A stretch of DNA of 48,976 nucleotides from Alphaproteobacteria bacterium (GTDB lineage Bacteria; Pseudomonadota; Alphaproteobacteria; Puniceispirillales; Puniceispirillaceae), in NCBI GenBank assembly GCA_016780775.1, contig JADHLI010000016.1, forward strand, positions 1-48,976, given 5' to 3'. This document shows positions 1 to 48,976 of this stretch, in pieces. The notes beneath the pieces are model-generated. The model was given only the letters and a program-made list of their open reading frames with translations. It made no database searches and was not told the DNA's origin. Made by a program: the position numbers and the translations under genes. The first letter of the stretch is position 1. Every line of letters starts with the position of its first letter.

Positions 1-54
1 AGCACCACGTTGACATCGTGGGGGTCACTGGTTCAATCCCAGTACGCTTCACCA
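1..54 (+). tRNA. tRNA-Val (GAC), 3' part only
   Basis: The window opens inside a tRNA gene. The anticodon arm is visible as CCACG / TTGACAT / CGTGG, giving anticodon GAC (valine). It is followed by the T arm with loop TTCAATC between ACTGG and CCAGT, the acceptor 3' strand ACGCTTC, discriminator A and an encoded CCA ending at 54. The D arm and 5' acceptor strand lie outside the window. The AT-rich gene just downstream suggests this tRNA may border an acquired segment, but I found no second copy of the tRNA 3' end nearby. Confidence 0.9.
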
Positions 55-71
55 TCTAAAAGCCCAAGTAT

Positions 72-105
72 ACAGCGCCTTTTGGCGCTGTTGTGCTTTT
101 TGGGG
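72..105 (+). terminator. Hairpin terminator after tRNA-Val
   Basis: The perfect 8-bp stem ACAGCGCC / GGCGCTGT with a TTTT loop spans 72-91 and is followed shortly by a run of T. It lies just past the tRNA 3' end, as expected of a Rho-independent terminator for the tRNA transcript. It also sits just beyond the stop codon of the convergent gene at 121-1431, so it may serve both strands. Confidence 0.7.
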
Positions 106-120
106 TGTTTTCAAAAAAGT

Positions 121-1431
121 TTAGTCTTCATCTTCACTAGAATCTATTTCAATAGGCTTCGGCGCCTTTGCGACCCATGACTTCAAATTTTGGCCATAGC
201 TGTCATAGAATTTTTCTACTGTTCCTTCTAATTCACTTATAAACCGCTTTCGTGATTTAAAAACTCGCGTATCGTGCACCCTGATCTGTGGCATAAAAAA
301 AGCGATAGTTGCTGTTTTGCTCTGTAGACTAGGTTTGTCCTTTGTTAAGCGGTTTAGCGTCACAAAGTCATCTTTGGCTCTGGAACTCCAGCGAACTTTA
401 ATTAGAAAACTCTCATCATCATGTTTAACCAATTGCCGGCGCATCCAGTTAACTTTTCCCGCAACCGTTTTTTTATCTTTTGGAGCTTGAAGTTCCATCC
501 CGACCACGAATGTGCTTCTTGAAATATCTATTTCAACAGATAAGGTAGATGCTGCATTTGGTATATTATATTGGCAGACAATTGATTTGCCATCCGCTAT
601 GGTACGCATGATAGATTTTTGCCAAAGAGTCTTGTCATTTACAAAGCTTGTAGCAAGCTTTGTTGTGCAATTGACGCCTAGATGGTCGGTTAAATTTAAC
701 GCAATCTCTGAAAACTCTTCAACGAGTGCGTTTGCCGTCTCTTCTAAGTGAATATTATTCGCATCCGAAGCCATATTAGAGGTTATTGATGTCCAGCTAG
801 GTGGCATCATTGAAAAACTTTTATTGCCAACGGAATCATCACGCAAGAACCGGATAAGCTCCTCAATTACATATGATTTTTCTCTATCTTCTAATTCATT
901 GTCGCGCTTTAACAGGGAGGCTTCAGACAAGATTAAACGCCATGAGAAATGGTATAATGTAACCTTATTCAAAAACTTCTTTGGTATGTTAACAGGCGAT
1001 TGAATCACTCGAGGTGAGAATTCATTTGAAATCGTTATGATTGCGTCAATATTATTTATTTTTGCAGCTTCTAAATATCGGCAAATTTGCTCTGGATCTA
1101 GTTTACTATTCCCTACTTTTGCCTCTATCAGAGCAGACCATTCATTCCGATTTTTGATATATAGATATCCATCTGGCCTGTTTATCTTTGATGCAGTTTC
1201 CTTCGATAAATTTACTTCCGTAAATGTTTTGAATTTTGTTTTATCGGTAATGCGTAGCCCAACATCTTTTATAAGCTGGCCTAATAGCTCAGGTACAATA
1301 TGAAAGGTAGCTAATAGCGTAGAGACGGCTATCTGCTCTTTGTTTGTAGCTTTTAACGAAGGGAATAATCGCGCTCTATTTCCTCTAGCTATATGCTTAG
1401 GGTAGCTATTTTTATTTTCAACTTTTTGCAT
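121..1431 (-). CDS. PD-(D/E)XK nuclease-like hypothetical protein
   Basis: A 436-aa protein that I cannot assign to a named family. Residues about 70-120 show a pattern typical of the PD-(D/E)XK nuclease fold: E72, then RPDG with D87, then a hydrophobic strand running into E103-A-K105, then Q115 and Y119 in a following helix. This suggests a divalent-metal-dependent DNA-cleaving domain. The rest (about 200-436) has no motif I recognise and ends in an acidic tail (IDSSEDED). The gene is clearly AT-rich relative to its neighbours, stands alone, and lies immediately downstream of a tRNA gene in the opposite orientation, all signs of horizontal acquisition. A restriction or anti-phage role is possible, but nothing in the sequence proves it. 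No methylase or other partner is visible in the window; one could lie to the left. Confidence 0.7.
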   Translation of the reverse strand: MQKVENKNSYPKHIARGNRARLFPSLKATNKEQIAVSTLLATFHIVPELLGQLIKDVGLRITDKTKFKTFTEVNLSKETASKINRPDGYLYIKNRNEWSALIEAKVGNSKLDPEQICRYLEAAKINNIDAIITISNEFSPRVIQSPVNIPKKFLNKVTLYHFSWRLILSEASLLKRDNELEDREKSYVIEELIRFLRDDSVGNKSFSMMPPSWTSITSNMASDANNIHLEETANALVEEFSEIALNLTDHLGVNCTTKLATSFVNDKTLWQKSIMRTIADGKSIVCQYNIPNAASTLSVEIDISRSTFVVGMELQAPKDKKTVAGKVNWMRRQLVKHDDESFLIKVRWSSRAKDDFVTLNRLTKDKPSLQSKTATIAFFMPQIRVHDTRVFKSRKRFISELEGTVEKFYDSYGQNLKSWVAKAPKPIEIDSSEDED

Positions 1432-1641
1432 ATTTAAAAATCAATAAATCAATTTTAGATTACTATTAATAAAATGAATAATACAACTTTGCAACGTAAT
1501 ACTGAATTGTAGGATTCTTAAGTCAACCATTAGATTGACGGGCACTAAAGCTGTTTTATATCAATTTCTCTAGCGTGAATTTAGAGGAGTGTGGTAATTT
1601 CATACTCCCATTAAATATCTGAAAAAAATAGCAGCTACCTG

Positions 1642-2349
1642 ATGACAACACCTAATATTTCTAAACAGAACTTGCACCCAATCCAGCATGACCAGCTTGC
1701 ATCACAAGACCAAAGTCCGGTAAAAATCGCGCTGCTTTATGGCTCTTTGCGGCAGCGTTCTTATAGCCGCCTGCTGGTTGAGGAAGCGGCGCGCATCCTT
1801 GAGGCGTTAGGGGCTGAATGCCGCATTTTCAATCCGTCTGGTCTGCCGCTACCAGATGATGGTGTAGATGCTAGCCATCCAAAAGTAGCCGAGCTTAGAG
1901 AGCTGATTAGTTGGTCTGAGGGGATGGTTTGGTGCTCGCCTGAACGGCATGGCTCGATGACTGGCATTATGAAATCACAGATAGATTGGATACCACTATC
2001 AATAGGCTCGGTGCGGCCAACACAAGGCAAAACGCTAGCGGTGATGCAGGTATCTGGTGGCTCACAAAGTTTTAATAGTGTAAACCAGCTGCGGATATTG
2101 GGGCGCTGGATGCGGTGTCTGACCATCCCAAACCAGTCCTCTGTGCCAAAAGCATTTCAGCAATTTGATGAGGAAGGCCGGATGCTTGCTTCTTCCTATT
2201 ATGATCGGGTAGTGGATGTGATGGAAGAGCTGGTCAAGTTTACCTATTTAACTAGGGGGCGCCGCGACTACCTAACCGACAGATATAGTGAGCGTGTAGA
2301 AAGTGCCGAAGAGCTATCTAGCCGGGTTAGGGGGACAGGCGCATCTTAA
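1642..2349 (+). CDS. arsH: ArsH-type NADPH-dependent FMN reductase
   Basis: A 235-aa flavoprotein of the NADPH-dependent FMN reductase family, best matched to ArsH, which is linked to organoarsenical and oxidative-stress resistance. The FMN phosphate-binding loop appears as [11 protein letters not shown] at residues 33-43, and the characteristic [20 protein letters not shown] segment lies near residues 95-115. The C-terminal region is ArsH-like. No arsenite pump, ArsR or arsenate reductase lies nearby, so this is an orphan copy and arsenic specificity is inferred from family resemblance only. Its stop codon abuts the start of a 57-aa membrane protein, which suggests translational coupling. 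Confidence 0.85.
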
Positions 2350-2523
2350 ATGATTAAAATCATTTTGCTATCTGTGATTGCAGGCTTAGTTGTGCTTCTA
2401 CTCTTTTTTGCCGGTAAAGGTTTATGGGCGCGCCTCTCCTTGATAGTCCAAAACCCTCTAATCAGAGGCTTGCTATTCCGCGGTATCTGGCGGCTTATAA
2501 GGTTGCTGATTTTCAGGCGGTAA
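2350..2523 (+). CDS. Small single-pass membrane protein (57 aa)
   Basis: The ATG directly follows the arsH stop codon with no gap, so the two are probably cotranslated. The product is 57 aa. Residues about 3-22 form a strongly hydrophobic segment, followed by a basic tail rich in Arg, Leu and Ile with four Arg in the last ten residues. I do not recognise a family. Its reading frame is open from the arsH stop to its own stop at 2521-2523, and its base composition resembles that of the neighbours. It could be a small membrane anchor or a chance ORF; the exact start-stop abutment favours a real gene. Confidence 0.5.
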   Translation: MIKIILLSVIAGLVVLLLFFAGKGLWARLSLIVQNPLIRGLLFRGIWRLIRLLIFRR

Positions 2524-2594
2524 AAGAGATTGACGCAAGGGACAGCGTTTTAGCAAACTGGGACATAGGTAGTTAATCTTAAGGTGAGTGAGCG

Positions 2595-3329
2595 ATGAAT
2601 AGTTTCAAAAAGGCAGTGATAACTGGGGCAACTAGCGGTATTGGGTTTGCGTTAGCGCGCGCACTAGCCAGCTCTGGCAGAGAGGTTTTAGCTATTGGCC
2701 GAAACGCAGAACAGCTCGCTTTACTTGCAAAAGAACCAGCTATTACCACGCTTTGCGCCGATATTCGCGAAAATGAAGAAATAATCCCTGACATCCTTGC
2801 CTTTTCTCCTGATATTCTGGTGAATAATGCTGGGGTTGGGCATGGCATAGATGGGCTGGATAATCTGCCACTTCATCTGATACAAGAAGCGATAGATATT
2901 AATATTACCGCCCCGATCACCCTAACCGCAGCCCTGATGGAACATATGAAGACACAAGAGCGCGGGCATATCGTTAATATTGGTTCTATTGCTGGATTAC
3001 ATAATTTATATTCAGCGCTCTATGGCGCAACAAAGTCAGCTATTCACCTGTTTAGCCAGAATTTGCGCACAGAGCTTAGTGGCTCAGCAGTCAGAGTTAC
3101 TGAAATTTGCCCGGGGCGGGTTTCCACTGGCTTCTTTCAGGCTGCATCTGGTAATCAAGAACGCCTTGATAATCTAAGCCGTTCCGGCATTGCCGAGCTT
3201 ACTCCAGAAGATATCGCCAATGCGGTTTTATATGCGCTGAATGCCCCGATGCATGTAAATGTTGCCACGATCGAGATATTGCCTGTTCAACAGGCGGTGG
3301 GCGGCATGAAGCTTAGTGCATCTGACTAG
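2595..3329 (+). CDS. ydfG: SDR oxidoreductase, YdfG-like
   Basis: A 244-aa classical short-chain dehydrogenase/reductase. The cofactor-binding TGATSGIG is at residues 10-17, NNAG at 77-80, and the catalytic triad is S131, Y143 and K147 (YGATK). The C-terminal segment with NVATIEILPVQQAVGG is typical of the YdfG group, which oxidises L-serine, L-allo-threonine and 3-hydroxy acids with NADP+. Substrate assignment is by family. The start is ATG at 2595, preceded by an AAGGTGAG ribosome-binding site. It follows arsH and the small membrane gene on the same strand after a gap of about 70 bp. Confidence 0.85.
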   Translation: MNSFKKAVITGATSGIGFALARALASSGREVLAIGRNAEQLALLAKEPAITTLCADIRENEEIIPDILAFSPDILVNNAGVGHGIDGLDNLPLHLIQEAIDINITAPITLTAALMEHMKTQERGHIVNIGSIAGLHNLYSALYGATKSAIHLFSQNLRTELSGSAVRVTEICPGRVSTGFFQAASGNQERLDNLSRSGIAELTPEDIANAVLYALNAPMHVNVATIEILPVQQAVGGMKLSASD

Positions 3330-3330
3330 G

Positions 3331-3372
3331 CACACTAACACTGGCCGTTAGGCTAGTGCAGGGTTGTTTTTT
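3331..3372. terminator. Possible terminator between convergent genes
   Basis: A short stem CTAAC (3335-3339) / GTTAG (3347-3351), flanked by further CACT/AGTG pairing with a bulge, is followed by a T-rich run at 3365-3372. It sits between the plus-strand dehydrogenase gene and the convergent minus-strand GFA-family gene, where a terminator is expected. The stem is imperfect. Confidence 0.45.
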
Positions 3373-3376
3373 ACCT

Positions 3377-3843
3377 TCACGCTGGGTTTTGCCTATCCTC
3401 ATCATCTTTAATAGGCTTATAGGTGCCAGAGGTTTCAAACTTATTTTCTGCATCTATTTCAACAAAATCGGCCTTAGTACGCATAAAAATCTCACGATTT
3501 ACATCGAACCAGAAGGAAGGCGGGTCAAACGTGCCTGCCGCTATTGCTGTTTTGCCATTCAGAAATTCAGAATCTATCTGCCAATGCGTGGTCGTTCCAC
3601 ATTTTTTACAAAAACAAGTGGTGACTTTGTTGCCAGACTGGGTTTGATAATTATGCTCGGATAATTCACCAGAGAGCAGCGAGACATTTGCATTCGGGAA
3701 ATAGGCCCCTACACCAAAGGCTGAGCCGGTGCGCAGCTGGCAGTAGTGGCAATGACAAACGGCATGTATTTCTGGCTGGCCTGCTGTGCGATACCGAACC
3801 GCTCCACATGCACATCCCCCTCATGGGTTTCCAATTCTGACAT
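3377..3843 (-). pseudogene. GFA-family zinc protein, frameshifted near N-terminus
   Basis: Reading the minus strand from ATG at 3843 gives MSELETHEG. A shift of one frame at the C5 run (3816-3820, G5 on the coding strand) then opens a continuous frame to a TGA at 3377-3379. That frame carries the whole fold of the GFA family (glutathione-dependent formaldehyde-activating enzyme / CENP-V): GGCACGAVRY, then AVCHCHYCQLRTGSAF, then CFCKKCGTTTHW, the last two being zinc-binding cysteine clusters. The rejoined protein would be about 156 aa, a normal family length. No in-frame start exists downstream of the shift before the first zinc motif, so as written the gene is broken by one missing base. The ribosome-binding site GAGAG precedes the ATG. 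This is either a recent mutation, a phase-variable tract or a sequencing or assembly error. The well-preserved remainder favours an error or a very recent event. Confidence 0.85.
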
Positions 3844-4030
3844 AATTTGCTCTCTCGAAAATAAGAAAAATGGCTGAATTTCGAGTTTAGCTGACGCAGC
3901 TTCATTGTCAATTGTACAAATAAGATCGCGCGGTAACATGCTTTTCTAGCATCCGCGATTGCTATTCCCTCGTAAAGAAAGACAAGCGGATAGGGTGTTA
4001 GTAGTAATTTTAAAATTCAGGAGTGACATT

Positions 4031-4513
4031 ATGCAAAACAAACCCCTCTCAACCGGTTTTTTTGCCTTAATAAGTCTTATTTTATCTGGACTTGTTTTTA
4101 TTCCTGCGGCTTATGCTGCTGGCGGCGGCGGCGATTCTTACAGCTCCACCCCATCTAAGCCTTATGGCTATAGCAAGGCAGTTAAGCTCGTAAATGCGCA
4201 GAAATTCGAAGAAGCGATACCCGCCTTATTGAAACTTGCTGCCTCTGCCAATGAAGATGCTGATATTCAAAATTTGCTAGGTTTTTCCTATCGCAAAACC
4301 AAGCAATATGACAAGGCGGCCACGCATTATAATCGTGCCCTTAACCTTAATCCCAAACATAAGGGCGCGCTGGAATATCAAGGGGAGTTATTTTTGACGC
4401 TCAAGGATAAGGCCGCTGCTGAGGCTAATCTTGAAAAGCTGAAAAAGATTTGCTGGCTGGGCTGTAGCGAGCTTGATGACCTTGAAGAAGCGTTGAAAAA
4501 CTATAAAGGCTAA
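4031..4513 (+). CDS. Exported TPR-repeat protein
   Basis: A 160-aa protein with a Sec signal peptide (residues 1-29, probable cleavage after AYA) followed by a Gly-rich linker. Two TPR-like repeats follow: one near residues 68-98 (NEDADIQNLLGFSYRKTKQY) and one near 98-130 (DKAATHYNRALNLNPKHKGA). The C-terminus holds a Cys pair (ICWLGC). TPR units bind protein partners, so a periplasmic scaffold role is likely; the partner is unknown. I chose ATG 4031 because a clear AGGAG site lies 8 nt upstream. An ORF extension back to 3959 would place a charged segment before the signal peptide and is less likely. A set of 15-bp tandem repeats follows the stop codon. Confidence 0.75.
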   Translation: MQNKPLSTGFFALISLILSGLVFIPAAYAAGGGGDSYSSTPSKPYGYSKAVKLVNAQKFEEAIPALLKLAASANEDADIQNLLGFSYRKTKQYDKAATHYNRALNLNPKHKGALEYQGELFLTLKDKAAAEANLEKLKKICWLGCSELDDLEEALKNYKG

Positions 4514-4545
4514 TCCCTCAAAGGGAACATATTTGGCAACCAAAA

Positions 4546-4605
4546 ATCTAGAATATCAAGATTTAGGTTATCAAAATCTAGGTTATCAAAATCTAGGCTA
4601 TTAGA
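4546..4605. repeat. 15-bp tandem repeat, four units
   Basis: Four head-to-tail units with consensus ATCTAGGTTATCAAA at 4546-4560, 4561-4575, 4576-4590 and 4591-4605. The two inner units differ at one position; the outer units are more diverged. The array fills most of the gap between the TPR gene and the convergent small membrane gene at 4617. A 15-bp period keeps frame, but no gene covers it. Confidence 0.85.
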
Positions 4606-4616
4606 GCATCCGCTTA

Positions 4617-4823
4617 TTAAAAAATCTGTGTAGCGCCCCAGACTATGTATATAAGGATTAACCCGCCAATAATCATGTTAAATTTGGTCAATAGCGGCTT
4701 TTGAATTTGCTGCTCAGCTACTGCTTTTCGGCGAGAGGGCAGCCCTAATTTAGCGCCAAGTTTGGACGCGCCTGCCCAGACTAGCATGCCTAAAATAATG
4801 AGGATTATCGCTTTTCCAAGCAT
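4617..4823 (-). CDS. Small two-helix membrane protein (68 aa)
   Basis: A 68-aa protein with hydrophobic helices at about residues 4-20 and 48-66, separated by a basic loop (LPSRRKAVAEQQ). I do not recognise a family. It is the last of a minus-strand run (5842 to 4617) of small exported or membrane proteins that may form one transcription unit with the histidine phosphatase gene. Confidence 0.55.
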   Translation of the reverse strand: MLGKAIILIILGMLVWAGASKLGAKLGLPSRRKAVAEQQIQKPLLTKFNMIIGGLILIYIVWGATQIF

Positions 4824-4873
4824 TGTTTGTTTTGCCTTTAATACTCAATTGGCAGGTTTTGGTCTTTTGCTTG

Positions 4874-5059
4874 CTAGTTTGAAAAACCGCTACCTAGCCC
4901 TTGAAAAATGCCCTTCAGGCGCGGCGATGTGGCTTGTGAGGGCGTCTCTGGAGCAAAAGCTGTATTGTTTGGTTTCAAATAGGGCTGAATTTTAATCAGT
5001 CCGAATATAAGCACAGCTAACACTAAAAGGGTGAAAAATATTTTGCCTGCAATATGCAT
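4874..5059 (-). CDS. Small single-pass membrane protein (61 aa)
   Basis: A 61-aa product with an N-terminal hydrophobic segment at residues 6-25 that could be a signal anchor, and a short polar C-terminal tail rich in Pro, Ser and Gly. No family is recognised. It starts 7 bp after the stop of the histidine phosphatase gene on the same strand, which supports cotranscription. Confidence 0.5.
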   Translation of the reverse strand: MHIAGKIFFTLLVLAVLIFGLIKIQPYLKPNNTAFAPETPSQATSPRLKGIFQGLGSGFSN

Positions 5060-5066
5060 ATTTTGC

Positions 5067-5615
5067 TTAATCTCCTATTAACTCTGCTACCCCTGTTTGC
5101 GGGTTATAGCTAACCATGCCGCCGCTGGAAACACCAATCCCTGTAATCGCTGAAATAGTCACAAAATGGGTAACCATGATGGTGATACCCTCACGGCCAT
5201 CTAGGCTGTCTAGTCTTTTGCGCAAGCGGGCAAGGGTCTCTTTTTTTGGCACAATTCCCTGATAAAAGGAATTAAGGCCCGGTGCCAAGCTAACAGAGCC
5301 TAATCCCATTTCAGTAGCAGTATCCTTGCATCGGCACCATTGGCTGCTGAGAATTGCGTCAATTTTTAGGTTCGCGGCACGAAGCTTTGCACCTATCTGG
5401 CGTGCCTGTTCCCGGCCTGCCTCACTAAGGTTGCGCTGTGTTTGGCAATCTTCCACGCTGAAATGCGAACGATCGCCATTCCCTGGTGCTAGGGCATGGC
5501 GAATAAACAGCACATGACCCTCTGGGTTGGCAGCATAATCATCAAGGCTTAATGCTTGGCTGACAGATGGCCAGCATGCCAATAAAACTAGGAAAATTAA
5601 TCGTCTTAGCAACAT
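5067..5615 (-). CDS. Secreted histidine phosphatase family protein
   Basis: A 182-aa histidine phosphatase (phosphoglycerate mutase-like) superfamily member with a Sec signal peptide at residues 1-22 (cleavage near SQA-LS). The catalytic RHA is at residues 39-41, the second conserved region is SSQWCRCKDTA near 90-100, and the second catalytic histidine is in VTHFVTI near 148. It should act on a phosphomonoester in the periplasm; the substrate is unknown. The Arg after the SSQWCR element is present, so the active site looks intact. It heads a minus-strand run with the two small membrane proteins downstream. Confidence 0.8.
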   Translation of the reverse strand: MLLRRLIFLVLLACWPSVSQALSLDDYAANPEGHVLFIRHALAPGNGDRSHFSVEDCQTQRNLSEAGREQARQIGAKLRAANLKIDAILSSQWCRCKDTATEMGLGSVSLAPGLNSFYQGIVPKKETLARLRKRLDSLDGREGITIMVTHFVTISAITGIGVSSGGMVSYNPQTGVAELIGD

Positions 5616-5650
5616 CTTTACACCTTGTTGATTTGTAACTGCGAGTAGCT

Positions 5651-5842
5651 CTATTTAGATTTCATCATTTCAGATAAGGCAGATTGAATACGCCCTTTAT
5701 CAAGCTGGTGGGCGGTGCGCAAGCTAGCAATTTTATCTTCTAGATTCTTAGCCTCACCCTCCATCAGCGCCTTTATCTGCTGCTGGCGTTGGTCCTTTTT
5801 CGTTTGCCATTTTTCACCATTCATAGTGTCTTTATCGCTCAT
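5651..5842 (-). CDS. Small charged, helical hypothetical protein (63 aa)
   Basis: A 63-aa, highly charged protein with no hydrophobic segment. Residues about 12-60 are predicted by eye to be one long helix with coiled-coil-like spacing (KALMEGEAKNLEDKIASLRT). No family is recognised. It lies 35 bp upstream of the histidine phosphatase gene on the same strand, so the two may be cotranscribed. Confidence 0.5.
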   Translation of the reverse strand: MSDKDTMNGEKWQTKKDQRQQQIKALMEGEAKNLEDKIASLRTAHQLDKGRIQSALSEMMKSK

Positions 5843-6030
5843 AGTAGCTACTCCATCTAGACCTAAATGCTCTTTTGCCAGCCTAACATCCTTCTATCTC
5901 TACATGAATGCTCTAAATTAGATTTATATATCGGTTTAATGTGAAAGGTTTAAAAAGTGGGGTAAGTATTTCTGGTTTCTAGTCGTTCTGGAGGGAGATA
6001 GAAATAGCTTGCTTTGGTTAGGGCAGGGCT

Positions 6031-6070
6031 GAGCTGAGATGAGTTGAGCTGAGCTGAGATGAGATGAGAT
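6031..6070 (+). repeat. Pentanucleotide repeat GAG(A/C/T)T, eight units
   Basis: Eight consecutive 5-bp units (GAGCT, GAGAT, GAGTT, GAGCT, GAGCT, GAGAT, GAGAT, GAGAT) run straight into the start codon of the gene at 6069. The last units contain overlapping ATG triplets at 6059, 6064 and 6069, in three different frames, and supply a purine-rich stretch in the ribosome-binding position. A change in unit number would alter which ATG is in frame. Confidence 0.85.
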
Positions 6071-6644
6071 GGATAAGTTTATGCAAAGATGTAAAGGAAA
6101 CAGGCTGTTCTTTCGTGTTGGCATTTTGTCGGCAGGAATTTTAGGCTTATTTTTGCTGTCGTTAGCTTATCAAAGCGCAGGGATGTCAGCGCTTGCTTGT
6201 TGTTATGACCCGCCAGCCCCGACCATCACCCCAGATGCCCCATCAGCCTCGCCTGAACCTGCTGAACCTATTTCTGATACGCCGTCACCAACCAACGCGG
6301 CTGCAGCAGAAACAGATGGTGATGAGATGTCAGATGATGAAAATCTTCCAGTGATTAGCTTGGCTGATTTACTCTTGCAGCCAGCCCGCAAGGCTATTGC
6401 TAGCGGCGAGTGGCTAAAGGCACAAATTATCGTTGATGCGGCCGAAGAAAAGCTAGGCAATGAGCCTGAATTAGAGAGAATCAAAGCAGAAATTAATACA
6501 CATTTTGGCTTGGCAGCGCCGCAAGTCTCACCGCTTATCACACCCAAACCCTTTATGACGGGAAGAGTGCAATCCCTTGCCCCCAGCAGTGACCCGCTAA
6601 AAGCTGCTTTATCTGATTTAGGGGCAGTCCGCACTCTTCCTTAA
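6069..6644 (+). CDS. Hypothetical exported or membrane-anchored protein
   Basis: A 191-aa protein of unknown family. Residues about 15-40 form a hydrophobic signal or anchor segment, followed by a Cys pair (ACCYDPP) and a Pro/Ala/Ser/Glu-rich linker to about residue 90. A short helical region follows (about 95-145, LADLLLQPARKAIASGEWLKAQ), which resembles a single helical repeat. ATG 6069 overlaps the pentanucleotide repeat. ATG 6081 (MQRCKGNR) is an equally plausible start with the last repeat units acting as the ribosome-binding site. The 3' end overlaps the end of the convergent DUF1028 gene by 4 bp. Confidence 0.6.
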   Translation: MDKFMQRCKGNRLFFRVGILSAGILGLFLLSLAYQSAGMSALACCYDPPAPTITPDAPSASPEPAEPISDTPSPTNAAAAETDGDEMSDDENLPVISLADLLLQPARKAIASGEWLKAQIIVDAAEEKLGNEPELERIKAEINTHFGLAAPQVSPLITPKPFMTGRVQSLAPSSDPLKAALSDLGAVRTLP

Positions 6645-7414
6645 GATTGGGTGGAGCCCTTGCTTTGTTGTCTGTCAAACTGGCGGGAGGAAGAGGGTTT
6701 GTTTTCTGCCCTACGGGCTTCCTCACCTGCTTTAATCAGCGCCTCAATTTTGCTTCTGTCAGCATGACCACTGAAATTAGAGCTACTCCCCATCATTTCA
6801 GTGAAATGTATGTAACGCTCTCCTGCCACATCAAGCAGACGCCGGATTTCTGCTAGGGGCTGAGCATCATCATCACACCGCAAGTCAATCCATGGAAAGG
6901 CTTCGCCGCGATGGATGGTCAGGCTAGCAGATTGTCGTCCACGCTTATCCCCGCCGGCCGCCTCGCCAGCTTCCATTGCTAGCAATAGCCGCTCGGCAAA
7001 GGGTAGGCTATTTGTATCAAGGTAGCAGGTTAACATATCTTCCAGTACGCTTGATCCGGCTAGCATATTGCCTGCTACAGAAATATTCTCCGCTGCTTTA
7101 TGGCCGGCCCAGTCAATACATGCACTTCCAGTAAAGCTCGCGCTTTGCCCATTTGCTGCCATCACATGAACCTGTCTTTGATGATGCCCGGTATCTCTGT
7201 CTTTTAAGGTCTTTAGCACTGCTTCTGGTAATTGGCCCTCTTCTAGGAGCTTGCTGCCTTCTACGCCCCAAAGCGGGTTAACCAGTGCTTGGCTGGCAAT
7301 CGCGCCAAATGGCGTGATAAAAGGGATTGTTGCGCCAACAGCAAAAAATCGGCTTGCAACGGCAACGCCAAGATGACCCGTCTCTGGCTCGCGGGCGATA
7401 AGTGAAAAGGTCAT
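6641..7414 (-). CDS. DUF1028 family protein (Ntn-hydrolase-like)
   Basis: A 257-aa DUF1028 protein. The N-terminal MTFSLIAREPETGHLGVAVASRFFAVG pattern, the VEGSKLLEEG region and the FTGS...GNMLAG segment are characteristic of the family. The fold is Ntn-hydrolase-like but the reaction is not established. I start it at ATG 7414, since family members begin with MTFS; a GTG at 7426 would add four residues. An extended C-terminal tail (about 215-257) is polar and rich in Ser, Gln and Arg. The gene is divergent from mmcB. Confidence 0.8.
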   Translation of the reverse strand: MTFSLIAREPETGHLGVAVASRFFAVGATIPFITPFGAIASQALVNPLWGVEGSKLLEEGQLPEAVLKTLKDRDTGHHQRQVHVMAANGQSASFTGSACIDWAGHKAAENISVAGNMLAGSSVLEDMLTCYLDTNSLPFAERLLLAMEAGEAAGGDKRGRQSASLTIHRGEAFPWIDLRCDDDAQPLAEIRRLLDVAGERYIHFTEMMGSSSNFSGHADRSKIEALIKAGEEARRAENKPSSSRQFDRQQSKGSTQS

Positions 7415-7507
7415 TTTGATATACACTTTCTGTGGTTAAATTTGTTAGGTTTAAGTGTAGCGCGGCAGAATTGAATGCCAAGTCCGCATATTAGGGGTTT
7501 TCTTATC

Positions 7508-7927
7508 ATGTCAGAGGCATGCCTGCCGGCAGAAAAAATTACCAGAGCTACAGCAAAGCTATTTTTGAATACAGGTGAAGCAGTTTTAAAGGAATTTAGC
7601 CTGAAAAATAGTCGCCGTGTTGACCTGATTGCGCTCAGCCCTAAACAAAAACTCTCTATTATTGAGGTGAAATCATCTCGCCGTGATTTTACAAGCGATA
7701 ATAAGTGGCCTGAATATATTGGTTTTGCTGATTATTTTTATTTCGCAGTGGCAGAGGATTTCCCCCAAGACCTTCTGCCGGACGAAACTATGTGCGGCAT
7801 TATCCTGTCTGATGGGTTTGATGCGCTGATTACCCGGCCAGCCCCGCATCGCCCCCTAGCAAGTGCGCGGCGTGCGCATCTTATCCGGCAATTGGCGGTT
7901 ACCGCAATGCGGCGATTAGAGATTTAG
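7508..7927 (+). CDS. mmcB: MmcB family DNA repair protein
   Basis: A 139-aa MmcB-type protein (formerly DUF1052), a PD-(D/E)XK-fold protein found in alphaproteobacteria and linked to damage-induced DNA repair. The metal-binding signature is visible: D39 in RRVDLIAL, then E53-V-K55 in SIIEVKSSRRDF, then NKWPEYIGFADYFYFAV. I chose ATG 7508 because the family starts close to this point. An upstream ATG at 7475 would add 11 residues. Known members are damage-inducible; I see no clear LexA box here. Confidence 0.85.
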   Translation: MSEACLPAEKITRATAKLFLNTGEAVLKEFSLKNSRRVDLIALSPKQKLSIIEVKSSRRDFTSDNKWPEYIGFADYFYFAVAEDFPQDLLPDETMCGIILSDGFDALITRPAPHRPLASARRAHLIRQLAVTAMRRLEI

Positions 7928-8569
7928 CTACTTTTGAATGATGAATGTAGCATCATTATCTACATAGCGTGTTGGGCTAGCATAGGTGCGCCCGAAATGA
8001 CGCTCTAGCAGACTTTTGAATTTTTCAGGCTGGATATAGAAAATATCATTATGGATTTTGGCTTGGGGCAAGCTGGTAACATTAATGGCCATGCCCTTAT
8101 TTACCTGCTTCCAGCTCAATGCCATCTGCCGCAAGATATAATCCTGCCATAAACTATAATCATCACAATGGCATAAATTAAAAGTGCCCACAAACACTGC
8201 ATAATCAGGCCTGTCTGCTGGCTGACGACCTAACTGGAAACGCTGTTCGCCATCCGCAAAATGCTGCTTACAATAGCTAATCATAGCAGAATTAATATCA
8301 TAACCGCGATAGCCAAAATGCTGAAAACGCTCTGTGTTTTGTATGAAATTCCACAAAGCGCCGTAGCCGCAGCCAATATCAGCAAGCTGAATGCGCGCTC
8401 CTTTTTCGCGTGCGGTTATCTGCGCTAGGAGATGGTCAAAACGCGCGGTTTGGCTTAGCCGAGATGCCCAAAATACGCCTTCTGCTGCAGCACCTTTCTG
8501 CTTAAACCGTTTGGTATAAGCAGACCGAATAGAGTTTTCAAATAATTGCTGGCTGATGCGCTTGAACAT
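7928..8569 (-). CDS. Class I SAM-dependent methyltransferase
   Basis: A 213-aa protein with the SAM-binding motif I at LADIGCGYGALWNF (about residues 62-75) and motif II acid in YRGYDINSAMI. The later FVGTFNLCH and MAINVTSLP segments fit motifs of the Rossmann methyltransferase core. The substrate is unknown. It begins 9 bp after the stop of the HD-domain gene on the same strand, so the pair is likely one operon. It ends directly against mmcB, convergently. Confidence 0.8.
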   Translation of the reverse strand: MFKRISQQLFENSIRSAYTKRFKQKGAAAEGVFWASRLSQTARFDHLLAQITAREKGARIQLADIGCGYGALWNFIQNTERFQHFGYRGYDINSAMISYCKQHFADGEQRFQLGRQPADRPDYAVFVGTFNLCHCDDYSLWQDYILRQMALSWKQVNKGMAINVTSLPQAKIHNDIFYIQPEKFKSLLERHFGRTYASPTRYVDNDATFIIQK

Positions 8570-8578
8570 GAGATGTCT

Positions 8579-9163
8579 TTAAATGGCACCTTCACTAATG
8601 ATATTTGTGTCAAAGGCTGGGCGGCTAAAGATTTTTTGAACCATTGGCGCAAAATGGGATAGAGGCTTTGTTGGATAGTTTGGGTTAAAGGAGGCCTGAT
8701 CCCATTCACCGCAGAACTTTTCAGTTATATCAAACCATTTATGGCCACGATAGCGCTCCCGCTCATCCTTATTTAGCCCGATCTTGTCGGCATAATAATA
8801 CATCTGGAAAATGCCATGATGTTCAAGCACCCAGGTAACTTCTGCACGCACATAGGGCCGGATGATTGATGCCGCCATCTGGGAGTGATTCTCAGGGGCT
8901 AAATCATCGCCAATATCATGAATGAGGGCAGCAACAATCAGTTCAATATCTGCGCCATCTTCTTGTGCTCTGGTCGCGGTTTGCAGCGAGTGCTCAAGCC
9001 GCGTCACCTGATAGCCCCCTAATGTGTCCTCTAAATTCTCCAAAGCAGTTAAAATGCGCTCGGGAAGGGTTTTGATATAGGCTTTTTCCAATTTCTCCAG
9101 CAGAGCATAATCTTGGGTTGTGCCTTTATCCATACGGGTGAAAGAGACTGTATTTTCAGGCAA
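8579..9163 (-). CDS. HD-domain protein, PhnZ/TmpB-like
   Basis: A 194-aa HD-domain protein. The metal-binding residues are readable as H58 (in VTRLEHSLQTA), H82-D83 (LIHDIGDD), H93, and H115/H116 (VLEHHGIF), with a later acidic position in the RGHKWFDITEKFC region. The spacing and the preceding YxxT/RLEH block resemble the PhnZ/TmpB group of mixed-valent di-iron HD oxygenases that cleave organophosphonates, rather than phosphohydrolases. This is a resemblance only: no phosphonate transporter or second oxygenase is near. It is the upstream gene of a two-gene operon with the methyltransferase. Confidence 0.7.
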   Translation of the reverse strand: MPENTVSFTRMDKGTTQDYALLEKLEKAYIKTLPERILTALENLEDTLGGYQVTRLEHSLQTATRAQEDGADIELIVAALIHDIGDDLAPENHSQMAASIIRPYVRAEVTWVLEHHGIFQMYYYADKIGLNKDERERYRGHKWFDITEKFCGEWDQASFNPNYPTKPLSHFAPMVQKIFSRPAFDTNIISEGAI

Positions 9164-9415
9164 TGTATCTCTCCTATTCTAGCGCTCTGGTGGATTTGTT
9201 TAGCGATGTGACAATAAGCCTAGTTTTTGAGTTTTGCCGCCTCTTATTTGCTGCGTCTATAAAAAAATTGCGGCCACAGCTAAAAAATGACTAGTTTGAG
9301 CAAAAAATTTAGAGGAAACCAAATCGGCACGTTCATTTTATATAGAATTTTTGATATAACAAAAACGCATAGAATTAGATTTCAATAACAGCGCGTCAGG
9401 TAATTCAGAGTTAAA

Positions 9416-9958
9416 ATGGGCAACACGCAGATAAATGATTGGCTGATGGAAGTCCTTAGCGGTGCGCAAAGCGGCGATCCGCAGGCGATGATAATCACGG
9501 GTCTGTCTGGCGCGCTAGCGTTGATCCTAGTGCTGATGATCCTTATTGCTATAATGGGCCGAAAGGATAAAACAGCTACAACCTTGGGTCAGCCTGAAAA
9601 GGATGTGGCATCTCATCGTGCTGAGCCGGAAATGGCGTTGCAAGCAGAAGCTGGCGATACCTCTGTTGATTTAAATATACCAGCAGAGACAGAAGCTAGG
9701 GATAGCCAGAATGCTGAAATACCGCAGACAGACGATTTTATGATCTTTAAGCGCGGTGAGCGGCAAACCACACAACGCAAAGAAGAGATGATGCCAACCT
9801 CTGAAGGGTTGAGTATTGAGGATAACTTGCAGCTGATTGAGCGGGAGATGATAAAGCTGCGCGATATGTTCAAACAAGGGCATGTCACCCGCGATGTTTA
9901 TGTTGATGAAACCCGCAATCTCTATCATCAGGCTAAGGCGATATCTGCGTTAAAATAA
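9416..9958 (+). CDS. Membrane protein with SHOCT-like C-terminus
   Basis: A 180-aa protein with one clear membrane helix (about residues 27-48), a long acidic, low-complexity linker (about 55-125), and a C-terminal helical pair ending REMIKLRDMFKQGHVTRDVY, which resembles a SHOCT-type short oligomerisation motif. No function is known. It leads a plus-strand series with the pseudopilin-like gene and the ParA-like gene (gaps of about 83 and 109 bp), which suggests but does not prove a shared role. Confidence 0.6.
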   Translation: MGNTQINDWLMEVLSGAQSGDPQAMIITGLSGALALILVLMILIAIMGRKDKTATTLGQPEKDVASHRAEPEMALQAEAGDTSVDLNIPAETEARDSQNAEIPQTDDFMIFKRGERQTTQRKEEMMPTSEGLSIEDNLQLIEREMIKLRDMFKQGHVTRDVYVDETRNLYHQAKAISALK

Positions 9959-10041
9959 TCTGTTTTTAGTGCTGGAAAATTGCGCGCACCAAAGACAGGT
10001 TTAAGTTTTGTTATGTTAATAAGTTTTGGATAGACGCAAGC

Positions 10042-10716
10042 GTGGTAAAGATAAGTAAACAGCTAGCCGAAAATGAGCAAGTAAGACAAGAAAAACCTTC
10101 TTTTCCGGGCTTGAGCTTTGTTGAGCGTTTATTTATTTGCCTTACCGTCGGCGCGCTATTTTTTGGCCTTGTCATCAGCTGGTATGCTCAATCCACAGAG
10201 CAAAAACTAACACAAACCAAGCAAGGTGGAATGGCTGTTAGCCAATGGATAAAATCAGCTTATCTGCTAAAGGATACAAGGTTAAGCCTTTCTGATAAAG
10301 GGGCAGATCCCAGTAGTTGCACAGCAGAGAAAATGCTGGTCAGCAAAAGCTGCGTTCTAGAATTAATTCAAGAGAATAGCATGTTTAAAAGCCTGCAAAA
10401 CCCGTTTTTTCCAGAAAGCGAAAATGCATCTCTTATTGCTGTTTTTGAGGGGCAGGCAGGCATACCCAAAAATGGTAGCCCCTGCGGCAGCTTGTCGGAA
10501 ACTTTTGCTATATTCACCGCGGCAGGACTATTCAAGGGCAAGCCTAAAGCATGGCGGGGAACGATAATGCTGCAGCTTTCTGCCGCCGCTGAAAAAACAT
10601 CCGATAATAAGGCAAAGCTAATGGCCGGATATTGCGATGAGGGCGGACGATATGAAAGGCTGGAAGCTGAAATTCCGTTCTTTAAAGAAAATAAATCATT
10701 ACAGGGTGGTAGTTGA
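10042..10716 (+). CDS. Membrane protein with prepilin-like N-terminus
   Basis: A 224-aa protein starting at a GTG. Its N-terminus reads FPG-LSFVERLFICLTVGAL: a Gly at position 23 (-1), then Leu (+1) and Glu (+5), then about 20 hydrophobic residues. This matches the class III signal of type IV prepilins and pseudopilins, where a prepilin peptidase cuts after Gly and Glu+5 guides assembly. The remainder (about 50-224) is extracytoplasmic, with several Cys (in DPSSCTAEK, SKSCVLE, GSPCGS, AGYCDEGG) that could form disulfides, as in many minor pilins. The leader of 23 residues is long. No pilus ATPase, peptidase or secretin is in the window, so it could also be an ordinary bitopic membrane protein. 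Confidence 0.6.
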   Translation: MVKISKQLAENEQVRQEKPSFPGLSFVERLFICLTVGALFFGLVISWYAQSTEQKLTQTKQGGMAVSQWIKSAYLLKDTRLSLSDKGADPSSCTAEKMLVSKSCVLELIQENSMFKSLQNPFFPESENASLIAVFEGQAGIPKNGSPCGSLSETFAIFTAAGLFKGKPKAWRGTIMLQLSAAAEKTSDNKAKLMAGYCDEGGRYERLEAEIPFFKENKSLQGGS

Positions 10717-10825
10717 ACAAAATAAGCGCAAATACGCCTGATTTTCTAACCAAATAGGAATTTGTGTCGATTTAATAAAAATAGTGTGGGATGATTAACC
10801 TAAAGCACTAATCTTTTTTTCAATT

Positions 10826-11554
10826 TTGAAACAGTCAGGCATATCATTGGAACAAGGACAGTCTATTTTTGTTGGAAATATCAAAGGCGGTGTAGGTAAA
10901 AGCACGCTTACCAGCCTGCTGTTTGATTATTTTATGAAAAAAAGAGGGCAACGCAAAGTTCAGATGGTCGATGCGGATAGGCAAGGCACCTCCTTTGAGC
11001 TGCTAGAGCCATTGGCAAGTGGGGATAATATACGCCATGTGCCTGTATCTGACCGATTTGACGGGCTTTCGCTGGTGACGCTAGACAGCATATTAAGGCG
11101 GATGCGCTCTAATCCTGATTCGCTTACCATTGTTGATACGGGGGCTGGTTGGCCGGGAAATGTCTGGCAGATTGCTATGTTATGTGAGTGCATCATCATC
11201 CCGACAACGCTTTCTTGGGCAGATTTGCGCCCGACAATCGAATTTGTCCGCGAGATGGATGAACGCAAACAAAGTTTAGATACGGTTACCCCGCATCTGA
11301 TCATTGTACCAAATAAAGTACCCCCATCTCAGCGGGATATGTCTATGCTCAGCGATAACCTAAAAGAATTAAATGTGGTGGTTGCACCGCCCTTATCTGA
11401 TCTGTCAATAGTTCGGCACATGTCTGCTGAGTTTAAGGGGCTGGAGCCGGCAAAAGGCACGCGTTTTTATGATGAATTTACCCGCCTAGGGGATTTCATT
11501 AATGATTATGTACTCTCCGGCCGCTTGAACCAGATGTATGACGCAAACTCATAA
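10826..11554 (+). CDS. Orphan ParA/MinD-like ATPase
   Basis: A 242-aa deviant Walker-A ATPase. KGGVGKST starts at K20 (signature Lys K20, P-loop Lys K25), and VDADRQG lies near residue 48. A Walker B-like DTGAG near residue 102 replaces the usual DxPP. Family members position cargo such as chromosomes, plasmids, pili or protein clusters by ATP-dependent dimerisation. No ParB partner or parS-like site is visible. The frame has no ATG near its beginning: the likely start is TTG 10826, with an upstream in-frame stop at 10796. The weak start suggests low expression. It follows the prepilin-like gene, which allows a TadZ/CpaE-like localisation role, an inference from context. Confidence 0.75.
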   Translation: MKQSGISLEQGQSIFVGNIKGGVGKSTLTSLLFDYFMKKRGQRKVQMVDADRQGTSFELLEPLASGDNIRHVPVSDRFDGLSLVTLDSILRRMRSNPDSLTIVDTGAGWPGNVWQIAMLCECIIIPTTLSWADLRPTIEFVREMDERKQSLDTVTPHLIIVPNKVPPSQRDMSMLSDNLKELNVVVAPPLSDLSIVRHMSAEFKGLEPAKGTRFYDEFTRLGDFINDYVLSGRLNQMYDANS

Positions 11555-11567
11555 AGAGTAGGCTGTT

Positions 11568-12704
11568 TTACCCCTGCATTTGGCTGGCGACCCATTTATG
11601 GAAATGATGGGTGGGCGTATCCATCTTTGGCGAGAATTTACCGCCATCATAGGACGGCGCATAACGGCCACGCTGCATGCCTTCAACAACGCCTATATCT
11701 TCGATAAAGATGCCTTTCCACAGGCGCGTGTTGGTGACCCGCATTTCTGCAAAAGAGGGGCTGTAAGCAGCCTCTTCATTGGCGTAATAGATGCTGACAC
11801 GCTCGGTGGTTTTGCCTTGACCGTTTGGGGTAAGTAATATCGCATAGCAGTGATCTTTATGAACGCCAAACAACACATTTGGGAAAAAGGCGCAATATTC
11901 AGCAGCGGTATCCCATTTATCTGTTAAACCCTCAAAGACAGGGAAGCAACGCCCATCTTCATCTAGCTGTGGTTTATAAACATAAGAGCCTTGCCCAGCA
12001 TAAATTTCTTCATCCAAGATATTATAATGATCTTCTAGGCGCGAATAGCTGTTCAGGCCTGGATGAATAAAGGGTAGGTGATAAGCTTCACAGTAGTTTT
12101 CCACTGCCAACTTCCAGTTACAATCAACCTCTAAGCTAAACATCGAATCAGCGCCGCCACCAAAAATAGGTTTCTCAAACTCTGACCATCTGTCGCGCAA
12201 GGGATGCGCAATCATGTCGAAAGGAGCGGCCGTGCCGGATAAGTTCACAAAAACCACATCCCGCCAGACAACAGACCTTACACGGTTTAAAGACAGGCTT
12301 TCACATATCACAGTTTCATCTTTGTGAATATTTGGGCCGCCAACATGTGGGGTCGCTTTCAGATGACCTTCTAGGTCATAAGACCAAGCATGATAAGGAC
12401 AGGTTATCGGTCCGTTTAATTGGGCTGGCTCATCAACAAGAATCATGCCGCGATGACGGCAGACATTTTCAAAAACATGTACCTCATCATTTTTTGTACG
12501 CACCATCAACAAAGGAATGCCCAGCATATCAATCGGATATACACATCCCGGCTTTGGCACATCACAGCCAAAACCAATTGCCGCCCAGCCTTTTTTAAAA
12601 ATTGCATCTGCTTCTTTTGCATGCATATCTGCATCGATATAACAGGCGTTTGGAAGGCCATGCGCTTTTTCAATGGGCTGTAATACAGAAACTAAATCAT
12701 CCAT
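11568..12704 (-). CDS. Rieske non-heme iron oxygenase, alpha subunit
   Basis: A 378-aa ring-hydroxylating-type oxygenase. The Rieske 2Fe-2S ligands are C82, H84, C102 and H105 (CRH and CPYH). The mononuclear iron site appears in NYCEAYHLPFIHPG with H209 and H214. The C-terminal catalytic domain extends to about residue 370. Members act on aromatics or on quaternary amines such as glycine betaine, stachydrine and carnitine; which one applies here cannot be read from sequence. No reductase gene is adjacent, so electrons must come from an unlinked protein. It is convergent with the ParA-like gene and divergent from selO. Confidence 0.85.
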   Translation of the reverse strand: MDDLVSVLQPIEKAHGLPNACYIDADMHAKEADAIFKKGWAAIGFGCDVPKPGCVYPIDMLGIPLLMVRTKNDEVHVFENVCRHRGMILVDEPAQLNGPITCPYHAWSYDLEGHLKATPHVGGPNIHKDETVICESLSLNRVRSVVWRDVVFVNLSGTAAPFDMIAHPLRDRWSEFEKPIFGGGADSMFSLEVDCNWKLAVENYCEAYHLPFIHPGLNSYSRLEDHYNILDEEIYAGQGSYVYKPQLDEDGRCFPVFEGLTDKWDTAAEYCAFFPNVLFGVHKDHCYAILLTPNGQGKTTERVSIYYANEEAAYSPSFAEMRVTNTRLWKGIFIEDIGVVEGMQRGRYAPSYDGGKFSPKMDTPTHHFHKWVASQMQG

Positions 12705-12983
12705 CTGATGGCTCCTTTTAGCTTTGCCAACCTAACAATCTATCCGACTTGGGCATCTATTCTGGGTTTGGGCGTCTATTCTGAGCTTGACGCCACCCTT
12801 GCAATCCTTGACAGATTAAAAGAAGAAAGATTTTTGTGTCTGTTCCTTTCACGCCCAAAAAGTCGGCTTTTGACAAGGATATACATTTCGGTTCTAGATT
12901 CTGATAATTTCTGATGCGTTGCCTTCTAGAATGTCATCCCCCGAAGCGTTATATCTCAGAGCGGTATATCCCAGAGTAAGTGT

Positions 12984-14387
12984 ATGTTTAAATATCAGCC
13001 CAAACCTATTCATTTACAACTTGGCTCTGCTTTTTATGATCCAGTCAAGCCAGCAAAGTTTCCCAAACATATTTTGCGATATCGAAATGATAGTGCGGCA
13101 AAAAACATCGGTTTGCATGAGCTGTCAGACGCCGACTTCATCCGCCATTTTGGAGCATTTGAGCCGCTTAGGGATAATATTCCAGAGCCGATTGCCTTGC
13201 GTTATCATGGCCATCAATTTGGCGTTTATAACCCCGAAATTGGCGATGGGCGCGGCTTTTTATTTGCGCAATGTGAAGAGGCGGAAACAGGGCGTATTTT
13301 GGATTTAGGCACGAAAGGCTCCGGGCGCACCCCTTATGCCCGCACAGCAGATGGCCGTCTAACCCTAAAAGGTGCCGTGCGCGAGATACTAGCAACCGAA
13401 ATGTTATCTGCGCTGAATGTACCGACATCTGCTACATTCTGTGTTATCGAAACAGGGGAGGCGTTAGAGCGGCATGATGAGCCATCTCCCACACGCTCAG
13501 CAGTGTTAACTAGGCTATTGCATAGCCATATCCGGATAGGCAGCTTCCAGAGGCTTGCTTATCTGCGCCAGACTGACAATCTGGAAATTCTGCTTCGGCA
13601 TGCGATAGAATATCATTACTCAGAGCTAGATGCGCGGGCACCCCTAGCAGAATTAGTTCCCGTCTTCCTATCTAAACTTGCCTCTAAAATTGCAAAGATG
13701 GTCGCTGGGTGGATGGCGGCTGGATTTGTGCATGGTGTTTTGAATACTGACAATTTTAATATAACAGGGGAGAGTTTTGATTATGGTCCGTGGCGGTTCT
13801 TGCCAGCAATGCATCCAGACTTTACAGCCGCCTATTTTGACCAGCAGCAACGCTATGCCTATGGACGCCAACCAGAGGCCGCCTTGTGGGCACTTTGCCG
13901 GCTGGCAGATTGTTTTCAGCATGTTCTAGATACCGAAGCTCTTGGTGCGGCACTTGGCAATTACTGGCCAGAGGTGGAGGGTGAGATTGCGCGCGCGATA
14001 TGCTGGCGACTTGGCGTTAGGGCTGATGATAAAACAGCTCAAGAGATAACTGCCCAGTTATTTCAGGCAGCAGGGCAAAGCAAAATTGGCTGGGACCAGC
14101 TATTCAAAGACCTTTATGGTGGTCAGCTTGTGCCAGATGCCGCGTCTGCTAGTCTTTGGCGTGATCATACCGAGCTTCAGGCGCTTGCAACCTATGCCGC
14201 TAAACTTTCCCCGCGCCAGAAAAATCAGCAAGCCATTGCCGAAATTAAAGATCGCCCCCTTGTGACGATGGAAATTTCAACCATGGAAGGGCTTTTCTTA
14301 CCAATTGCTGAACGAGATGACTGGCAACCATTTGAAGCTGCGCTGGCCTCTATACGCGCGCATGGCGCCGCTTTAAAGCAGGCATAG
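12984..14387 (+). CDS. selO: Protein adenylyltransferase SelO
   Basis: A 467-aa SelO (YdiU) pseudokinase-fold enzyme that transfers AMP to Ser, Thr or Tyr of target proteins. Characteristic stretches include YHGHQFGVYNPEIGDGRG near residue 75, DLGTKGSGRTPY near 110, RTADGRLTLKGAVREIL near 122, and the metal-binding HGVLNTDNFNITGESFDYGP near 250-270. The C-terminus ends AALKQA and lacks the C-terminal Cys/Sec tail known in some family members. A 279-bp upstream gap (12705-12983) holds two near copies of TGGGCATCTATTCTG but no gene I can support. Confidence 0.9.
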   Translation: MFKYQPKPIHLQLGSAFYDPVKPAKFPKHILRYRNDSAAKNIGLHELSDADFIRHFGAFEPLRDNIPEPIALRYHGHQFGVYNPEIGDGRGFLFAQCEEAETGRILDLGTKGSGRTPYARTADGRLTLKGAVREILATEMLSALNVPTSATFCVIETGEALERHDEPSPTRSAVLTRLLHSHIRIGSFQRLAYLRQTDNLEILLRHAIEYHYSELDARAPLAELVPVFLSKLASKIAKMVAGWMAAGFVHGVLNTDNFNITGESFDYGPWRFLPAMHPDFTAAYFDQQQRYAYGRQPEAALWALCRLADCFQHVLDTEALGAALGNYWPEVEGEIARAICWRLGVRADDKTAQEITAQLFQAAGQSKIGWDQLFKDLYGGQLVPDAASASLWRDHTELQALATYAAKLSPRQKNQQAIAEIKDRPLVTMEISTMEGLFLPIAERDDWQPFEAALASIRAHGAALKQA

Positions 14388-14394
14388 GTGCCGG

Positions 14395-14856
14395 CTATAG
14401 CTCTTCTGCGGACAGACCGCGATTTACTACCTCGCGCAGGGCAAAATTACTCTCCATGCGCAAGACATGCGGTAATGCAGATAAATATTCACTATGGATG
14501 CGTCCATAATCGGTGACATCGCGCGCTGCTATCCGCAACAGGTAATCGCTTTCTCCGGCAAGCAGGAAACAGGCTAGAACTTGTGGTACTTTCCTTACCG
14601 CCTGTTCAAAGTCAGAAAGCATATCAGCAGACTGGCCATGTAACGTAATATGCACCAATACTAATACTGAATGGCCAAGCTTTTCATGGGAAAGTCTAGC
14701 ATTATAGCCAGTTATGAGGCCAGATGATTCGAGTTGGGCAACACGGCGTAAGCACGCAGATGCAGATAAGCCAACCCTGTCTGCCAGCTCAACATTAGGG
14801 ATACGGGCGTTTTCCTGTAAAATAGACAGGATAGATCTATCAATCTTATCCATCAA
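14395..14856 (-). CDS. Lrp/AsnC family transcriptional regulator
   Basis: A 153-aa Lrp/AsnC protein. The N-terminal winged helix-turn-helix covers about residues 1-60 (DRSILSILQENARIPNVELA, then RVGLSASACLRRVAQLESSG), and the C-terminal RAM ligand-binding domain covers about 65-145. It is divergent from alanine dehydrogenase across a 227-bp AT-rich gap, the usual arrangement for a local activator responding to alanine (AldR-like). Regulation of ald is inferred from this layout. Confidence 0.9.
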   Translation of the reverse strand: MMDKIDRSILSILQENARIPNVELADRVGLSASACLRRVAQLESSGLITGYNARLSHEKLGHSVLVLVHITLHGQSADMLSDFEQAVRKVPQVLACFLLAGESDYLLRIAARDVTDYGRIHSEYLSALPHVLRMESNFALREVVNRGLSAEEL

Positions 14857-14981
14857 ATTACTCCTAAATCAATATCGGATAATATTGCCACCTTTAATTA
14901 TTTCACACAATAAATTTTAGTTATAATAAATAATTCTAAAATTAAATGGTGAAAACAAAGCTTTTTAAGCATAAATAAGCG

Positions 14982-14994
14982 CACAAATTTTGTG
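14982..14994. promoter_or_regulatory. Palindrome in Lrp-ald intergenic region
   Basis: The 13-bp palindrome CACAAA-T-TTTGTG lies about 90 bp before ald in an AT-rich gap between the divergent Lrp-type gene and ald. A related half-site (TTTCACACAA) occurs at 14901-14910. Lrp-family regulators bind AT-rich inverted repeats in such gaps, so this is a candidate operator. Confidence 0.45.
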
Positions 14995-15083
14995 TGAATC
15001 CAGATATCCTCAAATAATGAATAAGGACGGGTATTAAACAGCCGGATGCAGTTGTCACGCTGCTTAAAAATGGAGGATTTGAA

Positions 15084-16178
15084 ATGCTTATTGGGCTTCC
15101 AAAGGAAATTAAAAATAATGAGTTCCGTGTTGGGCTTATTCCAACATCTGTCGCAGAGCTGGTGAAATCAGGGCATCAGGTTCTGGTGCAAACAGGTGCA
15201 GGTGCCGGTATTGGTGCAGGAGATGAAGCTTATCAAGCTGCTGGTGCTATGATTAGCCCAACAGCAGAGCAGATTTTCCAAGATGCAGAGATGATTGTGA
15301 AGGTAAAGGAGCCGCAAGAACAGGAATGGGCGCAATTATCACCACATCAAATTCTGTTCACCTATCTGCATCTAGCTGCCGATATGTCACAAACGCAAGG
15401 GCTGATGCGCTCTGGCTGTACCGCAATTGCTTATGAGACTATCACTGATGATGCGGGCGGCTTGCCCTTGCTAGCCCCTATGTCTGAGGTGGCTGGCCGG
15501 CTTTCAGCTATTGAGGGGGCAGCGCACCTAAAGGCAGTGAATGGTGGGCGTGGTCTGCTGGTGTCTGGCGTGCCTGGCACTGAGGCGGCAAAAATTGTGG
15601 TGATAGGCGGCGGTGTTGTTGGAACAAACGCAGCTAAAATGGCAGTTGGTCTGGGCGCTGATGTGACTATATTTGACCGTTCTGTGCCGCGTTTACGTGC
15701 CCTGTCAGATATTTTTGGCACTTCCGTAGCTACCCGCTATTCTAAGCATGAGGCGCTAGCTGAGGCGGTGCGCGGGGCAGATATCGTCATTGGTGCGGTG
15801 CTTATCCCCGGGGCAAGCGCACCAAAGCTCGTATCAAAGGCCCAGCTAAAAGAAATGAAGCCAGGTGCTGTGATAGTGGATGTCGCTATTGACCAAGGGG
15901 GCTGTTTTGAAACCTCTAGGCCGACCACCCACGAAGACCCGACCTATATCATTGATGATGTGGTGCATTATTGTGTAGCAAATATGCCAGGGGCGGTGCC
16001 GCTAACCTCCTCACAAGCTTTAAATAATGCTACCTTGCCCTTTGTTTTGGCGTTGGCAAATAATGGTCTGGCCGCACTAGATAATGACCCGCATTTGGCA
16101 AATGGGCTGAATGTACGCGGTGGCAAATTGATGCATCCAGCTGTTATTGATGCGCTGGGAAGTTTATCTGCTGCGTAA
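15084..16178 (+). CDS. ald: Alanine dehydrogenase
   Basis: A 364-aa NAD-dependent alanine dehydrogenase, close to the usual family length of about 370. It interconverts L-alanine with pyruvate and ammonia. The N-terminal MLIGLPKEIKNNEFRVGL is diagnostic; substrate-binding segments include VKVKEPQ and FTYLHLAAD near residues 72-95. The Rossmann nucleotide fold appears at VVIGGGVVGTNAAKMAVGLG (about 172-191). The start has a GGAGG ribosome-binding site at 15071-15075. The divergent Lrp-type gene probably controls it. Confidence 0.95.
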   Translation: MLIGLPKEIKNNEFRVGLIPTSVAELVKSGHQVLVQTGAGAGIGAGDEAYQAAGAMISPTAEQIFQDAEMIVKVKEPQEQEWAQLSPHQILFTYLHLAADMSQTQGLMRSGCTAIAYETITDDAGGLPLLAPMSEVAGRLSAIEGAAHLKAVNGGRGLLVSGVPGTEAAKIVVIGGGVVGTNAAKMAVGLGADVTIFDRSVPRLRALSDIFGTSVATRYSKHEALAEAVRGADIVIGAVLIPGASAPKLVSKAQLKEMKPGAVIVDVAIDQGGCFETSRPTTHEDPTYIIDDVVHYCVANMPGAVPLTSSQALNNATLPFVLALANNGLAALDNDPHLANGLNVRGGKLMHPAVIDALGSLSAA

Positions 16179-16322
16179 AAGCAGGGGTTTGATACCTAAA
16201 AATGAAAAAAAACTGTGCCGTTAGGTCAAAAGAGGCTTGACCTGACAGGCCAATTAATGAATAAACACCACTGTTCTGAAAAGATGGTTCTTTCAAGCCA
16301 TCTTGGAAGGAAAAGGTTTAAC

Positions 16323-16398
16323 GGGGCCATAGCTCAGCTGGGAGAGCGCGTGCTTTGCAAGCATGAGGTCGTCGGTTCGATCCCGTCTGGCTCCACCA
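16323..16398 (+). tRNA. tRNA-Ala (TGC)
   Basis: A complete 76-nt tRNA with encoded CCA. The acceptor stem is GGGGCCA / TGGCTCC with a near-complete match, the anticodon stem CGTGC / GCATG encloses loop TTTGCAA (anticodon TGC), and the T loop is TTCGATC. It stands between ald and rpmF as a single gene, not inside an rRNA operon, although this isoacceptor is often found there. Confidence 0.95.
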
Positions 16399-16530
16399 AC
16401 CTTTTGCTTATCAGACCAAACGCCAGTTATTATTCGGCCAAAATTATTCGCCAGTTGACGATTTCAACGCTGCCTCGCTCAATGCGGTAATGCGAATAGG
16501 CTGAGGCACAGATTAGAGGAAGTGATAGAG

Positions 16531-16716
16531 ATGGCTGTTCCAAAGCGCAAAGTGACAAAATCAAAGCGCGATATGCGCCGCGCCCATGACGCGATTAGCG
16601 CCGATGCCTATGTTGAAGATAAGGTAACAGGTGAGCTTCATCGCCCACATCATATCGATCTGAAAACAGGTATGTATAAAGGTAAGCAGGTGCTTAAAGT
16701 CAAAGAACGGTTCTAG
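16531..16716 (+). CDS. rpmF: 50S ribosomal protein L32
   Basis: A 61-aa L32 protein starting [20 protein letters not shown], the standard family N-terminus. I use ATG 16531, which begins exactly at this motif, with an AGAGGAAG site upstream; an in-frame upstream start (16522) would add MIE. The C-terminal part ([15 protein letters not shown]) fits the zinc-less alphaproteobacterial form, with no Cys ligands. It is followed 17 bp later by hspQ. Confidence 0.95.
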
Positions 16717-16733
16717 GGACAAATACCTTTCTG

Positions 16734-17081
16734 ATGGGCCTCTTGAGCAACGCTAAAAATAAATTTCCGGTATTTTGTATTGGCGATGTCGTTCGGCATC
16801 GCCTTTATCCTTTTCGCGGTGTTATTGTGGATGTAGATCCAGAATTCGATAATACTGAGGAATGGTATGCCGCTATTCCAGAAGATGTGCGCCCAGAACG
16901 TGAGCAGCCTTTCTACTATTTGCTCGCCGAAAATTCAGAAACCTTTTATTCAGCTTATGTTTCCCAACAAAATTTGCTGTCTGACACTGAAAATGGCCCG
17001 GTAAACCATCCTGATATTGATGATGTATTTGACGGTTTCGAAGAAGGCCGTTACCAGCTGCGCGCCGAATCCTATAACTAG
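16734..17081 (+). CDS. hspQ: Heat shock protein HspQ (YccV-like)
   Basis: A 115-aa HspQ/YccV-domain protein. The family core is plain: FCIGDVVRHRLYPFRGVIVD, then the EWY and QPFYYLLAEN blocks and the SAYVSQQNLL element. The protein binds hemimethylated DNA in vitro and acts as a specificity factor for Lon-mediated proteolysis in enterobacteria. It lies 17 bp behind rpmF and likely shares its transcript. Its stop codon overlaps the start of a 16-bp tandem array. Confidence 0.9.
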   Translation: MGLLSNAKNKFPVFCIGDVVRHRLYPFRGVIVDVDPEFDNTEEWYAAIPEDVRPEREQPFYYLLAENSETFYSAYVSQQNLLSDTENGPVNHPDIDDVFDGFEEGRYQLRAESYN

Positions 17082-17205
17082 CTATCCCCATGATTAGCTA
17101 TCCATGATTAGCTCGCCCTATAGTTAGGCGGCCCTATGGTTAGTTGGTCCTATAGTTAGTTGGCCCTATAGTTAACTGGCCCTATAGTTAACTGGATAGC
17201 TAACC
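17080..17205. repeat. 16-bp degenerate tandem array, eight units
   Basis: Units run 17080-17095, 17096-17109 (14 bp), 17110-17125, 17126-17141, 17142-17157, 17158-17173, 17174-17189 and a partial or diverged unit 17190-17205. The inner consensus is AGTTGGCCCTATAGTT. Neighbouring units are most alike in the middle, as expected from slippage or unequal exchange. The array begins at the last bases of the hspQ stop codon. The rest of the gap to the suf regulator (17206-17414) holds the palindrome at 17341-17367 and no gene. Confidence 0.85.
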
Positions 17206-17340
17206 AGAGTACGTGCTGGACTTTTATGGATACATAGATAGCCCGTGCTTTATTTCCATCTATTGAAAAATTCACCTGTAATCTGACTCAGAATCAGGGT
17301 TTCAGTCCTTGTTTTTTTCTGCTAAGACCCTACCTAAGAG

Positions 17341-17367
17341 TAAACAAGACTAAATTAGTCCTGTTTA
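17341..17367. promoter_or_regulatory. 27-bp near-perfect palindrome before suf operon
   Basis: TAAACAAGACTAA - A - TTAGTCCTGTTTA has 12 of 13 matching arm positions around a central A, with a perfect core GACTAAATTAGTC. It lies 48 bp before the Rrf2 regulator gene that heads the suf operon. Size, symmetry and place fit an operator for that regulator (autoregulation, IscR/SufR style). A weaker ATGATAATCATT stretch follows directly (17367-17378) and has some likeness to a Fur half-site. Both roles are inferred. Confidence 0.65.
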
Positions 17368-17414
17368 TGATAATCATTCGCAATATCAATTGTTAAGAAA
17401 GCTGACGCTAGCAG

Positions 17415-17879
17415 ATGTTACGTCTAAACCGGATGACAGATTACGCTATCCTAGTGCTGGGTGTTTTACATGGCCGGCCTGGTGAATTGTTGTCTAGTGC
17501 GCAAATAGCCCGGCATGCCCAGCTTACGCAAGCAACGGTTGCAAAGACCATCAAAGCGCTGGCCGCTGCTGGGTTGATAACCACTATCCGCGGAACTAAG
17601 GGCGGGTGCGCGCTTGCTATACCTGCCAGTAAGATCAGTATTGCAGATGTTATCGAAGCTATTGAAGGGCCTATTGCCCTAACCGCTTGTGTTGAAGGCG
17701 CTGATGAGCCGTGTTCGGTTCAGCAGGGCTGTTTCATGAGCGGAAGTTGGAACCAGATTAACGAGGCCATTCGGTCTGCCCTAGATGGGGTTAGCCTGTC
17801 TGACCTGTTTAATCCAACAAACTTATTTCCAGCCTCGTTGGAAATGCCAAAACATACACAAACCCCCTCTCAAACTTAA
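17415..17879 (+). CDS. Rrf2-family Fe-S regulator of suf operon
   Basis: A 154-aa Rrf2-family winged helix regulator of the SUF-associated type. The N-terminal MLRLNRMTDYAILVLGVL and the recognition helix region (IARHAQLTQATVAKTIKALA) are clear. Three Cys in the ligand loop (CVEGADEPC followed by SVQQGC, spacing C-x7-C-x5-C) should hold a 2Fe-2S cluster that senses Fe-S status. It heads the operon, 16 bp before sufB, and is preceded by a large palindrome. Whether it acts as repressor, activator or both is not visible. Confidence 0.85.
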   Translation: MLRLNRMTDYAILVLGVLHGRPGELLSSAQIARHAQLTQATVAKTIKALAAAGLITTIRGTKGGCALAIPASKISIADVIEAIEGPIALTACVEGADEPCSVQQGCFMSGSWNQINEAIRSALDGVSLSDLFNPTNLFPASLEMPKHTQTPSQT

Positions 17880-17894
17880 GGTCTGATAGAAGAT

Positions 17895-19346
17895 ATGGTA
17901 GCCACAACTGAGACAATCGCCGCTGTAGAAGATGCCACAGGTGCCTATAAATACGGCTTTGTGACAGACATCGAGACAGAAAAAGCGCCAAAAGGGCTGA
18001 ATGAGGATATTATTGCCTTCATTTCGGCGAAGAAGAACGAGCCAGAATGGATGCTGGAATGGCGGCTAAAAGCCTATCGCCATTGGCTGAAAATGGATTC
18101 GCCTGATTGGGCAAAGCTGAATATTCCTGAGATAGATTATCAGGATGTGTATTATTATGCCGCGCCAAAATCAGCTGAAGGGCCAAAGTCACTCGATGAG
18201 GTTGACCCTGAATTGTTAGCAACATACGAAAAGCTTGGTATCCCGCTAAATGAGCAAAAGATGTTAGCAGGGGTCGCAGTTGATGCGGTGTTTGATTCTG
18301 TATCTGTTGCTACAACATTCCGCGAAGAACTAGCTAAGTCTGGTGTCATTTTTTGCCCGATATCTGAGGCGATACGCGAATATCCAGAGCTTATAAAAAA
18401 ATATATGGGCTCAGTTGTGCCGGTTGCAGATAATTATTTTTCAGCGCTAAATTCGGCTGTATTCACTGATGGCTCATTTGTTTATATCCCCAAGGGTGTG
18501 CGCTGCCCCATGGAGCTATCTACCTATTTCCGGATTAATGAGAAAAACACCGGCCAGTTTGAGCGCACGCTTATCATTGCCGAGGACAATTCTTACGTCA
18601 GCTATCTTGAGGGATGTACTGCCCCGCAGCGGGATGAAAATCAGCTGCATGCAGCGGTTGTGGAACTGGTCGCGATGGAAGATGCAGAGATTAAATATTC
18701 AACCGTGCAAAACTGGTATCCAGGGGATGAAACGGGTAAGGGCGGGATTTATAATTTTGTGACTAAGCGCGGTATTTGCCGGGGTGATAGAGCAAAAATC
18801 TCATGGACACAGGTTGAAACTGGCTCTGCAATTACATGGAAATATCCATCCTGCATCCTAAAGGGTAGGGATAGTGTCGGCGAATTCTACTCGGTTGCGG
18901 TGACCAATGGTGCACAGCAGGCCGATACAGGCACAAAGATGATCCATCTTGGCGAAGGCTCGCGTTCAACCATTATTTCTAAAGGCATATCTGCGGGTAA
19001 ATCACAAAATACTTACCGCGGCCTTGTTGAGGTTCATAAGCCTGCAGAAGGGGCGCGTAATTTCACCCAATGTGACTCCTTGCTGGTTGGTGATAAGTGC
19101 GGGGCGCATACGGTGCCGTATATTGTCTCACGCAACCCATCTGGCAAAATTGAGCATGAAGCGACAACCTCTCGGATTTCAGAAGACCAGCTTTTCTATT
19201 GTTTGCAGCGCGGCATGGATGAGGAAGAATCTGTTTCGCTTATCGTGAACGGTTTCTGTAAGGAAGTGATGAAAGAGCTGCCGATGGAATTTGCGGTTGA
19301 GGCTCAAAAATTAATTGGAATTAGCCTTGAAGGCTCTGTTGGTTAA
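17895..19346 (+). CDS. sufB: Fe-S cluster assembly protein SufB
   Basis: A 483-aa SufB, the scaffold subunit of the SufBC2D complex on which Fe-S clusters are built in the cytoplasm. Recognisable blocks include [16 protein letters not shown] near residue 50, [25 protein letters not shown] near 180-205 and the beta-helix core from about 220. The conserved C-terminal Cys region reads [20 protein letters not shown]. It follows the Rrf2 regulator by 16 bp and precedes sufC by about 20 bp, the standard order. Confidence 0.95.
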
Positions 19347-19367
19347 ATAAAATACAGGTAAAAGATT

Positions 19368-20120
19368 ATGAATCTGCTAGAAATTAAAAATTTACACGCC
19401 GCTATTGGAGACACGAAAATCCTACATGGGATAGACCTGACCATCAATCGCGGTGAGGTGCATGCGATTATGGGTCCAAACGGGTCTGGTAAGTCCACCT
19501 TATCTTATGTGTTGTCAGGTCGTGATGGTTATGAAGTAACCGAGGGGGAGATACTGCTGGACGGTGAATCAGTTCTAGAAATGGAAGCTGACGAGCGCGC
19601 ACGTGCCGGTATGTTCTTAGCCTTTCAATATCCAGTGGAATTGCCCGGCGTCACAGGCATGTCATTTTTGCGTGCAGCGGTAAATGCACGCCGCCGTGAA
19701 GCCGGCGAAGATGAGGTAGATCAGCTAGAATTTGTTAAGTTAGTGCGTGCGGCGGCGGCTGATTTGGGCGTTGATAATGAGATGCTAAAGCGTGCCGTGA
19801 ATGTTGGCTTTTCTGGCGGCGAGAAAAAGCGCTATGAGATTTTGCAAATGGCGCTGTTGAAGCCGAGTTTGGCGGTGCTGGATGAAACTGATTCAGGGCT
19901 GGATGTGGATGCGCTAAAGATCGTGTCTGATGGTGTAAACGCACAGCGTGGCGATGATTGTGGGATGCTGGTTATCACCCATTATCAGCGCTTGTTATCG
20001 CATATCGTACCAGACTTTGTGCATATTCTGGCGGGGGGTCGAATTATCAAATCTGGTGATAAGTCGCTAGCACTTGAAGTTGAAGAAAATGGTTATGCGG
20101 GGTTGGTCAATGCCGCATAA
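19368..20120 (+). CDS. sufC: Fe-S assembly ATPase SufC
   Basis: A 250-aa ABC-type ATPase that powers conformational change in SufBCD. Walker A GPNGSGKS is at residues 36-43, the signature FSGGEKKR near 144 and Walker B with LDETDSGLD near 170. It is soluble, with no membrane domain. Its 3' end overlaps sufD by 11 bp (sufD ATG at 20110), indicating translational coupling. Confidence 0.95.
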   Translation: MNLLEIKNLHAAIGDTKILHGIDLTINRGEVHAIMGPNGSGKSTLSYVLSGRDGYEVTEGEILLDGESVLEMEADERARAGMFLAFQYPVELPGVTGMSFLRAAVNARRREAGEDEVDQLEFVKLVRAAAADLGVDNEMLKRAVNVGFSGGEKKRYEILQMALLKPSLAVLDETDSGLDVDALKIVSDGVNAQRGDDCGMLVITHYQRLLSHIVPDFVHILAGGRIIKSGDKSLALEVEENGYAGLVNAA

Positions 20121-21324
20121 ATTATCTGAAATTATTAGCTGGCCGGAACAACGCGAAAAAGCCAAAAGTTATTTCGATAGCTATGGCTGGCCAGATAATC
20201 GCAATGAAGCGTGGAAATACACCTCTCTTGCGCATCTGCAGGAAGCAGAATTTACAGCTACAAGCTCTAGCGTGCCTAGCAAAACTAGCCCAGCAGATTT
20301 AGAAGGTTTGTCTGTCCAAATCTCTGGCAATATGTTGCAATTGCCGCCAAAGGACGCGATACCAGCTGGCATCTCTATTACTGATATCACAACAGATGAC
20401 GGCGCGCGCGCTGCGGCTTTCACCTATCTTGCAGATAATCACCTGCTGCCTGCTCTGTCAGCGATGCATCAAACCAGTGCTATCGCTATTGATATTGAAA
20501 AAACAGACAGTGCAAGCCCGCTTCCAGCTGTTATCATAAGCCTGACAGGCAGCAGCAAAGACGGTGCTTGCTATCCGTTTGTTGTTGTGCGGGTCCATAA
20601 AGGGGCAGAAGCGCGTATTGCTGAGCTGCATAGCTCTGATGCTGGTTTGTCTTGCCCCTTGATGGTCTATGAAGTGGCGGATGATGCAAAATTACACCAT
20701 ATCCGCCTGCAAACAGAGGCCAGTCATACCACACATCTTGGCCTGAACCAGATGCAAATGGGAAAGAACAGCCAGATTAACAGCTTTGCTATTTCGATGG
20801 GCGGGGCGTTATCAAGGCTGGAAACACATAGCTTGTTTCATGGCACGGATGCAGAACTGGCTCAATCAGCCATTTATCTTGGCCGCGATCGCCAACACCA
20901 TGATATTACTAGCTTTGTTGCGCATGAAATGCGGGACTGTGCGTCGCGCCAGCTTATCCGCGGGGTGTTAGATGATAAGGCTAGAGGCGTGTTTCAAGGC
21001 AAAGTTCGGGTTGCCCCGGATGCCCAGAAAACAGATGGCCAGCAAATGAGCAGAGCGCTATTACTCTCGCGCGATGCCGAAGCCGATGCCAAGCCAGAGC
21101 TAGAAATTTTCGCAGATGATGTGGTGTGCTCACATGGTGCAACGGTAGGGGAGCTTGATGAAAATTTGATGTTCTATTTAAAGAGCCGGGGTATCGCAGA
21201 AGACGATGCCCGTAATATGTTGATAGATGCCTTTCTGGTGGATACGTTAGATGAAATTGAAGATCCAGATTTTGCTGCCTTTATGACATCTCAAATCAAT
21301 CGCTGGTCACTAGCTAGACGATAA
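20110..21324 (+). CDS. sufD: Fe-S cluster assembly protein SufD
   Basis: A 404-aa SufD, the SufB paralogue in the SufBC2D complex. The N-terminal NEAWKYTSLAHL and the C-terminal core ADDVVCSHGATVGELDENLMFYLKSRG are typical; the latter includes the conserved Cys and His used in cluster assembly. I use ATG 20110 (MPHKLSE) since the family begins near here and an upstream in-frame ATG at 20074 lies within sufC. It is 20 bp before sufS. Confidence 0.95.
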   Translation: MPHKLSEIISWPEQREKAKSYFDSYGWPDNRNEAWKYTSLAHLQEAEFTATSSSVPSKTSPADLEGLSVQISGNMLQLPPKDAIPAGISITDITTDDGARAAAFTYLADNHLLPALSAMHQTSAIAIDIEKTDSASPLPAVIISLTGSSKDGACYPFVVVRVHKGAEARIAELHSSDAGLSCPLMVYEVADDAKLHHIRLQTEASHTTHLGLNQMQMGKNSQINSFAISMGGALSRLETHSLFHGTDAELAQSAIYLGRDRQHHDITSFVAHEMRDCASRQLIRGVLDDKARGVFQGKVRVAPDAQKTDGQQMSRALLLSRDAEADAKPELEIFADDVVCSHGATVGELDENLMFYLKSRGIAEDDARNMLIDAFLVDTLDEIEDPDFAAFMTSQINRWSLARR

Positions 21325-21344
21325 CCAGCTTAGGAGCTTAAGGC

Positions 21345-22598
21345 ATGACACCAGAACCTAGAAAGCAGACAGTCACCTCGTTTGATGCGGATGCAATACG
21401 GCGTGAATTTCCAATTCTGAGTACAGAAGTGCATGGCAAGCCTCTCATCTATCTTGATTCTGCGGCCTCTTCACAGAAGCCACAAAGGGTGTTGGATGCC
21501 TTAAGCGCAGCCTATTCAGAGACTTATGCGAATGTTCATCGCGGTCTGCATTTTCTGTCAGAAGCGTCAACAGATGCCTATGAAGCGGTCAGGGGCAAGG
21601 TTGCTAGCCTGATTAATGCGCATGACCCGGCAGAGGTAGTGTTTACCTCTGGGGCAACAATGAGCCTTAATTTGATTGCCCATTGCTATGGCAATACTTA
21701 TCTAAGCGAAGGTGATGAAGTGCTTATCACTGTAGCAGAGCATCATGCTAATATTGTGCCATGGCATTTGCTGGGGGATAGGGTAGGCTCGCGCACGGTT
21801 GCTGCACCTGTGAATGAAGATGGCAGTTTTGATCTGGATGTCTTTAAATCGCATATTACCGAGCGAACTAAAATTATTGCTATCCCGCATGTGTCTAATG
21901 TTTTGGGCACGGTGTTTCCTGTTCGTGAAATTGCTGCCCTTGCCCATGAAAATGGGGCAATTTGCGTGGTAGATGGCTGTCAGGGTGTTACCCATATGCC
22001 TGTGGATGTTGGTGAATTGGGATGTGATTTCTATGTCTTTTCAGGGCATAAGTTATATGGACCTAGCGGGATCGGTATCTGTTGGGGCCGAAGCGATATT
22101 TGGGCCGAACTCCCTCCTTTCATGGGCGGCGGGGACATGATTGATGATGTAGAAACAGACAGCTCTACCTATGCGCTTCCACCGCACCGGTTTGAGGCTG
22201 GTACACCGGCTATTGCAGAAACGATTGGGCTTGGAGCCGCGATTGATTTTGTTCAATCTATCGGTATGGACGCGTTGCGCGATCATGAAATGGATTTATT
22301 GCGCTATGGCCATCAACGCCTTGCTGCGGTTGAAGGGTTGAACTTTATCGGTCAGGCTGTAGGTAAATCAGGCGTGATTTCTTTCACCCTTGATGAAGTG
22401 CATCCCCACGATATCTCTACCTTGATTGACCAAGATGGGGTAGCAATACGCGCAGGTCATCATTGCGCGCAACCTTTAATGAAATTCTATGGGCTCAGCT
22501 CTACTGCACGGGCATCGGTAGCTGTTTACAATCAGCGCTCTGACTTTGACAAGCTTGCTGAGTCTCTGGAAAAAGTTAACCGGATTTTCAAAGGCTGA
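21345..22598 (+). CDS. sufS: Cysteine desulfurase SufS
   Basis: A 417-aa group II cysteine desulfurase. It removes sulfur from L-cysteine with PLP and hands it to the SUF complex. The PLP lysine lies in FSGHKLYGPSGIG, the PLP-contacting HH in AEHHANIVPW, and the catalytic Cys in RAGHHCAQPLM. The family's RFEAGTP element is present. No SufE or SufU gene is in the cluster, so the sulfur acceptor must be encoded elsewhere. Confidence 0.95.
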   Translation: MTPEPRKQTVTSFDADAIRREFPILSTEVHGKPLIYLDSAASSQKPQRVLDALSAAYSETYANVHRGLHFLSEASTDAYEAVRGKVASLINAHDPAEVVFTSGATMSLNLIAHCYGNTYLSEGDEVLITVAEHHANIVPWHLLGDRVGSRTVAAPVNEDGSFDLDVFKSHITERTKIIAIPHVSNVLGTVFPVREIAALAHENGAICVVDGCQGVTHMPVDVGELGCDFYVFSGHKLYGPSGIGICWGRSDIWAELPPFMGGGDMIDDVETDSSTYALPPHRFEAGTPAIAETIGLGAAIDFVQSIGMDALRDHEMDLLRYGHQRLAAVEGLNFIGQAVGKSGVISFTLDEVHPHDISTLIDQDGVAIRAGHHCAQPLMKFYGLSSTARASVAVYNQRSDFDKLAESLEKVNRIFKG

Positions 22599-22603
22599 AA
22601 ACG

Positions 22604-23023
22604 ATGAGTGGCAAAGATAGCATCTTTGATGAAAACGGCCCGGGGCTAGCAGATTTCTTGCCGGATACCTCATCTGGCTATACCGCGCATGCTGGCACCC
22701 CGCTAGACAAGCCTGCACCCGCAGATGAAGCGTCGGTGATAGCTGCATTGAAAACAGTAAAAGACCCTGAAATACCTGTTAATATTTATGATCTGGGACT
22801 GATTTATGAGGTAGTATGCCGGGCTAGTGGTGATGTGGATGTCAGTATGTCTTTGACAGCTCCGGGCTGTCCTGTCGCTGGCGAAATGCCGCAGATGGTG
22901 GCTGATGCTGTAGCGCAAGCAGACGGCGTGGGCAATGTAGCCGTAACGCTGGTCTGGAACCCTGCTTGGACGCCTGCGCGGATGAGTGAAGATGCTAAAC
23001 TGGCACTTGATTTTGATTTCTGA
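22604..23023 (+). CDS. sufT: SufT-like MIP18/DUF59 Fe-S assembly protein
   Basis: A 139-aa protein with a MIP18 (DUF59) domain from about residue 44: VKDPEIPVNIYDLGLIYEV, then SMSLTAPGCPVAGEMPQMV, with the conserved Cys in the APGCPVAG loop. Such proteins (SufT) help deliver or mature Fe-S clusters. The first 40 residues are a less conserved polar extension. It starts 5 bp after sufS, and a gap of 63 bp separates it from the A-type carrier gene. Confidence 0.85.
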   Translation: MSGKDSIFDENGPGLADFLPDTSSGYTAHAGTPLDKPAPADEASVIAALKTVKDPEIPVNIYDLGLIYEVVCRASGDVDVSMSLTAPGCPVAGEMPQMVADAVAQADGVGNVAVTLVWNPAWTPARMSEDAKLALDFDF

Positions 23024-23086
23024 TACTCTTATCGGGTAGGGGCATGTTACACGCAACAAATTAATGATGTCCAATAAAGGGCTATT

Positions 23087-23449
23087 ATGACGATGATGAA
23101 TGCAAGCTTTGATAAACCTATTCTGACCTTAACAGACGCAGCAGCTATCCAAGCCAAAAAGCTGATGGATAAGGGGTCTGAGAGCGCGGCTATTGGCCTG
23201 CGTATCGGCATTAAAACTGCGGGGTGTTCGGGGCTGCAATATCAGGTTGAATTTGCACAAGAACAAAAGCCTTTTGAAGATAAAATCGAAGAAAAAGGTG
23301 TGACCATTTTCATTGATCCGGCCGCTGTTATGTTTCTGATAGGCTCGGAAATGGACTGGCAAGAAGATAAATTTGCTTCTTCGTTTACCTTTAATAATCC
23401 TAATGAGACAGCTAGGTGCGGGTGTGGTGAGAGTTTTTCAGTCGCCTAA
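23087..23449 (+). CDS. sufA: A-type Fe-S carrier (SufA/HesB family)
   Basis: A 120-aa A-type carrier that receives clusters from the SUF scaffold and passes them to apo-proteins. The three conserved ligands are visible: Cys in KTAGCSGLQYQ and the pair in ARCGCGESFSV at the C-terminus. The start may be ATG 23087 or 23093, a difference of two residues. The stop codon overlaps the next ATG (TAATG), coupling it to the ATM1-like exporter. Confidence 0.9.
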   Translation: MTMMNASFDKPILTLTDAAAIQAKKLMDKGSESAAIGLRIGIKTAGCSGLQYQVEFAQEQKPFEDKIEEKGVTIFIDPAAVMFLIGSEMDWQEDKFASSFTFNNPNETARCGCGESFSVA

Positions 23450-25293
23450 TGTCTGATAGTCTGCCTAAATCCAAATCTACCCTGCCTAGCCGAACTATTC
23501 TATCTTTGCTGCTGGAAATCGCTGCTTATGCTGCGCCACGCGGTAATAAACAAATGCGCTATCGCATTATTGGTGCCTTTACCTGTTTGGTACTAGCCAA
23601 ATCATCTAATATTATTACGCCTCTTTTATATGGGGGTGCAGTAGATTATGTGAACGGGGATGCAGGTTTTTCTGCGCTTGTCCTATGGTATATTCTAGGC
23701 GCATATGCGCTTAGCCGTCTGGGTCAGCAAATCTTTTCCGAAGGCAAAGAATATCTGTTCAGCCGTGTTGCGCAGCGTGCGGTGCGTGGTGCGGCGATGA
23801 CAGCTTTCAGGCATTTGCATTTATTGTCGATGCGCTTTCATTTGGACCGGCAAACTGGCGGGTTGACCCGTGCGATTGAACGCGGCGCAAAGGGAATGGA
23901 ATTTATCATGACCAGCGCCGCCTTTGAGGTGGTGCCGCTTTTGGTTGAAGTGGTGTTAGTCAGCATTTTGTTATGGGCCATGTTTGGCTGGCCTTATGCG
24001 GTAATCACCTTTGCAACTGTTGCAATTTATGCCCTGTTCACCGTCAAGGTAACAGAATGGCGAATGAAGTTTCGTCGGCAAATGAACAAGGCCGATGAGC
24101 AAGCTGCAACCAAGGCTGTGGATAGCCTGATTAATTACGAAACCGTGAAATATTTTAACGCAGAAGAGCATGAAGCAAAACGCTTTGATGTTTCGATGCG
24201 TCAATATGAAGATGCAGCGGTGCTTTCGCGTACCTCGCTAGCGGCGGTGAATATTGGGCAAGGGGCGGTTATCGCGCTTGGTCTTGTTCTGATAATGGGC
24301 ATTGCTGGACACGATATTCAAGCAGGTAAGCTGAGTGTGGGTGATTTTGTAGCTGTGAATACCTATCTTTTGCAGCTATATCTGCCATTGAATTTTTTGG
24401 GATGGGTCTACCGTGAAATTCGCCAGTCTCTGATTGATTTAGAGCGGATGTTTGGCTTGCTAGATGAGCATCCTGATGTTCAGGATAAACAAGGAGCGGA
24501 AAGCCTAAGACTCCAAGAGGCTCAGATAGAATTTAAAGATGTGCATTTTGCCTATAAGGACAGGGCTATCTTAAAAGGGGTTAGCTTTACCGTGCCAGCA
24601 GGCAAGAAAGTGGCGATTGTTGGGCCAAGTGGGGCTGGAAAATCGACCATATCGCGGCTGTTATTTCGGTTCTATGACCCACAAAAAGGCAGCATTGAAA
24701 TCGATGGCCAGAATGTCCAAGATGTTCAGCAAGCTAGTGTGCGGGCAGCTATTGGCGTCGTGCCGCAAGATAGTGTCATGTTTAATGCCAGTATCGGTTA
24801 CAATATTAATTATGGCCGTGCGGAGGCTAGCCAAGCTGAGATTGAAGAAGCCGCAAAACTTGCCTCCATAGACAGCTTTATCAAGCAATTGGCCGAAGGG
24901 TATGATGCGCTAGTTGGCGAGCGCGGCTTAAAGCTATCTGGCGGCGAGAAACAACGGGTTGCTATTGCCAGAGCAATTTTGAAAAAACCGTCTATTTTTC
25001 TATTTGATGAGGCGACTTCCGCACTCGATAGCCAGACAGAAAAGCAGATACAATCTGCCTTGAATGAGGTTTCAGAAAGCCGGACAACGCTTATCATTGC
25101 ACACCGTCTATCTACCATTGTTGATTGTGATGAAATTTTGGTTATGCGGGAGGGTCAGATAGCTGAGCGCGGTACCCATGCAGACCTGATAGCTATCAAA
25201 GGGCTTTATGCCGCGATGTGGGCTCGCCAAGCCAGCGGCTTTGATATTGAACGTGGACAAACAGCCCTTTATGAAGCTGCCATACAACAATAA
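23449..25293 (+). CDS. ATM1-type ABC exporter
   Basis: A 614-aa half-transporter: membrane domain with about six helices at residues 30-330, then an ATPase domain with Walker A GPSGAGKS near 395, signature LSGGEKQR near 496 and Walker B FDEATSALD. It resembles the ATM1/ABCB7 group, which in alphaproteobacteria and mitochondria exports glutathione-linked sulfur species or heavy-metal conjugates. Overlap with the A-type carrier gene (TAATG) places it in the Fe-S assembly operon, which supports an ATM1-like role rather than general drug export. Confidence 0.85.
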   Translation: MSDSLPKSKSTLPSRTILSLLLEIAAYAAPRGNKQMRYRIIGAFTCLVLAKSSNIITPLLYGGAVDYVNGDAGFSALVLWYILGAYALSRLGQQIFSEGKEYLFSRVAQRAVRGAAMTAFRHLHLLSMRFHLDRQTGGLTRAIERGAKGMEFIMTSAAFEVVPLLVEVVLVSILLWAMFGWPYAVITFATVAIYALFTVKVTEWRMKFRRQMNKADEQAATKAVDSLINYETVKYFNAEEHEAKRFDVSMRQYEDAAVLSRTSLAAVNIGQGAVIALGLVLIMGIAGHDIQAGKLSVGDFVAVNTYLLQLYLPLNFLGWVYREIRQSLIDLERMFGLLDEHPDVQDKQGAESLRLQEAQIEFKDVHFAYKDRAILKGVSFTVPAGKKVAIVGPSGAGKSTISRLLFRFYDPQKGSIEIDGQNVQDVQQASVRAAIGVVPQDSVMFNASIGYNINYGRAEASQAEIEEAAKLASIDSFIKQLAEGYDALVGERGLKLSGGEKQRVAIARAILKKPSIFLFDEATSALDSQTEKQIQSALNEVSESRTTLIIAHRLSTIVDCDEILVMREGQIAERGTHADLIAIKGLYAAMWARQASGFDIERGQTALYEAAIQQ

Positions 25294-25312
25294 ATTAGAA
25301 GAATAAACCCAG

Positions 25313-26302
25313 ATGAATGCAGGCATAATAGACAATAACGATAGCCAGTTTGATGCCAGCTTTGTTGGCAAGCTTGGCGGGGAAGATATTATATTGCCGG
25401 GCACCAAAGAGCGTCTGTATCCATTACGGGCGCATTTCTGGCCAACTACTGCCCCTTTTAAGGGCTATTTTTTGATTCTGCCTGGCTTTACTGAATTTTG
25501 TGAGAAATATGCATTAACAGCCCGGCGACTAGTTAAACAAGGCTATAGCTGTTTAATTATTGACTGGCCTGGGCAGGGACGCTCTGGCCATCTGGGCAAC
25601 TTGCCAGAATTAGTGCATTGCACACATTTCAACCAGCATATGGAGGCGCTGGAGCTATTGCTGGCGCAGGCAGGTTTTTTAGAAAAACAATTCCATGTTT
25701 TGGGGCATTCTATGGGAGGGTATTTTGCCTTGCGTACCGCCCATCTCTATCATCAGCAGGTAGGGGCCGCTATTTTGCTGTCTCCGATGATTGTACCACT
25801 TTCCCCGCCAATTTGGTTCACGCGCGCACTAGCACGTCTGCTCATCAGTTTTGGCTATAGCGATAAATTAGTACCCTTTGGCCGGATTTCGCCTTTAGCA
25901 GAAGCGCGGCGTTTCAGGCTAGATAATGTACTGACCCGCTATCCAGAAGGTTATGATAGGCAATATCAAATTTTCGTAAAACACCCTGAGCTGCGCCGTT
26001 TTCGTCCCTCAGTTGGTTGGATATCTGCTGCGTTTGACGCCTGTAAACAGACTAGCTTAAACCCAGAATGGATGGCACAAATTAGCTGCCCTGTGCTGAC
26101 ATTACTAGCCGCAGATGAAAGGGTAGTAAATCTTGTCCGTGCAAAACAGATGTTGCGGCATCTGCCAAACCACAAGCAAGTGCTTTTCCCAGATGCACGC
26201 CATGAATTACTGAACGAATTACCAGAGACGGTGCGCCGCCTCTTTGCTGAAATAGATGAATTTTTGCCTGAACTAGAAGAATTACCAGATTCTGTGTATT
26301 AG
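25313..26302 (+). CDS. Alpha/beta hydrolase (lysophospholipase-like)
   Basis: A 329-aa alpha/beta hydrolase. The nucleophile elbow is GHSMGG with S133, the oxyanion region is LPGFTEFCEKY near residue 57, and the late acid/base residues lie in LLAADERVVN and DARHELLNE. This pattern is that of the monoglyceride lipase/lysophospholipase L2 (PldB) group. No signal peptide is present. It follows the ATM1-like gene by 19 bp, so it may be the last gene of the suf transcript. Confidence 0.8.
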   Translation: MNAGIIDNNDSQFDASFVGKLGGEDIILPGTKERLYPLRAHFWPTTAPFKGYFLILPGFTEFCEKYALTARRLVKQGYSCLIIDWPGQGRSGHLGNLPELVHCTHFNQHMEALELLLAQAGFLEKQFHVLGHSMGGYFALRTAHLYHQQVGAAILLSPMIVPLSPPIWFTRALARLLISFGYSDKLVPFGRISPLAEARRFRLDNVLTRYPEGYDRQYQIFVKHPELRRFRPSVGWISAAFDACKQTSLNPEWMAQISCPVLTLLAADERVVNLVRAKQMLRHLPNHKQVLFPDARHELLNELPETVRRLFAEIDEFLPELEELPDSVY

Positions 26303-26325
26303 AACATCGGCAAGCTGTCGAAGCG

Positions 26326-27084
26326 TTAAGCTGTAAATTGCTCGGAAATAATCCGCTTGGAAAGCCCATGCCCTTCATCATGCAGAAGGGGGATAGTGAT
26401 ACTGTCATCTTGCGTGATAAGGGCGCTAACAATATCCCGAAATTCAATGTTATCTGCTGTAACTGATTGCGGGCGAAAATCAGCTTCTAGAACCTCAAAA
26501 CGGACCTCGCTTCCCGCTGGCAACAAGGCACCACGCCACCGCCTTGGCCGGAAAGGGGAAATAGGGGTCAGGGCAAGCAAATCTGCGCCAATGGGAAGAA
26601 TAGGGCCATGTGCAGATAGATTATAGGCGGTAGAGCCAGCAGGGGTTGCAACCAACACCCCATCACAAACCAGCATATCCATTTCCAGCACGTCATTTAC
26701 ATAAATTGCGCAATGGGCGGCATTATGGGTCTGGCGCAAAAGGGATACCTCATTAATGGCAATAGCCGAATGGGTGACCCCGCTAACATCTGTTGCGTGC
26801 AAACGCAGCGGGTGCAATGGGGCTGTCTCAGCTGTTCTAATACGCTCTCGTAAATCAGCATCGCTAAAATCATTCATCAAAAAGCCAACACGCCCACAAT
26901 TCATGCCGAAAAGCGGTTTTCCATGGCTGATACTCTCGCGCATGGTGTGAAGCATCTGGCCATCACCGCCCAACACAACGATCACATCAGCCTCATCAAC
27001 GCTATGTTGGCCGTATTGCAGGCTCAAATCTTCTAGCCGGCTAGTGGATTCTGGATGGGTGGAGGCAACGAAATGAAGCTTCAT
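26326..27084 (-). CDS. nadK: NAD kinase
   Basis: A 252-aa NAD kinase, which makes NADP from NAD and ATP (or polyphosphate). The catalytic GGDG is at residues 39-42 (VVLGGDGQMLHTM); the second family block NEVSLLRQ near residue 117 and the Gly-rich STAYNLSAHGPILP near 155 are present. The length is typical of the compact alphaproteobacterial form. It is convergent with the alpha/beta hydrolase and divergent from fdhD. Confidence 0.95.
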   Translation of the reverse strand: MKLHFVASTHPESTSRLEDLSLQYGQHSVDEADVIVVLGGDGQMLHTMRESISHGKPLFGMNCGRVGFLMNDFSDADLRERIRTAETAPLHPLRLHATDVSGVTHSAIAINEVSLLRQTHNAAHCAIYVNDVLEMDMLVCDGVLVATPAGSTAYNLSAHGPILPIGADLLALTPISPFRPRRWRGALLPAGSEVRFEVLEADFRPQSVTADNIEFRDIVSALITQDDSITIPLLHDEGHGLSKRIISEQFTA

Positions 27085-27315
27085 AGGTAACTCTTTTACG
27101 CCGGTTCCTTATTGCTCATAAGTCTTGCCAGCTAAGCGATATTTTGCGTCAATTTTTTTATCTATTCGAACATATAGAACTATGATGTTTTACGCAAACC
27201 AGCCAAGCTTTGGACTTGTTATTAGCTTCTCTGCTAGCCATCTGATAGGGTGGGCTGTTAGGGTGGGAGAGCGTATAGACACAAAATAAGAAAAGTTTTT
27301 AAAGGAAATTCAGCG

Positions 27316-28203
27316 ATGAGCGGCTTTGATATTGCTCCTGAACCAGACGCAGATGGCCTGACGGCTAATTTGCAAGGTCTAGATGCACAAGGTCAGCCTA
27401 TAAGCCTGCCTGTGGTGCAAGAACGTCCGTTGACTATCTACCTGAACCGTCAGGAAGTTATTACAGCCATGACGCTTGGTGATAGGCCGAAGGAAATGGC
27501 AGCTGGGTTTTTGTTTAACCAAAATATGCTAAAGCGCGGCGATGTCATAACTGGCATTGATTATGATGATGAAATTGATGTGGTGGTTGTCCGGACTGCC
27601 CATGAAACCGATTATGAAGCCAAATTGCAAAAGAAAATACGCACCAGCGGCTGTGCGCAAGGCACTGTGTTTGGCGATATTATGGAAAGGTTTGAGACAG
27701 TATCCCTAGACCCTGACACCCAGCTTTCGACAAGCCAACTCATAACACTATCCAAACAGATCAATACTGTGCCTAGCCTGTATCTAAAGGCGGGGGCTAT
27801 ACATGGATGTGTGTTATGTGCGCCGGAACGTCCGCTTGTCTATATAGAGGATATTGGTCGCCATAATGCGGTAGATAAAATTGCAGGGCATATGTTTTTA
27901 AACAATATTTCTGGCCATGATAAGATTTTTTACACGACTGGCAGGCTAACCAGCGAGATGGTCATTAAAACTGTGTTGATGGGAATACCAATTCTAGTCT
28001 CTAGATCTGGTTTTACCCAAAAAGGAGTGGAGCTTGCTCAGCAGGCTGGCCTAACCCTTATAGGCCGTGCAAGAGGAAGCCGTTTTATTGCCCTTTCTGG
28101 CACGCAGAGGATCATTTTTGACCACACCGACAATGCCGAAGATGCCGATAATTTGTCTGAAAAAGCTTCTGCCCAGCGTGCTTTTTATGATCAAACTAGA
28201 TAG
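27316..28203 (+). CDS. fdhD: Formate dehydrogenase accessory protein FdhD
   Basis: A 295-aa FdhD-family sulfurtransferase needed to activate formate dehydrogenase by sulfurating its molybdenum cofactor. Family segments include MTLGDRPKEMAAGFLFNQ near residue 53, IEDIGRHNAVDKIAG near 175 and FYTTGRLTSEMVIKTVLMGI near 200. At the site where other members carry a CxxC loop this protein has SGCAQGT with only one Cys, and GAIHGCVLC follows. It is 14 bp upstream of mobA; no formate dehydrogenase is in the window. Confidence 0.9.
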   Translation: MSGFDIAPEPDADGLTANLQGLDAQGQPISLPVVQERPLTIYLNRQEVITAMTLGDRPKEMAAGFLFNQNMLKRGDVITGIDYDDEIDVVVVRTAHETDYEAKLQKKIRTSGCAQGTVFGDIMERFETVSLDPDTQLSTSQLITLSKQINTVPSLYLKAGAIHGCVLCAPERPLVYIEDIGRHNAVDKIAGHMFLNNISGHDKIFYTTGRLTSEMVIKTVLMGIPILVSRSGFTQKGVELAQQAGLTLIGRARGSRFIALSGTQRIIFDHTDNAEDADNLSEKASAQRAFYDQTR

Positions 28204-28217
28204 AGCTAGCGCACAAC

Positions 28218-28835
28218 ATGCATGAGCAAAATGACATTGCAGTAGGGTTTTTGGCAGGCGGGCTAGCACGGCGCATGGGCGGCAAGGCAAAAGCCATGCT
28301 AAAGGTTGGCGGGCGCACCGTTCTAGATTGGCAATTATCAGCTACATCCCAACATACTATCCGGTTACTTAATGTAAATGGGGATGCTGGTTTGTATCAA
28401 GAGGCTGGGCTGCCAATTATTCCAGATAATATTGATGGTTATCCTGGCCCATTAGCCGGTATCTTAGCTTGCCTTGATTATCTAGCAGAACATCACGCGG
28501 ATATTGCCTATCTTTTATCTTGTGCAACAGACGCCCCTTTTATTCCAGCTGACCTAGCGCAAAGGCTGGCTATGGGGATGAACAAACAAAAGGCGGCATT
28601 GGCCCAAGCGAGATCGAACGGGCAACGCCATCCTGTCTTTGGCTTATGGCCAGTTTCTCTGAGGGGGCATCTGCGTGCTGCCTTGACAGAAGATGGTTTG
28701 CGCAAGATAGATGATTTTACGGCCCATTATACAACCGCTATTATAGATTTTGATGATAAGCCGGACCCGTTTTTGAATGTTAATCGACCAGAAGATTTGG
28801 AACGCGCCGAAGCTGTGCTGACAGACAGGCATTAG
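28218..28835 (+). CDS. mobA: Molybdenum cofactor guanylyltransferase MobA
   Basis: A 205-aa MobA, which joins GMP to molybdopterin to form the bis-MGD cofactor used by formate dehydrogenase and other molybdoenzymes. The nucleotide-binding loop is LAGGLARRMGGKAKAML at residues 12-28; later NTP-transferase blocks are DNIDGYPGPLAGILA and SCATDAPFIPADLA. Its place directly behind fdhD fits a shared molybdoenzyme maturation role. Confidence 0.9.
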   Translation: MHEQNDIAVGFLAGGLARRMGGKAKAMLKVGGRTVLDWQLSATSQHTIRLLNVNGDAGLYQEAGLPIIPDNIDGYPGPLAGILACLDYLAEHHADIAYLLSCATDAPFIPADLAQRLAMGMNKQKAALAQARSNGQRHPVFGLWPVSLRGHLRAALTEDGLRKIDDFTAHYTTAIIDFDDKPDPFLNVNRPEDLERAEAVLTDRH

Positions 28836-28943
28836 CCTTAAAATATTCGCCTTTTTTTGCTGTTCCTGCTAGATAACAAGCAAGGGTATACAAGTTTGGG
28901 GGCACCCCTTATTTGGCGTGCATAATACAGAGAGTGAGAAGCG

Positions 28944-29882
28944 ATGGCAGATAAAGCAGATGAAATCCTGACGACCATGTTTGATGTGTATCAAGCCGCG
29001 TTACGCGATTTGCACGGGCGGTGCGATAGGTCTCTGCAACAAGCGCGGGATATGATTTTATCTGCACAGGGCAGTGTTATTGTTTGTGGTATGGGAAAGT
29101 CCGGTCTAGTAGGGCGCAAGATATCTGCAACCTTATCCTCAACAGGTACTCCATCTGTATTTCTGCATCCGGCTGAGGCCATGCATGGCGATCTTGGCAT
29201 CGTTCGCAAGGGTGATGTGATGATCCTTATCTCTTATTCTGGCGAGACAGAAGAAATTGTGCGCCTGCTGCCTGCTTTGCGGCGACTAGAGGTGAAGATT
29301 ATCGCGATTGTTGGACAGGTAAATTCATCGCTTGGTAAAGCAGCGTCTATATGTCTAGATGCGGCAGTGGATAAAGAGGCCTGTCCGTTGAATTTGGCGC
29401 CAACCACTTCCACCCTGACTACTTTGGTATTAGGAGATGCGCTTGCTATATTGTTGATGCGTGAGAGAGGGTTCCAATCGGTTGATTTTGCGGCTACCCA
29501 TCCAGGCGGTAAGCTTGGTAAAAAGCTATTAAATACGGTGGGCGATGTGATGCGCACACACGAATTGCCCTTTGCTAGCGCAGATATGCCGATGACAGAT
29601 GTTATCTTGAAAATGACCGAAGGGCGTTTGGGGTTGGCGCTGATAGGGGCGCCTGATAAGTTGCAAGGTATTATTACAGATGGTGACTTGCGGCGAATGC
29701 TGGTTGAAGGGGGAAGCCTTTCAGATACGAAAGCAGGTCAGGTTATGAACCCTGCACCGCAGACTATTCCATCTGATATGCCATTAGGGGCAGCTGAAGA
29801 GCTGATGACAGAAGCTAGAATTCAATGTCTAGTGGTTACCGATGAAGCTGGCGCCGTGGCTGGCGTTATACAGATTTTCTAG
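28944..29882 (+). CDS. kdsD: Arabinose-5-phosphate isomerase (KpsF/GutQ)
   Basis: A 312-aa KpsF/GutQ-type isomerase that converts ribulose-5-phosphate to arabinose-5-phosphate for Kdo synthesis (lipopolysaccharide). The SIS domain covers about residues 35-175, with VCGMGKSGLVGRKISATLSS and FLHPAEAMHGDLG. Two CBS domains follow (about 200-312). The end LVVTDEAGAVAGVIQIF is slightly short of the longest family members. It lies 22 bp upstream of queA. Confidence 0.9.
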   Translation: MADKADEILTTMFDVYQAALRDLHGRCDRSLQQARDMILSAQGSVIVCGMGKSGLVGRKISATLSSTGTPSVFLHPAEAMHGDLGIVRKGDVMILISYSGETEEIVRLLPALRRLEVKIIAIVGQVNSSLGKAASICLDAAVDKEACPLNLAPTTSTLTTLVLGDALAILLMRERGFQSVDFAATHPGGKLGKKLLNTVGDVMRTHELPFASADMPMTDVILKMTEGRLGLALIGAPDKLQGIITDGDLRRMLVEGGSLSDTKAGQVMNPAPQTIPSDMPLGAAEELMTEARIQCLVVTDEAGAVAGVIQIF

Positions 29883-29904
29883 CCCTTCTTCTTTAGTGGT
29901 TCTC

Positions 29905-30972
29905 ATGCTTGATAAGCTTTCTGATTTTGACTTTGAATTGCCAGCTGAGGCAATTGCCCAGAAACCTGCTGACCCGCGGGAGTCTGCGCGTCTGCTCTAT
30001 CCACAGGGCGATAGTTTCACTGACCATTTAATTGCTGATTTACCGGATTTATTGCGTGCAGGCGATTTGCTGGTTGTGAATAATACCCGCGTTATTCCTG
30101 CTCAGTTAACGGGGCGCAAGAGGGAGGGACGCATCCGTTTCACCCTGCATAAGCGCGAAGCTAGCGATAGTTGGCAGGCTTTTGCTAAACCAGCTAAAAA
30201 ATGCACTCCCGGTACTATGATTGCGTTTGAGGAGGGTTTGTCTGCTGAGGTGACGGAAAAGCTAGAGGATGGTGCGGTTAATTTGCGCTTTAATCGTTCT
30301 GGTACAGCATTAGATGCGGCTATTGAGGCTGTTGGCGCAATGCCTTTGCCGCCCTATATCAAGCGCCATGACGGCCCTGATGACGCAGATAAACAAGACT
30401 ATCAGACTGTTTTTGCTCAGCATACTGGTGCGGTTGCCGCCCCCACAGCTGGATTGCATTTTACCGAGGGCTTGAAACAGCGTTTAATAGAAAAAGGTGT
30501 TTGTTTTAGCGAGGTTACTTTGCATGTCGGGGCAGGCACGTTTTTGCCTGTTAAGGTTGAAGCTATCCATGCGCATCAAATGCATTCTGAATGGGGCGAG
30601 GTTAGCGCTGAGGTTGTGACTTCTATTAAGCAAACAAAAGCAAGGGGTGGGCGCATCATTTGTGTGGGTACTACCAGTTTGCGGATTCTAGAAGCTGCTT
30701 ATCAAGCACATGGTGAGCTTCTGCCTTTTACGGGTGAGACAGATATTTTCATCACGCCGGGCTATCAGTTTGGCGTGGTAGATATGCTCCTTACCAATTT
30801 TCATTTACCGCGCTCAACCTTGCTTATGCTGGTCAGCGCCTTTTCTGGCCACAAACAGATTCTGTCTGCTTATCACTATGCTGTAGAACAGGGCTATCGC
30901 TTTTTCAGCTATGGGGATGCGTGCTTGCTTAGCTGTATGCACAAAGCAGCCTCTGATAATCAGCAGAAATAA
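29905..30972 (+). CDS. queA: tRNA preQ1(34) S-adenosylmethionine ribosyltransferase-isomerase
   Basis: A 355-aa QueA, which adds the ribosyl part of SAM to preQ1 in tRNA to give epoxyqueuosine. N-terminal [20 protein letters not shown] and the later [23 protein letters not shown] and [10 protein letters not shown] blocks are diagnostic. I use ATG 29905 (MLDKLSDF); an in-frame extension to 29842 overlaps the upstream gene. It is the first gene of the queA-tgt-queG block. Confidence 0.95.
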
Positions 30973-30998
30973 ATGCTAATGAACCGGAGCCTGAATCT

Positions 30999-32138
30999 AT
31001 GACAGATAAACGCCCAGAATTTGATTTCACTATTCAGGCAACTGATGGCAAGGCGCGGCGGGGCGTTGTGCAAACCGCATGGGGGGCCGTTGATACGCCT
31101 GTATTTATGCCGGTTGGCACGGCTGCATCTGTAAAGGCGATGATGCCATGGCAGGTGGCTGAAACTGGTGCTCAAATTATTTTATCAAACACCTATCATT
31201 TGATGTTGCGTCCAGGTGCAGACCGGATTGAAAAACTAGGGGGAGTTCGCAAATTGATGGGCTGGGATGGCCCGCTTCTCACTGATTCTGGTGGGTTTCA
31301 GGTGATGTCGTTAGGTCCGCTTCGTAAAATTGACGAAGAGGGGGTTACGTTTAAATCCCATCTTGATGGAAGCCGTTATAAACTGACGCCTGAAAGTTCA
31401 ACCGAAATACAACATAAGCTGGATGCCACCATCACAATGGCCTTTGATGAATGCACCCCCTATCCCTGCACCAAAGAAGAAGCAGAAGAGAGCATGGCGC
31501 TATCCATGCGCTGGGCGAAGCGATCACGCAATGCCTTTGTTGCCCGCGCGGGCTATGGGCAATTTGGCATTGTGCAAGGTTCTGTCTTTGAAGATTTGCG
31601 CCAGAAATCTGTTAACCAGCTGACCGATATTGGATTTGAAGGTTATGCTATTGGTGGGCTGGCTGTGGGTGAGGGGCAGGAATTAATGTTTCAGACGCTT
31701 GATTTTACTACCCCAATGATGCCGGAAGATAAGCCACGCTATTTGATGGGGGTTGGCAAGCCTAGCGATATTGTTGGGGCGGTTATGCGGGGGGTAGATA
31801 TGTTTGATTGCGTGTTGCCAACACGCTCTGGGCGCACGGCACAAGGTTTCACCCGCAGAGGCGCTGTGAATATACGTAATGCCCGCCACGCTGAGGATAC
31901 ACGCCCCCTTGATAGCGCATGCAGTTGCCCTGCTTGCACTAAGTTCAGCCGTGCTTATTTACATCACCTGTTCAAAGCAGACGAAATTCAAGGCTTAATG
32001 CTCCTCACTTGGCATAATCTGAATTATTATCAGGATTTAATGGCAGGTTTGCGTCAGGCTATTGCACAGGGTCAATTAGCAGATTTTGCAGCAGATTTTG
32101 ATGCCCAGCAGGCGCGCGGAGATATCGATCCGCTTTAA
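30999..32138 (+). CDS. tgt: tRNA-guanine transglycosylase
   Basis: A 379-aa Tgt, which swaps guanine at tRNA position 34 for preQ1. The catalytic region includes [13 protein letters not shown] near residue 90 and [13 protein letters not shown]-like [17 protein letters not shown] near 265. The zinc site is C-S-C-P-A-C followed by LTWHNL (three Cys and one His). It lies 26 bp after queA and its stop overlaps the start of queG (TAATG). Confidence 0.95.
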
Positions 32139-33295
32139 TGAAAAACGGCGATAAAAAAATGGCAACAGATAATATGTCTGCAGAACTAAAGAGCTGGATA
32201 GCGGCGCGTGGCCGCAAATATGGCTTTGAGAGTTGTCAGATAACAGATGCACGCTTGGGTGTGGATGTTGGTGCAGGTCTGGATGCATTTGTTGATGCTG
32301 GCCATCATGGGGAAATGGGCTGGCTAGAAGAAACACGACAGCGCCGCTATACGCCCCAAGCTATGTGGCAGGAGGCGCAAACAGCTATTATTTTTGGCTG
32401 CAATTATGGCCCTGATCATAATCCGCTAGAGACGCTGGAACATCGGCAAAAAGCCAATATATCTGTTTATGCACGCGGACGGGACTATCATGAGGTATTG
32501 AAAGGCCGGCTAAAGCAAATTGCGTCTCAATTACATGCAAAATCTGGCTGGCAGGTGAAAATCTTTGTCGATACAGCTCCTTTGATGGAAAAGCCACTTG
32601 CCGCCCGCGCTGGTTTGGGATGGCAGGGTAAACATACCAATCTGGTGTCGCGCGAGTTTGGGTCATGGTTGTTTCTTGGAACGATACTGACAAGTGGCAC
32701 ATTGGAGCCTGATACCTCAGAGAAAGATAATTGTGGCAGTTGCACCGCTTGTCTTGATATTTGTCCAACTAATGCATTCCCTGCACCCTACAAGCTAGAT
32801 GCGCGGCGTTGTATATCCTATCTTACCATCGAATTTGATGGGCATATTCCGCTAGAATTTAGGGCGCCGATGCAAAACCGGGTCTTTGGCTGTGATGATT
32901 GTCTAGCTGTTTGTCCGTGGAATAAGTTTGCAGCTGCCTCCAGCGATATCAAACTTGCTTCTGGTGATAAACCCTTACCAGATTTGTCATTTTTGCTTAG
33001 CTTTGATGATAGTACATTTCGCAGGTTCTTTTCTAAAACGCCAGTCAAGCGTACGGGCTATTTACGTTTTATGCGTAACGTGTTGATAGCCGCAGGTAAT
33101 GCAGGCCAGCCTAGTCTTGTTCCGCTGATTAAACGCTATCTTGACCATAGGGATGAGCGCTTGCGTGCAATGGCGGTATGGGCGCTATCTTGTTACCTTG
33201 ATAAGGCTGATTTAGGCGAGTTGCATGCAGAAACAGAGGCAGAAACAGAGGCAGATAGCCACGTGATAGCAGAATGGCAAAACGCCCTATCCTAA
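32138..33295 (+). CDS. queG: Epoxyqueuosine reductase QueG
   Basis: A 385-aa cobalamin-dependent, 2x[4Fe-4S] reductase that performs the last step of queuosine synthesis. The iron-sulfur motifs are CGSCTACLDICP near residue 200 and CDDCLAVCPWNKF near 255; a HEAT-like C-terminal tail follows. The start is ATG 32138, coupled to tgt by TAATG; ATG 32159 is possible. Near the 3' end a 12-bp direct repeat (GCAGAAACAGAG twice) encodes AETEAETEA. The 5' arm of a terminator hairpin lies inside the last codons. Confidence 0.95.
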   Translation: MKNGDKKMATDNMSAELKSWIAARGRKYGFESCQITDARLGVDVGAGLDAFVDAGHHGEMGWLEETRQRRYTPQAMWQEAQTAIIFGCNYGPDHNPLETLEHRQKANISVYARGRDYHEVLKGRLKQIASQLHAKSGWQVKIFVDTAPLMEKPLAARAGLGWQGKHTNLVSREFGSWLFLGTILTSGTLEPDTSEKDNCGSCTACLDICPTNAFPAPYKLDARRCISYLTIEFDGHIPLEFRAPMQNRVFGCDDCLAVCPWNKFAAASSDIKLASGDKPLPDLSFLLSFDDSTFRRFFSKTPVKRTGYLRFMRNVLIAAGNAGQPSLVPLIKRYLDHRDERLRAMAVWALSCYLDKADLGELHAETEAETEADSHVIAEWQNALS

Positions 33296-33322
33296 CGATG
33301 TAGAACAGGGCGTTTATTTGTT
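33280..33322 (+). terminator. Terminator overlapping queG 3' end
   Basis: The stem AAACGCCCT (33280-33288) / AGGGCGTTT (33307-33315) is perfect over 9 bp, with an 18-nt loop, and runs into a T-rich tract. Its left arm lies within the queG coding sequence (stop codon 33293-33295), so the stop codon is in the loop. It separates the queuosine block from the convergent amt gene. Confidence 0.75.
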
Positions 33323-33341
33323 GTTTTATAGCCTGTAAGCC

Positions 33342-34625
33342 TTAGCTATTATGATAGCCGCGCTCCCCATGCTGGGCGATATCAAGGCCTTCAACCTCTT
33401 CATCATCTGTAACGCGCAGGCCGCCAAAGACACCAGCGATTTTTAAAATCACATAGCTCGCAATAGCCGTCCAGATAACGGTAATACCTACGCTTATTGC
33501 TTGTACAGAAAGCTGTGAGGCCACGCTCATCCCTTCGGCTAGGCCAAGCCCTGAGAACGTGTCAGTTGCTAAAACGGCAACTAGCAAGCTGCCCAGAATA
33601 CCGCCAACACCATGCACAGCAAAAACATCCAAGCTATCATCAATGTTTAACCGGTTGCGGATAACATCCACAGCAACATAACAGAAATAACCCCCTGCTA
33701 GGCCAAGGATAATGCCGCCAGGCACGCCAATAAAACCAGAAGCAGGTGTTACAGTTGCTAGACCCGCAACCATGCCAGTTGCGATACCAACAAGAGATGG
33801 ACGACCAAACTTCTTCCATTCGATAACCATCCAAACAAGAGAGGCTACTGCAGCTGAAATATGTGTAACCAGCAAGGCCATTGCTGCACCTTGACCAGCT
33901 GCAAGGGCTGAGCCGCCATTAAAGCCAAACCAGCCTACCCACAACATACACGCGCCGATCATAGTCAGAACAGGGCTATGTGGGGGCTGAACGCCAGCTG
34001 GGAAATTGCGGCGACGCCCGATCACCACAGCTGCGACCAGCGCTGCTGTACCAGCGGTTGCGTGAACGACAATGCCGCCAGCAAAATCCATGACACCCAT
34101 TGCCGCCATAAAGCCGCCGCCCCAAACCCAATGAGTCACTGGTGCATAAACCACAAGCAACCACAGCCCAGAGAATATCAGAACAGCAGAAAAACGAATA
34201 CGCTCAACATAGGCCCCAATAATCAATGCAGGGGTAATCACTGCGAACGTCATCTGAAACGCCCCAAATAAGCTTTCTGGAATGGTTCCAGACAGGCTGT
34301 CGATGGTTATCGCAGACATAAATAGATTGCCTAAATCGCCTAAATAAGCACCGTCGCCTGAAAAGGCGAGAGAATAGCCAGCAACCACCCATAATACTGA
34401 CATAAGACAGGCAATCGCAAAATGATGCATCAATACGGATACAATATTTTTAGGCTGCACCAGCCCGGCATAAAACAGAGCCAATCCCGGCAATGTCATA
34501 AATAACACCAATGCGGTGGCTGTTAAAATCCAAGCGGTGTCGCCTGAATCCACATTTGCAAAAGCCAGATCCGGCCAAATGATAAGGCCGATGGTTGCCA
34601 TAATTCCTTTTACTGCGTTTGACAT
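33342..34625 (-). CDS. amt: Ammonium transporter
   Basis: A 427-aa Amt-family channel for ammonium uptake with an N-terminal signal sequence and about 11 membrane helices. The family twin histidines are seen in APVTHWVWGGG and FAVHGVGGILG, and the DFAGGIVVHATAG block is typical. I use ATG 34625 because GGGGAG lies 5 nt upstream; a TTG at 34637 is the alternative. No glnK/PII gene is adjacent, unlike the usual amtB-glnK pairing. Confidence 0.95.
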   Translation of the reverse strand: MSNAVKGIMATIGLIIWPDLAFANVDSGDTAWILTATALVLFMTLPGLALFYAGLVQPKNIVSVLMHHFAIACLMSVLWVVAGYSLAFSGDGAYLGDLGNLFMSAITIDSLSGTIPESLFGAFQMTFAVITPALIIGAYVERIRFSAVLIFSGLWLLVVYAPVTHWVWGGGFMAAMGVMDFAGGIVVHATAGTAALVAAVVIGRRRNFPAGVQPPHSPVLTMIGACMLWVGWFGFNGGSALAAGQGAAMALLVTHISAAVASLVWMVIEWKKFGRPSLVGIATGMVAGLATVTPASGFIGVPGGIILGLAGGYFCYVAVDVIRNRLNIDDSLDVFAVHGVGGILGSLLVAVLATDTFSGLGLAEGMSVASQLSVQAISVGITVIWTAIASYVILKIAGVFGGLRVTDDEEVEGLDIAQHGERGYHNS

Positions 34626-34940
34626 AATACTCCCCAAAGCTAATTCACGCGGTCAAAATTTTCGCAAGTCTATTCATCCGGCTTTGCGCCGCCAGACAAG
34701 GATTAAAAAACATCCAAATTACAGATATTTGTCTAAAAAATGTGCGATTGATTTGTAAAATGATTAAAATCTATTCAAAAATAGATGATGATCACAGTAA
34801 AAGCCTGTTTTTTTTGCAAAAATTAGCCGCGGAAAGAGTTGGAAATCTTTTTATCCGCTGCCAGACAGAATCAATTGCTCGCTTGCGAAAGCGCCTAAAT
34901 TTAGGTTCACTTTAACCTTTGCTAAATCAGGAGGGCATTT
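34626..34940. other. Divergent intergenic region, amt and HDAC-like gene
   Basis: About 315 bp without a gene. It is AT-rich in the middle (34690-34830), with runs of A and T, and should hold the promoters of amt (minus) and the deacetylase-like gene (plus). I looked for a sigma-54 GG-N10-GC element on the minus strand and found only a wrongly spaced near match. A GGAGG-like ribosome-binding site (AGGAGGGC) precedes the plus-strand gene. Confidence 0.5.
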
Positions 34941-35876
34941 ATGGCAATAATTCTAACCGATGAAAGTGCTGGTCGTCATCAAACGCCTGCTGGTCATCCA
35001 GAACGGGTGGAGCGTCATGAAGCCGTCACAGCCGCTATACAAAAATCTGGCCTGTCTGTGGAAGATGCCCCAGCTGCCAGCCGTGATGCGTTGGCGTTGG
35101 TGCATAGTGCGCGCTATCTGGATATGATTTTTGATATGCTTGATGGGCATGATTTTGCAGATGGAAGGCTGGTTCAATTAGATGGGGATACCTATGCTGG
35201 GCCGGATAGTCTGGAAGCAGCTTTACGCGGGGCAGGGGCGGCTTTGCTTGGTGTTGATAAGGTAATGTCGGGGCAAGAGCGTGCTGTGTTTAGTGCTATG
35301 CGCCCGCCCGGTCATCATGCCGAGCCAGAACGGGCGATGGGTTTTTGTTTGTTTTCTAATGCCGCGATTGCCGCCTGTCATGCGATGAAAAAATGGGACG
35401 CAAAACGCGTGGGGGTACTGGATTTTGATGTGCATCATGGTAATGGGACGCAGGCTGCCTTCTGGCATGAGCCAGATTTTTTTTATGCCTCCTCACACCA
35501 GATGCCGCTATATCCTGGTACAGGCGCGACCGAGGAGCGAGGTGCATTTGATAATATCCGGAATCTGCCGCTGGCTGAAGGTACGGCAGGGGCGGAATTT
35601 CTAGCTGGCTGGCGCGAGGAATTGCTGCCCTTTATTGCTGCGGCTAGATGCGATTTAATTATTATTTCAGCAGGGTTTGATGCACATAGCCGCGACCCAC
35701 TTGGCGGTTTAAACATCGAAGCGGAAGACTTTGCCGCTCTAACACAAGATATCGTCGCCCTAGCCCAGCAGACGCGCGCAGGCGGGTTGCTCAGCTTGCT
35801 TGAAGGGGGGTATGATTTGCAAGGACTTGAACAAAGCGTTGCCGCTCATTTAGACGTGCTGGCAACTATGAAGTGA
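34941..35876 (+). CDS. Histone deacetylase-like amidohydrolase
   Basis: A 311-aa member of the arginase/deacetylase superfamily, close to bacterial class II HDAC-like and acetylpolyamine amidohydrolase proteins. The zinc-site pattern is intact: RPPGHHAEPERAMGFCLFSN near residues 115-135, DFDVHHGNGTQ near 160, SAGFDAHSRDPLGG near 240 and EGGYDLQGL at the C-terminus. It removes acyl groups from lysine or polyamine amides; the substrate is unknown. A polyamine-type importer lies 9 kb downstream, but no direct link is visible. Confidence 0.85.
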   Translation: MAIILTDESAGRHQTPAGHPERVERHEAVTAAIQKSGLSVEDAPAASRDALALVHSARYLDMIFDMLDGHDFADGRLVQLDGDTYAGPDSLEAALRGAGAALLGVDKVMSGQERAVFSAMRPPGHHAEPERAMGFCLFSNAAIAACHAMKKWDAKRVGVLDFDVHHGNGTQAAFWHEPDFFYASSHQMPLYPGTGATEERGAFDNIRNLPLAEGTAGAEFLAGWREELLPFIAAARCDLIIISAGFDAHSRDPLGGLNIEAEDFAALTQDIVALAQQTRAGGLLSLLEGGYDLQGLEQSVAAHLDVLATMK

Positions 35877-35891
35877 TTATTGTTCTAGCCT

Positions 35892-36389
35892 CTAGCGCGC
35901 AGTTTCACTCTGGTTAGGCATTTGGGAGCAGTTAAAGGCACAAGATTTATCAAATATGCTTGCCAGTTTTAGGGCATAATTCTGATAGCCTAAACGGCTA
36001 TAAAATCCAGCCGCAAAGGCAAGTAAGTTAGCGTCAGAGGGATAATTTTTCAAAGCTTGCTGATATAAATTGGAGACATGCTGGCGGCTCGCCCCCATTT
36101 TATCAGACGCGCGCACCAGTAAAATATGCATGCGCTTATCAGAGCCTTTTTCTGCTAAAACTTCTGCTGCATAGCTGGCAGCTTGCAAATAACGCTGATC
36201 TGCAAAAGCAGCTTCTGCTTTCTGGCGATAAAAATCGGCATCACTAGCAACGGCAGTACTGGTTCCAGCTATCAGACTAAGCGTTACTATTAAGGCTGAA
36301 AAATAGGGTAAGGCTGAAAAATAGGGTAAGGCCAGAAAATGTGATAAGGCTGGAAAATGTGATAAGGCTGGAAAATGTGGGTATCGCAT
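35892..36389 (-). CDS. Exported helical-repeat protein with repeats in signal region
   Basis: A 165-aa protein. Residues 5-33 consist of six-residue repeats of the type (H/Y)F(P/S)AL(S/P), encoded by 18-bp tandem units, followed by a hydrophobic segment (ALIVTLSLIAGTSTAVAS) that looks like the true signal peptide. The mature part (about 55-165) is helical and TPR-like (FYRQKAEAAFADQRYLQAAS), with two Cys near the C-terminus. ATG 36389 is chosen; a TTG three codons upstream (36398) is possible. The repeats lengthen the N-region of the signal peptide unusually. Function unknown. Confidence 0.6.
   Translation of the reverse strand: MRYPHFPALSHFPALSHFLALPYFSALPYFSALIVTLSLIAGTSTAVASDADFYRQKAEAAFADQRYLQAASYAAEVLAEKGSDKRMHILLVRASDKMGASRQHVSNLYQQALKNYPSDANLLAFAAGFYSRLGYQNYALKLASIFDKSCAFNCSQMPNQSETAR
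36292..36381. repeat. 18-bp tandem repeat, five units, in coding sequence
   Basis: Five units of 18 bp lie at 36292-36309, 36310-36327, 36328-36345, 36346-36363 and 36364-36381. The first two are identical (AAGGCTGAAAAATAGGGT) and the last three share AAGGCTGGAAAATGTGAT with small changes. The period is a multiple of three, so the array keeps the frame of the minus-strand gene and encodes six-residue repeats in its N-terminus. Confidence 0.9.
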
Positions 36390-36719
36390 CACCCGCAACC
36401 CCCTTTTTAAAAAAATGAATATAAAAGGGATAACGACAAGGTGTACCTCTCCTTAAGGCAGGCATAAATTTTTAAGGCGCAAAGCGGTGCAAACCCACCC
36501 AGATGGCAGTGTGCATGTGGCGGATTGGCGGGGCGGTGTGATCGGCTGATGCTGTCATTTCTGCCTTGTTTTCGCTAGGCGAATTAATTTACATTAAATT
36601 GGTGGTGCAAGAAATGCAGCGCAGGGTATAAATTTTTGACCTGTTCAAATCAGCTCCGGTCGTTTCCTATGGTGTGGTGCCGAGATTTGAGGTACTGGTA
36701 ATTTAGGAGACACATCACG
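36390..36719. other. Intergenic region before NMT1-type importer
   Basis: About 330 bp between the divergent repeat-bearing gene and the importer operon. It should hold both promoters. I see no TPP riboswitch motifs (no CTGAGA with a matching downstream P4/P5 pattern). A near-palindromic AATTAATTTACATTAAATT at 36580-36598 could be an operator. A clear TTAGGAGA ribosome-binding site lies at 36702-36709 before the binding-protein gene. Confidence 0.4.
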
Positions 36720-37730
36720 ATGAAACAATTAACAAAATATCTGGCCATTGGTCTGGCTACGGTTTTTACAGCGGTCGCCAGCCATGCTGAGACCAACGTG
36801 CAATTTGCCCTAGACTGGAAGTTCGAGGGGCCTTCAGCTCCCTATTTCATTGCTATTGATAACGGCCATTTCGCGGCAGCAGATATGAATGTCGAAATTT
36901 CGCCAGGGAAGGGCTCGCTTGACGCCATTCCGAAAGTGGCCACCGGCGCGTTTCCCTTTGGATTTGCTGACATCAATTCGCTGATCAAGTTTCTTGACCA
37001 GAATCCAGGTGCGCCGGTTACAGCTGTCATGATGGTTTATGACAAGCCGCCTTTTGCTGTTATCGGCCGGAAATCAAAAGGGGTTAGCGGCCCCGGCGAT
37101 CTTGAGGGCTCTGTCCTTGGTGCACCACCGCCAGATGGTGCTTGGGCACAATTTCCGTCTTTTGCAAAGGCAAACAACATCAACATAGATAAAATAACAG
37201 TTGAACCGGTCGGGTTTCCAACACGAGAGCCCATGTTAGCAGAAGGTAAGGTTGATTCAGTAACAGGCTTTTCCTTCTCATCCTATCTGAACCTTGTTCG
37301 CCTTGGTGTGCCAGAAGATGATATTTCAACAATCTTAATGGCCGATCATGGTCTGATGCTCTACGGTAATGCTGTGATCGTGAATACTGAATTTGCGAAA
37401 GCTAACCCTGATATGGTCAAGAAATTCCTGATCGCTGTCGGGGCGGGATGGAAAGATGCTATCACCAACCCCGCAGCCGCAGCCGCCGCGCTTGTTAAGC
37501 GTAACCCAGCAGCTGATGCCGCCCTTGAGCAAAGACGTCTGCAGCTGGCTATAGATGCCAATGTTCTGACCGACTATGTGAAAGCAAATGGCATGGGCGG
37601 GATTGATACAGCCCGGTTCGCGTCGGCAATCAAACAGCTCAGCGAAACCTACGACTACAAAACCACACCAGATGCGGCGTTATATTTCACCGATGCTTAT
37701 CTGCCTAGTGGCGGAATATCCCTAAACTAA
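36720..37730 (+). CDS. NMT1/SsuA-type ABC substrate-binding protein
   Basis: A 336-aa periplasmic binding protein with a Sec signal peptide (residues 1-23, cleavage near SHA-ET). The NMT1/THI5-like pattern is present: FALDWKFEGPSAPYFIAIDNGHF, then GKGSLDAIPKVATGAFPFGFAD. Such proteins bind pyrimidine precursors of thiamine (ThiY), sulfonates, nitrate or taurine. The FALDWxxxGPxAPY N-terminus is most like the ThiY/pyrimidine group, but this is not decisive. The ATPase and permease genes follow on the same strand. Confidence 0.85.
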   Translation: MKQLTKYLAIGLATVFTAVASHAETNVQFALDWKFEGPSAPYFIAIDNGHFAAADMNVEISPGKGSLDAIPKVATGAFPFGFADINSLIKFLDQNPGAPVTAVMMVYDKPPFAVIGRKSKGVSGPGDLEGSVLGAPPPDGAWAQFPSFAKANNINIDKITVEPVGFPTREPMLAEGKVDSVTGFSFSSYLNLVRLGVPEDDISTILMADHGLMLYGNAVIVNTEFAKANPDMVKKFLIAVGAGWKDAITNPAAAAAALVKRNPAADAALEQRRLQLAIDANVLTDYVKANGMGGIDTARFASAIKQLSETYDYKTTPDAALYFTDAYLPSGGISLN

Positions 37731-37741
37731 GACCAATCTCA

Positions 37742-37768
37742 ATGCAGCCTGGCTTCGCCAGGCTGCAT
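37742..37768 (+). promoter_or_regulatory. Intercistronic 12-bp perfect hairpin
   Basis: ATGCAGCCTGGC / GCCAGGCTGCAT form a perfect 12-bp stem with a TTC loop, starting 12 bp after the binding-protein stop and ending 20 bp before the ATPase start. No T run follows. Such hairpins protect the upstream mRNA from 3' exonucleases, raising binding-protein level relative to ATPase and permease; this role is inferred from position and form. Confidence 0.75.
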
Positions 37769-37787
37769 CTGCAAAATAGTTGATCTC

Positions 37788-38591
37788 ATGATGCCAGAAA
37801 AGAAGAACGACCTTATCAGGATTGACGGCGTTTCGCATACATTCACCACAGATACCGGCACTCTTCCTGTCCTCGAGAAGCTAACACTCAGCGTAGCTGA
37901 AAACGGCTTCACGGCTATTGTTGGTCCTTCAGGATGCGGCAAATCCACAGTGACCCGATTGGTTGCCGGACTTCTGAAGCCTGATGCTGGCAGCGTTTGG
38001 CTGCAAGGTCAGAAAGTGACCTCACCTCGCGATATCGTTGGTATGGCTTTTCAGAATCCGGTTCTACTTGAATGGCGAAGCATCCTAAAGAACGTGATGC
38101 TGCCTTTAGAGATTGTGCCCAACACTCTCAGTCCGGCTGACCGTGAGGCGCGTGCCCGCGACCTTTTGAAGCTTGTCGGCCTTTCGGGTTTTGAACATAA
38201 GCGGCCATCTGAATTGTCCGGCGGTATGCGCCAGCGTGCCTCTTTATGCCGGGCACTGGTCCATCGCCCGGAAGTTCTTATTCTTGACGAGCCGTTTGGC
38301 GCTCTTGATGCCTTTACCCGTGAGGATCTATGGCAGACCATGCATCGGCTGCGCGAGGAAGAACCCTTCACTGGTGTTCTCATCACACATGATTTGCGGG
38401 AAGCCATTTTCCTTGCTGATGAAGTCATTGTGCTGTCAGGACGCCCAGCAACAGTGCAATACAGGCAGACATTGACACAATCTGGGCCAAGAAGCCTAGA
38501 TCAGCTCTACACGCCTGAAGCCACGGAAACGCTTAACATTCTTCGCGAGCAAATTAAACTTGCCCGAAGGGATGAGGAGGCCAGATCATGA
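37788..38591 (+). CDS. ABC transporter ATP-binding protein (SsuB/ThiZ-type)
   Basis: A 267-aa ABC ATPase. Walker A is GPSGCGKS near residue 45, signature LSGGMRQRASL near 143, Walker B LILDEPFGALD near 165 and the H-loop in VLITHDLREA. The MAFQNPVLLEW Q-loop is typical of the nitrate/sulfonate/taurine class. It overlaps the permease start by 4 bp (ATGA), so the two are coupled. Confidence 0.9.
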   Translation: MMPEKKNDLIRIDGVSHTFTTDTGTLPVLEKLTLSVAENGFTAIVGPSGCGKSTVTRLVAGLLKPDAGSVWLQGQKVTSPRDIVGMAFQNPVLLEWRSILKNVMLPLEIVPNTLSPADREARARDLLKLVGLSGFEHKRPSELSGGMRQRASLCRALVHRPEVLILDEPFGALDAFTREDLWQTMHRLREEEPFTGVLITHDLREAIFLADEVIVLSGRPATVQYRQTLTQSGPRSLDQLYTPEATETLNILREQIKLARRDEEARS

Positions 38592-39343
38592 GACAGGTTG
38601 CTATTCCGGTTTTTGCGATTATCCTCTTTCTTCTATTTTGGGAGGCGCTTGTTTGGGTCAATGACTGGCCAAACTACAAGATGGCCTCACCCAGCGATAT
38701 ATGGCCTGCCTTCTGGCGTTTTAAATGGCTGTTTCTGACCTTTGGCTGGGAAACCTTATGGCGGACAGTGATCGGATTACTGATTGCTATTATAGTGGGT
38801 GTCCTGTTTGGAATGGTTATGGGGTTTTCGCGCGTGTTACGCGAAGGGCTTTATCCGCTACTGGTTGGGTTTAACGCTATCCCCAAAGCAACTGTGGTAC
38901 CCATTGTCGCGTTGATGTTCGTTGGCCAGCATAATCTGAACACCATATTGATCGCCTTTATGATTTCGTTTTTTCCGATTGCCGTTTCCGTATCTATCGG
39001 CCTGTCAACATTGGAGCCTGAATATCGCGACATCTTGCGTGCCCTTGGCGCCTCAAAACTGACGATATTCTGGAAAATCGCCCTACCCAAAACGCTGCCG
39101 GAATTTTTCGGCGCGCTGAAGGTTGCGGTAACACTTGCTTTTATTGGCACCAATTTGATGGAAATTGTCTCACCACATGGTCGCGGCCTCGGGGCCCTGT
39201 TTGACAGCGGAAAGACCAATTCTGATTATCCGCTTATGTTTGCTGTTCTAATTGCGCTGGCGATACTGGGTATAGCCCTCTATTACGTTATTGTTTTATT
39301 GGAACGTATTTTTGCAGGCTGGGCAGAACGCCAGACCGACTAA
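38588..39343 (+). CDS. ABC transporter permease (SsuC/ThiX-type)
   Basis: A 251-aa inner-membrane permease with about six helices and the EAA loop YRDILRALGASKLTIFWKIALPKTLP near residues 145-170. The family and gene order match the NMT1-type importer. It ends before two hairpins, the second being a clear terminator, so the operon has three genes. Confidence 0.9.
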   Translation: MRQVAIPVFAIILFLLFWEALVWVNDWPNYKMASPSDIWPAFWRFKWLFLTFGWETLWRTVIGLLIAIIVGVLFGMVMGFSRVLREGLYPLLVGFNAIPKATVVPIVALMFVGQHNLNTILIAFMISFFPIAVSVSIGLSTLEPEYRDILRALGASKLTIFWKIALPKTLPEFFGALKVAVTLAFIGTNLMEIVSPHGRGLGALFDSGKTNSDYPLMFAVLIALAILGIALYYVIVLLERIFAGWAERQTD

Positions 39344-39415
39344 TCATTTAGAAATAGTCACTTGCATGGATTGATACTGGCCAAATGGGGATGAAAAACA
39401 GCATCTGGCAAACAA

Positions 39416-39456
39416 TGTAAGCAGCGGCATAGCGGGACGGCTAAACCCTGCTTACA
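39416..39456. other. 9-bp inverted repeat downstream of importer operon
   Basis: TGTAAGCAG (39416-39424) and CTGCTTACA (39448-39456) are perfect inverted arms around a 23-nt centre. It lies between the permease stop and the terminator at 39474, so it would be in the 3' UTR of the importer mRNA. It could be a 3' UTR structure or part of a small RNA. Confidence 0.6.
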
Positions 39457-39473
39457 TACCCAGAATAACAAAG

Positions 39474-39507
39474 CCCCCTGTTTCTTTGGCAGGGGGATTT
39501 TTGTTTG
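39474..39507 (+). terminator. Rho-independent terminator of importer operon
   Basis: The stem CCCCCTG (39474-39480) / CAGGGGG (39490-39496) with a 9-nt loop is followed by ATTTTTGTTTG. It lies between the convergent importer operon and the minus-strand gene at 39529. Confidence 0.85.
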
Positions 39508-39528
39508 TTGGTGGAGTGTTTGTTGGTC

Positions 39529-40035
39529 TCACTGATCAATTTGACTTGTATCTAATTCGGTTATGTCAAACTTGTAATGCCTTCTACCATCACCGAAATG
39601 GTCTAATTCAATTAAAAGGCTTTGGACACCCTCATTGCTAAAACGGCTTATTAGAAATTTATCTTGAAGTAAAAAATGTTCTGAACCCCAGTCATTTAAT
39701 GCTGTAATTTCGAAAATTGTTCCCTCATTAATTTTGGCGCGAAAATTATAACGTGTCCAGCCATCTTCTAATGCCCCGTCATTAAGATTATTTGCAGAAT
39801 TTCTTAGAACAAAAAATTGGTTATTACATTGATAATATAAATAGACGACAGGATCGGAATTAGGCCATGAAAGCGGCCTATTAGGTTTTACATACTCACT
39901 CTTAATGTATTTAAAAACAGTGCCATCAAAGTCGTCTTTGTTTTCTAAATATTCCCATGCAGAAACTGGCCTCGAAATGACGGCTATTAAAAGGGCTAAA
40001 ATAAAATGCTGTAAAAGCCTATTCATTTCACTCAT
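39529..40035 (-). CDS. Hypothetical secreted protein (168 aa)
   Basis: A 168-aa protein with an N-terminal signal peptide (about residues 1-26, cleavage near VSA-WEY). The mature part is beta-rich by eye, with FFVLRNS and YNFRAKINEG segments, and no motif I recognise. It is AT-rich compared with the importer operon. The start overlaps the stop of the membrane gene at 40028 by 8 bp (ATG 40035), so the two form a unit. Confidence 0.6.
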   Translation of the reverse strand: MSEMNRLLQHFILALLIAVISRPVSAWEYLENKDDFDGTVFKYIKSEYVKPNRPLSWPNSDPVVYLYYQCNNQFFVLRNSANNLNDGALEDGWTRYNFRAKINEGTIFEITALNDWGSEHFLLQDKFLISRFSNEGVQSLLIELDHFGDGRRHYKFDITELDTSQIDQ

Positions 40036-40327
40036 CTACCGTTTTGGTGATTGATTTTCCCTTAGTCATAAGGACAATCGCACCCAGAATAATTGTACCA
40101 AGAATCCAAGCAAACCAGCCGGTCACAGCCGCCAGTCCACCACCAATGGCAGCGCCCGCCTGACAGGCAGTTGAATATTCTTCCTTCCCGCAGTCAGAAG
40201 CAACATCGCCAACTATGCCTAAATTGATGACAGTCAAATAAATCATAAAAACTTGAAATGATAAAAACAGGATTAGCCAAAACCATCCAAAAAACCCACG
40301 CTTTCTGGTTGTAATAGTTACAGACAT
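40028..40327 (-). CDS. Hypothetical two-helix membrane protein (99 aa)
   Basis: A 99-aa protein with hydrophobic segments at about residues 12-36 and 58-87, and a short loop with two Cys (VASDCGKEEYSTACQAG). The second segment is Gly- and Ala-rich. No family is recognised. It is the first gene of a two-gene minus-strand unit next to a tRNA-like remnant, so it may be cargo of, or a border to, the mobile segment. Confidence 0.6.
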   Translation of the reverse strand: MSVTITTRKRGFFGWFWLILFLSFQVFMIYLTVINLGIVGDVASDCGKEEYSTACQAGAAIGGGLAAVTGWFAWILGTIILGAIVLMTKGKSITKTVDE

Positions 40328-40448
40328 TGATTTTTTATCCTCTGAGATTGAATATTTGAAAAACGCTACCGGGGGCAGAGGGCAGCTGCCAAGCAGTTTT
40401 TAAGTACTTCACGCAGATGTGAATAAACGTTAAAGTTTTTTTAAAAGC

Positions 40449-40471
40449 AGGGGATCAAATAGGGGATCAAA
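40449..40471. repeat. Direct repeat AGGGGATCAAA, two copies
   Basis: AGGGGATCAAA occurs at 40449-40459 and 40461-40471, a 12-bp period. The pair lies about 70-90 bp from the tRNA 3'-end remnant. Integrases of the tyrosine class bind short direct repeats (arm sites) close to the att core, so these are candidate arm sites; no integrase gene is present to support it. Confidence 0.6.
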
Positions 40472-40537
40472 AATCTCAGCAACGGGGATATCTAATTAAA
40501 TTCAAGGCGTTGCAAAAAATAATTGGAGCGGCGTGCG

Positions 40538-40565
40538 AGAGGTTCGAAGCCTATTCGATGCACCA
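40538..40565 (+). other. tRNA 3'-end remnant, putative attachment site
   Basis: The stretch reads as the last part of a tRNA: T arm AGAGG-TTCGAAG-CCTAT (one mismatch in the stem), acceptor strand TCGATGC, discriminator A and CCA. The upstream 48 nt do not fold into the remaining arms and no 5' acceptor strand GCATCGA is present. A lone tRNA 3' end is the usual footprint of tyrosine-integrase insertion. The AlpA-like and primase genes start about 500 bp downstream. Confidence 0.55.
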
Positions 40566-41038
40566 CTCTGTGACTGAATCCATCTATATCAATAGCTTAT
40601 CATATAAGTAGATATGGTCAACTATCAAAACCTTACCTGCAACGTTGCCTGAACCCAGGTCCCAGGTCCAAGTTCCAACAATCGCGCTCCTCGAACCTCG
40701 GTCCGGGGTTACTGATGCTATTTGAGAAGGATGGGCAGTATTTATCGATGAGGCACCCCCCTCAATGTGGGGCTTGGTTCAGAAGTAAGGGTGCGGGGAG
40801 ATGAATGGGTAGAATTTTTGATAAGTAAATTTATTTGAAAAAAACCCTAGAGGGGGTCCACAGCATCACTTTTCCTGGGTATGGTAGGAATATCCGTGAT
40901 GAGCATAATGCGGTGTGGTTACATGATCCTTATCAAAATCATGCTGTAGTGGCGATCGCTTGCGGCCACAGCTCACAAACAGTTGCGCAGTCCTTTATCA
41001 ACTTTTTTCTGCCTTATTCAGGCAAAGGATGGCGCAAT
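40566..41038. other. Non-coding segment upstream of primase operon
   Basis: About 470 bp with no gene I can support. A near-perfect palindrome AACCTCGG-T-CCGGGGTT lies at 40694-40710 (one wobble-type mismatch) and may be an operator or replication site. A TTG-initiated frame from 40835 runs into the AlpA-like gene but its first 68 residues look non-coding. The primase operon promoter should lie here. Confidence 0.4.
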
Positions 41039-41218
41039 ATGCTCTACAAAAAATACATATCACGCAGTGAAATCTGTGAATTGTTCAATTGCAACCCTGG
41101 AACTATCCAGAAATGGGTTCTCCAAAGGGAGTTTCCTAATCCACTACCATGCCCAGCAAGGGAGCCAATTTACAATCGCGATGAAGTTGAGAGATGGATT
41201 GAGAGGCGAGGGCAATGA
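41039..41218 (+). CDS. AlpA-like HTH regulator / excisionase
   Basis: A 59-aa protein with a MerR/AlpA-like helix-turn-helix: YISRSEICELFNCNPGTIQKW, then the C-terminal PIYNRDEVERWIERRGQ that marks excisionase-like proteins. These bind DNA as regulators or directionality factors of integrated elements. ATG 41039 is preceded by AAGGATGG. The stop overlaps the primase start (ATG 41215), so both are coupled. Confidence 0.7.
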   Translation: MLYKKYISRSEICELFNCNPGTIQKWVLQREFPNPLPCPAREPIYNRDEVERWIERRGQ

Positions 41219-43344
41219 GTGATTTCAAAAATAGAAAATCCATGCTTGATATTGCCTTGCAGATATCAACTGAGTTAGGCCTTTCCGTTTTCCCATGTCG
41301 CGAAAAGGCAAAAGGGAACAAAAAGGCAAAGTCCCCCTATACCAACCGTGGCTATAAAGATGCCAGTCGAGATGAAAAACAGATCTGGTCTTGGTGGAAT
41401 AGCTTTCCAAATGCTATGGTTGGTGTCCCTACAGGCAGAGAGAACGGCATCTTTGTCGTTGATATCGATGTTGGCCAAGACAAGGACGGTGAAGCGTCTT
41501 TTAATGAGTTTGAGTTAGAAGATCCGCATACATGTCAAACAATTACAATGTCAGGTGGGCGGCACCTTATATTCGCTTATCCGGCAGAGCATGAACTCAA
41601 GAATACCGCTGGGGCACTTGGCAAAGATATCGATACCAGGGGAGATGGCGGGTACGTTATTTGGGCTGGTTCAACCTCGACAGAGGGTGCCTATTCCTAT
41701 CGCGAGGGGTTTGGGCCAGAAGTCGGATTTAATGAACTCCCACCTGCTCTGCTTGAGCGATTGACTGCTAATGGTGGTGGGTCTGCTTCGTTACCCTTTA
41801 CAGGCGCAATTCCTAATGGTCAAAGAAACAGTACCCTGTTTAAGGAGGCTGTCTCCCTAGCTAGCAAAAAGGTCGCTCCAGAAGTTATTGCACAGCATGT
41901 CATCTCTCGTTTGCAGGACTGCGAGGGTAATTTTCCAGTTGCTGAAGCTGAGCAGGTTTTGCAAAGCGCGCTGAATAGGGCTGCATCTAATACCCCGCCG
42001 TTTACTGATCTTGGTAACGCAGAACGATTTTCTACAGACCATGCCGATGTGGTTCTTTACTGCAAAGATCAACGCATTTGGTATTGCTGGGACAGTATAA
42101 AATGGACACCTGACTACAATAAGGTTCAGCAACTAGCAAAGCAGACAACACGCAACATGCTAGTGGAGTCTTCATATAGTGACGAGCATCGTTCAAAACT
42201 AAAAAAGTGGCAGCACACGTCTGAAAGCAGCAGCAGACAGAAAGCCATGATCGAACTTGCTGCATCTGATGAGCGGTTGGTTAAGCAATCGACCGATTTG
42301 GATCAGCACCTACATTTGTTCAATGCAGCAGACGGCACAATCGATTTGCGTAGCGGCGAGGTGAAGAAGCCAGACCGAACTGACCTTATTACCTGTGCTG
42401 CTAATGCAAGTATCACATCCAGTGCTAGTTGCAATAGGTGGACCCAGTTCATCAATGAAATCATGTGCGGTGACCAGAGACTTATTGCGTATCTGCAGCG
42501 ACTATGCGGTTACATGATGTTTGGTGATAGGGGCGAGCAAATAATCGTCTATCTGCAAGGTGATGGCGCAAATGGGAAGAGCGTATTTATCGATGTGCTA
42601 TCGCATGTCTTCGGTGACTATGCAGCAACTATAAGTGCGAGGGCTCTTATTGATCGAGCTAGTGGGGCCATACCAAGCGATATTGCCTCTATCGCAGGTA
42701 AACGTCTTGTGACGATGTCGGAGTTTCCAGAGCGAGTTCATATCAACACAACCACTGTAAAGTCAGTTACGGGGGGCGACAGGGTCACCGCCAGGCATCT
42801 CTACAAGGATTGGTTTGAGTTCAGACCGCAGTTCCAACTCTTATGCGCAATGAACGAACTGCCAAAAGTCGCTGAGACGGACGAAGCCTATTTGCGGCGT
42901 GTAAGGATAATACCATTCCTTAGGGTTTTCAGTCCGGCTGAGATGGATCGTAACCTCCAGGACAAACTGAAGGCAGAGGCAGACGGCATTTTGCAATGGT
43001 GTATTGAAGGAGCGCGTCTTTATCAACAGCAGGGGCTACGGCCAACTGCACGCATGGTTGAGGAATTGGAAAGATACAGACGCAGGAGTGACCCGGTTGC
43101 CCAGTTTGTTCGCGAATGTGTTACAACTGACGGCAAATACTTTCACACTATTGCTGATCTTATCAGGCTTGCACGCGAATATATGGTCCGGGAGGAGATG
43201 ACTATTCCAGATGAGGCTGCAATCAAGAAGTCTCTGATAAGGATGCTTGGCGAGACCAAGCAGCATAGAACAGAGCATGGCCGGGTAAGGGGCTACTTTG
43301 GTCTCAAGGTCTGCATGCCCATGGACGACGACCTACCGTTCTAA
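41215..43344 (+). CDS. P4/D5-type primase-helicase
   Basis: A 709-aa replication protein. Residues about 10-185 form an archaeo-eukaryotic type primase-polymerase domain, with the acidic pair D83/D85 in VVDIDVGQD and SGGRH at 113-117. A linker follows, then a D5-like N-terminal domain and an SF3/AAA+ helicase: Walker A GDGANGKS at 449-456, Walker B-type VTMSEF near 500, sensor region LLCAMNELP near 545 and RR at 561-562. Phage P4-like satellites and plasmids use this layout to start and unwind their own DNA. It points to an autonomously replicating or satellite element; an integrase and capsid genes are not visible. Confidence 0.9.
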   Translation: MSDFKNRKSMLDIALQISTELGLSVFPCREKAKGNKKAKSPYTNRGYKDASRDEKQIWSWWNSFPNAMVGVPTGRENGIFVVDIDVGQDKDGEASFNEFELEDPHTCQTITMSGGRHLIFAYPAEHELKNTAGALGKDIDTRGDGGYVIWAGSTSTEGAYSYREGFGPEVGFNELPPALLERLTANGGGSASLPFTGAIPNGQRNSTLFKEAVSLASKKVAPEVIAQHVISRLQDCEGNFPVAEAEQVLQSALNRAASNTPPFTDLGNAERFSTDHADVVLYCKDQRIWYCWDSIKWTPDYNKVQQLAKQTTRNMLVESSYSDEHRSKLKKWQHTSESSSRQKAMIELAASDERLVKQSTDLDQHLHLFNAADGTIDLRSGEVKKPDRTDLITCAANASITSSASCNRWTQFINEIMCGDQRLIAYLQRLCGYMMFGDRGEQIIVYLQGDGANGKSVFIDVLSHVFGDYAATISARALIDRASGAIPSDIASIAGKRLVTMSEFPERVHINTTTVKSVTGGDRVTARHLYKDWFEFRPQFQLLCAMNELPKVAETDEAYLRRVRIIPFLRVFSPAEMDRNLQDKLKAEADGILQWCIEGARLYQQQGLRPTARMVEELERYRRRSDPVAQFVRECVTTDGKYFHTIADLIRLAREYMVREEMTIPDEAAIKKSLIRMLGETKQHRTEHGRVRGYFGLKVCMPMDDDLPF

Positions 43345-43353
43345 ACCAAGTGG

Positions 43354-43435
43354 CACAGGTGACTCAGCAAAAAACTAACTTTTTTATATACCAGAAAAAT
43401 ATAAAAATAGTTCTAAAACTGCTGAGTCACCTGTG
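43354..43435. repeat. 82-bp hairpin element with 16-bp perfect arms
   Basis: The arms CACAGGTGACTCAGCA (43354-43369) and TGCTGAGTCACCTGTG (43420-43435) are perfect inverted repeats. The 50-nt AT-rich centre also contains a diverged inverted pair (AACTAACTTTTTTATAT and ATATAAAAATAGTT), so the whole segment could fold into a long hairpin. It sits exactly between the convergent primase and HGG-motif genes. It may be a bidirectional terminator, a replication origin or a small non-autonomous repeat. Confidence 0.9.
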
Positions 43436-43440
43436 ACAGC

Positions 43441-43800
43441 CTATCCTGAAAAACTATCATGCCAGTGCTTATCGAGTAGGCCGCCAGCGATCAAATCACG
43501 CTCCATCTGGCGTAGCTCCCTCCTGATAGCTCTTCCCAAAGCCGCATTCTCGCGCTGCTTCTCTAACTTGACCTTGGTATATTTACCGTGGCGCAGGTTG
43601 CCCTGCGAAATGCACCTTCGGCCTTCCCCGGTCCTCGCACCAGTGCTAGCGCCCCCATGCAGTCTACAGCGCCCATTCTTCTTGTTTGCAGGACGCTGGC
43701 AGCCTGTCCCCCGACGGGTCTTTGCCCCACACCTTTGCCCAGGCCAATCTGCCCCAAAACGCCATTCTAGTCCGATCTTAACGTTACCTTTTGTAAGCAT
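43441..43800 (-). CDS. HGGxSTG-motif zinc-knuckle phage-type protein
   Basis: A 119-aa basic protein. C24, C34, C45 and H48 (RCGAKTRRGTGC, then RCRLHGG) form a zinc-knuckle-like pattern, followed by HGGASTGARTGEGRR and NLRHGKYT. This HGGxSTGxxTxEG pattern is common in small proteins of proteobacterial prophages and mobile elements; its function is not settled, with DNA binding being likely. The C-terminal helix is charged. It starts at ATG 43800 behind a TATAAT-rich promoter region. Confidence 0.7.
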   Translation of the reverse strand: MLTKGNVKIGLEWRFGADWPGQRCGAKTRRGTGCQRPANKKNGRCRLHGGASTGARTGEGRRCISQGNLRHGKYTKVKLEKQRENAALGRAIRRELRQMERDLIAGGLLDKHWHDSFSG

Positions 43801-43802
43801 GA

Positions 43803-43834
43803 ATTATACCCCATTTATAGGGTATTATTATACC
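43803..43834 (-). promoter_or_regulatory. Promoter/operator of HGG-motif gene
   Basis: Two copies of GGTATAAT on the minus strand (43803-43810 and 43827-43834), plus an inverted near copy at 43821-43828 and the inverted pair ATACCC / GGGTAT, lie directly upstream of the start at 43800. The TATAAT hexamers fit a -10 box and the symmetry fits an overlapping operator. No clear -35 box is seen. Confidence 0.5.
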
Positions 43835-44046
43835 ATGACATTGGGATGCCATCTAGGCAGGTGAAACCAAGTAACAATGGGCAAATATCTGAGGTTCAAG
43901 GGCCGTGGACCGCCGTTCGGGGTGCTGTGTTAGATTACATCAATGCGAAGGTGATGCATAAATGTTTGCAGGGTGAAATAAAAACACTTCTTCTGCTGCT
44001 GACCAGTTTGTTGTTCTATTTTTCAGGATAGTTTTGGAGAACAGCG

Positions 44047-45006
44047 TTGAGCAGTTTAGAGCTTATCAATCTTGAAAAATGGTATGGGCAGACACAGGCT
44101 GTTGGCGGGGTCAACCTTCATCTGCCGACAAGTCAATATTGCTGTTTGCTTGGCCCATCGGGCTGCGGGAAAACATCACTCCTTAGAATGATAGCTGGGC
44201 ATGAACAGATTAGCGAAGGCGATGTCATTTTGGATAACAAGAATATATCCGATATTCCACCAGCCCAGCGTAGCACCTCAATGATGTTTCAAAACTACGC
44301 GCTTTTCCCCCATTTAAAGGTCATCGATAATGTCGCCTTTGCACTGAAGCTCTCAGGGGTTGGCAAAGCAGAGCGACACGAAAAAGCAATGGAAATGATT
44401 GAGAGTGTTCAGCTCAAAAATATGGCTAACCGTTACCCCAATCAATTATCTGGAGGCCAGCAACAACGTGTAGCACTAGCGAGGGCGCTTATCACCAAAC
44501 CAAAATTACTTTTGCTTGATGAACCACTCTCGGCTCTTGATCCGTTTTTACGAATTGAAATGCGTGCCGAATTAAAAGCACTTCAGCGTCAACTTGATAT
44601 CACTTTTGTACACGTCACCCACAGCCAAGAAGAGGCAATGGCTCTGTCTGACCTTGTTCTGGTCATGAATGCCGGCAAGGTTGAGCAGCAGGGCACGCCC
44701 TATGATGTGTTTACAAGACCAATAAATCGTTTTGTTGCCCAATTTATTGGCGGCCACAACGTAATTGAGATTAACGGTGCGTCAGTCTCGGTAAGAGAAG
44801 ACCGAATTAAGATTGTGGCAGGGGGGAAAGATGAAGTCACAAGTATTGAATTTTTGGGCTCTGTGGTTCGTCTGAAGGTGCGGTCATCTTCAGGAACACT
44901 GACAGTTGTTTTGTCAGATACAGAATTCGAAAAGCTAAATCTGGAATATGGCAATCCAGTAACAGCAAGCTGGTCAAAAAAGGACCAGCTCCCCCTCAAA
45001 GCATAA
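44047..45006 (+). CDS. potA: PotA-like ABC importer ATPase
   Basis: A 319-aa ABC ATPase of the polyamine/opine group. Walker A GPSGCGKT is at residues 36-43, signature LSGGQQQR near 138 and Walker B DEPLSALDPF near 160. A TOBE-like C-terminal domain covers about 245-319. The start is TTG 44047 with a TTGGAGA site 7 nt upstream; no ATG is nearby. It is the first of a four-gene importer set; the gene symbol is by family only, and the substrate may not be a polyamine. Confidence 0.85.
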   Translation: MSSLELINLEKWYGQTQAVGGVNLHLPTSQYCCLLGPSGCGKTSLLRMIAGHEQISEGDVILDNKNISDIPPAQRSTSMMFQNYALFPHLKVIDNVAFALKLSGVGKAERHEKAMEMIESVQLKNMANRYPNQLSGGQQQRVALARALITKPKLLLLDEPLSALDPFLRIEMRAELKALQRQLDITFVHVTHSQEEAMALSDLVLVMNAGKVEQQGTPYDVFTRPINRFVAQFIGGHNVIEINGASVSVREDRIKIVAGGKDEVTSIEFLGSVVRLKVRSSSGTLTVVLSDTEFEKLNLEYGNPVTASWSKKDQLPLKA

Positions 45007-45020
45007 GAAAGGATGATATT

Positions 45021-46283
45021 ATGATGAGGAAATTTAATAGAAGAACGATGCTAAAAGCAACAGGGGCCAGCATTACATTAGCTGGATTTGGATTGGCCTC
45101 CCCTGTTGTTCATTCAGCAAATGAAAAAGTGGTTCGTTATCTTGGAACCGCTACCACGATGGGCAGTGAGATAGATAAAAAACTTTTCGAAGATACCGGG
45201 ATAAAGGTGCAATATATTCCTGTCACGACTGATGAAGTGACCAAGCGTGTTCTGACCCAGCCAAATAGTTTCGATATTGTGGATACAGAGTATTTCAGCC
45301 TACCAAAGCTTGTCCCTTCAGGCAATATTTTAGGCATGGACTCAAAGCGTATCAAAGAATTTGATAACATTAGCACTACCCACACACTCGGCGAAATTGG
45401 CGGCAAAAAAATTGGTGATCAGGGAACAGCTCCTAAAAAAGTTTTCTATTTGAAAGATGAAAATTCAAAAGAATCTTCGTCAGAGCCTACAAGATGGGCA
45501 ACTTTAATCCCAACGGTATTTAACGCAGATACGCTGGGTATTCGACCTGACCTCATCAAACGGCCTATCAGTAGCTGGGCTGAATTGTTAAATCCTGAAT
45601 TCAAGGGCAAGGCCTCAATCCTGAACATTCCGTCTATTGGCATTATGGATGCGGCAATGGTTGTTGAAGCTATGGGTGAATATCAATATCCCGATAAAGG
45701 AAATATGACTCGTGATGAAATTGATATGACCATCAAAATTCTGATTGAGGCTAAGAAAGCTGGCCAGTTTAGAGCATTATGGTCAGATTTTAATGAAAGT
45801 GTAAATCTTATGGCCTCTGGCGAAGTAGTGATCCAATCTATGTGGTCGCCTGCGATTACAGCAGTTCGGACACAAGGTATCCCTTGCGTGTACCAGCCTT
45901 TGAAAGAAGGCTATCGTGCATGGGCAGTCGGCTTTGCGCTTTCAGCTGCAACAAAAGGTTATCAGGCGGATGTTTGTTATGAATTCATCAACTGGTATCT
46001 GTCAGGCTTTGTTGGTGGTTATCTCAATCGCCAAGGTTATTATTCTGCTGTTCCAAAGACTGCAAAAGAATATATGGCCGATTACGAATGGGATTACTGG
46101 ATGCTTGGCAAACCAGCCACTCAAGATATCACCGCACCAGATGGCAAAAAGCTTGCTGGAGCAGGTGAAGTGCGTGATGGCGGCTCATTCGAAGCTCGTA
46201 TGGGCGGCGTTGCCTGTTGGAACGCAACAATGGACGAAAACCGTTACATGGTGCGTAAGTGGAACGAGTTTGTAGCGGCATAA
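45021..46283 (+). CDS. Tat-type extracellular solute-binding protein (PotD family)
   Basis: A 420-aa periplasmic binding protein. The N-terminus NRRTMLKATGASITLAG is a twin-arginine signal, with cleavage near residue 33, so the protein is probably exported folded. The remainder is of the PotD/spermidine-putrescine type (family 1 solute-binding), longer than E. coli PotD (about 350). Substrate is unknown; the linked racemase suggests an amino-acid-like or ureide compound. Confidence 0.85.
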   Translation: MMRKFNRRTMLKATGASITLAGFGLASPVVHSANEKVVRYLGTATTMGSEIDKKLFEDTGIKVQYIPVTTDEVTKRVLTQPNSFDIVDTEYFSLPKLVPSGNILGMDSKRIKEFDNISTTHTLGEIGGKKIGDQGTAPKKVFYLKDENSKESSSEPTRWATLIPTVFNADTLGIRPDLIKRPISSWAELLNPEFKGKASILNIPSIGIMDAAMVVEAMGEYQYPDKGNMTRDEIDMTIKILIEAKKAGQFRALWSDFNESVNLMASGEVVIQSMWSPAITAVRTQGIPCVYQPLKEGYRAWAVGFALSAATKGYQADVCYEFINWYLSGFVGGYLNRQGYYSAVPKTAKEYMADYEWDYWMLGKPATQDITAPDGKKLAGAGEVRDGGSFEARMGGVACWNATMDENRYMVRKWNEFVAA

Positions 46284-46350
46284 ATTTTAAATAGGTGGTC
46301 TGCGATTACACAGGAACGGTTGCAGACCACTCAATTGTTAAGTCAATTTG

Positions 46351-47241
46351 ATGAGCTTTGATATGTCCATTCCCAGACGGCTTGTTCCTCTGATATTGTC
46401 CCTTCCTTTTGCGACAGTTATTTTCGCCTTCTTCATTATTCCATTGGCTCTCGTGATTATGGTGAGCTTCTGGGATTACAATTCCTATTCCATTATTCCT
46501 GATTTTATTTTTACGAATTATGAGGATATTTTTTATGGCTGTATAAAAAGCCTGCCTGATTTATGCACCTCCTTCGCCACATATCTTTCTAGCCTAAAAT
46601 TTGTCTTTATCGTTTGGCTCATCACGCTTGTTATAGGTTTTTTAGTCGCTCTTTTTCTAGCGTTCTGTGTTTCAACATTGCAGATGCAAGTAGTTTTATT
46701 TCTGCTATGTACAATCCCATTTTGGACATCGAATGTAATACGGATGATATCTTGGATTCCACTGTTAGGAAGAAATGGTTTGGTTAATTCTACTCTTCAG
46801 GATATGGGCTTGATAGAAGCACCATTTGAATGGCTTTTATATTCCCAATTTTCTGTTGTTTTAGCCTTTGTGCACCTCTATGTCCTGTTTATGGTCGTTC
46901 CCATTTTTAATTCGATGATGCGGATTGATCGATCTTTGCTAGAAGCCGCACACGATGCTGGAGCGACAACATGGCAGACTCTCACAAATATAATCATCCC
47001 TCTATGCAGGCCAGGGATAATCATTGGGTCTATTTTTGTAATCACCATTGTCATGGGGGATTTCCTAACCATTGGCGTTATGGGAGGGCAGCAAATTCCA
47101 TCTGTGGGAAAAATTATAAATGTTGAAATGACCTATCTTCAGTTTCCAGCTGCGGCCGCTAATGCTGTGATACTTATCATTGTTACTTTAATGATTATCT
47201 TTGCAATGACCAAGCTGGTCGATATTCGAAAAGAGCTATAA
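46351..47241 (+). CDS. potB: PotB-like ABC permease
   Basis: A 296-aa inner-membrane permease with about six helices and the EAA loop LLEAAHDAGATTWQTLTNII near residues 190-210. I use ATG 46351; a TTG one codon upstream also fits. A gap of 67 bp after the binding-protein gene contains a GGTGGTCTGC / GCAGACCACT inverted pair (46291-46332 region), probably a stem-loop. It abuts the next permease gene (stop TAA then ATG). Confidence 0.85.
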   Translation: MSFDMSIPRRLVPLILSLPFATVIFAFFIIPLALVIMVSFWDYNSYSIIPDFIFTNYEDIFYGCIKSLPDLCTSFATYLSSLKFVFIVWLITLVIGFLVALFLAFCVSTLQMQVVLFLLCTIPFWTSNVIRMISWIPLLGRNGLVNSTLQDMGLIEAPFEWLLYSQFSVVLAFVHLYVLFMVVPIFNSMMRIDRSLLEAAHDAGATTWQTLTNIIIPLCRPGIIIGSIFVITIVMGDFLTIGVMGGQQIPSVGKIINVEMTYLQFPAAAANAVILIIVTLMIIFAMTKLVDIRKEL

Positions 47242-48135
47242 ATGATTAATCGAAATTTCAGAATAATGCTTGGCTTGTTTTTTTCCCTTTTCATAATTTT
47301 TTTATACGGGCCAACCATATCTATTCTGGTGTTATCTTTTCAAGGCCCGGAGGGCGGTCTTACATTTCCCATGCGTGGCTTTTCAACATTTTGGTTTGAA
47401 TCGCTCTTTGATGGCGTTGGTGTCATAGATATATGGGGCGCTTTTGGGCGTTCAATCAGACTGGGTTTGGTTGTGATGGTCCTTACTGTAATCCTTAGCT
47501 TATGCGCAGGTATGGCATTTAGAAAACATTTTGCCCTATCCGCATTTTTATTCTACGCCACCATCTCATCTCTTATCGTCCCATCAATTGTCATCAGTCT
47601 TGGCGTTGCACTTGAGTTCAGAATTCTAGATGACATCATAAAATATGTTGGTGGGAATATGCAGATACAATGGATAATAAATGACTTCAGAACTACAATG
47701 GGTCTTTTTACTTCAGGTTTAGGGGCACAGCTGACCTGGACCCTGCCCTTTGGCTTGCTGATTATGTTTGCAGTATTTAACCGTTTTGATCCCTCTTATG
47801 AGGAGGCCGCTCGTGATTTAGGCGCCGGACCATGGCAGACATTCAAAGAGGCCGTACTTCCAATTATTGCCCCTTCGTTAATAGGTGTTGCCTTATTTGG
47901 TTTTACATTGAGTTATGATGAAATCGCGCGATCCTCTCAAGCAATAGGCGGTCTGAATACTTTGCCGCTGGAATTGCGTGGTTTGACCACAACGGTTACA
48001 GATCCAACTATTTATGCACTAGGTACATTAACAACAGCGGTTAGTTTTTGTGCGATTTTCCTCTTCTTAACCTTGTTTTTCATTCTGCGCCGGCGAACCA
48101 GCAAACGGCCACCCCAAGAAAGCCTTCCATCATGA
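47242..48135 (+). CDS. potC: PotC-like ABC permease
   Basis: A 297-aa permease with about six helices and the EAA loop YEEAARDLGAGPWQTFKEAV near residues 185-205. It starts directly after the PotB-like stop codon and overlaps the racemase gene by 4 bp (ATGA), so the whole importer and the racemase are translationally coupled. Confidence 0.85.
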   Translation: MINRNFRIMLGLFFSLFIIFLYGPTISILVLSFQGPEGGLTFPMRGFSTFWFESLFDGVGVIDIWGAFGRSIRLGLVVMVLTVILSLCAGMAFRKHFALSAFLFYATISSLIVPSIVISLGVALEFRILDDIIKYVGGNMQIQWIINDFRTTMGLFTSGLGAQLTWTLPFGLLIMFAVFNRFDPSYEEAARDLGAGPWQTFKEAVLPIIAPSLIGVALFGFTLSYDEIARSSQAIGGLNTLPLELRGLTTTVTDPTIYALGTLTTAVSFCAIFLFLTLFFILRRRTSKRPPQESLPS

Positions 48136-48785
48136 CATTGATTGCGTTTATCAACCCGAATTCTACAACTGAGATGACAGAAAGCTGTGTTCGTGCAGGA
48201 AGGGCAAGTTTGATCCCAGGTATGCAGCTTACGGGTTTTACCAACCTAGATGGGCCGTCCTCTATACAAGGTGCAGCTGATGGCGAAACTGCTGTGCCCG
48301 GCCTGCTTTCCCTGATTGAGGCCAACGAACATATGGAAGGGTTTATCATAGGCTGTTTTGATAATACCGGTCTAGATGAAGCGCGCAAATTAACTAACAA
48401 GCCGGTGATTGGGATTGGTCAGGCAGCCTATCACATGGCCGCTTTGAACAGCGAAAGATTTGTGGTCTTAACAACCCTTGATGTATCTGTCCCGGTTATA
48501 AAGGAAAATATTGAAGAGTTGGGTTTTGCAAGATGGTGTGAGGATGTGCAGGCTAGTGGCGTCCCAGTACTTCAACTTGAATTTCAGCCTGAAATTGCAG
48601 TTCCAAAAGTTAGAAAAGCGATAAACAAGATTAAAAAACAATTTCCTGAAGCTGCTGTTGTGCTGGGCTGCGCCGGAATGACTATTATTAAATCTGAATT
48701 ACTGGATCGTCAAAAAACGGTGCAGTTGATCGATCCTGTTACCTCAGCAATTCGGCTTATGTGTGCGGCGATAAAAGAGGTTTGA
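48132..48785 (+). CDS. Asp/Glu/hydantoin racemase family protein
   Basis: A 217-aa racemase of the hydantoin/allantoin subgroup. The two catalytic cysteines are C75 (in IGCFDNTG) and C180 (in LGCAGM), the usual two-base pair of cofactor-independent racemases. N-terminal FINPNSTTEMTE matches the family's INPNSS motif. I use ATG 48132, which overlaps the permease stop (ATGA); an in-frame extension to 48048 lies within the permease gene. Coupling to the importer suggests it acts on the imported compound. Confidence 0.85.
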   Translation: MTLIAFINPNSTTEMTESCVRAGRASLIPGMQLTGFTNLDGPSSIQGAADGETAVPGLLSLIEANEHMEGFIIGCFDNTGLDEARKLTNKPVIGIGQAAYHMAALNSERFVVLTTLDVSVPVIKENIEELGFARWCEDVQASGVPVLQLEFQPEIAVPKVRKAINKIKKQFPEAAVVLGCAGMTIIKSELLDRQKTVQLIDPVTSAIRLMCAAIKEV

Positions 48786-48976
48786 AGGTGGAGAAAGGGT
48801 TTGTCCCATGGACGGTATGAAAGTGCCAAAGCTGCAATTTATCCATTGTCATGTTTCCAACGAGCAGGAAAAATAAAATAGTGCTGAATTTTATGCATCA
48901 GGGGTAGATAATTTTAGCAGTATAGGATGATGTTTAGAGGCTGTACTAATAATCAAGACATTTTTATTTGTCCAAA
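48786..48976. other. Right-edge segment without a recognised gene
   Basis: The last 191 bp hold no gene I can support. A 22-codon frame from ATG 48808 ends quickly at TAA. The region is AT-rich at the end. Further genes of the importer operon could start beyond the window. Confidence 0.5.

Follow-up and report, generated by a model that had tools for sequence, protein, structure and literature searches.

A SAR116 contig end as the probable end of a larger two-part tRNA island with satellite-like genes

P4 satellites combine an AlpA-type regulator with a P4-type primase-helicase, and some phage-inducible islands carry a small terminase of their own. In the yeast 2-micron circle, inverted recombinase sites separate two halves, one of which encodes the recombinase. 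In the accessible portions of the respective reports, PICMI satellites of the Vibrionaceae encode an integrase, AlpA and a DUF5906 primase and are packaged as concatemers (PMC10803314); tycheposons, as described for Methylophilaceae, are tRNA-bordered islands of aquatic bacteria that encode a tyrosine recombinase and carry nutrient-related cargo (PMC10872708); and integrase-linked inversions in archaea are associated with both integrated elements and tyrosine recombinases (PMC8371274).

The window analyzed here is a stretch of 48,976 nucleotides that makes up the whole of contig C40 of a SAR116 genome. Features near its end (Table 1) had been described in an earlier note as a satellite-like mobile element associated with a tRNA and encoding an AlpA-like protein, a P4/D5-type primase and an HGGxSTG (HGG) protein, and this description is supported. 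The same note called the element small and integrase-less, an appearance that arises because the window stops at a contig end. Followed across the contig join, the element has a partner for its terminal repeat, transporter and racemase cargo and, on the neighboring contig C37, a 381-aa integrase next to tRNA-Gly(tcc). We conclude that the features described in the note probably mark the end of a larger, two-part island at a tRNA gene of SAR116, which would have a satellite-like cycle.

Table 1. Features at the end of the window and the evidence for each.
Feature	Position	Strand	Basis
Two short direct repeats	40449..40471	.	flank beyond core; by eye
Terminal repeat R of cargo/replicon module	40522..40728	.	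inverted partner C37:347-553, 98.6% over 207 bp
att core, 3' end of tRNA-Gly(tcc)	40524..40539	-	1 mismatch to gene at C37:5248-5321
"tRNA 3' end" of the earlier note	40538..40565	+	tRNA-3'-end-like, within R, faces core around shared TTCGAA
Conserved R motif GGTCAACTATCAAAACCTTACC	40616..40637	+	sequence motif
AlpA/excisionase-like helix-turn-helix protein	40835..41218	+	domain residues 72-126; true start maybe further in
Primase-helicase, 709 aa	41215..43344	+	Prim-Pol, PriCT_1, D5_N, DUF5906; P4-family primase C-terminus TIGR01613
Inverted repeat (hairpin) between convergent primase and HGG genes	43351..43438	.	19-nt arms
HGGxSTG protein, candidate small-terminase-like	43441..43800	-	NCBIfam HGG_STG
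Cargo: ABC transporter ATPase (predicted)	44047..45006	+	sequence reading; tblastn similarity to other ABC ATPase genes
Cargo: extracellular solute-binding protein (SBP_bac_8)	45021..46283	+	family match
Cargo: two ABC permease-like genes (predicted)	46348..48135 (46348-47241 and 47242-48135)	+	sequence reading; tblastn
Cargo: Asp/Glu/hydantoin racemase family protein	48048..48785	+	family match
Contig end	48838..48976	.	identical to C37:1-139; beyond: other R end C37:347-553, integrase module, tRNA-Gly(tcc)

The last 139 bases of C40 are exactly identical to the start of C37, which is also the sole other match to window positions 43850–48976 within the same genome. The two contigs were joined on the basis of this end overlap and of agreement with relatives. 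In the joined sequence the element runs, R to R, from window position 40522 to C37:553, and the order is tRNA-Gly(tcc), core, L, module A, L', inverted core, R', module B, R, core, flank. The core at the tRNA is termed att1, the inverted core at the A/B junction att2, and the core at the far flank att3. Module A occupies 4.7 kb of C37, ends at tRNA-Gly(tcc) and encodes a DUF6538 tyrosine integrase and four other genes; the integrase (C37:4017-5162), with DUF6538 and Phage_integrase (PF00589) domains, adjoins the tRNA gene. Module B reads, from R', racemase, transporter genes, HGG, hairpin, primase-helicase and AlpA-like gene. The R copies form near-identical terminal inverted repeats (E=2e-100), the L inverted repeats that flank module A are 91 bp long and 96.7% identical. 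Modules A and B meet at an attP-like site (R-core-L) that is complete and inverted.

In the joined sequence, att1 and att3 have a 16-bp repeat in common, and the last 14 nt of the minus strand from 40548 to 40524 are shared with the tRNA-Gly(tcc) gene. With an integrase at the tRNA gene and the 3' end of that gene repeated at the far end, the island has the form of a tRNA-targeting integrative element. The tRNA remnant proposed earlier is present, on the minus strand and as the 3' end of tRNA-Gly(tcc); the plus-strand end originally taken for it fits none of the 29 tRNAs of the genome (at best, six mismatches in the last 20 nt), none of these tRNAs matches GCATCGA...TCGATGC, and a plus-strand tRNA target was ruled out. 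Crossover within the palindrome TTCGAA was also rejected as the cause of the inversion: by eye, the sequence blocks common to att1 and att3 are downstream of TTCGAA, and in most islands TTCGAA stands at a different distance from the core at the tRNA than at att2/att3. The short direct repeats that the note listed can be seen by eye and lie outside the element; they were absent from the output of an automated repeat search with a 14-nt minimum. In another island (G077), a comparable pair lies ahead of a different integrase-like gene on the far side of the core; by analogy, the repeats of the window may be the remnant of another integrase's arm sites. An Rfam search of window positions 39000–48976, covering the hairpin and R arm, gave no match at gathering score.

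The helix-turn-helix protein encoded directly upstream of the primase matched an excisionase/regulator PHROG (E=2.3e-7) and HTH_17 (PF12728; E=9.4e-6), the latter at 26.2 bits, slightly below the Pfam cut-off of 27. The P4/D5 primase-helicase was confirmed by its domains. No close relatives of it were found in viral contigs, and searches of phage and plasmid collections yielded only primases with less than 60% identity to it. The hairpin was likewise recovered, with arms 95% complementary and 50 nt apart. It is retained beside the related primase in two other genomes (G074 and G116), and other repeats adjoin other replicases; the hairpin is a candidate replication origin.

The HGG protein reported earlier was borne out by its family match and is a candidate for a protein resembling phage small terminases (TerS). 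Its two best PHROG matches were to families annotated as of unknown function, and a small-terminase PHROG came third (E=1.3e-4). Both phage HGG proteins tested matched a small-terminase PHROG, and the genes just downstream of phage HGG genes matched a large-terminase PHROG in all seven cases tested; in 58 of 62 viral loci, an open reading frame of at least 250 codons lies within 1.8 kb after HGG. The protein of the window has 119 aa versus 174–224 aa for the phage proteins. A structure search of the predicted HGG fold against the PDB gave no match with E below 5, and a search against PDB sequences gave nothing below E=0.3. No mention of "HGGxSTG" or of "DUF6538" was found in the open-access literature.

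The same layout recurs in other SAR116 islands. We scanned 48 stretches, most of them picked for the R motif or HGG; nine had both R ends, each with an adjacent L inverted repeat enclosing an integrase. All nine follow the order tRNA-core-L-[integrase]-L'-core'-R'-[cargo, often replicon]-R-core, with L repeats of 57–101 bp (82–100% identity) and R repeats of 141–320 bp (91–100%), and att1 and att3 share 14–23 bp in eight of them. Where a tRNA was seen, the target genes were those for Gly, Asn, Arg and Leu. The first pair of R motifs was convergent in 8/8 stretches with at least two such motifs, the joined pair described here included. Allowing up to one mismatch, the R motif was present in 27 of 136 genomes of the order, and a reversed control was found in none of the genomes listed. 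The motif was not seen outside the order (a search of the class matched 4 of 385 genomes, all from the family of the window), and viral contigs held no exact match. The AlpA-like gene lies beside att2 in G077 and G124 and beside att3 in our island and G119:C3; module B therefore occurs in both orientations. The integrase always starts on the tRNA side in islands that show both tRNA and integrase, which indicates that module A is not free to invert. In addition, G105:C7 and G080:C54 are one-part islands, each having just one R together with a tRNA core that matches.

Variation in module B bears on the reading that survives best among the alternatives, namely that R-bounded B modules are cargo cassettes swapped among A modules, with the AlpA-primase-HGG replicon as a passenger. 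B modules range from 7.7 to 34 kb in length and vary in gene content among the islands listed; no replicon gene was found in B of three of the nine islands (G087, G089:C28 and G119:C1), the replicase and HGG of G103 lie deep within B, away from the R ends, and HGG replicons also occur without R or L arms. However, in all four islands that have an AlpA-like gene, a replicase and HGG together (ours, G077, G119:C3 and G124), the three lie immediately within an R end, as would be expected for a fixed part, and we regard the cassette reading as possible but unlikely. Slightly less probable still is an accretion of two unrelated elements that came to lie at the same tRNA and were reshuffled by homologous recombination, with the inverted att as a functionless accident. 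Nested and three-part islands are known (G077 and G087:C22), the att2 core derives from a different tRNA than att1 in G082 and G087, and long near-identical repeats would favor homologous recombination; against this, the polarity of A and B is the same in 9/9 islands, across the four kinds of tRNA gene seen, and both att2 arms match the arms of the same island. The earlier proposal of a minimal or decayed P4-type satellite, its integrase lost or supplied in trans, agrees with the window taken alone and with the tRNA-C13-AlpA-primase-HGG elements in which no integrase was recognized (G075:C12, G119:C4 and G124:937001; the protein C13 gave nothing convincing against Pfam, PHROGs or PADLOC), but its AlpA-like, primase and HGG reading frames are all open, and the partner repeat and integrase on C37 rule it out if the C40–C37 join holds, so that we consider it very improbable.

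A comparison with relatives for empty sites, as the note had suggested, gave near-empty ones. These concern the G082 island, which is of the same kind and also at tRNA-Gly(tcc): in G092:C6 and G088:C4 the near flank lies on the other side of the tRNA, and the far flank of that island starts about 0.76 kb and 2.7 kb after the tRNA, respectively. In two further relatives, G087:C3 and G085:C4, the tRNA is accompanied by this far flank alone, at 385 bp and 1.4 kb. No empty site was found for the flank of our own island; an xdhC-like gene follows the permease in four genus-mates.

Under the two-part island reading, the DUF6538 integrase, with the AlpA-like protein as excisionase, would recombine the outer direct cores, and excision would yield a circle with two attP-like sites in opposite orientation. 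The primase-helicase could replicate this circle from the repeats beside it, and HGG may act like a phage small terminase in directing copies to helper phage capsids. Module B would travel with A, and the inverted sites would be expected to allow inversion of B and to maintain the similarity of the paired arms. Several observations weigh against this reading: viral contigs held no exact R motif, three B modules showed no replicon gene and that of G103 has it far from the R ends, one-part islands exist, the HGG protein is short, has no PDB match and reaches a small-terminase PHROG only in third place, and module A keeps one orientation relative to the tRNA. It is also conceivable, although we think it doubtful, and more so than the cassette or accretion readings, that the circle is a bacterial counterpart of the 2-micron circle, in which the integrase would flip A relative to B during primase-driven replication and switch it from theta to rolling mode, giving concatemers for HGG-mediated packaging, with two landing sites where the cores differ (G082 and G087).

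SAR116 is an abundant marine lineage. The islands described here, which occupy several tRNA genes in the order and bring along genes for transport and other metabolic functions, are likely to be a route of gene flow for it. The two-part layout with an inverted internal att is unusual, and it makes a testable prediction about the form of the excised DNA; as far as our searches reach, the open-access literature contains no description of an element with a second attP-like site in inverted orientation within it. Complete islands can be sought by a simple signature, convergent R motifs adjoining paired L arms, and the present case illustrates that a contig end can produce an apparently integrase-less element.

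The island shares with PICMI satellites, as portrayed in the accessible part of PMC10803314, an integrase (PF00589), an AlpA-like protein and a DUF5906 primase. It differs in lying at tRNA-Gly(tcc) instead of fis, in being two-part and in carrying an HGG protein and metabolic cargo. Its AlpA-like protein scores 26.2 bits against the cut-off of 27 for PF12728 (PICMI AlpA proteins are recognized by PF05930 or PF12728), and its primase combines DUF5906 with Prim-Pol and D5_N, where PICMI primases have DUF3987 and DUF5906. Like tycheposons, it is tRNA-bordered and has a tyrosine recombinase and nutrient-related cargo, but it also has an inverted internal att and paired inverted arms, which go unmentioned in the accessible part of PMC10872708. 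The AlpA-like regulator and the primase-helicase with a P4-family C-terminus (TIGR01613) are shared with P4, from which the two-part att layout sets the island apart; no Psu- or Sid-type capsid or antitermination genes were found among the island proteins scanned, a set that left out the ATPase and permease genes. As in phage-inducible islands, there is a candidate TerS-like protein on a satellite-like element, here HGG, whose phage relatives lie just upstream of large-terminase genes; its similarity to annotated TerS families is distant. As in the 2-micron circle, inverted sites divide the element into two halves with the recombinase in one; here, however, the circle is itself a prediction, the enzyme is an integrase and A has not been seen inverted. 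Finally, the archaeal inversions, as presented in the accessible part of PMC8371274, took place between separate elements or chromosomal segments, whereas the inverted site of the SAR116 island lies within one element.

The AlpA-like gene, primase-helicase gene, inverted repeat and HGGxSTG-protein (HGG) gene that the earlier note had assigned to the element were all confirmed in the window, which is the complete contig C40 of a 2.2-Mb genome in 44 contigs. The primase gave a single match within its own genome and matches in 19 of 136 genomes of the order (E up to 1e-10; window's genome counted). Its closest relative (82% identity), from genome G074 of the order, has retained the hairpin together with the convergent HGG gene. 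Between the permease and the element are two small minus-strand genes without known function; the 99-aa product of one has a match to PHROG 6586 (unknown function, E=4.6e-8).

The plus-strand tRNA 3' end read earlier as a tRNA remnant agrees with none of 29 tRNAs; instead, the minus strand of window 40524-40548 has its last 14 nt in common with tRNA-Gly(tcc). A DNA search of the window's genome placed a second copy of window 40522-40728 at C37:347-553 (99%) and a further copy at the end of C14 (77%). The left-end region was matched in 7/7 congeners, in some by the neighbouring permease end only.

The right end of the window is identical to the start of C37, and no other match to window 43850-48976 was found in its own genome. 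Read across this join, the contigs form an island that runs from the tRNA core (att1) through L, module A, L', an inverted core (att2), R', module B, R and a core (att3) to the flank, where the core is the tRNA 3' end and L and R are the inverted repeats of module A (4.7 kb, integrase) and module B (8.9 kb, cargo/replicon). The L pair reaches into tRNA-Gly(tcc), beside which the integrase of this supposedly integrase-less element is found once the contigs are joined. Module A holds four further genes on C37, which read as encoding a LacI-type regulator and phytanoyl-CoA-dioxygenase-like, PanB-like and AhpD-like proteins. C14 of this genome bears a second island, at tRNA-Arg(acg), whose integrase is 87% identical to that of C37, so closely related integrases occupy different tRNA genes. 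On C30, sequence from the promoter side of an HGG-type right end is joined to half an R repeat in inverted orientation, followed by IS-like sequence at the contig end; this is perhaps a collapsed second element. In genome G004, a complete tRNA-Ser(gga) is directly adjoined by an internal fragment of the repeat family.

Features of the joined island and related loci
Feature	Location	Strand	Remarks
AlpA-like gene	window 40835-41218	+	
Primase-helicase gene	window 41215-43344	+	
Inverted repeat (hairpin)	window 43351-43438		
HGG gene	window 43441-43800	-	
Two small genes	window 39529-40327	-	
Contig overlap	window 48838-48976; C37:1-139		identical
R pair	window 40522-40728; C37:553-347		inverted, 207 bp, 98.6%
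L pair	C37:535-625; C37:5264-5174		inverted, 91 bp, 96.7%
Integrase	C37:4017-5162	-	domain scan: DUF6538 + Phage_integrase; between two L copies
Second own island	L064 (G000:C14) 9680-12008		
Perhaps collapsed element	L004 / G000:C30:74768-74886		
Repeat piece beside tRNA-Ser(gga)	L010 (G004:C67) 1501-1678		
Islands with both R ends	own joined, G082:C1, G087:C22, G089:C28, G103:C6, G119:C1, G077:C1, G119:C3, G124:C1		
Nested island	L126, L127, L223 (G077:C1:1660001-1702000)		
Three-part island	L216 (G087:C22)		
C13 elements	L134 (G075:C12) 6550-10434; L132/L133 (G119:C4); L130 (G124:937001)		

Forty-eight stretches, most picked for the R motif or HGG, were scanned for tRNAs, integrases, replicon genes and inverted repeats, and nine carry both R ends. 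In each of the nine, the R copies form an inverted repeat of 141-320 bp (91-100%), next to which a second one, formed by the L copies (57-101 bp, 82-100%), encloses an integrase. The tRNAs at the integrase end are Gly(tcc) (two), Gly(gcc), Asn(gtt) (two), Arg(acg) and Leu(cag); none was seen on the G087 and G089:C28 stretches. The R arm of G119:C3 differs in sequence and lacks the R motif. An L pair with a single R occurs in the C14 island and in the G089:C78 island at tRNA-Gly(tcc). Allowing up to two mismatches, 46 R-motif sites were found, 45 with room to look; in 39 of these, the pattern used recognised a TCGAA-type sequence and then a CA-ended core after the motif, and some of the other six look like variants. 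The G087:C22 island has three parts, its cargo module lying between two integrase modules with different integrases and L arms. The nested G077 island, located at one tRNA-Arg, has three R copies (one plus, two minus) and two HGG genes.

At the internal junction, the core has R on its T-loop side and L on its CCA side, which makes att2 a complete, inverted attP-like site. The att2 core equals the att1 core in 7/9 islands, among them our island, where it differs from the tRNA by one mismatch. The other two combine core types: G082 has Gly-type att1 and att3 with an Arg-type att2, and G087 an Arg-type att1 with att2 and att3 of another, Phe-like tRNA. In every L-pair island showing both tRNA and integrase (eight, plus G089:C78, in two fragments), the integrase begins next to the tRNA, and module A is therefore not seen inverted. 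Module B occurs in both orientations: AlpA adjoins att2 in G077 and G124, and att3 in the window's island and G119:C3.

Two islands, G105:C7 and G080:C54, have a single R, a core agreeing with a nearby tRNA and no internal R. One-part islands thus exist, and the two-part layout is not a universal rule. No integrase was found in the former, and that of the latter is diverged. Elements with complete tRNA genes in the order tRNA-C13-AlpA-primase-HGG (three loci) showed neither R motif nor paired arms of the R/L kind, nor did the G022 and G049 elements. No integrase was recognised in these C13 elements; its place is occupied by C13, a protein of 203-240 aa with no convincing match in Pfam, PHROG or PADLOC.

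Eleven stretches, nine of them fetched for this purpose, were compared with the G082 island, whose tRNA-side flank matched 15 of 16 genomes of its genus (G082 counted). In G082, 16 kb separate tRNA-Gly(tcc) from the far flank. This distance is ~0.76 kb in G092:C6 but 2.7 kb in G088:C4, and in these two the near flank is found across the tRNA. The tRNA adjoins the far flank at a distance of 385 bp in G087:C3 and of 1.4 kb in G085:C4, where matches to the near flank fell on different contigs. G084 has a smaller island with one R, the G078 and G086 stretches end at the tRNA, and no far flank was seen before the contig end in G080 and G079; G089:C78 carries its own island, and G089:C28 is without a tRNA. 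No empty site was found at the window's own locus, where four genus-mates have a gene after the permease that reads as xdhC-like.

With E up to 1e-5, HGG matched 48 of the 136 genomes of the order; 62 viral loci also have a match. Many of the named records with HGG relatives bear SAR116 in their titles, hence the name used here for the order; others are titled Rhodobacteraceae, Rhodospirillaceae or otherwise. In 58 of the 62 viral loci, an ORF of 250 codons or longer lies within 1.8 kb downstream. Ten proteins were scanned against PHROGs: all seven encoded just downstream of HGG in phage contigs matched large-terminase PHROGs (for some, the best match was a PHROG of unknown function), and both phage HGG proteins matched a small-terminase PHROG; the tenth was a portal protein. 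For the window's HGG, two PHROGs of unknown function precede the small-terminase PHROG (1.3e-4). Its predicted model, of middling confidence (pLDDT 77, pTM 0.43), had no PDB match.

In several elements, the stretch from the replicase stop to HGG contains short repeats, inverted or direct, that vary with replicase type; TGGCACAGGTGACTCA is common to those of the related primases in the window, G074 and G116. These repeats are a candidate replication origin. Module B cargo differs between islands, with transporter genes and a racemase in ours and what read as metabolic genes in G087, G089:C28 and G119:C1, in whose B no replicon was recognised. In G103, replicase and HGG lie deep inside a 34-kb B.

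We read the element as a satellite-like island that integrates at tRNA genes and consists of two halves, one with the integrase and the other with cargo/replicon, each within its own inverted arms. Its layout and integrase are established at the sequence level; the island would presumably excise, replicate, be packaged and flip. Titles and abstract openings in the open-access literature yielded no description of such a two-part layout. As far as the descriptions consulted go, PICMIs and tycheposons each have genes or setting in common with the island, which is set apart from both by its inverted internal att site.
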